Assembly: GCA_021234155.1 (NCBI GenBank)
Contig: JAJEKV010000001.1
Span: 16,313,491-16,377,490, forward strand
Direction: 5' to 3'
Source of the DNA: Isoetes taiwanensis
Taxonomy: Eukaryota > Streptophyta > Lycopodiopsida > Isoetales > Isoetaceae
Length of the DNA stretch: 64,000 nt
Shown: positions 1 to 64,000 of the stretch, one piece after another
How positions within the stretch are numbered: the stretch's first letter is position 1
How the letters are laid out: each line of letters opens with the position of its first letter
Notes under the pieces: generated by a model
What the model was told of the DNA's origin: nothing
Seen by the model: the letters and a program-made list of their open reading frames with translations, nothing else
Databases searched by the model: none
Translations under genes and position numbers: made by a program

Positions 1-1040
1 TAACCTAACGTCGCGTTTAGAAGCGACCTCGACCTGCGGCTGCTGGGTTGGCCTCGGTAGTCCGAATCAACCAGGGAAGCACATAAAACTTCCCGTTTTC
101 ACTTATAGATTTCTGGATCATTTCGGCCTGCTTGTGGCATGATTTGGTTGGTTTCAGGTCGGTTCCTGGCCACCAGGATCAGGTTATTCACAGCCAAAGT
201 CTACTCCAATCCTCCGGATTTTGCATTCTTTCCACATTTCGGCCTTCCTAAGGCCCAAATCGGCCCATTTCAGGGCGATTCCCATACTTTTCAGACATTT
301 CCATTCGACAAGATCATGCCGACTCTGCATGCTGCATGCAAGAGAAATTCCACTGTCTTTGCTAGTTCTGGCTTCATCACTTAATTTTAACCCATTCTTA
401 TTCAAACATCCTAACCAATCTAACCCATCCCAGCTTCCTCTACCACGGATTACAGTCACACCTCTTACTATTACCATGATGGAAATTTCAGAAAAATATT
501 CAATTTGTCAATATTAAAGAATCACTATCCATGCCGTGCGTTCATGTTAACAACCATGCTCATACAATCCAATTCTATTCCCAGGCTAGATACATAACCA
601 CAAATTTAAGCAAGCACATAAATGCTACACTAGAAAACCCCAGGTGTAAGTCTTGATCCCCACCTGGAATCCCCCTTACTTCCTCTGCACTCCAACATGC
701 TCCCAAAGTATTGCTCACACCTTGCTCCTTCAGCAATTCGACTGCAATCTATCGCCTTCCAAATGCTTCACGCTGTACTTGTATTTATTATTAATCACCA
801 GTATATTTATCCGTATAATCTCTACATATACGATATATATACTCTGCATGCATAGTATTTTAATTATTATTCCTTTGCATCCTTTAATAAAATAATTCCA
901 CAATGTACCTCAAAATCCTAGGTCCGTTACTTGGTGCTATTTATGAGACCATTAATTTAAACTTGAACCTAGAAACATATTGAGTTGGTGCTCAAATACG
1001 CGAATTAAATTGGTGCTTAATTCGTTTATGGACACAACTG
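1..1040. other. AT-rich intergenic DNA, nothing recognised
   Basis: No frame here has recognisable protein similarity, and the short open frames overlap on both strands. The motif ttggtgct recurs three times between about 930 and 1020. I see no RNA gene and no repeat ends. Confidence 0.4.
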
Positions 1041-1078
1041 AGAACAACTGCCTTCAGAAAGGAGGAATTATTATGGAT

Positions 1079-1659
1079 ATGTTAGCTCAGGGGAGTGGGC
1101 TTGAACATTAGTCTTGGTGGACTAGCATGGGTGTGCAAGATTGGTGAATTAATGGCAAGGCAAGGTAGTTAAATTGGCAAAGACATCTTATATTAGTGGT
1201 GGTTAAATAATATCTTATAAGATATTATTTAATGGTTAAAACATTATAAGACTTTGACTAAAATAGGTAGAGCCATAATTGGAAAAGGGGCAGCGATCTT
1301 TTTGAAAAGGGGCCAGCTTCGGATATATAGAGGTTGCATCGAATCTTCAACCATTCAGTTTCCGGATATTCTTCAATAGGCTGCTACAGTCGGATTTGCC
1401 TGCGACCAACTCCACCCTTTAAGCCAATCGAATTCTTCTTACTGGAAATCCTGATCCTTGCTTGGAGATTTGCGATTGCCTTCTGCCTTGCTGTTAATTT
1501 TGCCAGATCTTAACACTGTTGGCCCAGTTGGGTGGTGAACTGCCATTAATTGTCTTTTATCTTGGATCTTCCTCTAGTTTTGATGAACTAGAGCCAGATC
1601 ATTCCGCGTTATTGGTGTAACTCATAATAAATAGGAGCTATGAGTGCGAACTGGGATCA
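1079..1659 (+). mobile_element. possible LTR, solo or 5' end of a degenerate retrotransposon
   Basis: The stretch starts TG and ends CA. It contains a TATA-like tatata near 1322, a polyadenylation-like aataaa near 1627, and is followed within about 5 bases by tggtggcgccaaaagtgg, which resembles a primer-binding site beginning TGG. No gag or pol frame follows and no second LTR was found, so the boundaries and the class are weak. It also contains a 30-bp perfect palindrome. Confidence 0.28.
1203..1232. repeat. perfect 30-bp AT-rich palindrome
   Basis: Bases 1203-1232 equal their own reverse complement over all 30 positions, with no spacer. It could extrude as a cruciform. It lies inside the possible LTR upstream of the TATA-like box, which is compatible with a regulatory role, but nothing shows this. 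Confidence 0.85.
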
Positions 1660-1868
1660 AAAACTGGTGGCGCCAAAAGTGGCCTAGGATTAGGTTTTAA
1701 TCTCTTACGCATTGGCTACAAGAGGGTGTGTTCATGTGGCAGATCACCTATAGGGTGAAGCCATATGGAACCCTCCTAAGGTTGGTTAAGTTATATAATT
1801 TACTTGACCATGCCCCATATTTGGTGCATACAAGTCTACCAATATAGATTTATATGGTGGCATGGCCC

Positions 1869-1897
1869 AGAATATACATATTTATATTGTATATTCT
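1869..1897. repeat. inverted repeat, 10-bp arms with 9-bp loop
   Basis: The arms agaatataca and tgtatattct are exact complements at 1869-1878 and 1888-1897. It is AT-rich and may be chance. It falls in non-coding sequence downstream of the possible LTR. Confidence 0.6.
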
Positions 1898-2358
1898 AGG
1901 GAAACGTCATAACAATGTTACAATTCGAGAGAAGTGAACAGAATCTTTGTAAGCACAATCCTAATATCAGAAAAGTCAACCTCCAGCTAACCAAGAGACT
2001 GTAAGGGTTTTCGTGTGCAGATGACAGACATTGAAGTCCTACCCAGGTTAAGGCAATATAAAATATCTAATTGGTAATACCCAGGAACATCTTAAGATAT
2101 TCATGCACTAGCTTCACTGCGTTCTTCATTATGTTCTAATTACCAGTTATTTAGTGGCGGGATTAAACCGCTCCAAACCAGGTAAGAGCCGGTTCACATG
2201 CAACAATGGTGGGAGAGGGGCCCTGTTATACCCTTTGTAAATTCGTGACGGTCCGTGATGGTGGGCGTAAAATGGCATGGCATTTTACATGATGGTGAAG
2301 GTGGCGATGGTGCATGTGAATCCAGCCTAATAAGATATACACTATGTCAATCGTAATA

Positions 2359-2787
2359 CAAGCCAGGGCCTGATTACTGTCTTTTTGCCCTAAAATTATG
2401 GCACGCAATCCTTTCGCCGCTTCCCTGCTTTCCTCCGCTTCCATTTCTTTTCTCTCTTTCCGCAGGTCCCCTTGTGGCTCTGCCCTTCCTTTACTTAGCT
2501 TAGATTTCTCTTCTTAGCTTAGATTTCTTTCTTTTCGCAGGTCGGGCAAAAGCAGAGATCAAAGCAAAAGCAGCAGAGATCCGGCGAAAGCAACAGAGAT
2601 TCAAGCAGCAGAGATCCAAGCAGAGGCCCTATTTTTCGATTCTTCCTTCAAACGGCTCTGCTTTACTTTGGCCTTCGATTCTTCCTTCAAAGGCCTTATT
2701 CCTTCGATTCTGCCTTCTTCCCTTCAACGATTCAAACTTGCTCTGCTTTGCTTCGTTTTCTACTGTTCGTAATCAGGCCCTGGCGTG
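2359..2787. mobile_element. non-autonomous TIR element (MITE-like), 429 bp
   Basis: The left end at 2359-2377 and the reverse complement of the right end at 2769-2787 match at 18 of 19 bases (CAAGCCAGGGCCTGATTAC versus CACGCCAGGGCCTGATTAC). Both ends are directly flanked by taata (2354-2358 and 2788-2792), which fits a 5-bp target duplication. The interior repeats agcttagatttct and gcagagat motifs and has no credible transposase. The superfamily is unclear: CAGGG resembles hAT ends but an 8-bp duplication is absent, and the TA next to each end could instead extend the inverted repeat. Confidence 0.7.
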
Positions 2788-2799
2788 TAATATATTATG

Positions 2800-4790
2800 T
2801 CCCATAATTCCACGGCTGGGAGGGGATGCACGCACAGTAGGGCTTCTTTCGGCGGCGGCCACAAGCCTCGGCCCGGGCACTTCAGCGGCTCAGGCTCGTC
2901 GCGCCTCTCTGGCGCTGGCGCCCGCTCGGCCGATTTTTCTAACCTCTTAGGCAAGGGCAATAAATCATTTTCAAAACCAGTGACAACAATTAACATCGTA
3001 ATGGAATGCAGCATTAATGATTAACTATTCAGAGTATGCTATTCATAACGAATAATCTGAGAACAAACAGAGTTATCTGCAGTATATTCAATATGAATAA
3101 ACCAAATATCCACCAGTTTTATCTCACAATCAAGCCATAATCTAACAGTAACGGAAATGCATCACAACAAGCTTGATAATAAACAAGAATCATATACATA
3201 GTTCAGATTTGCATAACAGAATAATGGATAGACTTATCTCTTAATAGCCACAACCAACAGCCATAAAATTATCAGATCTTCTGGTGACTCTCCATGGTTC
3301 TGCACTGGTCTGGTCGGATTTGCTTCCTCGAAATCTTCTGCTCTGATATACTTCTACTCTTCCTGCTCTCTAACAGAATAATGGTTGGCCTCCCTAAATC
3401 TGCTATGTTTGCACCTTATCTGGTCGGCCACTTCCTTTAAATGCTTCCTGCCTGGTTTGCCTCTTTCTCTGATCCATTCCTGCCCTTCCAGATCCGCTCG
3501 CCGCTCCTCCCTTCGTTCTCCTCCTTTCAACCGTAACCTGCTTTGCTGCCTTCATGCCTTTTCAATTCAAAAGGGGCTTTTGTTCTTAACCCTTAGATTC
3601 TAATAAATCTCCACCCTTGGTTTTATTTTAATAATGTCAAGGTAAGTGGATCACCATTCTTGTATCTTCTTGAACCATTCTTGTCAAGAATGACAAATCG
3701 CCCTCCAAAACCTGTAGAATCCAGTCTGCCTTACCTTGACGTAGTAGAAATGGCATGGGGTCAGCAAGAATGGCTTTCCCCATGCCATTCTACATAACAT
3801 CTCTTTCTTCAACCATTCAAACAATATAACCCCTACAAGGTTTATAACTTCAAATAACATCCCCACATGCTAATATTGCTAATATGACCCGTTTTGTAAA
3901 ACTTAGCATGGTAAGATCACATGGCATTGCTCCTTTGATCACGTTTTCACCCAAAATGCACAATTTTGAACAAATTATTCCTTCTACAGAGACCCGTCAG
4001 TATTGACTCTAGTGTATTGTTTGACTCCTAGGAAATACATCGTACTTTTTTGCTAACATCCATTAACTAGCACATTGCAATCCGAAATACCCGGTCTTCT
4101 CTTCCTAAGCTATACTATTCTCAGACCATGAACTCATATAATTTATTTGTTGCCCCATATAAATGGCTTGGTTGTAGTCTCCAAACTTATGCTGGAATTG
4201 CTAGCATATTATTAGATTGTTTATAGAAGACGTACTGGAATTATAAAGATGAAAAGTCTGCCTTTGAAGTGTTTTAAAATTACCTGCCTTATTGGACATG
4301 GGAATTGTGGTGGACATACTTGTTCCATCGGATTAAATTCTTGTTTCCTGATTCTCTAACCATCAAGATGGTTGATTGTAAATTTCTCAATCTTTTCAAA
4401 AACATCAAGCATCTTTTCAAAGCCATTATCTAGCTGTAGGATCTGCAACCTTTGCTAAAATTCTAGCATTGAGTGCATCTTTCACCTTTTTTTAAACACC
4501 AATAGCTTCATTCCCTGTCAAAAGTTGCAATAAAAAGATCCCAAATGCAAAGACATAATGCATGTGTGACAATATATTCAGAGTCCATAACATTGTGTCA
4601 CCAATTGTGTCCACTTTTGGAACCTGTCAGAGTACCTACAATTGTTACTTCAGAAATGGATATTGTTTTCTTGTTCTTTCTATCAAAGACAATTGAAAAG
4701 TTCAAATTAAAAGTCCAAAGCATGTTAATATTCAAGGTCAAGGTAAAGAAAGTACTAATGGAGGTGGAAATGAATGAATCCAATTTAACA
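2800..4790. other. intergenic DNA, nothing recognised
   Basis: Short open frames on both strands lack coding character or recognisable domains. A GC-rich patch at about 2820-2945 stands out from AT-rich flanks but has no frame I can name. Confidence 0.4.
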
Positions 4791-4796
4791 CTTACA

Positions 4797-4834
4797 AGAA
4801 ATTTATCGCGGCGGCCGCCGCCGCGAACATTTCT
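4797..4834. repeat. GC-rich hairpin in AT-rich DNA
   Basis: An imperfect inverted repeat has arms of about 18 bases (agaaatttatcgcggcgg against the complement of ccgccgcgaacatttct). Its core is the perfect 14-bp palindrome gcggcggccgccgc, which includes a NotI site. The composition contrast with the flanks is sharp. No flanking duplication was found. Confidence 0.6.
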
Positions 4835-5886
4835 CTTGACCGACTTGATGTTATTTCGAGATGAAATTTTTCTACTAAATAACCTATTCATTAGTCGAGT
4901 TAAATGCCAGTCTAAAAGTTAATAGGCAACAACATTTAAATACATGAAATCAGTTTCTTTAAATGGAATGGTGAATTGGGCTTTTAAGAATTCTAGGAAC
5001 TATGACCCTCAAATTGAATATTGTCTACTTCAGGAACTTGATGGGAAACCTTAGTGTTCCAATGGAACAAACAAATATCAAAGAAGATACAATCATGGTC
5101 TACGCCTAGTATTGTCCTTCTCAAGTTAAATCTTGGGCAGAAGATAGAAAGCACAAATGACTAGGTCATAAATCCTTGGCAAACACTCGTCATAAATGAT
5201 GTGAATGCTAGGACTATCATTACTTGTTCAGCACCTTCTTGTGCAACTCTAATGCTTTAAGAGTTCCTATTTCACAAATCATGGGGCCAACATGTTCAAA
5301 ATCATCTGTATTATATGGGTTTTAAAATAGTAAGAATTTTAGATTGATTGATGAGATAAGGTTTGTTGCAAATGTTTTTACGAAAATTTTGGTCGAAGCA
5401 ACAAAATTTAAAAAGAAATAATTGTTTGCAATTGTTGGAAAAACGAAAAAAGGAAGATTGTTCGAGAAAAAAACACAAAAAAGATGTTGAAGAAAGAAAA
5501 AGCTTCATGGCAGCGTCTTCTGCCAACCATGCTGGATTGGAAGCACAATGCAACAGCCCTTGACATGGAGCATCGCATTTTCTCTTCCAATTTCCATGCA
5601 GTTGGATGATTTTCGACTAACGGCCACTGGAAGATTTTCTATGTGCATGCTTGATGGAGATGGGGGAGGAACTAAAAATAGCACGACAATTCCAACATCA
5701 TGAATTGACAATGGGTATGCCACATCCAACATTTGCTGCAACTTGCAATTTCAATCATTATAGCAATCATTGGTCTATGCCTTTGTGTATATTTACAAAT
5801 TTAAAAGTATTTATATGATTTATACTTCTACACAATGGCCACTACGCCAAGCCATTTGGAAACTTATGGAACATGTGCTCATACAT
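4835..5886. other. intergenic DNA, nothing recognised
   Basis: A lysine-rich open frame at 5363-5563 (66 codons) overlaps long A-runs and resembles no family I know. It is best treated as composition-driven. Nothing else stands out. Confidence 0.35.
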
Positions 5887-5894
5887 GGACAGAC

Positions 5895-6628
5895 CATAGC
5901 TACCGGGAACCAAGTTCCGAACTTGGTTCCCGTTCCCAACTCCGTTCCCGAGCGTCCTGAGTTCCGGGAACTCCGAGCCAAGTTCCCACTACATGTGCTA
6001 CCGGGAACTTCGTTCCGGACGAAGTTCCCATAAATGGAAACTTGAGTTCCCGGTAGCAAATTTTTTGGGAACTAAATTTACAAAGGAATGGAAAAAAGAA
6101 AGTGTCGAATATGATTTAAAACAATGCTATTTTTTCCCTCCTATTTTTTTTACAAGGCTTAAGATTTATTCTTCACCGCATCTGCTAAATGCAACCTTTT
6201 GCTACACAATTTGTTAACTTTGCAATAAAAATCTTTTCCAGTCACGTTTCCATATTTTTGCAATTTGAAATCTTCCCAAACTAAAGTTTTATGTTGGTAT
6301 TAAAGGTGTTTTCAGTTTTATGTATTTTTAGTTACTATATTCTAGTTATGTGTTCTTTCTAAAAGCTTATAACTTCTTAAAATTGTTGTTTTCAAACTTT
6401 ATATGAGCATTAAACAGTGGTTTTATCTATTACGTTCACACATCACTATGTATTTCACTTTTTTCTATTCTATGTGTTCTATAATGATCTACATGCAAAG
6501 GGAACTCCAAAACCGTTTGAATTTTTAAAAAATTCGAAGGTTGGACGTTCCCGTTCCCATCCGTTCCCGTTCCCGTTCCGAATTTTGGGTCCGAGTTCCC
6601 GTTCCCGTTCCCGTTCCGGGTAGCTATG
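5895..6628. mobile_element. hAT-type MITE with GGGAAC-rich ends, 734 bp
   Basis: The left end begins CATAGCTACCGGGAAC and the right end ends GTTCCGGGTAGCTATG, so the terminal inverted repeat is 10 perfect bases and then imperfect. The 8-bp duplication ggacagac flanks it exactly (5887-5894 and 6629-6636). An 8-bp duplication is typical of hAT elements. Inside both ends lie arrays of the hexamer gggaac or its complement gttccc (about 5895-6060 and 6540-6620). The interior is AT-rich with no transposase, so it would have to be moved in trans. Confidence 0.8.
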
Positions 6629-6639
6629 GGACAGACTAG

Positions 6640-8270
6640 TTTTAATAAGATTTCGATTTCTGAGACTTTTATAGAAGTGGCCATTATTTATTAACTGAAT
6701 GACATAGATCAACTTATGCAAAACTCCAAAGACAAAAACTTTAAATTGCCTTAAAAATATTAACTTAGATGGAAGCTTTTGCCTAAATTTTGGAACAGAT
6801 GCATAGTATCCATACATTCATTGTGGAATGGGATTGCAACTGAAACCTTAACCTTATGGCAGATGAGCTTTTACTGATCTGGCTTCTACTTGAGACAATC
6901 TAGAATTGACCTTCCCCTTCTCCAAATTTCTATTTTGCCTATTTATATTTTCCATGCAGATGTTCAATGTGCTGCTGCAACTTTGCTATTTCCTGCACAA
7001 CAACAAAAGGAAGCATCATGAAAAAAAAAATATCCATTCTCAACTTGCAAAAAGATGGAACTATGGAAAATGCCTATTGGACCAATCACTGTATGCATGC
7101 ATTCTCAATGCCAAACTCAAATCCTGTGAGGGTGATAGGCTCTTGAAAGCACATGCAAAGTTTTCTCATAAGATAAAACCATATCTTTCTGGTTCTGTTA
7201 TAGAGTTGGGCTGCGTTGTCATCATCGCATCACAGCATATGATTCGATAAGTGCAGGCGCGGCCCCAAACTAGAAATAATAATAAAAAAAAGACTAAGAA
7301 CACATGCAGCAGCCAGCTCTTTTATTTACATAAGCTGAACAGAGTATAAGCAACAGACCAGAAGTTCATCTTCATGGTGCAAAAATTGTCTGTTTGATAT
7401 AGGCTAAACACTAGTTCAAACTTATTCAAGCCATCATGCTCTATTATGCTCTGTGATACATGAGAAGAGAAGTCTTGCCAGTTCTGAAAGGAGTTGCTAC
7501 TGCAATCCATATGCATGTGAGCACAACTTGGTGTCCCACAATAAATGGTCGTTCCAGCATCAATTTTACAATACATCATCCCCCTGTTTTTTTTAAGGGC
7601 AAGCCATCTCATAATTTAATTTAGAATTCCTTACTCTTGCCTCCTCATAATCATTGGGCATCTCAACAAAATATTAGCATAATCAATGCCTCAGCCAACT
7701 TATTATTCAAAATGACGATTAATCAGCAAGTTGCAGCTTCCAATTTAAATGCCAAGAAATTCTGGCAAAATTTAGTGCAACCAAGCAACAATGAGCCCAA
7801 ACAACACTGCCAAGGATGCGCAACACCCCTCTTCTCAGCATTTAATATGGGAAAGCAGGCAAACAAATGAGCACATGCAAGATTTAAAGTAATGGATGGC
7901 ACGTGATATAAACAATGCATGCACTTACCTAGGATACCAGAAAGTATAAAGATGAAGACATGCAGTAAGAATACTATACCATTTTTGTAACTTTTGCCCA
8001 TGATGTTCTTTCCAGAGATGAAAATGTAATTGTTCTCCTTTCCAAATTGATTTCCTAGCAGTTGGCATCAAACAGAAATACTTGCTCAGAAGAGAGCATC
8101 CATTTAACAGAAAACCAAACTTACGTTGCAATCTAAACAAAATGTAAGCTAGAAACACCGACTCTAAGGAGCAAACAAATGATGGCAACTACTGTGCGAA
8201 TGGTCGCAGAGATGCAAAACCTTCTTGTGCTGGCTTCAGGGCAGTAGGTTCCCCGATGCCTTTTTGGGGT
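6640..8270. other. AT-rich intergenic DNA upstream of the Rep gene
   Basis: Open frames on both strands (for example 6906-7250 plus and 7322-7612 minus) show no domain I recognise and no consistent splice-phase chain. If the Rep gene is part of a mobile element, its left end could lie in or just after this stretch. I could not find a repeat marking it. Confidence 0.35.
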
Positions 8271-8525
8271 TTTTTTTTTGGTTTTTTTTGGGGAAATGTT
8301 GCCTGCCGCTGAAGAGGGCGGTGGTTTTGTGCCCTGCTTCTACATGGATGGCCGGATCTGGTTGTCTGGTTTTGGCATGTCTGTGAGTAGCTACCTGGCA
8401 GTGAAATCGTCCTGCTCCCAGGTCGTTGTGGCAAATTCCCTCCGAGTTTGTGGGAGGCTGGCCGCGTGGCCCTGCCTTCTGGGAAGCTGTTTTGGGTCTT
8501 TAATTGTGCATGCTGGTGCAGCGGG

Positions 8526-10539
8526 ATGGCGAGCAGCAGCAGGTCTGCGGAGGGAAGCAATCCATCTGTTGGGGCATCTGCAGGTAACTTGTAAATTCCC
8601 TTCATGTTGAAACGATTGGCCAGAGAGTGGAGAGGAGGGAACGGTTCCCTTGATGAGGAGGGCAGGCCTCCTGAAAGCAGTAAAGCTGGAGCAGCCAGGA
8701 AGAATTCCGTGTCCCTTATGTGCGGCCCTGCTTTGCTGGATAGTGTTGTAGGTTGTCCCCAGGTTGCCTCTTATCCGCTTTTCCACCGTAGTACCTATGT
8801 AGAAGTTCCCTCTGAGGAGCTCCACCTGAGCGCAGAAAGGGCCCAGCATAATCTGAATGTGCTTGCTGAGGCCTGTAACGCTGCTGTGCCAACAAGGAAG
8901 AGAGGCAGACCACGCAAGGAGGCGGCAATTGTTATCCATGAGCAGAATCAGAGGGACGAGATGAAGAGAAGGAAACAGCAGGAGAGAGATGAGAAGAAGA
9001 AGGAGAGAGAGCAGAGGCAGAAGGAGAAAAAGGAGGCCCGTGAGCTTGCAAAGAGGGAGAAAGAGGAGAAGAGATCTTCGAGGAGACAAAAGGGGCAAGA
9101 GGGTGATGATAGGAGTAATGTTTTGGACGTGAGCGTAACAGTCACAATTAGTGGGTCGGATATAGCAGAGGACCATTACCTCAGGGTTTGCAAATTTCTT
9201 GATTCAGATTGCATAGCTGGTATGGTGGCAGTTGAGCGGGGATCGGAGCTGGATCACCTGCATTTGCAATGTGTGTTCCGTGTCCCTATGACAACTCCTG
9301 CAGCTGTCAATGTGCGCCTCAGGAATGCTCTGGACTGGACTAGCCATCGTCCACCAGGAGGTGTCATCATGTGCAAGGCATTGAAAGATACCCGCCTGCA
9401 CTGCTTCGAAGGAATGCTAGGATACTGCTTAAAAGACAAAGGGAAGCTACATTTTAGGAGTCATATGAAAGATGTCACTGCAGACCAGCTAGAACGTGGC
9501 AAGAATTTGTATGCGCTTTATGGCGCAGGAGAGATCAAGCATTGTGTCGTGCTAGATAACAGAAACCTTTTTGGTCGTGCTGGACACTTTGTCATGTACC
9601 ATGGTAGACGGCAGCGCACTCCAAGCTTATGCTACACTATTGCACGTATGCTCCGTACTGGAAAGTTTGTCCTCTCAAGTGCATGGGTGCTGCCATGGAA
9701 TTCTGCCCGGATTAGTTATCATAGGGTGGAGGCTGCTTGGAGATTGACGCTAGATCCCAACCATGCTTCCATCAAGGATGTTCGGTGTGTTATTTATGGC
9801 CTCCCTCCAGGTGAAGAACCCATAGAGAAGGTTGGCAAGAGACGGCGCAGATTCTGGGATGATGCATTAGATTGCAAGGAATTAGACAGACTTGACGCGA
9901 TGCTGGAGGAAGAGAGCAGCACTGGGGAAGGGGACGATGCAGTTGATGTTGTAGATTATCCTACAGATGAGGAATACCGTGAGGAGACCGCAGCCTTCAT
10001 ACCTCCTGTAGACCCGAACCAGTATTGCTTGGCAGATTACATCCCCTTAGACGTAGAGGACCATGCTTTCCAGATTGGATAGTATGCTTCTTGCAGTTTG
10101 AATTGCCTGTGTTGCATGAATGGATTAATTGAGTCGTCTTCTTCTTGTAGGTCCCACTGGAAATGTAGCAGCGCGTGAGGAGGTGGAAGATGGTTGCCCC
10201 GCAGCACCATTCTCCGCTTTCATCTCCTTGGATCCTGATTCCCTAGAGGTGGGCGCTGCTGGAGAAAACAATCCTCCACACGAGGGGCCTTTTTTGGACA
10301 TCGATTGGTTGAAGGAGCAGACTTGGAGATCTGTGCGTACGCTGTCGCTCGCCTTGGCCAACATAGTTGATGTGTTGGAAGAGGCCTTGACGGCGATGGA
10401 TGATCCTGAGATCGCTGTTGACCAACGGAACAGAAGAGTTTTCAGGGCAGAAGTGAATCACGTGAGGGCGATGCTGCTGTCCAAGCTCCGCCAGTTACAG
10501 GAGCTTGCTTCAAGGCACCCCCGCACCATGAGAGCTTGA
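8526..10539 (+). CDS. Replitron-like Rep (HUH endonuclease) transposase, spliced
   Basis: This is predicted to nick and rejoin single-stranded DNA during replicative transposition. A 492-codon open frame runs from the ATG at 8604 to a TAG at 10080-10082. In that numbering a beta-strand like motif I is VTVTISG (about 177-183), the metal-binding HUH motif is HLH (H218, H220) in a context typical of CRESS-type Rep proteins, and motif III is YCLK (Y274, K277), with one catalytic tyrosine. Upstream are an AT-hook-like GRPRK segment (101-105) and a charged coiled coil (about 112-164). No Walker A or helicase domain is visible, which separates it from Helitrons and CRESS viral Reps and fits Replitrons. 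A better start is the ATG at 8526. Exon 8526-8583 ends CAG|GTAACT and joins in phase 1 to the acceptor TTGTAG at 8751, removing 168 bases. The C-terminus is uncertain (see the 10151-10539 entry). The locus is clearly GC-richer than its flanks. Confidence 0.8.
8584..8751 (+). other. predicted intron 1 of the Rep gene, 168 bases
   Basis: The donor is cag|gtaact after 8583 and the acceptor is ttgttgtag before 8752. Both exons are in phase 1, and the join creates a glycine codon that leads into CPQVASYPLF. The exon 1 peptide starts MASSSRSAEG, a plausible plant N-terminus. The alternative is translation from the ATG at 8604 inside this intron, which has a stop codon immediately upstream in frame. 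Confidence 0.6.
10151..10539 (+). CDS. candidate last exon of the Rep gene, helical C-terminal domain
   Basis: An open frame of about 129 codons starts after the pyrimidine-rich acceptor cttcttcttgtag at 10150 and stops at 10537-10539. Its second half is rich in leucine, alanine and charged residues (for example SLALANIVDVLEEAL) and looks like amphipathic helices, which could serve oligomerisation. To join in phase, the preceding exon must end in phase 1. The best donor I see is C|GTGAGG at 9978/9979, which would replace the last 34 residues of the 8604-10082 frame. The donor-like gtatgc at 10082 would recreate a stop codon. The long frame may be a retained-intron form, or this exon may belong to a separate product. 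Confidence 0.45.
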
Positions 10540-10723
10540 TAGAAAGAGCTTCTCTTAGTGTTTATATATATGTGTATAGCGGAAGTTTCTATGTTGCTGT
10601 GAATGGTTTTGACGGTTCAGTCGTGTAGCTGAAGTTGTTGGCAAATGGAGTGTACATGAGCTGTTCATGTACTGTTTCTCTGTGTAATGTAATGCTGTTA
10701 TAATCTGACGTGCATATAAAGTC

Positions 10724-10771
10724 ATGGGTCTCGATTAGGATGGGTCTCGATTAGGATGGGTCTCGATTGGG
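10724..10771. repeat. three tandem copies of a 16-bp repeat
   Basis: The unit atgggtctcgattagg occurs at 10724-10739 and 10740-10755, then once more with ATTGGG at its end (10756-10771). It lies about 185 bases after the last Rep-gene stop. Short direct repeats at or near the termini are reported for Replitrons, so this may mark the right end. No matching unit was found upstream. Confidence 0.8.
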
Positions 10772-10848
10772 GCAGAAAGAAATGAACTAAAATTTAAGGG
10801 CGGAGCTCTTCTTATTTATAGACAAAGGAAAAGGAAACAACTTACAGC

Positions 10849-11040
10849 TTATTCAACCATGTTCTGGCTGTCTGCGATCCTACCACCTGTCTGCACATAT
10901 CCATACAGCTGTTTGCCGGAAACAGATCCACCACAAATTTGTGACAGATGGCTGGAGCACCAAGGCGCTGCACAAAAACTCGGCAGGCTGGCCTGACCTA
11001 GCAGAATCATGGCGGCGTCTATGGCGCCGAATAGCTCCAA
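10849..11040 (-). CDS. hypothetical 63-residue frame, coding status doubtful
   Basis: A minus-strand frame with cysteine- and serine-rich sequence (SFCAAPWCSSHLSQICGG) lies in a GC-richer patch just downstream of the Rep gene. I recognise no family. Its proximity could mean it belongs to the same element, but no conserved feature supports this. Confidence 0.15.
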   Translation of the reverse strand: MELFGAIDAAMILLGQASLPSFCAAPWCSSHLSQICGGSVSGKQLYGYVQTGGRIADSQNMVE

Positions 11041-11044
11041 TTGG

Positions 11045-12850
11045 CGCCGGATTAGCGAACGCAGTGCTCCATTGTCGGCAGCGTAGATTTTTTCAGGTTT
11101 TTTTTTTTTTTGCTATTTTTTTTCCCACTCGGGAATCAAAGAGGCATCAAGGCATCGAATCTTGGTGTATATAAATTATATAAGAGTAGATAAGTGCCCA
11201 ATACCGAGATCAAAATTAGTAACATCTCATATTGTTAACTGATATTATTCTGCCATGGATCGGTGTGTGCTTATAACTTTATAAAAACTTGAGACCTTGC
11301 CTGAATCAGCAATAAGGCTACCGACATGTACGGCAATAACATGATCCTGGTCTTAAGCCTTATCTGGGTTTATGGTTGCTTGGGATTGTTCCTACGCAAG
11401 AACACGTCATTTATAAATGAATATAACGGAATTAAGTATTTTAAGCCTAGTGACGGGATCGAGGAGATGCATCCGACGCTGGAGTGATCTTAGATTTTCG
11501 CTCATGGAAGAAAATGGGTGAAAACTAGTAAATAAGAATGCTAATTTTTAAACAGAAAAAAAAAAAGTTATGAAAAAAGAAAGAGAGAGTCGATTACAAT
11601 TTTTTTCTTCGATAATAGTGAGATTAGTATCCTCAACATCACATATTCGTTACTAAGTTTGAGATGCTAATTCTTACTATAACATTGCCACAGCTCTGCA
11701 ATGCAGATCAATTTTAATATACCTATCATTGCTGTCGATATAGATTATTGACTTGCAAGAAATATGCTTAGGTAGAAACAAAACAAAGATAGTGCCGAAC
11801 AATCAAGAAAAACCTTGAATAGGCGATGCACATTTACTTGCCCGAAAGAATAATCCGATGTTATGATGCCCTTGAAGAAAGAATGACTGTCATCTGACAG
11901 CCAATTGTTAACTGATTGTCAAGGAAAAAATCAACAGAAATATCTGTTGTGCCATAGCTCTGGCAACTCGAAGAAGAAGCTAGAAAGCTACAAAAGATGG
12001 AAGAGGGGGTAGAAGAAGACAGAGGCGGCGAAAACTCAAGCTACTTCTCAATCCCCCCCAAAACTATTTTTTTTTTCCATAAACATGTGTCGCCGGTATA
12101 TTAAAATAAGGTAGTGGCTGGAAGCGGTGTAATACAATTACATAAGTTTGGATAAAACGCATGTTGTAATTACTTGCATGCAACAGTAATATTAATTTCG
12201 CATTACTTAAAAAAAGTGTAATTTGGTTGTAATATACACAATGTCCTTTTTGGACGATATACTAACAAGACATTGGTCTTATTATTGGTTTATGATTACG
12301 ATTAAATTATTTTAACCATGCTCTCATCATAAATATATGTCCTTGCAATAAACTAAAAACTTATTTTTTACATTAGCCATGTTCGTCTTATGGCCTTCAC
12401 TAGGTAGGGTGAGTGAGTGGAAAACCACAAAAAAAGTAATGATCATAACATATACAAGACATTTAACGAGGGAGCAAGTGGTTGCTTGAAAGTTCCGCGT
12501 CAAGTTGAAATGGTGGAAAAGTGAAGGAAAGTGGTGCAAAGACGTGTGTCCCTCCATTTCCTTGGGGAATCCTCTACATCATTCAAGATTCCATCAAGAT
12601 TCTCCTATTATTCCTCTCCATTTTCTTAATTTTCTTTCAAATTCAATAAGATTGCATTGTGATTCTAACATATTCCTGCTGTTGAGACTCCTTCAAGGTC
12701 CTTCCAGGGTTCCCTCGAGTTTCTTTAAATTCTAATAGGTTCTATTTCCTTTGATTCTGCAAGATTCCTATAGGCTCCTTGAAATTTCATTAAATTCGTT
12801 AGGATTCCTTCATAACTCTCCAAGATTTCTGACAAATATCTTAGAAGTAG
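11045..12850. other. AT-rich intergenic DNA, nothing recognised
   Basis: There is a long T-run near 11095 and many short A/T runs. A stretch at about 12570-12850 contains repeated attc/gattc-like words (for example aagattccatcaagattct). I see no coding frame with recognisable similarity. Confidence 0.4.
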
Positions 12851-12852
12851 TT

Positions 12853-13435
12853 ATTGTCATGCGCATATAAACCCCATTCGGCACATGGACCATAAGCTTG
12901 TTTGCCTACTTCTTTTTTTAAAAAGAAGTTTGTAGCTATTGCATCAACTTGTACAGGATCCCACCAGCCACAAATTGAAATAGGTAGGTGGGATCGACCG
13001 ACATTGCCATGAGATGCGAGATTATAAGATTATATGAATGTTGCTAGCTACATGTCATTGAAGTTAAAAACCAAACACTTTTGGGTTGCCTTGCATTTGT
13101 GATGACTAAGAACTGGTATTTGACATTAGCATTACATTCCACGCTTCCACAACTTCTCAGAGCACCATCTGTGCATGACTTGGCCAACTTGGCATTATAC
13201 ATTCTTGAGGTTCTAGATTTGCGTCTTCAATTGCCAAGTCAACATCGCTCACATTATCTTCTTTGTACAAATTGATTTATTATTGTTTTTCTAGTATCAT
13301 CATTAATGCAAAGCTTTTACCATCAAAATCTTATGATTTTTTTATCCTAGTAGTAATGGTTTATACTAACCCATTATATAAGTCCCACGACCCATTGATC
13401 TTCATGGATGTTAAAAATTCTATTATAGACTTTAA
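12853..13435 (+). mobile_element. 3' end of non-LTR retrotransposon family A
   Basis: This segment aligns collinearly with 27975-28540, sharing for example cacgcttccacaacttctca and catctgtgcatgacttgg. It reaches the conserved family 3' motif (gtcccacgacccattgatcttcatggatgttaaaaa) at about 13380-13420. The copy is 5'-truncated and its coding potential is destroyed. The tail is reduced to a single tctattatag-like unit. Confidence 0.7.
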
Positions 13436-13474
13436 ATAATCTCTTAAATATTCCAATATACATACAAGATTCAC

Positions 13475-14165
13475 AAGAGGTGCACCAGAGCTAGGGCATG
13501 GGACCACTCATTTAGAGAATCTCGCAAAGAAGAATTCAACGACATCATTCCACTTATTCGATGCTCCTGCATATAGGGAACATCACTCCCGAACAGTGGA
13601 AAGAATAATTGCAGCAGCTTTATGATCTCCAGGGTGCCCGGACAGCTGTACCTGTCCAGAATGGCTCAGTGATGGAAATCACGGAGGCTGATGTAGTTTA
13701 GGGCGTGCAGCATCTTGCCAATGGGAAAGTGCCAGACCCATGGCGCCAGTCCTAACTGCCTTGTTCAACAGGGCGTTAGAAGTAGGATTTTTCCCACAGT
13801 GGCTTGCTAACAGAGTTGTGCCCATCTACAAGGCAGATGACCCGCATTGCATGGCCAATTATCGAACGATCATGATCAGTTTGGTGTTCACCAAACTGCT
13901 AGCCGGAATTCTCGAGCATCAACTGACTGGTTGGGCCGAGCCGACAGAAGTGTGGGCCTTTACACAAGCAAGGTTCACGGTGCAAACCCTGGTCGAGAAC
14001 AACAGGAACCTTAGGCAGGACTTGTACTGCTGGTTCGTAGACTTTGCCAAAACTTTTGATACTATGCCTCGAGAAACGCTATGGGTACAGTTGTGAGAAC
14101 TAGGAGTCCTTGCAGATCTACAGAATATACTTTATAGGCTATATGAGAGGTGCTCAGGCCAAGCA
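13475..14165 (+). pseudogene. reverse transcriptase fragment, LINE family A
   Basis: The frame at 13740-14096 covers the N-terminal half of a LINE reverse transcriptase: LANRVVPIYKADD, NYRTIMISLVFTKLLAGIL and WFVDFAKTFDTMPRETLW match conserved fingers/palm blocks of the other copies in this window. The catalytic YADD region is missing, because the copy stops where a minus-strand copy of the same family begins (14166). The region upstream to 13475 carries degraded N-terminal sequence. It is not functional. Confidence 0.75.
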
Positions 14166-14673
14166 GAGTATATAATAGAATAGAATAGAATATGATTTTA
14201 TCGTCCACGAAGACCAACTGGCCTATGGGACCCAAGTACAAAGAGAGAGCAAAGCAGCGACACTACCGTGATTAAAAACCCCAAACCAAGGGTTTTGGGG
14301 AAAACCTTAGTAGAAATAAGGATGCCGACATACCGCACGCTTATATACATAATCACAAGTACACCGAGGTTAATGCCTGACGGGGGGCATAACCGAAGTC
14401 CAGCGTATCCATTACCTCCTCCCGAGGTACGATCCCAACAAGCCTACAGAGGCCGCTTTCGAGTAGCTCATGCAAGGCCCGATGGGGCACAACTAACCGA
14501 GCATACCGAGCCCGATATGCTTATGCGCCGGATAGGCCCGAGGGCGTGACTTTCATCCTCAATGGCGCCCGTTGACAAAGCATTGGCGGACTCCTCGCCC
14601 TCACGCTGCCCCTCGAATCCATCTCCCTCGCCTCAATGCGGAGGTGGTGTGCACCTCGCGGCGATGGAAGCAA

Positions 14674-14994
14674 TCACCCCCGTTTTTCATGGGTAGATGG
14701 GTGCACGGTAGTGGTGTGGGCCCCTCGTGAGCATGGGATTAACCTCGCCGCCGATAATTTGCCACCTTGACATGTGACAGGGGCCTCTGCATCCCAAAGC
14801 TTGGCCATGAAGCAAGCATCCAATCTTGCTTCAAGGCGTAGCGTTCCTTCAGTGTATGCACCGGTCCACATCGTATTGCCTCGCACATTCCATAGCGAGA
14901 ACCACTGGGCTTGCTTTGTCTTTCCAGCCCGAAGCTTTGAGTCGCTGCGGGCCCATCGCCACTGCCAAAGCAAGGTTGGGCAGCCGGGCTTCAT
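14674..14994 (-). pseudogene. C-terminal part of LINE family A ORF2
   Basis: This segment is homologous at the DNA level to 20260-20530, where the same part encodes a C-x2-C...H-x4-C zinc-knuckle-like motif. Here the cysteines are partly lost. It is the degraded tail of the reverse-transcriptase protein, between the palm domain and the 3' end. Confidence 0.5.
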
Positions 14995-15103
14995 CCATAG
15001 CCACCACCTTCTGGAAGTAAATAATGTGACGTTCCAGCCATGCCCTCAGAATGGAAGGAAGCCTGCCTCCCCGGAGCAAGATCCGATATGGGACCCGTGG
15101 ATT

Positions 15104-16278
15104 TCACTCCCAAAGTGCCCGGGCCAAGAAGGCCTTCTGTACCTGCTCTAGATCGTTCCAAGTGGTGAGGGATATCACTGGCCCCCACACTTCTGCCCCA
15201 TAGAGGAGGACCGGTTCAACCAAGGCCCTGAACAAGTGTGCCTGGTGACCCCATGCATACAAACTCTCCTTGTGACTTGTTTTGCATTGCATCTGTGGCT
15301 TTCCACCTGCAAAGACCCGTAACCCGATGGATGCATCCCAAAGTGTGGTAGTAGAAAACTCAATGCCCAAATACTTATAAGAATGAGCCACCTCCACTAC
15401 CCCGCCCCGGTAAGTGAATGAGGGAAGGCGTGGGTGCCGGGATGATGGGACCAAAGAAGACACCCTTGTCTTGGCCAAGTTAACTCTCATGTCGCTGAAT
15501 TGGCGCGTAAAGTCCAAAGCATCCGTGGCGCTGCATGTCCTCCCTGGTATATGCGCAGGTCAACATCATCAGCATATATGAGTTGCCGGATTATGTGGTG
15601 CATCAACCGAGCCTCCCCATGCTCGCCTAGCCATTCTTCTAGCTGGTCAATGTACAAGCCGAAGAGCGTCGGGGATAGAGGGCAGCCCTGGCGCACCCCA
15701 ATGCTACTAACAACGGGCTCCCCCGACAGTATGAGACGACCGGAGCAAGCCTCGTATAGTCTGTATATAGCATTCTGCAAGTCGACGGGGGTCCCTAGCT
15801 GTCTCAATCTGTCCCACAACTTATCCCGAGGCAATCGTGGTCAAAAAGCCTTTGCGAAATCCACAAAGCAACGTAAAGACAGCATTCTCAAGGCCGATTC
15901 CGGCTATCCTCTATGAGTGTTCGCAGAGTGAAGATATGGTCAATAGTAGAATGCCTGGGCGGAAGCCACTGCGAGAGCCCCAAGACTTCTCCATCCTCTC
16001 GCCCAAAGTGTCAATCGCCAAGAATCCCTAAAGCAACTTGGCAAAGACGAAACCCCACCATAATGGTACGATAGTTGGTGGGTCAGGGGGTCCCCCGCTT
16101 TGTATATGGGCACAACTCTACCGGTAGTCCAAAGTCGCGGGGAAGCCTTCTTGCAATGCCCCGCTGAAGAGTGTCTTTGAGAACCGGCACCATTGGGGGC
16201 CCGCCCCATTTGAGAAGCTCTGCCGCGCATACCATCCAAATCTAACGCCTTCCCGCTAAGCAGGCGTTGCGGGCCCAT
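15104..16278 (-). pseudogene. reverse transcriptase domain, LINE family A
   Basis: Minus-strand frames carry the RT blocks in order. VVPIYKAGDPLTHQLSYH lies near 16080. At 15487-15834 are MPRDKLWDRLRQLGTPVDLQ, IGVRQGCPLSPTLFGLYID and the catalytic LIYADDVDL. At 15104-15517 are HSYKYLGIEFSTTTLWD and LVEPVLLYGAEVWGPV of the thumb and downstream part. The YADD box is intact, but at least two frameshifts separate the segments, so no functional enzyme can be made. Confidence 0.85.
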
Positions 16279-17204
16279 TATGACATCCCTTCAAGAACGA
16301 CCGGTGCTAGGCCTTGTGTCTGCGGAGGTACCGGTGCCCGGCTTCCCATTGGGTCATACAAATCCGCAAGTATCTCACCCATTGTTTCGGGGTAATATTT
16401 CGTGGTCGCGGGGCTTACTCAAGACCTTTCTCCGTAAGGCCCTAGGGTGGCGGTCTAGAAGACCAAACATCATTCTTTGGGTGCTCTCGCAAAGGTACCC
16501 GCTTTCTTGGTCTTGAGGAAGGAGCGTATTGACGGACGGCGGCTCAACGGGCGAATGGTGGGGTCCAAAGACTTGGCGGAGCCATCGTTTCAGCCTCCGA
16601 CATTAGCCATCGAACCGGATGATTCGCGAGGGAAGGTGATTGCAGCCCCCGTGGATCGCCGAGCGGCCTCTCCCAAAGCATCCGCCCCCTACCCTCGGCG
16701 AGCCGGTCTGGGCTTTGGCCGCCTCGCCGTTGAAGTGTGGGGAGTTGCAAGACTTCCGCAGCTCATGCTCAAGCATCCTCGCATAGACCGCCGCATGATC
16801 ATAGTCCGGGCGCAACCGCGGGTACATGGGGTGTTAGGGCAATGGGTGCTCTCGGTTGGTCCGCCAATCTATCCGCAAGAACAGGGGGCTGATGGTCTGA
16901 GTCTACTTCCTCGTCCCCGCCACCGGCCCCGACACTAAAGCCGAAAGTGATCAAGTGTAGGCATTGCTCGCCCCGCTAGCACGTAATCCACCACACCGGG
17001 TGCCGCCCCCACGGTTCTCCTCGTCTACAAGTGAAGCGGCCGGAGGGGCCGGCCATTGTGACGGGTCAAAGATATTGCCCAGCAACAAGAAATACCCGGC
17101 CATACCGCGGTCACCTAATCGCATCCGACGCCTTTGGCCAAAACCATCTCTAAGGGTCCATTTGCAACACATCCTCGCCTAGAGGTGCGAATTTTGGGAT
17201 TCGC

Positions 17205-17699
17205 TCACCCCTCGTCGCGCGCATTGAAGTCTCCAAGCAACATGACCTTGCCCAATTGTTCAGACCGGCTGTATGTCATCATATAGATCGACATAGGGCT
17301 CCCGCCCATCCACATCCAAGTGCGTGTGGTAAAAGTTGCTCTCAAAGATGTGGGAAGTAGCAAGCCGCCACAAAGAGAGGGCTGCCATCGCTGTTCGCGC
17401 TTTCGCACCTACGTATCTGTTGTGCCCTATCCGCCTTGCACGGGGGAGACCGATTGGGCCAAGGCTGCCCGGGTAGTAACACGCAATTCCTCCGTGTCCT
17501 CGCTTCCGGTGCACTCATTGAAGACGAGTAGCCCGGTATCCCGCAAATCGTAGCCTGTGACCAAAGATGTTCCCATGTTTCCATGAGGAAGATAAGGTCC
17601 ATGTCCATGGCGGCATGCATTGAAATCGCCCCTTCTCGCCATGGAAAGCCACGGCAATTCCAGATACCACGCTGAGGCACGATCCCTAGTTAGTGGCAT
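17205..17699 (-). pseudogene. AP-endonuclease-like domain, LINE family A
   Basis: Minus-strand frames contain RGIWNCRGFPWR followed by MDMDLIFLMETW, matching the WN-G and catalytic ET blocks of LINE endonucleases, and further on FYHTHLDVDGREPYVDLYDD and LLGDFNARDEG, the GDFN block. The segments lie in different frames, so the domain is broken. Its presence shows that family A encodes an apurinic-type endonuclease upstream of the RT. Confidence 0.7.
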
Positions 17700-19010
17700 G
17701 CATGCGCCACTTCAGTCCGGTGGTAGTGGTGGTCCCGTGGGGAGCGGAAGATGTGGATGCCTCTTGTTGGGCCCCCTCGAGAAGACTTCGAGGGGCCGGA
17801 GTGCCCCCGATTCCCTGTTTGGCTGCCTCAATTCCCGCATCCTTCCCTCGGACCAGCCCCGCTGCCCCTCCATGTTCAAGGGTAGCCCCTCGACTTTGGC
17901 CAGACTCACGCCTTCGGTCTCTTGCCGCGGCTGGGGTCAAGTCCCTGGCCAACGTCTGCATCCGTCCCCTTCAACTTCCGCCCCCGACGCAGATGGCCAC
18001 CCGCCTCGCACGCCTCTCAACCGTGAAGATGACCACCCGCTGGGCGATCGTCCGGAATTCCATGACGACTTCGCCTTTCCAATGGTCACGTGTCTTTGGG
18101 AACATCATCCGGTCCAAGATCCGTATGCAGGTCTGGAAGTGAGATGTTCCCCGACTCCTCCGTCCGCCCTCGCGACTACCACATTCGGCGCTCCTGGCCT
18201 CTGTTCCCGAGTTCGGGTGGGGCCGCACTGTGTTTGGTTGAGGTGGGTGAGGCATAGGGCCGGGTACGGGCCGGGGTGATGGCGGCCCGGCGTGATCCGG
18301 GATGTGTCCGGCATGTGTTCCGTGTTGACGCCCCGTAGGTTGGTGGGTTCGCGGGTTGGTATGTTCTTTGGTCGCGGGTTTCGCTGTTCTCGAGTCCGAG
18401 GTCGCCTCTTGCGGATCGTTGTCATGTCTTGCCATCTCCCCGCTGCAATGGCGAGTTGCTCATGTGCTCGCATGGAGGCCCTTGCCTTTGCCGGGCAACG
18501 CCAAGCTCCCCGAAAGCTCCCGATCTTTCGTATAGCAATCCTTACTCCGGCGAGCGCCAGCTTCGCCTCGCTAGCTTCCGAGCAGCCTGGAATCCTGTCT
18601 CACAGTGGCGGCCTCCTCGCAACCTCGGACAGGAGGGCGCCTGTGCTCCTCGTGGTCGGGCCTTGGCCTCCTCAACTCGCCTCGATCCGATCGAGGTGGT
18701 TACGAGTGTCTCCTGCTCTACTCGGTTCACATCTGCCCCCCGGCCCCCATATAGCTGCCAACACGGTGTCTACACGCCCCTCATATCTGCAAAGCTCCTG
18801 GTTGGTATTGCCGTTGTCAAATTGTAGCAAGTGGATGCTATCATCTCGCTTTTGCCGTCGCATTTCGACTCCAATTCTGCGGATTCGCCGTTTTTCGCAC
18901 CAATCGCTGCGCAACATCCAAGATGTTATGTTCTCCACCTCTGTCGGGAGGCCTGCAAGGCGTGCACTATTGGCCTCAACCCTCGCCTGGATGCGGCTCC
19001 AAGGTTCGAC
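17700..19010 (-). pseudogene. ORF1-like region of LINE family A
   Basis: Frames at 17971-18473 are proline-, threonine- and arginine-rich and of low complexity. The frame at 18672-19094 contains RIQARVEANSARLAGL, which looks like a coiled coil. This fits a decayed nucleic-acid-binding ORF1, but I cannot show an RRM or CCHC motif. The last part overlaps the adjacent plus-strand copy, so the boundary is approximate. Confidence 0.4.
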
Positions 19011-19720
19011 TGGCGGATTGCCTGTATGGCCCGCCTGTCGGGTCGACTGATAGTAGTATCGGGGTCCCTCAGGGATGCCCTCTCTTCCCAACATTCTTTA
19101 GACTCCACATTGATCAGCTCGAGCACTGGCTTGCCGACAATGATGGGAATGGGATTCAACTATTGCACCAGATCGCCAGATAGCTAATATGTGCAGATGA
19201 TGTGGATCTTCTAGCCTACATCTTGCAGACATGCAATGCCACCTTGATGCCTTGGACACATTCTGCCAGGCAACAGACATGGACGTCAACCTGGCCAAGA
19301 CCAAGGTGGTCCTCATATCATCATCGCGCCTGCTAAGGATCCCTTCCATCAGTTACCACGGACAAAATGTATAGGTGGCACGAAGTTACAAGTACCTGGG
19401 AGTGGAGTTTCTTTCTGCCATATACTGGGACACTTCCATTCGGCTGTGGATGATAGCACGTTGGAATGCACTATATGCAATGCAGAACAACATCCACATA
19501 GCGGAGCTGTATGACTGGACTCATCAATCGCACATGTTCAGGGTCTTGGTGGAGCCTTTCCTTTTGTACAGAGTTGAAGTCTGAGGGTCAGTGGTGTCCC
19601 TCGCCGCCTGGAATGAATTGGAGCACGTGCAAAAAGCCTTCTTGACACAGGCATCTGGGGTGAAGTCTACAGTCCCGTATCAAATCCTGTTGCAGGAGAC
19701 AGGCAGAGCGCCAAGAAGTA
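19011..19720 (+). pseudogene. reverse transcriptase fragment, LINE family A
   Basis: Plus-strand frames give IGVPQGCPLFPTFFRLHID followed, after an in-frame stop, by LICADDVDL (ADD catalytic box, with cysteine replacing tyrosine). Then come ARSYKYLGVEFLSAIYWD and LVEPFLLYRVEV at 19375-19584. It could be the continuation of the copy interrupted at 14165, but the two pieces overlap by a few tens of non-identical bases, so a separate copy is equally likely. Confidence 0.7.
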
Positions 19721-19904
19721 AGAGAAGGTTAATGACCTTTTCATAAAATTTTTAATCCAAAATGCCAAACGACTATAATTAAGGATTCAAACACTGTATA
19801 TAAATTGTTTCTTCAGATGACCAGGCTTTATATTCTATTTCTCGTTCAGAACCCATTTTAATTTCATTATTTAGAAATTAGAGGTTCTTTACATTTTGAT
19901 TAAG

Positions 19905-21255
19905 TTGAATTGAATTGAATGTGCGTTAATCGTTCGCGGGGACCAATTGGCCTATGGGACCCGAATAAAGAAAACAACAAGCATATTATTGTCAGGATTA
20001 AAAAACCCCCACTTCGAAGGGTTTTTTGGGGGAAGAACCTTGGCAGTAATAGGCATGCTAACAAACTATACAAAGCTGTACAATGATATATGAAGGTACA
20101 ATTTAGCGTTGTGCCAGAGGACATAGATGAGTGCGTGTATACATGATGTCTTGAAGATATGATCCCAGTGAGCCCACAGAGGCCGTGACTAGCAGCATGT
20201 AGTGGCTGATTAGGCGGACTAACTGAACATAGCATGCCCGGATATGATCATACGCTGGACAACTCTGAAGGACATGGCATTCATCCTCAATGGCTCGCTG
20301 CTGACAACATTGACAAATCCTGTCCTCGTATGCCCCCCGAGTCCATCTGCATCTCTCAATGTGGAGGTGATGCACCCCTGTTCGAATGGAGGCTATCAAT
20401 CTGCGCCTCTTCATGGGCAGATGTGTATGCAGATAGCGTTGTGGACCTCATGTCAGCGTGGGATTGATCTGCTGCTTGTAGTGTGCCATTTTAATCCGTT
20501 TCAAGGCGCTCACATCCCAAAGTTTGCTAATGAAGCAAGCATCAAGGTACTACCGTAAATAGTGGTGGTCCTCTTCAGTTTGGACCTGTATGCATCTCTG
20601 CTACTGCATGCTCCGTTGCAAAGAACCACTGGACTTATTTCTCCTTTCAACAAGCCTTGAAGCATTGTGGCCACAGTGTTACGACATAAACAAGATTGGG
20701 GAGATGGACATCACCCGTATCGACCACTTTCTGGAAATAGATGATGTGGAAGTTCAATATTGCCTGTTGGAGAGGCAAGAACCATGTTTCTTGCAGCAAA
20801 TTCTGATAAGGAATTGTGGACTTTACCCCAAGTGTGCGAGCTATGAAAGCTTTCTGCACCTGCTCCAGATCATTCCAAATGGCAAGGGATATTACTGGAT
20901 CCCAAACCTCAACCCCATATAGAAGAACGAGCTCTATCAGTGCTCTGAACAAGTGTGATTGATGAGCCCAAGCATACAACTCTATGACTGTTGTTCGGCA
21001 TGGCATACCATGCTTTCCAATCTATTGTGATGCACAGACAGATGGAAGTGTCCCAGCATGGTCGAAGGGAACTCCAATTCTAGATACTTGTAAGTGGAAG
21101 CTACCTCTACATTTTGCCCCTGATACGTGAAAGAAGGAGCTCTTGGCTAGCGCATTGATGAGATAAATAACACCTTAGTCTTGATCAAGTTGATACGCAT
21201 GCCAATGCACTAGCAAAAGGTGTCTAGGGAATCCAAATGGCGTTGCATCACAAGG
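19905..21255 (-). mobile_element. 5'-truncated LINE family A copy
   Basis: The left edge carries a (TTCAA)n-type tail (gaattgaattgaat) and the conserved family 3' end (ggggaccaattggcctatggga). Minus-strand frames at 20103-20414 carry a zinc-knuckle-like motif (CQCCQQRAIEDECHVLQSCP), and those at 20647-21006 carry LIELVLLYGVEVWDPVISLA. Sequence ends near 21255 inside the RT thumb region, consistent with 5' truncation. Confidence 0.8.
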
Positions 21256-21839
21256 CCCCTAAAATTGGACCATTATGATTTTTTTTAATGGTTTATTAGT
21301 GGAAACTAAATTTATAAATCAGTAAACGTTAGTGGGTTCAAAAGTTTATAAACCATCAACATATTTTTCTAAGGTGATAAGACAATATTGTTTTATGACA
21401 TGGTATTAAAACATGGCAATTTTAGTTGGTCTCTATAACAACCCGAACTATATGGTTCATCAACATATCTTTCTAAAGTTATAAGACAACATTTGGCATG
21501 GTATTGAAACATGACAATTCTATATGATATGTATTACTGTTTAGTATGTCAAGTTTATTAGACTAGTATTTGATCACATCTATCTTCTTCAATATATAGA
21601 TATGGTAATTTTAGGCGCATAATTCTCATGACGTTCTGCAGTGTTTAATCACCAATACACAATGTGGTAAACGATCTTGGTTTAAATATGTTAATATGAC
21701 TTTTTTATCCTATTTTTCTCCATGGTACTAAAACATAATTATCTCAGTTAGTTTATCTAACAACTTAAAATGTCTGATACGAGCTTATGCTTAGTATTTC
21801 AAGTTTAATAGAATGGTATTTGATCATATCTATCTTTCT
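21256..21839. other. AT-rich intergenic DNA
   Basis: No coding frame. Phrases such as catggtattaaaacatg and atatctttctaa recur at spacings of 70-150 bases, suggesting an old local duplication. Nothing else was seen. Confidence 0.35.
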
Positions 21840-22375
21840 TGAATCCAAGCTACTTCCTACCTTCAAATCCTTCCGATGGCTCCATTCTTGCCTCCCATAA
21901 CTCCTAATACTCCCCAAATCCCTCCAAAGGATATAAAATTACGGAATAAAACCAACCTTTAAGTAGAGAGACTCTAAGATAAAATTTCAGGAAGAAAGAA
22001 GAGAAAAATTGATATTTCACCACCCATACTTCAAGGACCTCCATACCTTAGATTGAAGCTCAAAGATCATTCCAAACAGGCCCAAACTGAACTGAAATCC
22101 CCCTTTTTTTGGCTAAAATGCTCCAACACTGTTACAAGCTCTAGCCCCTCCTACAAGCTATTCCAAGCTCCAATCCCCACCAAAATATTAAAAAAAAAGG
22201 GTCCCTAGGACGGATTTGTGATGTCAATCCATGGAAGTGGCCTTACTCACGAAAAATCAGCACAAAACAGCTCCAAATCAAGCTAGAGCGGTTTAAGAAA
22301 ACACAAAATCGAGATGAAAGGCTATGAAGGGCGCGCCCTTCGGGCGCACTTCATGCGCCCAAGTGCCCTTGGGGG
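21840..22375 (+). repeat. dispersed repeat module Z (diverged copy)
   Basis: This matches 54715-54960 and 60115-60360 in order (cttcaaatccttccga, gaagagagactctaggat-like, accacccatacttcaagga) but with many substitutions. It runs into module X at about 22390, the same order as in the 52-64 kb region. It is non-coding, ending in GC-rich hairpin sequence (gggcgcgcccttcgggcgc). Confidence 0.65.
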
Positions 22376-22388
22376 GAATGGGGGGAAT

Positions 22389-23290
22389 TAGGATTCGATG
22401 TGGTAGGTGGAGTCATGTATGAACCCAAAACGACTAGCATGTGCTCCTGAGGTAGACGAAGACTCTGCATGAAGCGACCATAGAACACACACCAACACCA
22501 GACCAACTCCAAACAAGAAAACCAAAAGAAGGCGACACCAAATGGTCAAGGGAAAGGACGTCAGATGCGGGTATACATCTATGCAGCACACTTGACCTGG
22601 AATACCCACAAACCAAATAAGCGCAAGCACGAGGACAGAGAAGAATATCAAACACTAAAACAAGCATCCACGCGACACACCAAGCGCAAGTAACAAATAA
22701 GACAAAGGGGAGCGGGAGAGGGAACCGACTTTCGGGAGAGGGTTATGGGATGTCAACATGAAGCACGCACTCAATCCTCCCCCCCCAAATACAAGATCCA
22801 TCACTTGGCTCTAACCAAACAGGACTGACTCTTAGGATGCTAGATGGGTGTTAGTTTTAATCATTCTTATAACCACATTAGACCCTAATGGTCCCCATAG
22901 ATTCCCCCCATACGGGGGGTCAAAGGAAGTGGGGCCTTCCCCTTTTGAAAGCCAAGTCACCAAAGACATCCCCATGATACTGCCACTATACCCCCCCTCC
23001 AAAAAAAAAAAAAAAAAAAAAAAACAATGCATGGATGCCCTTGTCCCTGTTTGTAACCATGCAAAGAAAACCATGCACAAAAATAGGGCATGAAAGGCAC
23101 AAGATATGACAGGGCGGGTGCGAGGCTTCATACCTCCAGCACCCTCGAGTACAATGAGGCCCCTATACATGGGCCAATAAGAGGCTCTCATCAAAAAAAA
23201 TTTGCCCCGTACGAGGTGTCAAGGGGGGAGACCAGGCCCTCTGAAGAACCTAGAAAATACTTCCAGCCCATAAAATTTTTTTTTTTTTGT
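22389..23290 (+). repeat. dispersed repeat module X (diverged copy)
   Basis: It starts gattcgatgtggtaggtgga and follows the X module of the 52-64 kb region through aggatgctagatggg, accctaatggtcccc, ggtcaaaggaagtgggg and catgggccaataaga. Long A- and T-runs at 23000-23023 and 23277-23288 vary between copies. Open frames in it (such as 22832-23194 minus) occur in the same place in other copies but lack any known domain. X may be part of a non-autonomous retroelement; its class is unknown. Confidence 0.7.
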
Positions 23291-23767
23291 GGACTTGTCC
23301 ATGTGTGCCCAACTTGGCTGCTGGACACCATGCCAGTTATGCTGTTTCTTGCAATTTGAAAAATATTTAGTCTCACTAAATATATTTCAATCAGGATGGA
23401 AGGAATAAAAGGAAAAGCTCAGTGTCGAGAGGAACGGCTTTCTTTATGAACTTCTACTCATCCAACCCATGTGAAATAGCAGGTAATTCTAATGCTTTTC
23501 AAGTTGTTATTTTCTGATAAATAAGCTTGTCTATGTTGTCAACATTAAAGCCTAACCATAAAATGTCCTTAAGGAAGATCTATAAGATGCATACATCATA
23601 AGCATAAGTACCCAATTGGGGATGATTCATGATTTGGGTAATCAAAATGCTGGAGGACTCTATTTTGTTGGCAAATGATGAGGCACTTCTGCAGATTGTC
23701 TTCAGGAGATCAAGATGTCAGAAGAAAAGAACGGGCACATTGGAAATGACTGACATGACAACACTAC

Positions 23768-23828
23768 TAAAATAGAATAGAATAGAATAGTTTTTTTTAT
23801 CGTCCACTGAGACCAATCGGCCTATGGA
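23768..23828 (-). mobile_element. isolated 3' end of LINE family A
   Basis: (TTCTA)n on the minus strand (aatagaatagaatag) is followed by atcgtccactgagaccaatcggcctatgga, the conserved family 3' motif. Only about 60 bases are recognisable, so this is an extreme 5'-truncated insertion or a remnant. Confidence 0.65.
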
Positions 23829-24720
23829 GTGCATTTGTCTTGCAACCTTGGCATTTGTCTTGCAAATGTTGGCACGTTGTACAAGTTGTATCTTTCTCAC
23901 AATTAATTTCGACATGCCTAGTGGCTGCCAAGGTAGACGAGCCCATAAACAATTGTTTTGGATCTTGGCCCATTATATTTTGTGATATGTGTAACACAAG
24001 ACGACACAAGTCCATGCCACTAAACCTAGAGAGCAGCAATAGAGTTTTATGGTACCAAGTCTTGAAGCATTTTGCTGATTCATTCAGCCTCATTTAAGCT
24101 TTAATACTACCATATAGCTTTTGCTGTAGATCCACATTATGTAGTAGGGGAACTACCACTCGAGAAAATTCCTCAAAGGAATTTCCTGAGGCGGCCAGTT
24201 GCTTCAAATTTCCATTGCTGACATTGTGCCACATCAGCAGCCACCTCAGCATTCAATTTTTTTCTTTGCGGCTACAACACTCGCATTTCCTTTTCGCCTT
24301 AATACATCCAATCTAGCTATGGCCGGAAGCATTTCTTCTTAATATTGGCTGCCCTGTTGCTTCCTATGTTCATACCGCAATGTTCATCACTTTTGCTTCG
24401 CTTCTTTATCTTTCTGCTCATTAGATATCTCTGTAATGGCAGCGAGATTTATTTAACAATGGGCTTGGTTATCTCAAAACCTATTTTTTCTTGAGTCCTG
24501 ATTCAAAATCTGCGATTTAAGTGAGAATGGCCGCAGTAAAATCTTCGGATCTGCAAAAGTGAAGTGATTCTTTTTTGCATCTAAGGGGCTCTGATAAGCC
24601 AAGCAAAGAAGGCCATAGCCAGCCCGCTTCATGATCCCCTCTAATTGTTCAAAAACAGTGCAAAAATAAAGGGCAGCGACGCCGCACCATAAATAACGGC
24701 GTAAAATTCCGCCTAATAAT
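23829..24720. other. intergenic DNA, no recognised gene
   Basis: A 109-codon minus-strand frame at 24474-24803 contains EQLEGIMKRAGYGLLCLAYQ, which looks protein-like, but I cannot assign it and its 5' part lies in LINE-derived sequence. Otherwise nothing was seen. Confidence 0.3.
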
Positions 24721-24726
24721 TCGTAA

Positions 24727-24790
24727 GATAAGATAAGATGAATTTTTACGTCCACGGGAACCCAACGGGTTATGGGACGGCACATGCAAG
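24727..24790 (-). mobile_element. diverged 3' end of LINE family A with (TCTTA)n tail
   Basis: taagataagataagatgaatttttacgtccacgggaacccaacgggttatggga matches the family 3' motif with several changes. The pentamer (TCTTA on the element strand) differs from the TTCTA and TTCAA of other copies. Confidence 0.55.
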
Positions 24791-25780
24791 GGCAACAACC
24801 CATCTAAAACCTGGGGACTAGGCCCCATCACCAAACACAATAACCAAATATTAAAAGACTACCGAAAAGAAGATAATGCTAATGCTAGTGGTATAGAGGC
24901 AGTACAGAACTTTATTACGTTGCAACAAAACTCCTCAATTTGGAATTTTTTACCACCTGATGCAGAACTGGTATAGCAATTTATAAAGGCATGAGACAAA
25001 GCAGATTGTCAGAAGTCCAAGCCAGGGTTCCTGTTCCATCTGTTTGGTCTCTAGCAGTATTTGATGCATAAGCAGTAGTAAGACAGGTATTTGCTGATTC
25101 TTGACAGGACAAATCTATAGGAAGTAGTATCAGTTTTTTCTTTCTAAGGGATAGAGATTCAGAAGCAGCGTGCAACATATTAGCATTCAAACGGTGCTCA
25201 GTGTTAGCAAAATTTGGATGATGGGTTTATATACTTCCTGTAATTTCTTATGACAGCACAGAACTCTTCTTATACTAGCATCTCGGGCATTGATTTTGTT
25301 ATGTTTGTTGTTGGCCGTTAGATTACGTCTTTGGAAGTTTTGAAGGGAAGCATCGCTTCTTCCCAAACCATTTTCTTCCCAAACCGTTCTCCTCTTATGA
25401 TTCCTTCCCTATTCAAAAATCCGTTGTTACTTGGGCAACAAGCTTGATATGTTTTTCATCCTTATCATCAGTGTTATGCTTTGCCAAGCGGATTTCTTGT
25501 GGTAGATTGATGGATGCTGAAGATTTATAGCTAACCTTATTTTGTGCCAGAGCGACTGAGCATTAGGGCTTAGGATTATTATGCAGAGCTTTCATGCAAT
25601 TCAACAACACTTTTGCAGCTTATTCAAGCTATTATCACATCTAGACTCTAGATCATATTTAATCCATGGTTATGTGTTTTTGAAGTGGATTCCCCTACGC
25701 ATTTGCTTTTTTCTAATTGTATTGATTCTATAAATCCGATTCAGAGAGGGAGACATTCTTTTCACAATGCAGACTATGTG
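24791..25780. other. intergenic DNA, nothing recognised
   Basis: No open frame with domain similarity, no repeat ends and no RNA gene seen. Confidence 0.4.
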
Positions 25781-25904
25781 CACATTTGAGAAGATTCATT
25801 TGGTTAACCGACCAGCGATTCTGGCTCCACCTCCATAGCCAATTCTGGTTCCACCATCATAGCCAGCAGCACCACCAGGGCTGGAACTTGACGATAGTAG
25901 ACTA

Positions 25905-26744
25905 TTGGGATAGGAATAACAAGAAAAGTTTAGATCGTGCGTTATGGGAGCAAAATATGGTCAATGAAGCTGATGGGAATGGTGAAGGGAATGGCGAAGA
26001 TGATCGTTTAATGCTGCAAATTCAAACTCAGCGTCAGCCACTGCCAATGCCACTGAAAGCAGCACAGGACGAAATTGAGTTCTTTAATCCTTTGCTGGTA
26101 GGAAATCCTTTCCTAGAAATGCTTGGTTTGATGAAGACTGCAAGCAGCTTAAAAAACAATTGCGAATGATAGTTGAGCGAGATATGCGACATAATGCCAT
26201 TCAGAATTATAAGCCTGTTTTGAAATGCAAGAAGGCACGTTTTGTTGCTGAGCATCAGAAGCAAGTGTTTGAATTATTGCTACGTGAGCCTCGGACCTTC
26301 TGGCGCAAAATATTATATCGACCACCTCCTACCCTTGGACATATTTCTATGCAGCAATGGGATGAGCGATTGGTCCACTTATATGATCATCCTGGGGTCC
26401 TTAATTCTGTGCCTCCTTTGGTAGGTGATAATCTTCAATTCACAGAGGAGGAAGTCAAAGAAGGACTGCGGCATCTATCTAATGGCAAGTCTCCTGATCT
26501 TCAAGGTTTGCAAGTAGAATTGCTTAAATGGAGGGGTCCACTATTGCTTCCAATCATCACTACTCTTATAAATCAAGCTTTGCAAGAAGGCTTGCTAGAA
26601 TCTTGGGCTGTCAGTAAGATCGTACCAATTTACAAAGCAGGTGATAAGCATGACCCTTCTAATTATCGCATGATCATGGTAAGTTCCATATTTACAAAGC
26701 TCTTAGCCGGCTTCTTGAGAAGCAGCTTGACATCATGGGCGTAA
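25905..26744 (+). pseudogene. LINE family A RT, N-terminal half
   Basis: Two overlapping frames give NRNNKKSLDRALWE, then after a shift LRMIVERDMRHNAIQ, EPRTFWRKILYRPPP, EEVKEGLRHLSNGKSPDLQG, WAVSKIVPIYKAGD and SNYRMIMVSSIFTKLLAGFL. These are the pre-RT linker and first RT blocks. The usual NGKSPG-DG motif reads NGKSPDLQG. A frameshift near 26160 and the loss of frame after 26740 make it non-functional. Confidence 0.8.
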
Positions 26745-27810
26745 CATACCGTGTATGCGTCTTTGTAGGGACAAAGTGTGCTTTTCGTCAATGCCATTCT
26801 ACAATAGACCATATTTTCACATTGTGCATGCTTATTGAACATAGTCGAAGTTTGAAACAAGACCTCTATATATGCTTTGTGGATTTTACTTCTGCTTTTG
26901 ATACAAAGATTACCCGCTTCTTCTTTGGCAGCGCTTGCGTGCACTTTGGGTTCCACAAGATCTTCAAAATGCGGTTTATCGGCTCTATGAAAGGTTTTTT
27001 GCTAAATTTCCAAAGATCGGTACTCAAATCACTAGCAATATTGGAGTTCGTCGTGGTTGCCCTTTATCTCCTACACTCTTTGGCTTGTACATTGATCAAT
27101 TGGAAGAATGGCTTGATAATCATGGCGGCGGAGGTCCACATTTGGCACACTATATCATTAGGCAACTTATGTATGCCGATGATGTTTCACTTCGCACATA
27201 CTGCCGCTAGTATGCAAAGAACATTTACATGCTCGCGACAGTTTACGTGAGAACACAGTGCGTGTGTTAATCTCAAAAGACCAAGCTTTTGGTAGTTCAA
27301 TCTTCTCGTCACAATGTTCCCCTATGCACTATGATAGCGCGAAGTTGAAGTTGTAGATAGCTACAAGTATCTTGGTGTAGAATTACGTAAGAACACACTT
27401 TGGGGAACAAAGTGTATTACCAAGCCGGTAGTCTATTTGGATGGAGAGCACTCTATGCAATGCAAAACAATTGTTTTCGCAGAAATTCATGATTGGCCAC
27501 GGAAAAAGCCCACTTGTTTTGGGCTTTGGTAGAGCCTGTTTTCTTGTATGGTTCTCAGTGTGGGGCCACGCTATTAGTGCTAGTGCTTGGGAGAGCTTGG
27601 AGCGGGTGCAAAAGTCCTTTCTCACTTACAGCCTCGGAGTTAAAACAACGGTGTCCTATGCTATTCTTTTACAAGAGATAGGTTTTTGGCCTCTTCAACA
27701 TTCTGCCATAAAGCGCCATCTCCACTATATCTGTAAGGTGCACCACATGGATGATGTTAGGTATCCCCGTTCTTGCACTTGCCATGGTGAATCTCCTCGG
27801 TTTTGAAACG
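26745..27810 (+). pseudogene. LINE family A RT palm, thumb and C-terminal part
   Basis: Frames give LYICFVDFTSAFDT, VPQDLQNAVYRLYERF, IGVRRGCPLSPTLFGLYID and the catalytic LMYADDVSLRTYC (26935-27210). Then LVEPVFLYGSQCGA and FLTYSLGVKTTVSY follow at 27441-27806. The catalytic box is intact but is separated from the N-terminal blocks by frameshifts. Confidence 0.8.
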
Positions 27811-28559
27811 ATGTTGGAAAGAGCATTGCACTACATGGTTTGCCCAATTGGCGGCAAACAGCGAATCCTTTGCGATGCTTGCCGGTTCGATCCTCGAGCT
27901 TTTGCAACAATATCTCAATGGTCGTTTTTCTCAAAAGATATGGGACGCAGTTACTTTGGCCCAAGTGAAAACTGGTCATTATCATGCACATATAAATCCC
28001 ACCTTGGCACGGGGCCCCAAGCTTATTTGCTTGCTTCATTGTCCAGAACAAGCTTGTAGCTATTGCATCAATTTGCACGGGGGTCCCACAAAGGCGGATT
28101 GAGACAGGTAGATGGGAGCGGCCGCAATTGCCGCGAGAAGCGAGATTATGTACCGTTGCCGCCGCTGTGTTATTGAAGATGAAAGCCATACTCTTCTCGA
28201 GTTGCCCCTTGATTTTGAGATAGTCCGAATCATTTTTTTGACCTTAGCATTCCATTCCACGCTTCCACAACTTCTCAGAGCACCATCTGTGCATGACTTG
28301 GCATTATACATACTTGAGGTTCTAGATAAATGTCTGCAATTACTAAGCCCTTGGTAGTCATTATCTTTGCTTGTCTAGTATCATCATTACTGCAAAGGTT
28401 TTTCCCTTGAAAACCTTTTGAGGCAGGGGTTTTTTTAATCCTAGTAGTAATGATTGTACTAGCTCATTGTATGGGTCCCATGACCTATTGGTCTCTGTGG
28501 ACGTTAAAAAAACTATTCTATTCTATTCTATTCTATTAGTTATTTGAAATTCTCATTAG

Positions 28560-28660
28560 TTAACCATTATCTCTGGCAGTGATTCGGAACTTCTATGTAT
28601 CATGCATTCTTCTTAAAAAACGTGTATGCCATTATCTCTGGCAGTGATTCAGAACTTATG
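28560..28660 (+). repeat. short tandem duplication
   Basis: The phrase attatctctggcagtgattcggaact appears at about 28566 and again, with one change, at about 28630. It lies just after the LINE tail. Confidence 0.6.
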
Positions 28661-28744
28661 TATCAATACGTTCCCCAAAAAATGTGAACTATGAAAGGCA
28701 AGTATATTTAGTCAAGTTTATTTAGTTTACTTAGTTTGATTTAT

Positions 28745-28850
28745 TTAGATGATCGTTTAATGCCGCAAATTCAAATTCAAAGTCAGCCACTGCCAATGCC
28801 ACCGAAAGCAGCACAGGATGAAATTGAGGAGTTCTTAAATCCTTATTAGT
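28745..28850 (+). repeat. second copy of a LINE-internal segment
   Basis: About 100 bases (gatgatcgtttaatgccgca... to gaaattgaggagttctt) closely match 25996-26092 inside the family A copy upstream. attagttatttgaaattctcattagtt at about 28535 and again at about 28846 brackets this piece, suggesting a local duplication rather than an independent insertion. Confidence 0.65.
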
Positions 28851-28859
28851 TATTTAAAA

Positions 28860-29620
28860 TTTTCATTAGTTGGTAATAAGCATGATTTGCAGTAGACCTA
28901 ACCCTCCAAATGTAATGAAGAAAAGAAAAATAGAAAAAAATAAATAAACTTCAAATGGAGTTTCAACCCAAAACGCATATATGACATATTCAACAAAATT
29001 TGGACTTATTCAGATTTAATAGATAACAATTCAAGGATGCCATTATAAGAATATATGTATTGTGTGATTCTTCTTGATTGTTATAATTTTTATAAGTTTA
29101 TCTTTAAATTGAAACTATAATGGTTATCAAAGAATAAACTTGATTTCCAAAATAATTTTTATTTGAATCTATTTAGAATTAGACATTTTAAGAATATAAA
29201 AATTTTAATTTTTATTGATTTTACAGATTCAAGATTTAGCAATCATGATAATTAAATGAAATCTGATGGTTTGATAAGCGATCGACTTAAAACTATTATT
29301 AGAATTTCACAATTTACAAACTTTTACACTTTTAAAAATACTTTAAGGAAGCAAGGATTGACCCACAAATTGACCCCTCATCATTCCACATGTATGGCAA
29401 CAAATCCCTCACACATGTGGCAAATAAAGCCTCACATGTGGTACCCACCCCATATGTGATTTTGACCTTAGTGGTCACATCAAAAAGCAAGTAAAGAGGT
29501 TTGAACCTCCCCTATTTATAAGGCCAACAACCTATTGAGGCTATATTATGCCAACTAGGCAAGAGTATCATTTTGAATTCTTTCTCCACATTTGGTTGTT
29601 GCTCTCTGAAAGAAACAACC
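28860..29620. other. AT-rich DNA with promoter-like motifs, no gene
   Basis: Between 29380 and 29530, cacatgtgg-type words recur three times and are followed by cccctatttataaggcc, a TATA-like sequence. The arrangement resembles plant LTR promoters, but I could not define LTR ends. No coding frame was found. Confidence 0.3.
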
Positions 29621-29626
29621 AAAAAG

Positions 29627-29658
29627 GTATAATGTCATTTGTCGAATTTATTAACTTT
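29627..29658 (+). repeat. 32-bp direct repeat, left copy (partner 30432-30463)
   Basis: The 32 bases starting gtataatgtcatttgtcg are identical at 29627-29658 and 30432-30463. They bracket about 770 bases that include the 354-bp element below. A shortened version (gtataatgtcattt) also occurs at about 29687. Confidence 0.75.
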
Positions 29659-29919
29659 ATTAAAAAATAGTCACATCAAAAAAGTATAATGTCATTTAAT
29701 GGTTGGCCTCTTACACCAAAAAAGAATAAAGAAAACTCAATTACATACATAGTTAGATAACATCTGGCGATGGCCATAACAAAAGTTGCGAAATTTGAAG
29801 AATATCGATTCATAGCAGAATGTGAAGTAAGAAAGATCCATGAAATGCTATAAGTCACTCACTTTCGTCGTCATTTCATTGCTGCTTCCGTTTAGGGCCA
29901 TAACAAAGGATTCAAGACT

Positions 29920-30273
29920 AGTGTTGTCCCGTACGCGTACCGTACCGTACGTACTGTACGTATTTTTTAAAAAATATGTATTTTTCAGCCATACGTACCT
30001 TACGTACGTTTGGAGTATTTTTTAAAAATAAAAAAATAGTGTTTAAATAGAATAAAACAGTGAAAAACATAAAATTGATGTAGGGGAAGTTGGTTAGCAT
30101 GTTAATGTGCTATCTAGAAGGCCCAGGTTCAATTTCTGGTAAGTGCAAGTTTACTGTTTTGTGAAAAACAAGTAGTATTTAAAAAAAAAACGTCAGGAGT
30201 ATTTTTTAAAAATACGTACAAGTACGGTACGGGATGGATCCTTTTCAAAAAATACGCGTATTTTTGCAACACT
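29920..30273. mobile_element. MITE-like element with GTACG-rich ends, 354 bp
   Basis: The terminal 7 bases AGTGTTG and CAACACT are inverted. Both ends then carry runs of gtacgcgta, gtaccgtac and cgtacgt words and the segment tattttttaaaaaata in inverted order. Flanks share tcaagacta (left 29912-29920, right 30277-30285), offset by a few bases from the right end, so the exact duplication is uncertain. There is no transposase. The interior holds a tRNA-like insertion at 30070-30160. Confidence 0.6.
30070..30160 (+). mobile_element. tRNA-like SINE or retroposed tRNA with 10-bp target duplication
   Basis: The 91-base segment contains agttggttagca, resembling the D-arm/A-box part of a tRNA, and ggttcaatttc, a near-canonical B box, about 35 bases apart. 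gtgaaaaaca flanks it perfectly at 30060-30069 and 30161-30170, as expected for a retroposed insertion. The acceptor stem does not pair well, so it is not a functional tRNA gene. Confidence 0.6.
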
Positions 30274-30474
30274 GAATCAAGACTATGCTTCTGCTTCCGG
30301 CCAAAACAAAAGAATCAAGATCTAGCCATAACAAAAGAAACAAGATTATGCTTTCTTTTCCGGCCATATTTTAATTCTGTGTTATAATGTATATTTTATA
30401 TGTGACTATTTATATACATTTTCTCTATTAAGTATAATGTCATTTGTCGAATTTATTAACTTTTTATCTTTTTT

Positions 30475-31240
30475 TTTTGCACGTTTGCATAAACATTGAT
30501 ATTTTAAAGAAATGTTGCACGAGCTGGGATTCTTATGCATGTGGAAACCTTTAGATTGTGCATGTGGAAACCCTTAGAATCATTGGATCTCATCGACGGT
30601 CACAGAAAATTAATGAAAATTCCAGCATGTACATTGCTAGCGTTGGGAAGTTATATCGGGGTTTGGGAGAATTAGCAATTGAACTGATTTTCTAGTTCCC
30701 TCATAATCTGTCTGCAATCTTCAAATTCGGATTTCTTGGATCGTTTAGTTGTGCTTCGTTTTGAATTGTGATATTTTGGTTTAAACTTTATTTTTTCTTT
30801 TCTTTTTGAGGATTGATCTCTGCTTTGTATTACGACAGAAAACTTTCAATGCTTAGAGAGGACAGTGATGAAGAATACTCTTCAACTGATTAGGAAATTT
30901 CCATTTTTGAATCCGGCTATGGCTGGTCTTTTTAAGAGTGTTTTTTTGGCTTTTTCAAGATTGTTTTTCTTGCATAGATGAGCAAGAAGAAGAAGTAGTA
31001 GAGAACTTATTTTCCTATGATATCCTGCGCTGCTTTGACTTAAAATATAGTCTCTGACATCTTTTCTTGAAAGCTAGTAACAAAGAGCATAGACCGGAGA
31101 CAGTCAGAACCGAAGGAAGATTGGGAGAATCTCATGCTTGCCTACACTTTGGAGAATGGAGACTGGTTTGGTGTTTTTTAAATTTGGCAAAAGAAAGTTG
31201 TATCTAAAATGACCAATATCATATAATCGTTATCAAAATG
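30475..31240. other. AT-rich intergenic DNA, nothing recognised
   Basis: No coding frame, repeat end or RNA gene was identified. Confidence 0.35.
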
Positions 31241-31264
31241 ACACATTGGATGATTAGCTTCAAT

Positions 31265-31534
31265 GGATCTGCATATGGTCAGCTTCAAAGAGTTAGAATC
31301 AGCGCACACTCTTTACATTCCGTGGTTAGCTTGGAAGCTGTATTCATTGGCTTTAAGTTACAAGGTTCTGCTTTTGAAGAGCTTGCAAAACATTATAAGA
31401 CCAAGGCTTGGTTTCCTGTAGCGATGAGCCCTTTGAGAAGATTATGGAAGAGTACGACTTTGATAAAGTCCCAGCAGTAGTGGCTTTGCATTTGAATCAC
31501 AATGAGCAACATGTTTTTTATGGTCATTTTGGAG
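31265..31534 (+). pseudogene. possible exon remnant of a thioredoxin-fold-like protein, frameshifted
   Basis: One frame reads QGSAFEELAKHYKTKAWF up to about 31415. The next frame then reads SDEPFEKIMEEYDFDKVPAVVALH and ends FYGHFGG just before a good splice donor (ggag|gtagtt at 31534/31535). The two halves make sense together only if a single base was gained or lost near 31410-31425. The pattern is reminiscent of thioredoxin-like domains, but this is a weak resemblance. Confidence 0.3.
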
Positions 31535-31684
31535 GTAGTTATTTGTTTAGCTTCTATTTTCATTCTACACATGCAAGTTTTAAGATTTCAAGATGTGGCA
31601 GGCCAATATCTGGCTTAGCACAATCTTCCTCCCTTGGTAACTGTTATAACAAATAATAAGGACCTTCCCACTGAATGTTTCACG

Positions 31685-31915
31685 TGGCAATTGTTTTAAA
31701 ACTTTATTGATTTCCTCCATATCATTGTCCTTCTTAGCGGGTTGTTGCTACATTAGAGCCAACTATCGCTAACTATTGTTGCATAGCAACCACAATCTTT
31801 CGGGCGGCAATTTTTTTAAAACTTTATTGATTTCTTCCATATCACTGCCCTTCTTAGCAGCTTGTTGCTACATTAAGGCCAACTATTGCTGCATAGAAAT
31901 CACAATCTCTTCAGT
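31685..31915 (+). repeat. two tandem copies of a ~116-bp unit
   Basis: The unit beginning ggcaattgttttaaaactttattgattt repeats once with about 85-90% identity by eye (ttcctccatatcattgtcc against ttcttccatatcactgccc). It is non-coding. Confidence 0.75.
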
Positions 31916-31919
31916 GACT

Positions 31920-33230
31920 ATAGGGATATTGCTGCCCCAGCCTCAAGTGTTTCACCTTCTGACTGCATCCTAACCAGTCACTTGAAGAAAAAGACTCATT
32001 AAACAGATTTTGATAAGATCTTTTCAGAACTTGGCATATAGCCCTCCCTCACGTTGAGGTCCAACAACTTTTCGACGACATTGCTTCAAGCTCAATATTA
32101 TGGAGACATAATAATTTCTCATCTTTTTCACACAATATATAAAATTTTATTAAGTCTTTGTTAATTCATATTTAAAATTCCTAAAGGAAAGAATAAAATA
32201 TATGAAGGAAAATATAAGAACTTTGTTAGCATTGTAGCATGCGTATAATGAAAGATAGATATCGATCACAATGCCTTCACTTGAACTATGATCATTCATG
32301 TCTGTTGATACGTAGTTTTTGAAGACTTCGTTCTTTACAAAGCCAACATCAGCACGAGGTATAAGTTTTTTGAATGTTTTATTATAAAACATAATTATTC
32401 AAAATGTTTTATCTCTAATATATAATTCTAATAAGGAAGGTAAGGGGCCAGCTTAAGTGGCGGTGCCTTTAATGGAAAATTATGATTTGAATTGTATACG
32501 TGTGTGTGTATACAAAAAGTTTGAAACGAGGTAGTTTCCTCTGAAAGTTTCGACTATGTGCGTGAAGTTTTGGCCGAGTTTCTGGAAGTTTCCAGCCTAT
32601 TCTTTGGCGGTATATATAAAGCGCAGAGGTCAGGTGCTCGGGTCAACGCAAGGAGAAGCCGATAAGACGTCCATAAAGGAGAGCCAGATCCAACATCGAA
32701 GTTTATCTGTCTTTTATCTGCCATGGAAGGCAAGCATGCATCCAGGTTAAATTTGCAGGGCACAAAAAGCACAAAATAAAATGAGAGCTTTGGATTCGTT
32801 AGTAGTAGAAGTACTGCTGCAGAGGTTCTAGAAGGTCAACTTGCCGCTTTTATTTTCTGTGGAGAATTATTAAAAACGATTTTATTCCAATAAGATCAAT
32901 CTATCCTTGAAAGATTGATAATCATAGGTCAACTTATAATAACTAAAGATTCTCCTTCAATTTGTTCTCGTTAATACTAATCCAATATATCTTGCTTCAC
33001 TTGGATGTCAGGCTTCTACTTGCATAGCCCTGTTCAATGCAGAACTCAAAAAGTTCATCTGGGATGGCCTTACGACAATATTATAGATTGAAAACATATC
33101 TGCTCTTTTGATGGTTTACTTCAAAGATGGGACAGAGTAGGTCCGCCAGAGTGCTTCACACTCACGTTTACGTTTGTGTGACTCCAATTCAGCGGCATAA
33201 AAGCCAATATTTACTCTTCCAGATCAACAC
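31920..33230. other. intergenic DNA, nothing recognised
   Basis: No credible coding frame. An overlapping pair of short frames near 32554-32772 on both strands has no known similarity. Confidence 0.35.
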
Positions 33231-33234
33231 CTCT

Positions 33235-33310
33235 TTTTTTTTTTTTTTTTTTTTTGAGGAACTGTGTCAAATATATTAAAAGAATGGTAATGTTACAAAG
33301 CAAGTGAGGA
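33235..33310 (-). mobile_element. 3' end of an L1-like retroposon with poly(A) tail
   Basis: A 23-base T-run (poly(A) on the minus strand) is followed by sequence whose complement, cttcctcctcacttgctttgtaac..., matches about 60 bases of the insertion at 35170-35238. The two copies are in opposite orientation. The 5' extent of this copy is unknown. Confidence 0.65.
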
Positions 33311-33320
33311 GGAAGCCGGG

Positions 33321-35150
33321 GGGTGCAACTAATGTAAGGTCTATATGGCATGTGCGTGCACGGGGTTAAAGAAAAAGGCCCTTATACGGTTAAAAAACTA
33401 GAAAAAAATCCCCTTATACGGAATTTTTTAGAAACTCTAGATATACCCCCTACCATATACATACACTGAGTTCTATAAATTCCTTCAAACCCCCTACCAT
33501 ATTTGTACAATGAATTTTGTAAATTCAACCAAACCCCTTACCATATTTTTATAATCAGTTTCATAAATTTAGACCTCATCTATAAGCCGCTACAAGCCCG
33601 TCCACAAGTGTCTTCAATCAAATTGTGTAGGGGTTGTGTATGTCGTTGACTACTTGATTGACTGGGTTGAGTGTCAAGTAGATTTAAGGTTTAACTCGGG
33701 CTTAACTTGGGGACGAAGGACAATCATAACCCTCGAGGTGAAACATATCACGTGAACCATTGGCTTATTTATTGCCTTTTGAATTGGTCAGTTCTTGAAC
33801 CTTAAGGGGAAAGTTAACACATGGTCTCGCACATGGTCAAATAACTTATAGACCAAATAGAAAGTATTCATAGAAATCCAATATTCATATTCGTGACACC
33901 CCAACACCAATTGCATCTATACATTTTTCTAATCCCATTGCAGTCAATTATAAATACATGCTTACAACGGGATTTAGTTAATTATATTCTAGTTCTTCTA
34001 AGGGTTGCACTTGGAACGTTTTTTCAAGATCGAATTTTCACATTTGAATAACAATGGTTTAATTGAACTATTAGTTTGAAGGCCAGAATTCTTAGTCCAT
34101 TGGGAGAGCGATCTTGAGAATGCTTAGCATAGTATGATTTTACAAGTATTCAGCTTTGTTAGATACTAGCTATAAAAAATAAACACTTGATACTACCATT
34201 TGAACTAGTTATAAAAAACAACGTCGACCACGTTTATCTTTATATTGAGACCCCTTTGTAAACAGTGATTTTTGCAAAATATAGATTTTTCAGCATTCCG
34301 GATATTATCAGATCGTGTTCCCCTTCGTTCTCTTAATTGCTCCCCTTTTTCAATTACAGGTTCCGTCTCCAACCTATGTATCTTCCGGAATCATCATCAA
34401 CCTGCTAATTCAATCTTACTATGAATAAAACGACCTGCTATTTTTACCTGTCGGGCAGGCTTCAGAGATACGCACAGATTATTTCTTTTCTTTTTTGTTA
34501 TACCCTAGGTTCACAAGATAATGATTTCTATTGACAACAATGTTATAAAACATAACCATTAACTGCTTAACCATTAACTTCTCAACAAGCTTTTTGAGGG
34601 TTGCCCTATCGAATTGTTGGCCAAGTACCTGAGCCAGTAGTGAGAAGGAAGACAAGCAGGTTGTGCAATAGTGTCCATGTCCTAAGAAATGAGAAAGTAC
34701 TTAAATTTGATAGGTGTTCTAACATAATACAGGATGCCTATGTATATGATACTCTAATCATCATGTTGTCAATTATACCTGCTGTAATTTGTCACATGCA
34801 GACACTGTAATACCTGCTGAATTTTGGTCACATGCCCAGCTGCAGAACTTATACAATTTGCAAACAAACATACAAGTATTTTCTTACAAACTGGAGCCGC
34901 ATGCAGCCATGCTAGGGAAGCTAAAAATCAGCATAACTGTGAAGCTTAGAACCTGCAACTTGAGGAGCAACAACCTGCAAAATGACCAGCAAATGAAAAG
35001 CAAATAAAATTTGATATCATTATAGTAACAAGAATATATCATCGTGAAAACAAACTACCTTTCTTGGTCCTTCAAATCCTTCCAGATCAAAGACATGCCT
35101 ACTGAAGATCCAATCTTTGATTCTGTATCAGGTCGCTAATGCACTGAAGC
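33321..35150. other. intergenic DNA, nothing recognised
   Basis: Degenerate repeated phrases occur at 33430-33570 (cccctaccatat repeats about every 60 bases). No coding frame or RNA gene was found. Confidence 0.35.
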
Positions 35151-35169
35151 TCCAAGAGTCATTTATGCA

Positions 35170-35238
35170 CTTCCTCCTCACTTGCTTTGTAACATTACCA
35201 TTCTTTTAATATATTGATGACACAGTAAAAAAAAAAAA
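35170..35238 (+). mobile_element. 69-bp 5'-truncated LINE insertion with 15-bp target duplication
   Basis: The insert ends in an A-run and shares its sequence with the inverted copy at 33235-33310. agagtcatttatgca flanks it perfectly (35155-35169 and 35239-35253). A poly(A) tail, a 5' truncation and a 15-bp duplication together are the standard signature of target-primed reverse transcription. Confidence 0.88.
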
Positions 35239-35284
35239 AGAGTCATTTATGCAGCAAGTAGGCATATGGAATATTAAGAACAAA

Positions 35285-35600
35285 CTAGTAAACGTGTGCC
35301 AGGCATTGCCGGGCTAATGTCCTAGCTCGTGTTTTTACTTGGCCTTTAACATCCATTTGTGCAACTTTCGACAATATTACAGGTTAATTCTTGCAAAAAG
35401 GCACATGGTTTACTTTTGTGGTTGTGGTTCATCACTCGCATATTTATGGTGACCTCAACATGATCCGAAATATAGGTGTACTTCAAGGAGGCAAAATCTC
35501 CTTCCAAAACAATAATGAGTCCCCAAAATAATCTCTCACATTTAGAGAATAAGGTAAAGGAATGGCACATAAAGGAAACACCTAGCAAGCTACTATAAAA
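35285..35600 (-). repeat. left terminal arm, Helitron 3'-end sequence on minus strand
   Basis: Read on the minus strand it is the inverted counterpart of 38730-39026. Shared blocks include the CTAG end, the hairpin GGCATTGCC (35302-35310), ggtttacttttgtggttgtg against its complement, and caaggaggcaaaatctcctt. The two arms differ by small indels. Confidence 0.75.
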
Positions 35601-37239
35601 CAAAACATAGATGCTCATCTTCAAGTTTACCTTCTGCAGCCATGCAGATACCACAAACTCCTAAGGTAGAAATTCATAAAGGAGAAGCAAACCACACTTT
35701 TAATGCAAGTCTATGCATATCATGATGCCAATGTCAGGAGTTGAGATGCAAGTCTAGCAAATGTATAAAGTGTTGTCCTGCCATTTGTTAGACTTGCATT
35801 GTGTACACAGTTAACAGCGTGCATGATATATTCACTTGGGTAATACCTTAATAGCTGTGAAGGATTTCAATTTTGTTGTTGCAATCATACAACTATCCAA
35901 ACATTTGTCTCAAGCATTGTGTCATAAAAAAAGTGATATTTTTCATAGAGATGTTGGTTGTGATTGAGTTATCTAGCATTAATCCCATCATTGGGACTTG
36001 CCTCTAGTGACTATTGTTGTCCATTTAGAATGTCTTCTAAAAATTGTTATCAAATTGTAAGGGTATGGATATAACAAAAGAGGACTTTGTATCAATGGTA
36101 TTTGTTGCATGTCCAGAGCCACCATGGATTCATTTGAAGTTCAAGTTGACAATGAAATGCCTTCCTTCAATTTCAACTCAAGTCAACATTTTCATGTCTT
36201 GCAAGCAACTGGTGATATACTAATTCACGCATGCTACTAATGCCATTCCTTATACCTTTATCCTCTAAACTTGGATCCATAGTGCATTACGTTCAAGCAT
36301 ATAAAGGGAATGTGATGAAGATGCTAGATGCATGCAGCTGAAAAACCCAACACAAATCCTACAGCATGAAAAATCACTAAAAAACACGGCCATTTAGTTT
36401 TGTTCTTCTCTGCTCGCTCGGCCATAAGATTCTTCGCCAGAAGGCCCTTCCTAACCTTACCTCTTCCTTAATCTCCTCCACTGTTATTTCCCCTCCTCAC
36501 AGAAAAAATCAGGGCCATATTCATGGCTATAGCATGTGGATTGTATACCGACTTTCATTTTCTACACTCAAGCAAAGAAAAGCAAAAACCGGGCAAAAAA
36601 TTAAGAGCCTAAGTTTAATACACTCACCTCCTTCAACTGCTCTGCTTCAAAGGAATGAACAGAGCTTTTTAGCCCTCAATCTAGCTGGAGGCACTCTTGT
36701 TTCAACCTCAAAAAAGTGTGGCCGGAAGAAAATGATGCATTGCGGTATTCTGATTCAAATAAAATGGATCTGCTGATTTTAGGCATAAAGAATGAGATCC
36801 GTTCAAACAGGACAAAAGCGGATGAAGAACTTAAAATAGACGATCCATCTGGGCCAAAATGTGGATTTATCAGAGAATGAACATCAGATAAAGAGTTTGG
36901 TTCATGATCTTAAGCAACTGTGCGAGATTTTGGTGGAATCCATAATAAAAACGCATGCACTGTCTAAAAACAAAGATCAGAGTGGGCCAAAGCAGATTAC
37001 TCACGCACATCCATCGCAGCCCTTGTTAATCCATTGTAAATCCGTTGCAGAGCTTTATTCAGAGCCTCTGCTGTGCTGGAAGTGGCTGAAATTTGTCAAG
37101 AATTAGACTTGAAAATGGATTTGAAGAGCTGGGAATAGGATTATTTATGTCCATCTGACACCCAATGTAACAAAATTTGATGCCGGAATTTGATGCCTGA
37201 ATGCTTCAAATAAAAAACTCAACCTGTTCCACCTGATTC
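35601..37239. other. interior of the Helitron-ended element, no gene recognised
   Basis: Open frames at 36534-36776 and 36861-37106 show no domain and no splice-phase partner I can defend. Confidence 0.35.
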
Positions 37240-37244
37240 TTGAC

Positions 37245-37706
37245 GGACCGCCGTATTTAGAGTCCGGGATGTGGTATTTCCGGACTTTTTTTTGTGGTAT
37301 TTCCGGCCACCCGTTATCAGCCACTGTAACTTCACAGTTTCAAGCCCAGAATCAACTGTTTTTGGGCATTTTTGGATCAATCTGGCTCGATCTGGGCTCA
37401 AATCGCTTCCTCTCTTCATCAAACTAACGTTAAAGAGGCAGACAAAGTGATTAGAAGGGCTTTTGAAGCAGTTCAAGCCGTCCACGGAGCTGCAAGAACG
37501 ATCCGACCAAAGATTTCAGCTCCGCCGCGCAGTTTCGCGCTTGGTTTTTGGCCAGAGATACCACTTTTTGGCCGGAAATACCAACCTTTTGGCCGGAAAT
37601 ACCACATTTTTTGGTCGGAAATACCACCTGGCTGATAACGGATGTCCAGAAATACCATCAAGAAAGTCCAGAAATACCACATCCCGGACTCTAAATACGG
37701 ATGTCC
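37245..37706. mobile_element. MITE with long TIRs and subterminal repeats, 462 bp
   Basis: The ends are inverted over about 80 bases (for example ccgtatttagagtccgggat at 37251 against its complement ending at 37700). ttgac flanks it at 37240-37244 and 37707-37711, a 5-bp duplication. Within it, the word gtggtatttccgg or its complement ccggaaataccac occurs at least seven times in either orientation, clustered toward the ends, as transposase-binding repeats often are. It has no coding capacity. Confidence 0.8.
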
Positions 37707-38085
37707 TTGACGGACGTGTCCAGATATAAAGCTCCAATCTTCAGCCGATTTTTTGTCTCTTGCAGATGGATTTGCATGTTTTGATAAGAAGAAAAGAAAG
37801 TTCAAGGCATGAGAACAAATAAAATAGAAAGAGATCTACCTGCACCCAGTGGTTCCAAGGCATACCGATCTTATGAAACTGAACCGTAAGATGGACTGGA
37901 GCTTAAACCTGACTTCGGAAATCTTGAAAAAAAAGAATAAAATACTCAAGCTTCCTGCCCTGCATCTCCAAGCTCCACACCCAATGCCCTCTTTAAGCTC
38001 CAAGCCTGCGCTCTTACCCAGCCGGTCCATCTAGCAGCCGAGCTCAGCTGGGGCTCCACGGATACGGCCGGTTTGTGGAGCGGCT

Positions 38086-38330
38086 ATGGCGGATTCGCTA
38101 CTTCGTAAAGCGATGCTTGAAGAACAGAGCAAGAAGAACGATTTGCCCCTAAACTTAAAACCCTAAGGGACGCTTCACATGTCACCGGCAAAAACTTGCC
38201 GGACGTCAAGCCGTTGGAGACGCTCAGCTGTAAACTGCTCCAGCAGTTCGGGACGAACGACTCAGACGTCGAACCGGCCGTCTCAAATGAACTGCATGTG
38301 AATACAGAAAAATTTACATGTGAGGCTGCG
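38086..38330 (+). pseudogene. possible first-exon fragment of an unknown gene, frameshifted
   Basis: An ATG-led frame reads MADSLLRKAMLEEQSKKNDL and stops after 26 codons near 38166. The next frame reads RDASHVTGKNLPDVKPLETL and continues with SCKLLQQFGTNDSDVEPAV. The GC-rich, charged sequence looks like captured gene sequence that later shifted frame. I do not recognise the family. It lies inside the Helitron-ended element, and gene-fragment capture is common for Helitrons. Confidence 0.35.
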
Positions 38331-38729
38331 ACTTGCATTGGCTTGCGTTGTCGTAACGTCGATCCAACCCAACCACTGCCATAATCACACCGAGATCCAT
38401 TGCTCCCGAGAAATCTGCCATTTCAAAAAAAAAAAAAAAAATCCACTCCTTGCAACCGAACGGGAGAGTTTGCCGGAAGAAAGGGAATATTGCCCGGAAA
38501 TAGCTTTTTGGGTTCCAAAAGTCACACCCTGAAAAGGGCACACCGGCATCAGCAAAGAAACCCAAAAAGTTTTTGGATCTGAAGACCATTTTGTGCAACA
38601 GATTTAACTTTGTAGACAATTAGAATTATAGTTTACAACTTTGCATTTGAACAATTGAATAACACTTAAATCTTGAGAGTTAACGATATTTAATGTATCC
38701 AAACGTAAAAGTTGGGAGCGCACCATATA

Positions 38730-39026
38730 GAAAAACATGGTTGGCAATGTGGAGCAATCACTACTGCTGTGTAAAAAACTGGAGGATTCATTGTTGTTTT
38801 GGGAGGAGATTTTTGCCTCCTTGAGCTACATCTATATAAACACTACAAATATACGAGTGATGAATCACAATTACAAAAGTAAACCATGTCCGTTCTTGCA
38901 AGCATCAACCTGTAGTATTGTTGGAAGTTGCAAAATGGCCAACTAAGAACACAAGCAGGACATTAGCCCGGCAACGCCACACAAGCCAGGACATTAGCTC
39001 GGCAACGCCAGGCACACGTTTACTAG
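38730..39026 (+). repeat. right terminal arm, Helitron 3'-end sequence on plus strand
   Basis: It ends GGCAACGCC (39001-39009), 13 bases, CTAG (39023-39026). Just upstream the hairpin region is duplicated: cattagcccggcaacgcc and cattagctcggcaacgcc occur 40 bases apart. It is inverted relative to 35285-35600. Confidence 0.75.
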
Positions 39027-39049
39027 TGGAATATTAAGAACAAATTAAT

Positions 39050-39880
39050 CAAGTGTCCTCTCTTACTAATGATATTCATGGGCCCTTGAGTTATTAACTA
39101 AGGGTGAACCAACCTACATAAGAATCAGCATGCACTAGCCATACTAGAATCAACCACGGTCTGTTCAATATTTCATAAATCCTATCAAGTCCTAGATCAA
39201 GACATGTAGAGGCCAGTAGACAATGATCTATAATATAGATGAAATAGAATCCAATGTAATTATATTGAACATGCTACAAGCCTGCATGTCTAAAACCAAA
39301 GCTAAGATACTAGCTTAAGTTGCGACAGGGCATACTTAATCCAGAAGCAATATCTAATTCATCCTGTGGCTTTAATTTCCATACAATATCAGCATTATAT
39401 AAGACACAAAGGTGGTCTCTAATATCTGATAAAAGTCTGCTCAATGATATTTCTTAAGAGGTCTTACATTTTTAGACAAAAAAGCCATAAATGCTTCAAT
39501 ATTTTGTGTTCTTCAGAGTTTAAATCTTTAGCACTTTTAAAGCACGCAGACAGCCATCCTTCACTAAAGTTTAAGGCGGATCATTTCATCATATCCTATA
39601 GCTAACATAATAAAGAGTGTACAGGCAAAGACAATGCAAGAGAAAATGCCCTAGTTGAGATATCCTTGATCGTTTACAAGCAATTCTTGGAGCAGCACAT
39701 CCATCCTCCAGAATATCACTTGTATGTCATTTCCAATATCTTAAAAACACAAAAAGACTGTAGACATCGTACTACAAATTGCAAAAGCTATGAAGCAGAC
39801 CTGCATGACTAGCAGACCTGCATGACTAGATGCAAAAAGAACCTGCATGACCTGCCATACATATTCACAAGTGCAATCCC
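39050..39880. other. intergenic DNA, nothing recognised
   Basis: No coding frame seen. gcagacctgcatgactag is duplicated in tandem near 39799-39829. Confidence 0.35.
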
Positions 39881-39889
39881 AACATTCAG

Positions 39890-40190
39890 CTACTCTGATT
39901 CAAAACCACAGCTTAGCACTTCAGTCTGTATTTCTTCACCACTTTGCAAGGCTGCAAGGCCAGAGCAGGCATCAAGAGAGCTTACAAAGCTAAACTTATC
40001 AGGCTTCAGCTCGGTAGCGTGCATTTCTTGAAATAATTGAAGGCATTCTTTGCCACAGTCATTTTGTGCATAGGCAACCATGATGGCATTGTATGCAAAT
40101 ACATTCTTGGAACGAATATTATCGAATACCATACATGTTTACAACGGCAGTCTTAACAACAACATCTGTATCAAATAGACTATCTAAGCT
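39890..40190 (-). pseudogene. PPR protein gene fragment (PLS-type), broken
   Basis: Minus-strand sequence gives VVVKTAVVNMYG, then a disruption with a stop near 40123, then in another frame VFDNIRSKNVFAYNAIMVAYAQ and ELKPDKFSFVSSLDACSGLA. This is the repeat pattern of plant organelle-targeted pentatricopeptide proteins. About 15 residues usually found between NMYG and the next repeat are missing, indicating an internal deletion with frameshift. No start and no C-terminal E/DYW region are visible nearby. Confidence 0.8.
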
Positions 40191-40416
40191 ACAAGCATGA
40201 ATACAAATTGGCCATTTGACAGGATTATGAGAAACGCTGGCCTACTGCAGAGACTTCTTCCAGCCAGCAAAATATACAAATTCTTAACAAACAAGAAATT
40301 TAAAACTCAGAAAGTTTTGACACATCAGCCATTAAAACTCCAACAACAAATTATATTAAAACTCCAACATATAAAGTATCATGCTTCATATAAAAAGAGA
40401 GAAAGAGAGGGTTTAC

Positions 40417-41487
40417 CACTTGGTGGAAAAAGTTTTAAACCCCTTGAGCAAATGTCACAGGTGATGAGGATCTTCTTGAGGTTGCTGTAGTCTCCAACAG
40501 ATGGGGTGTATAGCGAGAATGAAGTGCCATTTTCCATTGACCATTTCGCAAGCTCACCCTCCATCAAGTCTTGAACTCTTTTTTTATTGGCTACCAATGC
40601 AAGTTGTTCACGTTCTTCTGTGCATCCAATCAATAGGAAATAGTTAAGAAATAGAATGTTGTGGAGCAAATAGTTCCTAAAATTTACAATTTTTATTTCC
40701 AACAGTGAGCTGAACAATCCAAAAAAAATACTGACCTGCACCGAGGGCACCGAGACTTTCATCTTCTTTCACCCTAGCAAAATATTTGTCCAGATGGGCC
40801 TTGGTTTTGCAATGCGAAGAAAGGAAGTTATACCACATATCTTCACTACCTGTTCCGTATGTACTATTACATTCACGACAAAATATTTTGAATCTGGCTT
40901 TCCCATCCTCATCGCATGAAGTGAGCTCAAACTTATCATGCCTGTTGATTGCCGCAAGTTTGCACTTTGCATTATCTAGACGTCGTCTTTGAGCTGCTAT
41001 TTCTCCAGGTTTTGCAAGCTTTGATTGCATCATAGTGACCTCTCTAGAGCCATCACTGAAAGTTGTAATCGAGTGTATTAATAGTCATGGCTGCAATGAA
41101 ATGAGGAAAAGCAAATATATTATGAATATGAGTTCTATACCTTGTATATGTTTCTGTCGTGCTTTTCGAAGAATTTGTTATCACAACATCAATTCCAGTT
41201 TCAATCCAAGGTTTCTTGGCAAGTGGCTGAGCATATTCATCCAAAGTTTCTATAGCATTGGGGATATCACATTCATTGATTGCTTCATATACGGGTTCAC
41301 ATACAGCTTGCGTCAATACCTGGTTATTTGAAAATGCAACTTCAACTGTATTTTCACGACAAAAATGCCTCTCTTCCTGCCTTCGTGAAATGGGGATGCG
41401 TCGTAAACCCAAGAAACAAAAGTTTTTGCCCTTCAAGGCATCTAACTCATCTACTTCTATCTCTCTTCGAACAACACTGTAACTACA
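40417..41487 (-). CDS. unrecognised multi-exon gene with a C-x2-C zinc-finger-like segment
   Basis: Three minus-strand exons join in phase: 41487 (approximate) to 41141, 41055 to 40736 and 40617 to 40417. Introns are GT-AG: ACAAG|GTATAG with CTTTCAG|TGATG (phase 2), and GGTGCAG|GTCAGT with TGCACAG|AAGAA (phase 1). The last exon ends at a donor (CCAAGTG|GTAAAC), so further 3' exons are expected but not found. The first exon may begin at an acceptor (ACTGTAG near 41488), so the true start is unknown. The middle exon holds CRECNSTYG, then SHCKTKAHLDKYF, resembling a BED-like or C2HC finger, and a basic helix (AAQRRRLDNAKCKLAAI). Function unknown. It could be a domesticated or old transposase-derived gene, but no catalytic motif is seen. 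Confidence 0.55.
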
Positions 41488-41489
41488 GT

Positions 41490-42235
41490 TTGTGGGCAAT
41501 GCACATACCCGATCTCAGTCTTCTCTAGCAAAATGAACAGTGGCCTTACTGTATCTTCTTGTGCCATGCCAAATGCCGACCAAATGAGATTTATTTGGAG
41601 CACCACTGGAAGAAGTGAATACTGCCAAACCCCTGCCAAACCAAATGACCGGAATACTGCAACTTAATACCGATGATTTCAAGTGAATACTGCAACTGAG
41701 ACTGGAAAAGACGCCTAATGCTAGATGTCGGAAAGTTCCCAGGAGCTCTCGAATGCCAGAACCTCAATGATACTCCGGTGATACTGCAGACCGCCCGAGA
41801 TCGGGAGCCCCTCGACGTTTACTTCACCCAAAAACAAAAAAATACAAAAGCATACCCCTAATGTATACGAAAATATGGGGGTAGACCATTGCATCCTACC
41901 CCCTAACGTACCTAGACATTTTTGGACCCCTATGTCATCTGTACATATACGTATGTAAATACCTTGAATTAAATCCCCTTCCGTACACACACGTATTTTA
42001 TACGGTCCCATTGTGTGCACCTCCTGGGGGAGGAAGGAGAACTGCCCCAAAGAGACAGCCCCAAAGAGAACTGCCCCCTCGACACTCCACAATAAACTCA
42101 CAGAAAAAGTACAACTTTACTGCTGTACAAACCAACCATCACCATCTACAACACCCAAAAAGTCCCGCCAAATGGCAAACTTTCGCTCTACAAATCCCGG
42201 GAACACCAGAAAGCTTTGAAATAGCTTGTACCTGA
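41490..42235. other. intergenic DNA, nothing recognised
   Basis: The word gaatactgcaact and variants repeat at 41615-41700. Open frames at 42011-42235 lie in simple, proline-rich sequence without similarity. Confidence 0.35.
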
Positions 42236-42239
42236 GTCG

Positions 42240-43010
42240 AGGAATCAGAGAGGCTGCAGGTTGCTAAATCCTCTGAAAGATCCACAACCGCCGCCGCTTC
42301 CAAATCAGCCACACCAACCAAGCCACGCACAGATGCAAGGCTTGCTGCAGCAAGAGCGGCCAAGCACCAGGATACACATGAAGCAGCAACTGCTGGCTAG
42401 TCAATCTAACCTGAAACAGAGCCATGACCCAATCCCAGGCAGGCTGCAAGTGAGGGCATAAAATCCAGACAATGCTCCACAGTCTCACGATGAAGGCCAC
42501 AACAAGGGCAGAGAGGGCTCACACCCGGCCTAAACTGACTCACAAGGGCATTCACCCTGATACAATGGTGCACCACCTGCCACAGAAGCACCCTAACCTT
42601 CAGTGGGGGAAGTGAGCTCCATGTTCACGTCCAAACCGAGCGCCATCGAGAACCCGGAAGCTGCAGAGACCACTTGCCTGAAGGGGGCAGAGTGTCATGA
42701 ATAGCTAGCACCCGGTAACAAGACCGCACAAAACAAGAAGACACAACATCCGGATGAACCTTCCAAACCTGCACCACCACATCATCCTGAGGGACTATAG
42801 GTATGTGTAGCGGAATACTCCCCGCCACTTGTTTCCAGATAGCCCGGTCACTGCCCCTCAGGCGAAAGCGAGCTCGAAAGAACTCCCACGAAGCTAGCTG
42901 ACCACCCCAATACCAATCCTCCAAGGTGAGCACAGCAGCTCGCCTCCAATGGGCCTGCATCCGAGCATGCACAGTGGCAGCCCACAAACTAAGAGCGAGC
43001 ACTAAGACAA
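42240..43010 (-). pseudogene. C-terminal part of an L1-like ORF2 with zf-RVT domain
   Basis: Minus-strand frames read AHWRRAAVLTLEDWYWGGQ, IWKQVAGSIPLHIPIVPQDD and VVSSCFVRSCYRVLAIHD, then after a frame change LLWQVVHHCIRVNALVS and CPCCGLHRETVEHCLDF. That is the conserved zinc-binding reverse-transcriptase tail (zf-RVT: C-x2-C...H-x3-4-C) of plant LINEs. The RT core is absent, and the fragment abuts an X-module repeat at about 43012. Confidence 0.75.
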
Positions 43011-43011
43011 A

Positions 43012-43393
43012 GAAGAACGTCAGACGCCAGGCATCCACGCGACACACCAAGTGCAAGCACTACTAGACGGGGGGTGGGAGGAGGAACCAACTCACGGGGA
43101 GGGTTACAAGATAAGCATAAGCACACACTCACCCTCCAAACATAGGATCTCAAGCATCCAAGAAGAAATCAAGACAGACCCTCAGGACGCTAGATGGGTA
43201 TAAGATATAATCATTCTCGGACCACATCGGACCCTAATGGTCCCAAGAGAGCCCCCAAACAGGGGCCAAAGGAGGTGGGACCATCCCCCTTTGAGAGCTA
43301 AGTCACCAAGCAAAGACCAAGGGCCACGCCATATAGCCCCTCCATCCCTTAGGGAGGGAGGGAGTTACATGTTAAAAGACAAGAGCTCAAGGA

Positions 43394-43400
<7 letters not shown>
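43012..43400 (+). repeat. partial copy of dispersed module X
   Basis: Starting aagaacgtcagacgccaggc, it follows the X module through gagggttacaagat, accctaatggtccc and ggtgggacc. It begins inside X, at the junction with the LINE fragment, and ends at the CAT/CT microsatellite. Confidence 0.7.
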
Positions 43401-43562
<162 letters not shown>

Positions 43563-43584
43563 TTTTGAGCTAGGATGGAGGAGG

Positions 43585-43880
43585 AGACGAGACCATAGGA
43601 GTGGGGCTTCGGGCTAGGACGGAGAGCCACAAAAACCCCAGGCTAGGAAGGAGAGAGAGAGACAAAAACGGGGTGGGTTGGGGGGATGAGAGGGCAAAAA
43701 GAAGGGGACGAGACCATAGGAGTGGGGCTTCGTACCACCAACTCCTACTTCTGATAGAAAAATACAAAAAAACTCCCTACATAGCAAGGGGGCTCGAACT
43801 CCAATCCTCGTGGCTACTAGGGAGGGCCCTTACCATGAAACCCGATCCTTGGATTACAAACTTCTCTCCAAGGGAAGACT
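43585..43880. other. repeat-derived DNA with a duplicated segment
   Basis: gacgagaccataggagtggggcttcg occurs at about 43586 and 43708, so the stretch between contains a local duplication. The complement of 43790-43815 contains ggagttcgagccccc, similar to a pol III B box, suggesting a possible SINE remnant on the minus strand. No gene. Confidence 0.35.
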
Positions 43881-43954
43881 AATAGCCACATGCCCTTGAG
43901 GACCATAGGCAGGAAAAAAAGATAATTTATTTTTATTTTTTTTATTTTTTATTT

Positions 43955-44410
43955 ATTTTGCTCGAACCTTTGACCTTGGCGATACCAGAATATATTCTTT
44001 CCAATATGCCCTGTTTTTCTGATATGAGCATTTTCTTCAGCATAATAGGGTGCTTGGGAATAGAGACAAGGGGCAAAAAGTGTTTCTGGCCAGCCTCGAA
44101 CCATGGAGCTTGCCTAAGCCAGCCCCTATTTTTCCCAGGCTGTCCCATTTTTCCAAGCTATCCCACTTTCCTGTTTTGGATCCCTTCTTCAACATAATAG
44201 GTGGCTTAAACTTGGGAGTAAAAGGGCCAAACCTATTAATGCCCAACCTCGAACCTTGGCCTTGGCTGTGCTAGTCACTAATCCTTCCAAGAACCTCTGC
44301 TCTTCCTATTTGTGTGTCTTTTACTTCAAGCAGGGTTTAAGTTTGAGAACAAGGGATTAAAATGTTTATGACCAGTTTCGAACCTTCGACTTGCTGCGAC
44401 CTGGTATGAC
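43955..44410 (-). repeat. degenerate tandem repeat, four units of ~130-150 bp
   Basis: The marker ctcgaacc (or ttcgaacc) recurs at 43961, 44095, 44248 and 44376, each followed by a ttgac/ttgcc-like word, and units share cataataggtggcttaaac-like sequence. On the minus strand each marker reads ggttcgag, like a pol III B box, so the units might derive from a tRNA-related SINE. This is uncertain. Confidence 0.5.
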
Positions 44411-45010
44411 CATGAGCTTCTTATAACCACACTGTACTTCAAGCGACAAGAGGATTAATGCCAATTAGTCTGTTAAGATCTGCTGGAGCATACAGTCTGG
44501 CCACAGCCATGCAGTGCTCGACATGCAGGTGGGACATGCAAATAGGTTTGCTCCACGTGTCCCGCATGTTAGCGCATGCTCTGATTGGTGCATATAAGCC
44601 CCCTAACCACGTGGGTGCGATTTTTCCCCAATTCTTTTACCTGGCATGGATCTGTTGTTCCTCCCCTGAAAGTTCCGGCAAGGTTTGAAGATCTCGATCA
44701 GCGCCAAGAGTTACTGGAGGGTCTGAGCTTCATTATCGGGATACCAGCTTTGTTCAATTCGGGTCGATCTTGATCTTCAGCTATGACTTTTTATGCTTTT
44801 CTTATTATTTTTTTTGTTTTTCCTGTTTTTGCTGACAGATTAACTCTGCAGTCTCTGCAATCTTGGACCTCAGGATCAAGCTAGGAGTTCCCCGTGCTTG
44901 GCCAAGACTTTATTCACTGGAGTGTGGGGCTTTTACTACTGTGAAGATCTGCATCAAATAAGAGTTAAGCATCTTACTCACTTGCTATGCATGAGCCCCT
45001 TCTCACCCCT
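44411..45010. other. probable 3' flank of the L1-like element
   Basis: A T-rich run at 44797-44833 may be the poly(A) tail of the minus-strand LINE to the right. The rest shows no gene. Confidence 0.35.
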
Positions 45011-45015
45011 GTTGA

Positions 45016-46467
45016 TTAATGTTCTAGGATCCAGGTCGGGGGAGTCCAGTTCCATTTCGGTTCTGTCTCCCTCCTCGTAGCAAAGGTTGGGCACCATATA
45101 TCAATCCATTTGTTGGCCTTCTCTTCTTTTTTGTCATCATTGATTTTCTTCTCCAAGATCCAGGCATGCTGGGCTGCTATTGTTGCCACAATATTGGACC
45201 ACAGTTCTACCATTAGCAGGTTTATTGGGATCTCCCTTTGTTCGAACAACATAACAGTGTAGCATTTCCAGATGCACCATACTGTGTAAGCTCTTATCAC
45301 TATCCAGATTTCTTGATCATTTCTAGTTCCATTGATCTAGTATGGCCCAGCTGTCTCATTGAACAGGGGCATTGTGGTTCCTGCCCAGTGCCATGTGATT
45401 ACATTCTGGTCATAAGTCATTTCATCCTCTTTCATGCCCGTGAGGACCATGTGCCACGAGATGCTGCTGTACAAGTTTGTTATTGTGAGTTGCTGCCATA
45501 TTTTTATTGCTTTCTTCCATATGCTTTGTGCTTGTTGGCATAACCAGAAAACATGTTTTTGAGTTGCAGGTTCTCCACACCACTTGCATGCATAATATGT
45601 TGGGGGCTGACCCCTTGTATAAATTCTGGGGATTGCACTTTTGTTTGCCATCAGCCAAGTTAAGTATTTGACTTTTGCTTGGCAGACATTGGACCAGATA
45701 AGCTTTAGCAATCTTGCTCTTTTGATGTCTCGTTCTATTCCCATGGTTATAGCTTTCTGAAATAACTTTGATGTTTCATTTTTCTGTACAGCTTGCACGC
45801 CTATCTTGGGGGTGAAGGAGAAGAAATTGAACTGCCCTGTACTGCCATATTTCCAATACCACATTAGGGGGTCCCAGTCGAGCTCTTCAGCATTGCAATT
45901 TCTGAATATCATTAGATTGACAGGTTGGTCTTTTTCCACCTCTGGATCCAAGGTCATGTCTTTTCCTTTAAGGTCCACCACTCTTATCTCTTTGCATTGT
46001 ACTAGTTTTTTATCCTGAATGTCTGCTACAATTTTTTGCTGAATGTTTCCTCTTTCATTGGCAGTGAGTTTATATCCCCTATTCTCTATGGCTGAAGGTT
46101 TGAACCAGACCTCTCTTTCATTGTTGCTATTAGTTGCTGGGATCCAATGCCATTTCTCTTGTACAATCATATTCTGGTGAGTTAACCCTGCCCAACCATC
46201 TTTTATTGCCTGCAATAAAATTTCAACATCACTTACAATTCTTTTCCTTGTACATGGTCCTAAGACTTGCAGAATCTTTTGCAAAGTGGCTTCTCTTGTT
46301 GGCATGATGATCCTGTCAAGATCCTCCACCACCCTGATACCCCTTTCATGTAGCCATCTCCAGCCTAGCTTGTATCTGTCTTCCCCTAGTTGCTGGTCCC
46401 TAAACTGGATTCTGGAGTTATGGTAGAGGAGCTGTTTCTTGAATTGATCAGGTGTAATCTGCTCCAA
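45016..46467 (-). pseudogene. L1-like ORF2 C-terminal region with zf-RVT
   Basis: A 376-codon frame (45337-46467), continued in other frames to 45016, includes KARLLKLIWSNVCQAKVKYL and YACKWCGEPATQKHVFWLCQ, the C-x2-C...H-x4-C zinc site of zf-RVT. It is the part of LINE ORF2 downstream of RT. It is separated from the RT by stops near 46470 and 46800. Confidence 0.8.
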
Positions 46468-46483
46468 CTATACCAGCATTGGT

Positions 46484-46768
46484 TTAAATTGTTCCCAAAG
46501 ATTGAATAGGCCAGCCGAGAATCCCTGGAGACCTTTGGCTTTGAGGGGACAATTTGCAAAGATCCATTCCCTTTTTTCTGTCAGGGGTAGCTTTTAGCAG
46601 TATGTGTCTAAAGAGGAGCTTCCAAGGTTGCTGCCCTGGCGAAAAAGCTCTCACAAATATCTTAAATAATAGGGCTTTTGCCTGTTTGACTGGGTCTATC
46701 AGGCCCAAGCCACCGAAGTCCTTTGGCAAAATGACATTTCTCCAGCCCACTTTGGAGGCTGGGTTCAT
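46484..46768 (-). pseudogene. L1-like ORF2 linker between RT and zf-RVT
   Basis: The frame starts with NPASKVGWRNVILPKDFGGL and GLIDPVKQAKALLFK, matching the conserved W-x-x-x-x-P-K-x-x-GGLG-hydrophobic block found after the RT domain in plant LINEs. It is isolated by frameshifts on both sides. Confidence 0.75.
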
Positions 46769-46925
46769 TGGCCCTGCTTTGCCCCTCTATAGATAAATTC
46801 TGATATGTTTGATTATCTCATCCAGATATTTCCTTTTTACTACCCATCCACTTGTGAGATACCACAATGCTCCCAATATTATGATGTTTATAACTGTGGC
46901 TCTGGCAGGGAGTGAGAGACCTTTG

Positions 46926-48528
46926 TTAGCCCATTTTGCAAGGTGATTTTTTATCAGTGCCACCATATGCGTTTCCTGGTCTGAATTTGTTGATATCAGG
47001 TCCGACTTGAAACCCCAGATATCTCACTGTTTCATGTTGCTCCAGCCACTTAAATCCCCTGTCAATTCCCCAGTTGGTCCTTTGCTTGCTAGAGACCCAG
47101 ATGCCATTTAATTTCCCCCAGTTGATTGCTGCCCCTAATGCTAAACAAAAGGTGGAGAGACAGGTTTCCATTTTATCCAAGTTTTCCTGCGAGCCATTAA
47201 TGAACAATGTTGTGTCATCAACAAATTCACACTCCCTAAGATCCATGTCTTGCAAAGCCAGATCTCTGAGGTATTCATTGTGGTTGGAGGTCCAGGCCCT
47301 GGGGTCCATCATTGCTGGCTAAATAATATCCTAAGGCTTCTGCCATAAGGATAAATAGGGCTGGAGCTAGGGGGTGGCCTTGTCGTACAGATCTATGTAA
47401 TTGAATTTGTCTGCCCAAGCACCCATTGATACAAGTTCTGCTAGTAGTGCCCCTATATAACATGGAAGCCATTGAAATAAAATGGTCTGAGATGCCCAGT
47501 TTAGACATAACTTTCTCCATGAAAAACCAGTCAGTTCTATCATATGCTTTCTCGAAATCTAGTAGAATGATTGCCAAGTCTTTATTAGATTCCATGGCCC
47601 ACTCTTGAGCAAGCTTTAGGGTAGCAATATTCTCAAAGATAAGTCTGCCCTTCACAAATCTAGTTTGAGGGCTTCTTATGATGGTGGGGAGAATGTCCCT
47701 TAGTCTCATAGAGAGGGTTTTTGCAATGATCTTGTATAAGGTGCACATCATAGAGATGGGGCGCCAGTTTTTCAGATGTGTTAGGTCCCCCTTCTTTGGC
47801 ACTAGGGAAATACACCCCTCAAGGAAGTCTTGCTCCCATCTGCCTTGTTCAATTGCATTGTTCCAAGACTGAAGAATGATCCGGCCTATCCAATCCCAAC
47901 TTTTCAGAAAAAAAGAGGGGGGGGGGGGAATGCCATCCAATCCTGGGCTTTTCTCCTCATTTAATTCTTTCAATGCTTTCTTGAGCTCCTCTGTTGTAAA
48001 GGGCTTGTTCAGAGCTGTATTCATGTCATCACTTAACAATTTGGGGACCTCATCCAATACTTTTTTTATTGCTCCCAGTCTGTTTGAATCAATAGGAATA
48101 GCCTGAAAGACTTTTGAGAAGTAATTATCAACCAAGTCTTGCATTTCATTCTGTTGTGTGACCACTTGCATGTTTAAGTTTTTAAGCCCCAAAATAGGGG
48201 GAGTTGCTGATTTTCCTTTCAGAGCCAAATAGTGGGCATGGGATAATTTCCTCTCATTTAGGAGCCATGAGACATTGCTTTTTTTGAAGTAGTTGAGGAT
48301 TTTCTCTTGCTCCACCTTTGAGATTTCATCTTTAATCCTTTCCATTTGTCCTCTTGCCCATTCATTACTCCTGTCCCTTTCAACGATCATTTTTGCAGCT
48401 GCAAGGTTATTACTTAATGCAATTTCTTTTCCAAACAGCTTTTTTTTACAATTGCTTGCATTTGCCTGGCCTTTTGGGAGATCCATTTCATCAATCCTGC
48501 TAATCCCTGCTCCTGGTTTTGTTCCCAA
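46926..48528 (-). pseudogene. L1-like reverse transcriptase domain
   Basis: Frame 47275-48528 (417 codons) carries LNEEKSPGLDGIP, LVPKKGDLTHLKNWRPISM, RFVKGRLIFENIATL, LLDFEKAYDRTDW and HRSVRQGHPLAPALF, the ordered RT blocks. After a frameshift near 47300 the frame 46926-47312 supplies CEFVDDTTLFINGSQENL. The catalytic box is therefore FVDD, where plant L1 elements usually have FADD. The enzyme would copy its own RNA at a nicked target, but the frameshift breaks it. Confidence 0.9.
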
Positions 48529-48565
48529 TATTCAATGGCTGTTCTCTGCAACTCTGCATCCTCTG

Positions 48566-49223
48566 CTATTGATTTTCTAATGCTGACTTTTCTTTTTTCC
48601 CATTTCTATTGTCCATTCTGTTGAGGTACATGAGCGGTCTGTGGTCAGAGAAGTCTGAAAAATCCGTATTGATTTGCATGCCCCCTCCCCTTCTACAAAA
48701 CCATTCTGTTGCATAAATTCTATCCAGCCTTTCTTGTACCAGTCTGGCATTGGACACCCAAGTGAAGGAAACAATCTGAGAGGCCAAAGTCAAAACATAT
48801 TTCAAACCACATTATCTTTTCCCCCTCAGACATTTGGAGTTCATTATTGCCCCCCATTCTGTCTTGGATGTCCTCCAGAAGAAAGCCAATTTTATCATTG
48901 CCATACTTTATTACAATGAGCTGGACCTTGCCTGGGAACAAAATTTGGTGGCTTTCCACCAGAGGGATCCATTTCGGTCCCACCACCATGAGGGTGCCCC
49001 CTCCAGCTCTGGCCTCCATTATTGTGGCTGGATTCCAAAAATGTTGCCCTGCTGCTATTTTTCTTCTTTCATTACTGTCATCTATTTTTGTTTCCTGGAT
49101 TGCTATTATGTCAAATTTTCCTGTTTCAGCTTCCATTTCTTTAATGTGCAGTTTAAGTCTGTCCAATTTGGTGACTCTATTATCCTTCGAGCTTATTCCC
49201 TGCACATTCCCAAAGTTAGTCAT
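48566..49223 (-). pseudogene. L1-like AP-endonuclease domain, frameshifted
   Basis: The frame starting MTNFGNVQGISSKDN contains FDIIAIQETKIDD (catalytic glutamate block) and GGGTLMVVGPKWIPLV. A shift near 48800 leads into a second frame with ERLDRIYATEWF and DFSDHRPLMYL, the SDH block. The middle of the domain (GDFN) is not visible, so part is deleted. In an intact element this domain nicks target DNA. Confidence 0.85.
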
Positions 49224-49241
49224 TCTGGTACATTTAGCCCC

Positions 49242-50507
49242 CTACTTCTGAGGGTTTGAGGTTTGAACCATAAGAATCCTGCTTTTGGGTCCCCCTCTGG
49301 GGTTTCTTTCAGCAATCAGTACCATGAAGTTAATGTTTTCTTCAATGCTTTCAATAGTTCTCAACTTAAATGAGACTCGAGGCCATCCAGTGAGACTTAA
49401 CATGTTAATGGCAATCTCTTCTCTTTCCTTGGTATCTTGTGGGAGCATAACTATGGGAAACTCACCTGAGTCTCTGTCAGCTAGCCAGTGCTTTTTCCCC
49501 TTGTAATACCATTCATGTGCAACTGCCAGAGTATATTGAGTCATACTCATCTGATTCACTTTGTTTGTTGCTAAATTTTGCAGGTTGAGCCCATCCTTAT
49601 CTGTTGGATTGATGTCAGCATTTGTGGCTCTGCAATTGGTTTGGGTAGTACTAGCTCCTTCTCTGTTTGTTTGCTGGTCAGGGGCATTAGTTGCAGCAAC
49701 TCCCATTATAACGTTGTTGAGATCCTGGACTTTAGGTGTGGCTCCTTCCTTCTGCACTTTATTGAATTCCATGATAAGGTCTGTTGCAGTGTTTTCCTTA
49801 GGGCCCATGTCTTTCACCTGCTGCTTCTCCTTTTGAACCCATTGTTTGATAATTCTGGGTTTTTTTTGCTCTTCTTTGAGAGGCTTCCAGAGAGGTTTCC
49901 CAACCATGTTGATTTTGTTCCTGGTGTTGTTCCTCCCTTGCCAAGTTCTTTGTTGCATATTCTCCATTACTTTGAACTCCCTTTTTGTTAGAATATTTCG
50001 TGGTATTCTGAGCTTTGTTGCTATCATTCCACATGCAGGAGTTGACTTAGTCTGTGATCCCAATTTGGCCTTAAGGTTTGGACAGTCCCTTTTCAAGTGT
50101 CCATCTTCTTTGCAGTAGTTGCATGATATGCCTAAATTCAGTACCTCAATATTCATGATTCTTCCAGCTACTGCAATTGCTTGAGGGATTTTACCTGGGT
50201 TATCAATTAGGATTGTGACTTTTGCTTTGCCTCTTATTCCTTGTTCCCCAATATTGTCTTCTCTAAAACTACTGATAGCCCTTGCCATTACACTTGGAAT
50301 TCTTAGTTCTCCCGGGATGTTGGACAATAAAATTTGAACCTCCTGTTCTCCTTTCAGCAGTTTTTCCCCCTTTTGAGGGTCAAAGTTTTCAATCCAAGGA
50401 AGGGTGGTGGCTCTGTTTCCTTTTGAATCTATAAGCCTTTTCTTGTCCAACACACTCCTGACTTCTTTGAAACAATTTCGAACCATGCTGAGCTTAAGGA
50501 GGCACAC
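49242..50507 (-). pseudogene. L1-like ORF1 C-terminal half with CCHC zinc knuckle
   Basis: A 421-codon frame contains CNYCKEDGHLKRDC, a retroviral-type CCHC knuckle (C-x2-C-x4-H-x4-C), about 130 residues in. It is preceded by a region typical of plant LINE ORF1 (DUF4283-like: LKGEQEVQILLSNIPGEL) and followed by a long polar segment rich in N, T and K. It would bind the element RNA. It is open throughout but cut off from the ORF1 N-terminus by frameshifts. Confidence 0.8.
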
Positions 50508-50747
50508 CTGATACCTGTAACTTTTGACATCTGTGCATCATCCATAGAGGTTATCTGTACTTCATTTACTTTGGCTTTTTTCTTTCTTTCAATGCTCCCT
50601 TTTCTCATAACATGTTCAATGTCCTGTTGTGGCAGGGGTGTCCAGCTTGGTTTTGTTCCATCCAATTTGATCACACTTGCTCTAGCTGAACAACTAGCAG
50701 GTTGATCTTTCTTTGGAGTATTTCGTTGGGCAGACCTCAAGTCTTGA

Positions 50748-51600
50748 TTAATGTTGGCATCCACTTGTTGTGACATGGCAAAACTCTGCTTTAGTAGGAG
50801 TATTTTGGACCTGATATACATGGCTTGGTCCTGCTCCATCAGTTGTTGCCCTGCTTACTTGTGCTTTGAAAGCTTCAGACTTAAAGCTTCCCTGCAATTC
50901 TACTCCTTTTAGTTCAGCATTCACTGCCACAACATTTACTTCCGGGAATAGCTGGAGGTGGGTTATCTCACACTTTGCTGCTTCAGGTATGCCCACTCCA
51001 CTGCTTTGGGCTACAGGAGTTGCAGCCATTACCCTAGTTATGCTTATCAGATCTGCAGGGGTTGCAGACATTACCCCAATACTCTGGACTGCAGGGGTTG
51101 CAGTCTTTACCCCAGTTTAGATATTTTGCTCCTTGTTTTGAGACTGTTTTCCATGGCTAGGACTTGCTTCATCTGTTGCTGCCCTATTTGCTTGTGCTTT
51201 GAAAGCTTCAGCCTTAGAGCTTCCCTGAAATTCTACTCCTTTTTTATAAGCATTGGCTGTCTCAAAATTCAGTTCCAGAAATAGCTGGAAGTGTGTTAAC
51301 TTACATGTTGAATCTTCAATGCTGTTTCCCTTTTTTATCCCCATCCCACTGCTTTGGGCTGCAGGAGTTGCAGCCATTACCCCAGTTACTAGTCAAGCCC
51401 GCAGGGGTTGCAGGCATTACGCCGAGACTTTGGACTGCAGGGGTTGCAGTCTTTACCCCAAATTTGTCCGTTTGATGCAAATTATGAGATTGTTTGCCAT
51501 GGCTAGGACCTGCTCCATCTGTTGCCCGATTATTTTCCTCCATAAGTTTGCAACATTTTGAGTGTGACATGGTGTCCATTGCCCTGTAAACTACAATCTC
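50748..51600 (-). repeat. ORF1 internal triplication, ~340-bp units
   Basis: The plus-strand phrase ccatggctagga-cctgctcc-atctgttg appears near 51496, 51150 and 50814, with matching flanks (gcttgtgctttgaaagcttcag, gctgcaggagttgcagccattaccc). Peptides such as TDGAGPSHGKQS, TDEASPSHGKQS and TDGAGPSHVYQV mark each unit. Within units a shorter word tgcaggggttgcag-c-ttacccc repeats again. The units no longer share one frame. Confidence 0.8.
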
Positions 51601-51677
51601 TTTTCTTTTTGTGTCATTTTCATCATCCTTTATGACAGAAGTTTGGGAATTACCCTCTCCTTTTACCGCTGCCGATT

Positions 51678-52229
51678 TTACCTCTTGGTATTCTTTGAAA
51701 GCCATTTGGAATCCCTTTGTTTGATCTTCATATCTTTTTCTGTTAAGACCTTGGGATCTTCTATTTCTTTTGACTTTGCCCTTTTTAATTTCTTCTGTTT
51801 TGTGCAGGGCTGCACCAGAGGCTGTTCGTCGCTGTCTTCCTTAGCTAGGGAATCTTCTGATTCATCTGCCGACGAGTCTACTAACAACAAAGGAGGGCAT
51901 TTCGTTCTTGCTATTTTCTTATTTTTCCTCTTGTCCTTTTGCATTGTGCCCCGAATTTGATCGATGTCGTTGCTGTCAGCCGGGCTTCCATTGATTTTTC
52001 TTTTCTTTCCCTTTACTGTTTTTGAGCTTGATGCTTCTGATTCTTTATTTTCCAGCTTATTTCTTGGAGAGGATCTTATGGCTATCGCCAGGTTGCCTAC
52101 GGGCCGATCCTCGTTTGGGTGCCCTTTATTTGTGCGAACAGCCGATTCTGATTTCGATTTTTCATGCTCCTTTGCATGTTTGCATTTCCCTCTATTCACG
52201 GCTATTAACTTCGCACTTGCACATGTCAT
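51678..52229 (-). pseudogene. L1-like ORF1 N-terminal region
   Basis: A 183-codon frame from an ATG at 52229 is rich in K, S, E and D, with the basic stretch VKGKKRKINGSPADSN and acidic DSSADESEDSLAKEDSDEQP. These fit a nuclear-targeting, nucleic-acid-binding N-terminus but are not diagnostic. It is assigned to ORF1 by position upstream of the CCHC half. Confidence 0.55.
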
Positions 52230-52850
52230 ACCACCCTGAACTTAAGCAAAAACCGAATCAACAATGAGAATCGATCCACTTCACAAATTAAACCCGATTG
52301 CTGCCCAATCACTATTCAAACTAGCTTAGCCGAGCTCGTAAATCACTAGATTATCCCGATCTAACGAATCGCAGCGTTAGGCAACTTTCGGACTCTGTTA
52401 GACGAATCATGGGGCTTCCCCCAACTATGGGCAAATCTGTATTTGCTCGAAAGCTTACAATCTTAGCAGCACGATTCTGTGATCAAAACTTCCAGCGCTT
52501 TCGTCTACAACCCTGAAATTTTCCAGAAAGATCTCGCAAGAATTCGGTCCCGGCAGCTTGACGTTTACGATCAGAGTGGAGACGGGCTGTCAGGCATGGC
52601 CAGGATACGGAGTGCAGGGGCTGTTGGCCTAGGTGTCAAACTTTGGTTGGCCTTTGCTGACCCCGTACCCCTTGACATGCGGGAGCAGGGAGGGGAACTT
52701 TAGGGGGGAAAAGTGGGTGGGGAAATGACGGGCGGGGGAGAAGGGCGATGAAGAAGGGGGGCAAGGGGGAGGCCCAATTGCGCAAGTGCCTAGCGCCTAG
52801 GAGGAGGGGGAGGGAAGGGGATTGGGAATTAGGGTTCAATTACACTTAGG

Positions 52851-53830
52851 GTTCGATGTGGTAGGTGGAGTCATGTATGAACCCAAAACAACTAGCATGT
52901 GCCCCTGAGGTGGACGAAGACTATACATGAAGCAACCATAGAGCACACGCCAACTCCAAAACAAAAGGCCAGAAGAAGGCACCATCAAACGGACAAGGGA
53001 AGAACGTCAGACGCGGGAGCTAATCTACGCAACACACTCGACCTGGAGCACCCACAAACCAAAATGCAAACACAAGGACAGAGAAGAACATTAGACGCGA
53101 AACAAGCATCCACGCGACACACCAAGCGCAAGCACCAAACGGGGAGCGGGAGAGGGAACCCCGACTCTGAAACTTCGGGAGAGGGTTACAAGATGTAAGC
53201 ATAAAGCACGCACTCACCCCCCAATAAAACGGATCCATCACAACCTAAGAAATCTAGACCAAACTTGGACTCAAGACCAAACCAAAACCAAACCAGAACT
53301 GACTGCTCAGGATGCTAGATGGGCGTAAGTTGTAATCATTCTCGAAACCACATCGGATCCTAATGGTCCCAAAGAATCCCCCCGAGCCGGGAGGTCAAAG
53401 GAAGTGGGACCTTCTCCCTTTGAATGCCTATGACACTACACTAAAATCCTAAGGTAACGCCAATATACCCTTCCTCACAAGAAGAGAAAGGGCGAACATG
53501 TTAAGGGACATAGGAACATGTCGCCAAGCTAGACCCAAAGGAATGTCACTTTACCCCTCCTCCCTCGGGAGAAGGGGCTAACATGTGAAGGGACATAGGC
53601 TAGAACTACCCCCCCCCTTTTTTTTAACCCCCATAATCAAGGATGCCCTTGTCCCCGATTGTATGCATGCAAGGACACAAGACTCGGTGAGGCGGGTGCG
53701 GGGCTTCGTACCTCCAGCACCCCCGTATGCAACATGGGGCCCAAACATGGGCCAATAATGGGCTCTCGATCATAAAAAAATCACCTCATAAGAGGTGTCC
53801 ATGGGAGACACCCTTCCCCATGGGTGGCAA
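52851..53830 (+). repeat. dispersed module X
   Basis: It begins ttagggttcgatgtggtaggtgg and ends near gagacacccttccccatg. It contains a conserved gggcttcgtacctccagcaccccc stretch (partly self-complementary gggtgc/gcaccc) and a C-then-T homopolymer whose length varies between copies. Frames in it encode peptides conserved only because the DNA is repeated. Confidence 0.8.
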
Positions 53831-53859
53831 GAAAAAAGTACAAGTCCATAAGATTTTTT

Positions 53860-54120
53860 TTTTTTTTTAATTCCACCCTGTCCCTTGGTGCCCACATCGG
53901 CTGTAAGGCACCTGCCACGTGCCCTTGGATACTTGCCACGTGTCCCAATCCCATAGAGTCAAGGTTTGACCTTATTCCCCCAAAAAAAAAAAAATGGTAG
54001 TGGTTGGGGGAGGTCCCATCACTCATGCCACCCTGCCATGTCAGGCCTGCCACCACTGCCATTTCAGCCTGCCACTGCTGCCATGTCAGCCACCTAATCA
54101 TGCCAAGTGTACTTTTCCAA
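53860..54120 (+). repeat. dispersed module Y
   Basis: A T-run is followed by aattccaccctgtcccttggtgcccac, then the gccacgtgcc word twice, tcaaggtttgacc and several ctgccactgctgccatg-like repeats. Copies lie at 57660-57990, 59265-59525 and 63080-63400. Confidence 0.75.
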
Positions 54121-55250
54121 GATTGCACCTAAATCGGCCTGGTTTTTCACTTTCCTTGATCAGAATTTCCAATTCCTTCAATTCACAGCTCAATACTCCA
54201 AATTGAGGTCTGAAAACTTGCTACATGGGTCGGCCCATGCTTCCGAATCCAACCATGTGAAAAACCCCTTCAGATCTGCTGTAATTTTAGATCCATTTTG
54301 AAAAAACTATTTCTGTGGGGAATAGAAGATCTTTGATTACTTCCCCAATTCTCAGAATTAGCTTTTTAAACTTCTACTATAATCAAACATGGCAAATCCG
54401 AGCATGGATTTGCAAAAACTCCCATCAAATTCCTCCTCTTTTGGGCCTAATTAGACATCTAAATCTGCTGTTCTTCCCCAAATCTGGGACAGTCATAAAG
54501 AAAGATGAACAATCCACAATAATCTAGCATTTTTGGTGATCTAAACCCGAAAATAGACCATCCTAGGACTTCAATAGCAAACTTATCTACTCCATACAAG
54601 AAAAATTGATCAAAGAATGCCAAACCAACCTGGATTTTCAGTCTTGAAATGCCCATTATCTGATTTTCTGATATAGGCAGCCCCTAGCCTGTTTTGCATT
54701 CGATTTTGGTGTTTTCTCCCTTGAATCCGAGTTGCTTCCTATCTTCAAATCCTTCCCATGGTTCCATTCTTGCCTCCCAACACATCTGCTACTCCCCAAT
54801 CCCTCAAAAGGATACAATATTATGGGGTAAAACCAACCTTTAAGAAGAGAGACTCTAGGATCGAATTTCAGCAAGAAAGGAGAGACAACTTGAAGCTATT
54901 CAACCACCCATACTTCAAGGATCTCCACACCTAAGATTGAAGCTTGGACCTCCTTCAAAACCGGCCTGTTTTCTTGTGATTTCAGCCCCACAAGACCATA
55001 AGCTCCCCAAGTATACTCAAATAAGCCAAATCCAGTCTCGTGTGTCCTCCTTCTTAGTGAATAGATGCCCCAAACTGCCCATTGCAGCCCCCTCTCCCCC
55101 CCCCCGGGAATGGCCAATGGGACTTACAAAAGCTCGTTTAATGACGAAGAATGGCAAATCCGACCCCTTCAGTGGCCCAATCCGAGCTCAAATGAGGGGA
55201 TAATCATCTTGGGCACCTCCTTAGAGCTCCATTCCCTATTTTCCATCACT
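54120..55250 (+). repeat. dispersed module Z
   Basis: Non-coding, AT-rich stretch from about aagattgcacctaaatcggc to ccattccctattttccatcact, repeated at 59518-60650 with very few differences, and in part at 21840-22375 and 63400-64000. Open frames on both strands are shared by the copies but show no known domain. Confidence 0.75.
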
Positions 55251-55831
55251 TAGGGTTCGATGTGGTGGGTGGAGTCATGCATGAACCCAAAACAACTAGC
55301 ATGTGCCCCTGAGGTAGACGAAGACTATCCATGAAGCAACCATAGAGCGCACACCACCTCCAAAACAAAAAACTAGAGGAAGGCACTACCAAACAGTCAA
55401 GGGAAGAACGTCAGACGCAGGAGCTAACCTACACAACACACTCGACCTGGAGCACCCACAAACCAAGAAATGCAAGCATAGGGACAGAGAAGAACATCAG
55501 ACGCCAGGCATCCACACGGCACACCAAATGCAAGCACCAAATGGGGAGGGAGAGGGAACCGACTCTCGGGAGAGGGTTATGGGATGAAAACATGAAGCAC
55601 GCACTCATCCCCCAAAAAAACGGATCCATCACACCCTAAGAAATCTAAACCAAACTCGGACTTACCCAAACTCAAGACCAAACCAGGACTGACTGCTCAG
55701 GATGCTAGATGGGCGTAAGTTGTAATCCTTCTCGATACCACATCGGATCCTAATGGTCCCAAAGATTCACCCCGAGCCGGGAGGTCAAAGGAAGTGGGAC
55801 CTTCTCCCTTTGATTGCCTAAGACACATCAC
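55250..55831 (+). repeat. truncated module X'
   Basis: The first ~575 bases of X, from tagggttcgatgtggtgggtgg to cctttgattgcctaagacac. It is directly followed by a fresh X start, and catcacttagggttcgatgtggtgg is shared at both X starts, so the arrangement is a head-to-tail partial duplication. Confidence 0.75.
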
Positions 55832-56792
55832 TTAGGGTTCGATGTGGTGGTTGGAGTCATACCAGAACCCAAAACAACTAGCATGTGCCCCTGAGGAAGA
55901 CGAATACTATACATGAAGCAACCATCAAGCGCACACCGACTCCGGAAACCAAAGGAAGGCACTACCAAACAGTCAAGGGAAGGACGTCAGACGCGGGAGC
56001 TAATCTACGCAACACACTCGACCTGGAGCACCCACATACCAAGAAATGCAAGCACAAGGACAGAGAAGAACGTCAGACGCCAGGCATCCACGCGACACAC
56101 CAAGTGCAAGCACCAAACGGGAAGTGGGAGAGGGAACCGACTCTCGGGAAATTCGGGAGAGGGTTACAAGATGTAAGCATAAAACACGCACTCACCCCCC
56201 AATAAGGATCCATCACACCCTAAGAAATCTAGACCAAACTCGGACTCAAGACCAAACCAAGACCAAACCAGGACTGACTGCTCAGGATGCTAGATGGGCG
56301 AAAGTTGTGATCATAGTCGAACCACATCGGATCCTAATGGTCCCAAAGATTCCCCCCGAGCCGGGAGGTCAAAGGAAGTGGGACCTTCTCCCTTTGATTG
56401 CTAAGTCACCAAACTAAGGTCCAAAGGCGCCAATAAACCCTTCCTCTCAAAGAGAGGTAGAGCGAACATGTTAAGGGACATACATCACCAAGCTAGAACC
56501 TAAGGAACGTCACTTTACCCCTCCCCTGAGAGAAGGGCTAAACATGTTAAGGGACTTAAGCTAAAAACTACCCTTTTTCCCCCTTATACGATGCATGGAT
56601 GCCGTTGTCCCCGATTGTCATGCGAAAAACATGTACGAAAGATGCAAGGACACAAGGCACAATAAGGCGGGTGCGGGGCTTCGTACCTCCAGCACCCCCA
56701 TATATATCATGAGCCCCAAACATGGGCCAATAATGGGCTCTCAAATAAAGAATCACCTCACATGGGGTGTCCATGGGAGAGACCCTTCCCAT
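55832..56792 (+). repeat. module X leading into the 18S fragment
   Basis: A full X module ending ggggtgtccatgggagagaccctt. Where other X copies continue into module Y, this one continues into 18S rRNA sequence at about 56793. Confidence 0.75.
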
Positions 56793-57045
56793 GAGAGAGA
56801 CGGCTACCATATCCAAGGAAGGCAGCAGGTACGCAAATTACCCAATCCGATACAGGGAGGTAGTGATAATAAATAACAATACTGGGCTTCTACAAGTCTG
56901 GTAATTGGAATGAGTACAATCTAAATCCCTTAACGAGGATCCATTGGAGGGCATGTCTGGTGCCTGCAACTGCGGTAATTCCAGCTCCAATAGCGTATAT
57001 TTAAGTTGTTGCAGTTAAAAAGCTCGTAGTTGGATCTGGGGGTGG
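56793..57045 (+). pseudogene. 18S rRNA gene fragment (530-loop region), copy 1
   Basis: About 253 bases match the nuclear small-subunit rRNA: gagacggctaccatatccaa, aaggcagcaggtacgcaaat, aatgagtacaatctaaatcc, gcggtaattccagctccaat and aagctcgtagttggatct are all nearly perfect. Differences include cagccgcgg read as caactgcgg and cgcgca read as tacgca, mostly C-to-T or G-to-A changes, as expected for methylated decaying DNA. It is a fragment from the middle of the 5' half of 18S, not a gene. Confidence 0.95.
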
Positions 57046-57059
57046 AAAGTTTGTCTTAT

Positions 57060-57340
57060 GTATCTCAGATTTACTAATTTGTATCATTGGCATATAGGGC
57101 AAATTTGATATAAATGATGATTTTGAAAAAATTGACATATATGACAAATTTGACATATATGATAAATATGAAATATATGACAAATTTGATATAAGATGAC
57201 AATTTTAACAAATGACATTTGATACCTATGAGAAATATGACAAATGTGATATATATATATGACAAATATGACATGTATGATAAAAATATATGACACGTTT
57301 GACCTAAGAAAAAACAACATTAACAAATGACATATGACGT
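57060..57340 (+). repeat. AT-rich array of tatgacaaat-like units
   Basis: The ~10-base word (ata)tgacaaat and close variants recur more than 15 times with irregular spacing after the 18S fragment. The second copy at 62465-62700 is shorter by about 40 bases, a sign of repeat-length instability. Confidence 0.8.
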
Positions 57341-57414
57341 TTGATACATATAATGAATAATCATAATTAATAAGTAGAATAGGGAATGGTCTCCATGTTT
57401 TGCATAGCAAACTG

Positions 57415-57645
57415 AAACACGCTCGTCAAACCATCAAAGGTTTTAGATATCAATATTTTTGTGGCACATGGAGGCTTTATTCTTTTCAGCTAACATGGAC
57501 TGCTTAAACCAATTTGTACCTTTTGACGTCTCATATTTCTATTCAGTTAGCATTCTTCAGATTGCATTGTTGCTCTACTCAGTTGCATTTCGCGGTGTTA
57601 TTGAAGATCATCACAACAACGCTAACAAAGCCAGAGACACCCTTT
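57415..57645 (+). other. unique segment between AT array and module Y, possible captured exon
   Basis: Sequence after a splice-acceptor-like tttctattcag (57548) reads SILQIALLLYSVAFRGVIED and then HHNNANKARDTL in one frame. The same frame is open in the second copy (62860-63060) with one residue changed. I do not recognise the protein. Confidence 0.25.
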
Positions 57646-58020
57646 TTTTTTTTTTTTCAAATTCTACCTTGTAGACCTTGGGTGCCCACCTCAGCTGTAG
57701 GGCACTTGCCACGTGCCCATTGGACACCTGTCACGTGTTCCAATCCCATTGGGTCAAGGTTTGACCCTTTTTCCCCCAAAAAAATTAGAGTGGTTTTGGG
57801 GGGTTGGGGGGGGTCACATCACACACCGCCAACCTGTCATGTTGGGCCTGCCACAACTGCCAATTCAGCCTACCACTGCTGACCTGTCAGCCACCCAAAC
57901 ATGCCAGCATGTCCTGCTTTCAAGATCAAACTCAAAATCGGTCTGTTTTTTTATCAGAATTTCCAATTTCTTCAATTCCGAGCTCCCTACTCCAAATTGA
58001 GATCTGAAAATTTGCTACAT

Positions 58021-58026
58021 TGAGAT
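58021..58026. other. junction of the tandem duplication
   Basis: Copy 1 ends ...tttgctacat at 58020 and copy 2 starts ctgaccccc at 58027. The six bases between, read with ctga, repeat tgagatctga found about 25 bases upstream, as if the repair polymerase slipped back before joining. Confidence 0.7.
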
Positions 58027-58218
58027 CTGACCCCCGTACCCCTTGACATGCGGGAGCAGGGAGGGGAACTTTAGGGGGGAAAAGTGGGTGGGGAAATGAC
58101 GGGCGGGGGAGAAGGGCTGAAGAAGAAGGGGGCAAGGGGGAGGCCCAATTGCACAAGTGCCTAGCGCCTAGGAGGAGGGGGAGGGGAGGGGAATTGGAAA
58201 TTAGGGTTCGATTACACT

Positions 58219-59240
58219 TAGGGTTCGATGTGGTAGGTGGAGTCATGTATGAACCCAAAACAACTAGCATGTGCCCCTGAGGTGGACGAAGACTATACAT
58301 GAAGCAACCATAGAGCACACGCCAACTCCAAAACAAAAGGCCAGAAGAAGGCACCATCAAACGGACAAGGGAAGAACGTCAGACGCGGGAGCTAATCTAC
58401 GCAATACACTCGACCTGGAGCATCCACAAACCAAAATGCAAACACAAGGACAGAGAAGAACATTAGACGCCAAACAAGCATCCACGCGACACACCAAGCG
58501 CAAGCACCAAACGGGGAGCGGGAGAGGGAACCGACTCTCGGGAAACTCGGGAGAGGGTTACAAGATGTAAGCATAAAGCACGCACTCACCCCCCAATAAA
58601 ACGGATCCATCACAACCTAAGAAATCTAGACCAAACTTGGACTCAAGACCAAACCAAGACCAAACCAGAACTGACTGCTCAGGATGCTAGATGGGCGTAA
58701 GTTGTAATCATTCTCGAAACCACATCGGATCCTAATGGTCCCAAAGAATCCCCCCGAGCCGGGAGGTCAAAGGAAGTGGGACCTTCTCCCTTTAAATGCC
58801 TATGACACTACACTAAAATCCTAAGGTAACGCCAATATACCCTTCCTCCCAAGAAGAGAAAGGGCGAACATGTTAAGGGACATAGGAACATGTCGCCAAG
58901 CTAGACCCAAAGGAACGTCACTTTACCCCTCCTCCCTCGGGAGAAGGGGCTAACATGTTAAGGGACATAGGCTAGAACTACCCCCCTCCCCTTTTTTTTT
59001 AACCCCCATAATCAAGGATGCCCTTGTCCCCGATTGTATGCATGCAAGGAATGCACAAACATAATAAATGCAAGGACACAAGACTCGGTGAGGCGGGTGC
59101 GGGGCTTCGTACCTCCAGCACCCCCGTATGCAACATGGGGCCCAAACATGGGCCAATAATGGGCTCTCGATCATAAAAAAATCACCTCATAAGAGGTGTC
59201 CATGGGAGACACCCTTCCCCATGGGTGGCAAGAAAAAAGT
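58219..59240 (+). repeat. module X (copy 2 of 52851-53830)
   Basis: Near-identical to 52851-53830, with a 34-base addition near 59050. Confidence 0.8.
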
Positions 59241-61229
59241 ACAAGTCCATAAGATTTTTTTTTTTTTTTTAATTCCACCCTGTCCCTTGGTGCCCACATC
59301 GGCTGTAAGGCACCTGCCACGTGCCCTTGGATACTTGCCACGTGTCCCAATCCCATAGAGTCAAGGTTTGACCTTATTTCCCCCCCAAAAAATGGTAGTG
59401 GTTGGGGGAGGTCCCATCACTCATGCCACCCTGCCATGTCAGGCCTGCCACCACTGCCATTTCAGCCTGCCACTGCTGCCATGTCAGCCACCTAATCATG
59501 CCAAGTGTACTTTTCCAAGATTGCACCTAAATCGGCCTGTTTTTTCACTTTCCTTGATCAGAATTTCCAATTCCTTCAATTCACAGCTCAATACTCCAAA
59601 TTGAGGCCTGAAAACTTGCTACATGGGTCGGCCCATGCTTCCGAATCCAACCATGTGAAAAACCCCTTCAGATCTGCTGTAATTTTGGACCCATTTTGAA
59701 AAAACTATTTCTGTGGGGAATAGAAGATCTTTGATTACTTCCCCAATTCTCAGAATTAGCTTTTTAAACTTCTACTATAATCAAACATGGCAAATCCGAG
59801 CATGGATTTGCAAAAGCTCCCATCAAATTCCTCCTCTTTTGGGCCTAATTAGACATCTAAATCTGCTGTTCTTCCCCAAATCTGGGACAGTCATAAAGAA
59901 AGATGAACAATCCACAATAATCTAGCATTTTGGGTGATCTAAACCCGAAAATAGACCATCCTAGGACTTCAATAGCAAACTTATCTACTCCATACAAGAA
60001 AAATTGATCAAATAATGCCAAACCAACCTGGATTTTCAGACTTGAAATGCCCATTATCTGATTTTCTGATATAGGCAGCCCCTAGCCTGTTTTGCATTCG
60101 ATTTTGGTGTTTTCTCCCTTGAATCCGAGTTGCTTCCTATCTTCAAATCCTTCCCATGGTTCCATTCTTGCCTCTCAACACACCTGCTACTCCCCAATCC
60201 CTCAAAAGGATATACAATATTATGGGGTAAAACCAACCTTTAAGAAGAGAGACTCTAGGATCGAATTTCAGCAAGAAAGGAGAGACAACTTGAAGCTATT
60301 CAACCACCCATACTTCAAGGATCTCCACACCTAAGATTGAAGCTTGGACCTCCTTCAAAACCGGCCTGTTTTCTTGTGATTTCAGCCCCACAAGACCATA
60401 AGCTCCCCAAGTATACTCAAATAAGCCAAATCCAGTCTCGGGTATCCTCCTTCTTAGTGAATAGATGCCCCAAACTGCCCATTGCAGCCCCCCCCCCTCC
60501 CCCCAGGAATGGCCAATGGGACTTACAAAAGCTCGTTTGATGACGAAGAATGGCAAATCCGACCCCTTCAGTGGCCCAATCTGAGCTCAAATGAGGGGAT
60601 AATCATTTTGGGCACCTCCTTAGAGCTCCATTCCCTATTTTCCATCACTTAGGGTTCGATGTGGTGGGTGGAGTCATGCATGAACCCAAAACAACTAGCA
60701 TGTGCCCCTGAGGTAGACGAAGACTATCCATGAAGCAACCATAGAGCGCACACCACCTCCAAAACAAAAAACTAGACGAAGGCACTACCAAACAGTCAAG
60801 GGAAGAACGTCAGACGCAGGAGCTAACCTACACAACACACTCGACCTGGAGCACCCACAAACCAAGAAATGCAAGCATAGGGACAGAGAAGAACATCAGA
60901 CACCAGGCATCCACACGACACACCAAATGCAAGCACCAAACAGGGAGGGAGAGGGAACCGACTCTCGGGAGAGGGTTACGGGATGAAAACATGAAGCACG
61001 CACTCATCCCCCAAAAAAACGGATCCATCACACCCTAAGAAATCTAAACCAAACTCGGACTTACCCAAACTCAAGACCAAACCAGACCATGACTTTCGGG
61101 ATGCTAGATGGGCGTAAGTTGTAATCCTTCTCGATACCACATCGGATCCTAATGGTCCCAAAAGATTCCCCAGTAGGGAGGTCAAAGGAAGTGGGACTTC
61201 TCCCTTTGATTGCCTAAGACACATCACTT

Positions 61230-62199
61230 AGGGTTCGATGTGGTGGTTGGAGTCATACCAGAACCCAAAACAACTAGCATGTGCCCCTGAGGAAGACGAA
61301 TACTATACATGAAGCAACCATCAAGCGCACACCGACTCCGGAAACCAAAGGAAGGCACTACCAAACAGTCAAGGGAAGGACGTCAGACGCGGGAGCTAAT
61401 CTACGCAACACACTCGACCTGAAGCACCCACATACCAAGAAATGCAAGCACAAGGACAGAGAAGAACGTCAGACGCCAGGCATCCACGCGACACACCAAG
61501 TGCAAGCACCAAACGGGAAGTGGGAGAGGGAACCGACTCTCGGGAAATTCGGGAGAGGGTTACAAGATGTAAGCATAAAACACGCACTCACCCCCCAATA
61601 AGGATCCATCACACCCTAAGAAATCTAGACCAAACTCGGACTCAAGACCAAACCAAGACCAAACCAGGACTGACTGCTCAGGATGCTAGATGGGTGAAAG
61701 TTGTAATCATACTCGAACCACATCGGATCCTAATGGTCCCAAAGATTCCCCCCGAGCCGGGAGGTCAAAGGAAGTGGGACCTTCTCCCTTTGATTGCTAA
61801 GTCACCAAACTAAGGTCCAAAGGCGCCAATAAACCCTTCCTCTCAAAGAGAGGTAGAGCGAACATGTTAAGGGACATACATCACCAAGCTAGAACCTAAG
61901 GAACGTCACTTTTCCCCTTCCCCCCTCGGGAGAAGGGGCTAAACATGTTAAGGGACTTAAGCTAAAAACTACCCTTTTTTTTTCCCCCTTATACCCGATG
62001 CATGGATGCCGTTGTCCCCGATTGTCATGCGAAAAACATGTATGAAAGATGCAAGGACACAAGGCACAATAAGGCGGGTGCGGGGCTTCGGACCTCCAGC
62101 ACCCCCATATATATCATGAGGCCCAAACATGGGCCAATAATGGGCTCTCAAATAAAGAATCACCTCACATGGGGTGTCCATGGAAGAGACCCTTCCCAT
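61230..62199 (+). repeat. module X leading into second 18S fragment
   Basis: Counterpart of 55832-56792. It ends ggggtgtccatggaagagaccctt at the 18S boundary. Confidence 0.75.
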
Positions 62200-62452
62200 G
62201 AGAGAGACGGCTACCATATCCAAGGAAGGCAGCAGGTATGCAAATTACCCAATCCGATACAGGGAGGTAGTGATAATAAATAACAATACTGGGCTTCTAC
62301 AAGTCTGGTAATTGGAATGAGTACAATCTAAATCCCTTAACGAGGATCTATTGGAGGGCATGTCTGGTGCCTGCAACTGCAGTAATTCCAGCTCCAATAG
62401 CGTATATTTAAGTTGTTGCAGTTAAAAAGCTCGTAGTTGGATCTGGGGGTGG
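62200..62452 (+). pseudogene. 18S rRNA gene fragment, copy 2
   Basis: Duplicate of 56793-57045 with a handful of further changes (for example gcaggtacgc to gcaggtatgc and ggatccattgg to ggatctattgg), again C-to-T. It was therefore present before the 5.4-kb duplication and has decayed since. Confidence 0.95.
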
Positions 62453-63047
62453 AAAGTTTGTCTTATGTATCTCAGATTTACTAATTTGTATCATTGGCAT
62501 ATAGGGCAAATTTGATATAAATGATGATTTTGAAAAAATTGACATATATGATAAATATGAAATATATGACAAATTTGATATAAGATGACAATTTTAACAA
62601 ATGACATTTGATACCTATGAGAAATATGACAAATGTGATATATATGACAAATATGACATGTATGATAAAAATATATGACATGTTTGACCTAAGAAAAAAC
62701 AACATTAACAAATGACATATGACGTTTGATACATATAATGAATAATCATAATTAATAAATAGAATAGGGAATGGTCTCCATGTTTTGCATAGCAAACTGC
62801 CCTAAGTGTCCAAAAATAAACACGCTTGTCAAACCATCAAAGGTTTTAGATATCAATATTTTTGTGGCACATGGAGGCTTTATTCTTTTCAGCTAACATG
62901 GATTGCTTAAACCAATTTGTACCTTTTGACGTCTCATATTTCTATTCAGTTAGCATTCTTCAGATTGCATTGTTGCTCTACTCAGTTGCATTTCGCGGTG
63001 TTGTTGAAGATCATCACAACAACGCTAACAAAGCCAGAGACACCCTT

Positions 63048-63080
<33 letters not shown>

Positions 63081-63399
63081 CCAAATTCTACCTTGTACAC
63101 CTTGGGTGCCAACCTCAGCTTGTAGGGCACTTGCCACGTGCCCATTGGACACCTGTCACGTGTCCCAATCCCATTGGGTCAAGGTTTGACCCCCCCAAAA
63201 AATTAGAGTGGTTTTGGGGGGTTGGGGGGGGGTCACATCACACCTGCCAACCTGTCATGTTGGGCCTGCCACAACTGCCAATTCAGCCTACCACTGCTGA
63301 CCTGTCAGCCACCCAAACATGCCAGCATGTCCTGCTTTCAAGATCAAACTCAAAATCGGTCTGTTTTTTGATCAGAATTTCCAATTTCTTCAATTCCGA

Positions 63400-64000
63400 G
63401 CTCCCTACTCCAAATTGAGATCTGAAAATTTGCTACATGGGTCGGCCCATGCTTCCGAATCCATCCATGTAAAAAGCCCCATCAGATCTTCTCTAGTTTT
63501 GGACCCATTTCAAAAAGATAGTTTCTGTGGGGAATAGAAAATCTTCAATTGCTCCCCCAATTCTCAAAATTGGCTAATGAAACTTCTTCTATAGATTAAA
63601 TGGCAATTCCGAGCATGAATCAATCAAAAGCCCCATCAAATTCAGCCTAATTTGGGCTTAATTAGATCCTCTGTTTTGCTGTTCTTCCCCAAATCCGGGA
63701 CTGTCATAAACTAGGCTGAACAATCTCCAATAATCTAGCTTTTAGGTTGATCTAGAGCAGCAAATAGACTATCCTAGGGCTTAAACAGCAAATTTACCTA
63801 CTCCAATGAAGCAAAATTGATCAAAGAATCAACAAACCAACCTGGATTTACAATCTTGAAGTGCCCATTTTCTGATTTTCTGATATGGGCAACCCCTAGC
63901 CTGCTTTGAACTCGAATTTGGTGCTTCCTTCCTTGAATCCTGGCTGCTTCCTAGCTTTAAATCCTTCCCATGATTCCATTCTTGCCTCCCAACATCCCTG
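63400..64000 (+). repeat. diverged module Z, cut by window end
   Basis: It follows Z in order (gggtcggcccatgcttccgaatcc, ttccccaaatccgggac, gcccattttctgattttctgatatgggc) but with more substitutions than the two Z copies show to each other, so it is an older relative. Confidence 0.65.

Follow-up and report, generated by a model that had tools for sequence, protein, structure and literature searches.

Replitrons, eukaryotic transposons reported by Craig in 2023 in PNAS, have a single catalytic tyrosine (Y1) and no helicase domain, and the founding Replitron of Chlamydomonas reportedly moves by copy and paste. Helitrons combine a two-tyrosine Rep with a helicase, and in the Reps of CRESS-DNA viruses and plasmids the HUH motif is followed by YxxK, usually together with a helicase domain. 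Helitrons are presented as eukaryotic transposons with an HUH nuclease in PMC13231165, which gives the general HUH chemistry as a tyrosine that cuts one strand and remains linked to the 5′ phosphate. A 2023 review (PMC10741241) lists Replitrons from green algae, liverworts, mosses, lycophytes and ferns, assigns them a length of 0.9-4 kb, and describes their ends as short direct repeats of 5-11 bp accompanied by a target duplication of 2-8 bp. As of that review, annotation software for Replitrons did not exist.

The gene described here is located in a 64-kb stretch of DNA from Isoetes taiwanensis, the whole of which was analysed and is called the window below. Judged by its sequence, it looks like a further example of the Replitrons, an already known kind of element. 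Its main open frame starts with an ATG and ends with a stop codon at 10080-10082, and the run between stops extends over 495 codons without an internal stop. For comparison, 2000 sequences were generated from a first-order Markov model of positions 8248-11090; their longest run was 320 codons, with a mean of 147, and the 495-codon open frame is thus beyond chance. The frame of 492 codons reported in the preliminary description is present. The features of the locus are collected in the table.

The assignment to the Replitrons is carried by a profile match. A profile search covering Replitron and CRESS Rep families, as suggested in the preliminary description, returned PF21859 (Replitron_HUH) as the best Pfam-A match when the whole protein was used (72 bits, cut-off 28.5, E 7.6e-20), and the match runs through the profile from end to end. 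When the HUH domain alone was compared with Pfam, PF21859 was found at E 4.5e-21 and there was no second family. Up to E 10, 13 Pfam families are listed for the whole protein; the 12 besides PF21859 all stay below their own cut-offs, and their best stretches all fall within residues 97-182. Downstream of the HUH domain, PF21860 (Replitron_C) was the sole family for residues 304-458 (13.2 bits, E 0.12, cut-off 27). It was again found without a further family for residues 304-492 (12.8 bits), and together with one weak family, CysG_dimeriser, for residues 330-492 (13.2 bits). As PF21860 is the expected partner domain and is found in the right order, we consider this weak signal credible, yet the cut-off of the family does not admit it as a match.

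The motifs named in the preliminary description could be located by motif search or in the sequence itself: HLHLQ from residue 218 (H218, H220), YCLK from residue 274 (Y274, K277), the AT-hook-like RKRGRPRK from residue 98, and the charged stretch. VSVTVTISG is found from residue 176. Both HLHLQ and YCLK are inside the domain matched by PF21859, which has tyrosines at residues 192, 274 and 303, with YxxK occurring only at 274. Because the match comprises 127 positions in the protein as well as in the profile, the HUH and tyrosine motifs would be placed on the family columns, and we infer from this agreement in length that Y274 occupies the catalytic one. For the region of RKRGRPRK, the Pfam AT_hook model has a cut-off of 17.4 bits and scores only 13.7, and the charged linker attracts low-scoring matches to unrelated Pfam families. 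Neither of two simple Walker-A-like patterns has a match in the 492-aa protein, in agreement with the preliminary description, where no Walker motif was seen. Together with the full-length PF21859 match and the lack of any helicase family among the Pfam matches, this supports the earlier reading as a Replitron-type, one-tyrosine HUH Rep gene without a helicase. Structure prediction without an alignment gave a mean pLDDT of 35.1 and 39.7 in two runs.

Table. Features of the Replitron-like locus; coordinates refer to the window and residue numbers to the 492-aa protein.
Feature	Position	Strand	Basis
Possible 5′ exon MASSSRSAEGSNPSVGASA, donor CAG/GTAACT at 8584	8526..8583	+	Donor with 5/6 consensus bases
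Main open frame, Replitron transposase (Rep-type HUH endonuclease), very probable	8604..10082	+	492 aa; Markov null
AT-hook-like basic motif RKRGRPRK, residues 98-105	8895..8918	+	Motif search
Linker of high charge, probably helical, about residues 113-164	8940..9095	+	By eye from sequence
HUH endonuclease domain, PF21859 Replitron_HUH, residues 177-303	9132..9512	+	Profile 1-127 of 128
HLHLQ, HUH motif, H218 and H220	9255..9269	+	Motif search
YCLK, candidate catalytic tyrosine Y274 and K277	9423..9434	+	Motif search
Weak PF21860 Replitron_C match, residues 347-394	9642..9785	+	Profile 26-73 of 77; 12.8-13.2 bits, cut-off 27
Possible 3′ exon, ORF2 frame	10151..10539	+	Pyrimidine-rich acceptor; weak codon signal
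GGTTTTTTTTTT, candidate left edge of GC-rich block	8268..8279	+	T-run near GC step
Tandem 16-bp units ATGGGTCTCGATTAGG x3, iteron-like	10724..10771	+	Repeat search
GGTTTTTTTTTT, candidate right edge of GC-rich block	11096..11107	+	T-run at GC step

The preliminary description had given the gene a larger extent, 8526-10539. An ATG is indeed present at 8526, and a second open frame, ORF2, occupies 10129-10539 (+). However, a stop at 8592 lies between the upstream ATG and the main frame. Two introns would be needed to join all parts, and the sequence gives no firm evidence of them. Donors and acceptors were scored against the splice consensus. The in-phase acceptors for the donor at 8584, with exon starts at 8695 and 8752, are poor (3/11 and 4/11 pyrimidines). 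Before 10151 there is a good acceptor (10/11), but no GT with at least 3/6 consensus bases occurs in 9851-10100 as a donor for it. The length of ORF2 is not significant, as a run of at least 136 codons in some frame is found in 1175 of the 2000 Markov sequences. The codon score of ORF2 is 0.151 in its own frame and -0.111 and -0.039 in the two others, but this is only slightly more than what two control stretches reach when their best frame is taken (0.118 and 0.099). A comparison of ORF2 with Pfam yielded no match. One tblastn match of ORF2 at 19034-19123 (37.5% identity, E 0.38) was taken as chance. A three-exon gene covering 8526-10539, with its stop codon at 10537-10539, is possible.

The gene is embedded in a GC-rich island, as had been claimed. 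A two-boundary model places this block at approximately 8181-11080, with ranges within 2 log units of 8141-8301 and 11050-11100; its length of about 2.9 kb is inside the Replitron range in PMC10741241. The window has exactly two occurrences of the sequence GGTTTTTTTTTT, which is GGT(10). One is located at 8268 and the other at 11096, so that each of the two edge ranges holds one, and the reverse complement of the sequence is absent from the whole window. Upon random placement of the 10 T-runs (at least 10 T), both edge intervals were struck in 39 of 200000 trials. The intervals were 8141-8301 on the left and 11050-11110 on the right, where the fitted range is narrower by 10 bases. This test was chosen after the pair had been seen, and a T-run pulls the GC boundary towards itself, so the pair is treated as a candidate edge only. 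The GC-rich block with its GGT(10) edges is likewise only a candidate for the extent of the element. In the 500-bp window 11001-11500, at the right edge of the block, the CpG observed/expected ratio is 1.16, the adjoining 500-bp windows having 0.54 and 0.64.

Pairs of target duplication and terminal direct repeat (TSD/TDR) were searched between 7201-8526 and 10540-11400. The best score, 16, is due solely to poly-T. Pairs other than poly-T reach at most 11, while the best scores of 100 shuffles are 10-15, with 79 of the 100 reaching at least 11; poly-T aside, the end repeats are thus no better than those of shuffled sequence and were rejected. Downstream of ORF2 there are three tandem 16-bp units, the third with one change, and no further copy of the unit was found elsewhere in the window with up to 3 mismatches allowed. 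They might form an iteron array to which Rep binds, in the manner of CRESS replicons, and the element might have inserted into T-runs at both edges, but we consider this reading very improbable. If it were true, it would tie end recognition in Replitrons to the layout of viral origins. A perfect 8-bp hairpin stem at 10652-10672 was also considered. The surrounding stretch folds at z -2.69, and the other five of the six folded stretches are unremarkable (z -1.24 to 1.28). Such a stem is found in 73 of 1000 shuffles of 10540-11100, and 55 are listed in the window, overlapping rows included. In view of these counts, the stem was dropped as evidence for the element. Further upstream in the window, two perfect stems, both of the type GGGAAC...GTTCCC, are found about 100 bp apart (5905-5931 and 6003-6029), and a tandem repeat is located close to them at 5914-5950.

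The window contains several other repeated or mobile sequences. A LINE-like element is spread over long open pieces at 45337-50537 (-), with a zinc knuckle at 49242-50537 (E 0.0002), a reverse transcriptase (RVT_1) at 47275-48531 (E 3.1e-19) and a zf-RVT domain at 45337-46467 (E 6.2e-07). Broken frames at 13692-14093 (+), 15104-15559 (-) and 26088-27247 (+) appear by eye to be remains of LINE reverse transcriptases, and none of the three has a Pfam match at E 0.01. Near the end of the window, a 5.4-kb unit is present in two tandem copies which are 96% identical (52657-58020 and 58027-63438). Within these units there are shorter repeats, to which 22388-23012 and 42981-43381 are related. Each also contains one fragment of eukaryotic small-subunit rRNA (RF01960, 106 and 144 bits), at 56873-56990 and 62136-62408, which may be rRNA-derived sequence that travels with a mobile element. 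The rRNA fragments mark the host as a eukaryote, and the reverse transcriptase pieces agree with this; a non-seed plant as host would be in line with the Replitron distribution in PMC10741241.

Relatives of the protein were searched well beyond the window. Residues 165-492 gave no relative at E <= 0.001 among 3112 candidates from the protein collection, and residues 170-310 gave none at E <= 10 among 218 candidates. Contigs were scanned with six exact peptide patterns each, which reach close relatives; the two viral scans gave 6 and 12 pattern matches and the prokaryote scan gave 7, none of which was confirmed. Missing relatives are weak evidence here, since such scans would overlook distant relatives and the collections consist mainly of prokaryotes, viruses and metagenomes, presumably with few plants. 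The result says little beyond that this gene would have no close kin among the Reps of prokaryotes and phages. A sequence search against solved structures gave eight matches, all at E 0.79 or worse, and seven of these overlap the charged linker.

With respect to its general layout, the gene could be compared to other systems with an HUH nuclease. It shares the order of HUH and YxxK motifs with the Reps of CRESS-DNA viruses and plasmids, and it has an HUH nuclease in common with the Helitrons of eukaryotes. A Helitron, or an integrated Rep gene from a CRESS virus or a plasmid, has to be weighed against a Replitron. However, neither CRESS Rep nor Helitron nor helicase families are found in Pfam up to E 10, for the whole protein or for its domain pieces, so the helicase domain usual in viral and plasmid Reps has no Pfam counterpart here. 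PHROGs returned three families, none better than E 0.39 and none bearing the name of a Rep, and NCBIfam returned 15, all at E 0.21 or worse and none convincing. The sole helicase model among the latter, the RNA helicase RhlE2, is placed on the charged linker with E 5.8 and 5.1 bits, its cut-off being 925, and we take it as chance. Plasmids and phages gave no match at E 0.01. The second tyrosine and the helicase of Helitrons are not seen in this protein, which has one YxxK in its domain and no Walker-A-like pattern. Taken together, an origin from any of these systems is extremely improbable. Compared to Replitrons, on the other hand, the HUH domain fits the family profile from end to end and has one YxxK tyrosine motif, no helicase motif was found, and there is a weak match to the C-terminal domain of the family. 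The differences are that this C-terminal domain stays below its cut-off and that the short direct terminal repeats and target duplication were not found at this locus.

A different issue is whether the gene still belongs to a mobile element. Taken alone, the open frame would be compatible with a young copy, with domestication or with mere luck. In the preliminary description the locus was regarded as possibly a young copy; apart from the open frame nothing was found in favour of this. The CpG observed/expected ratio of the frame (ORF1, 0.49) is not above that of the flanks (0.57 for 1-8000 and 0.53 for 11200-64000), so there is no hint of specially young or protected sequence. In the window, a second copy of the protein was not found (tblastn, E <= 1), and blastn of 8000-11300 at E <= 0.01 gave the self-match only. 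A host gene that was domesticated from a Replitron transposase, and became fixed in place for a host function, would agree with this single occurrence, with a frame that is open over its whole length, with the lack of convincing end repeats and with the possible introns. Yet the HUH and tyrosine motifs are present and there is other mobile-element sequence in the window, the reverse transcriptase being an example, and we regard domestication as improbable. Somewhat more weight has to be given to a dead Replitron copy whose frame is still open by luck. The similar CpG depletion of gene and flanks, the stop between the upstream ATG and the main frame, and the fact that no ends were found all point in this direction, while a run of that length without a stop and the intact motifs argue against it. 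We consider a dead copy unlikely, though with a chance that should not be neglected, and it is compatible with the preferred explanation, its odds overlapping with those of the latter.

Returning to this preferred explanation, we consider it very probable that the gene encodes a Replitron transposase which acts in the manner of its family. The open frame, the motifs and the full-length family match are directly established. By analogy to the family, H218 and H220 would hold a metal ion in the HUH domain, and Y274 would nick one strand at the end of the element and stay bound to the 5′ phosphate. As the protein has no helicase of its own, it would rely on host enzymes for unwinding and copying, and the element would move by copy and paste. 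The basic linker, like the AT-hook-like motif, probably adds DNA binding.

This gene leaves the knowledge of the Replitron group unchanged. Being open and complete with respect to its motifs, it could well serve as a candidate on which to test a mechanism with one tyrosine and no helicase.
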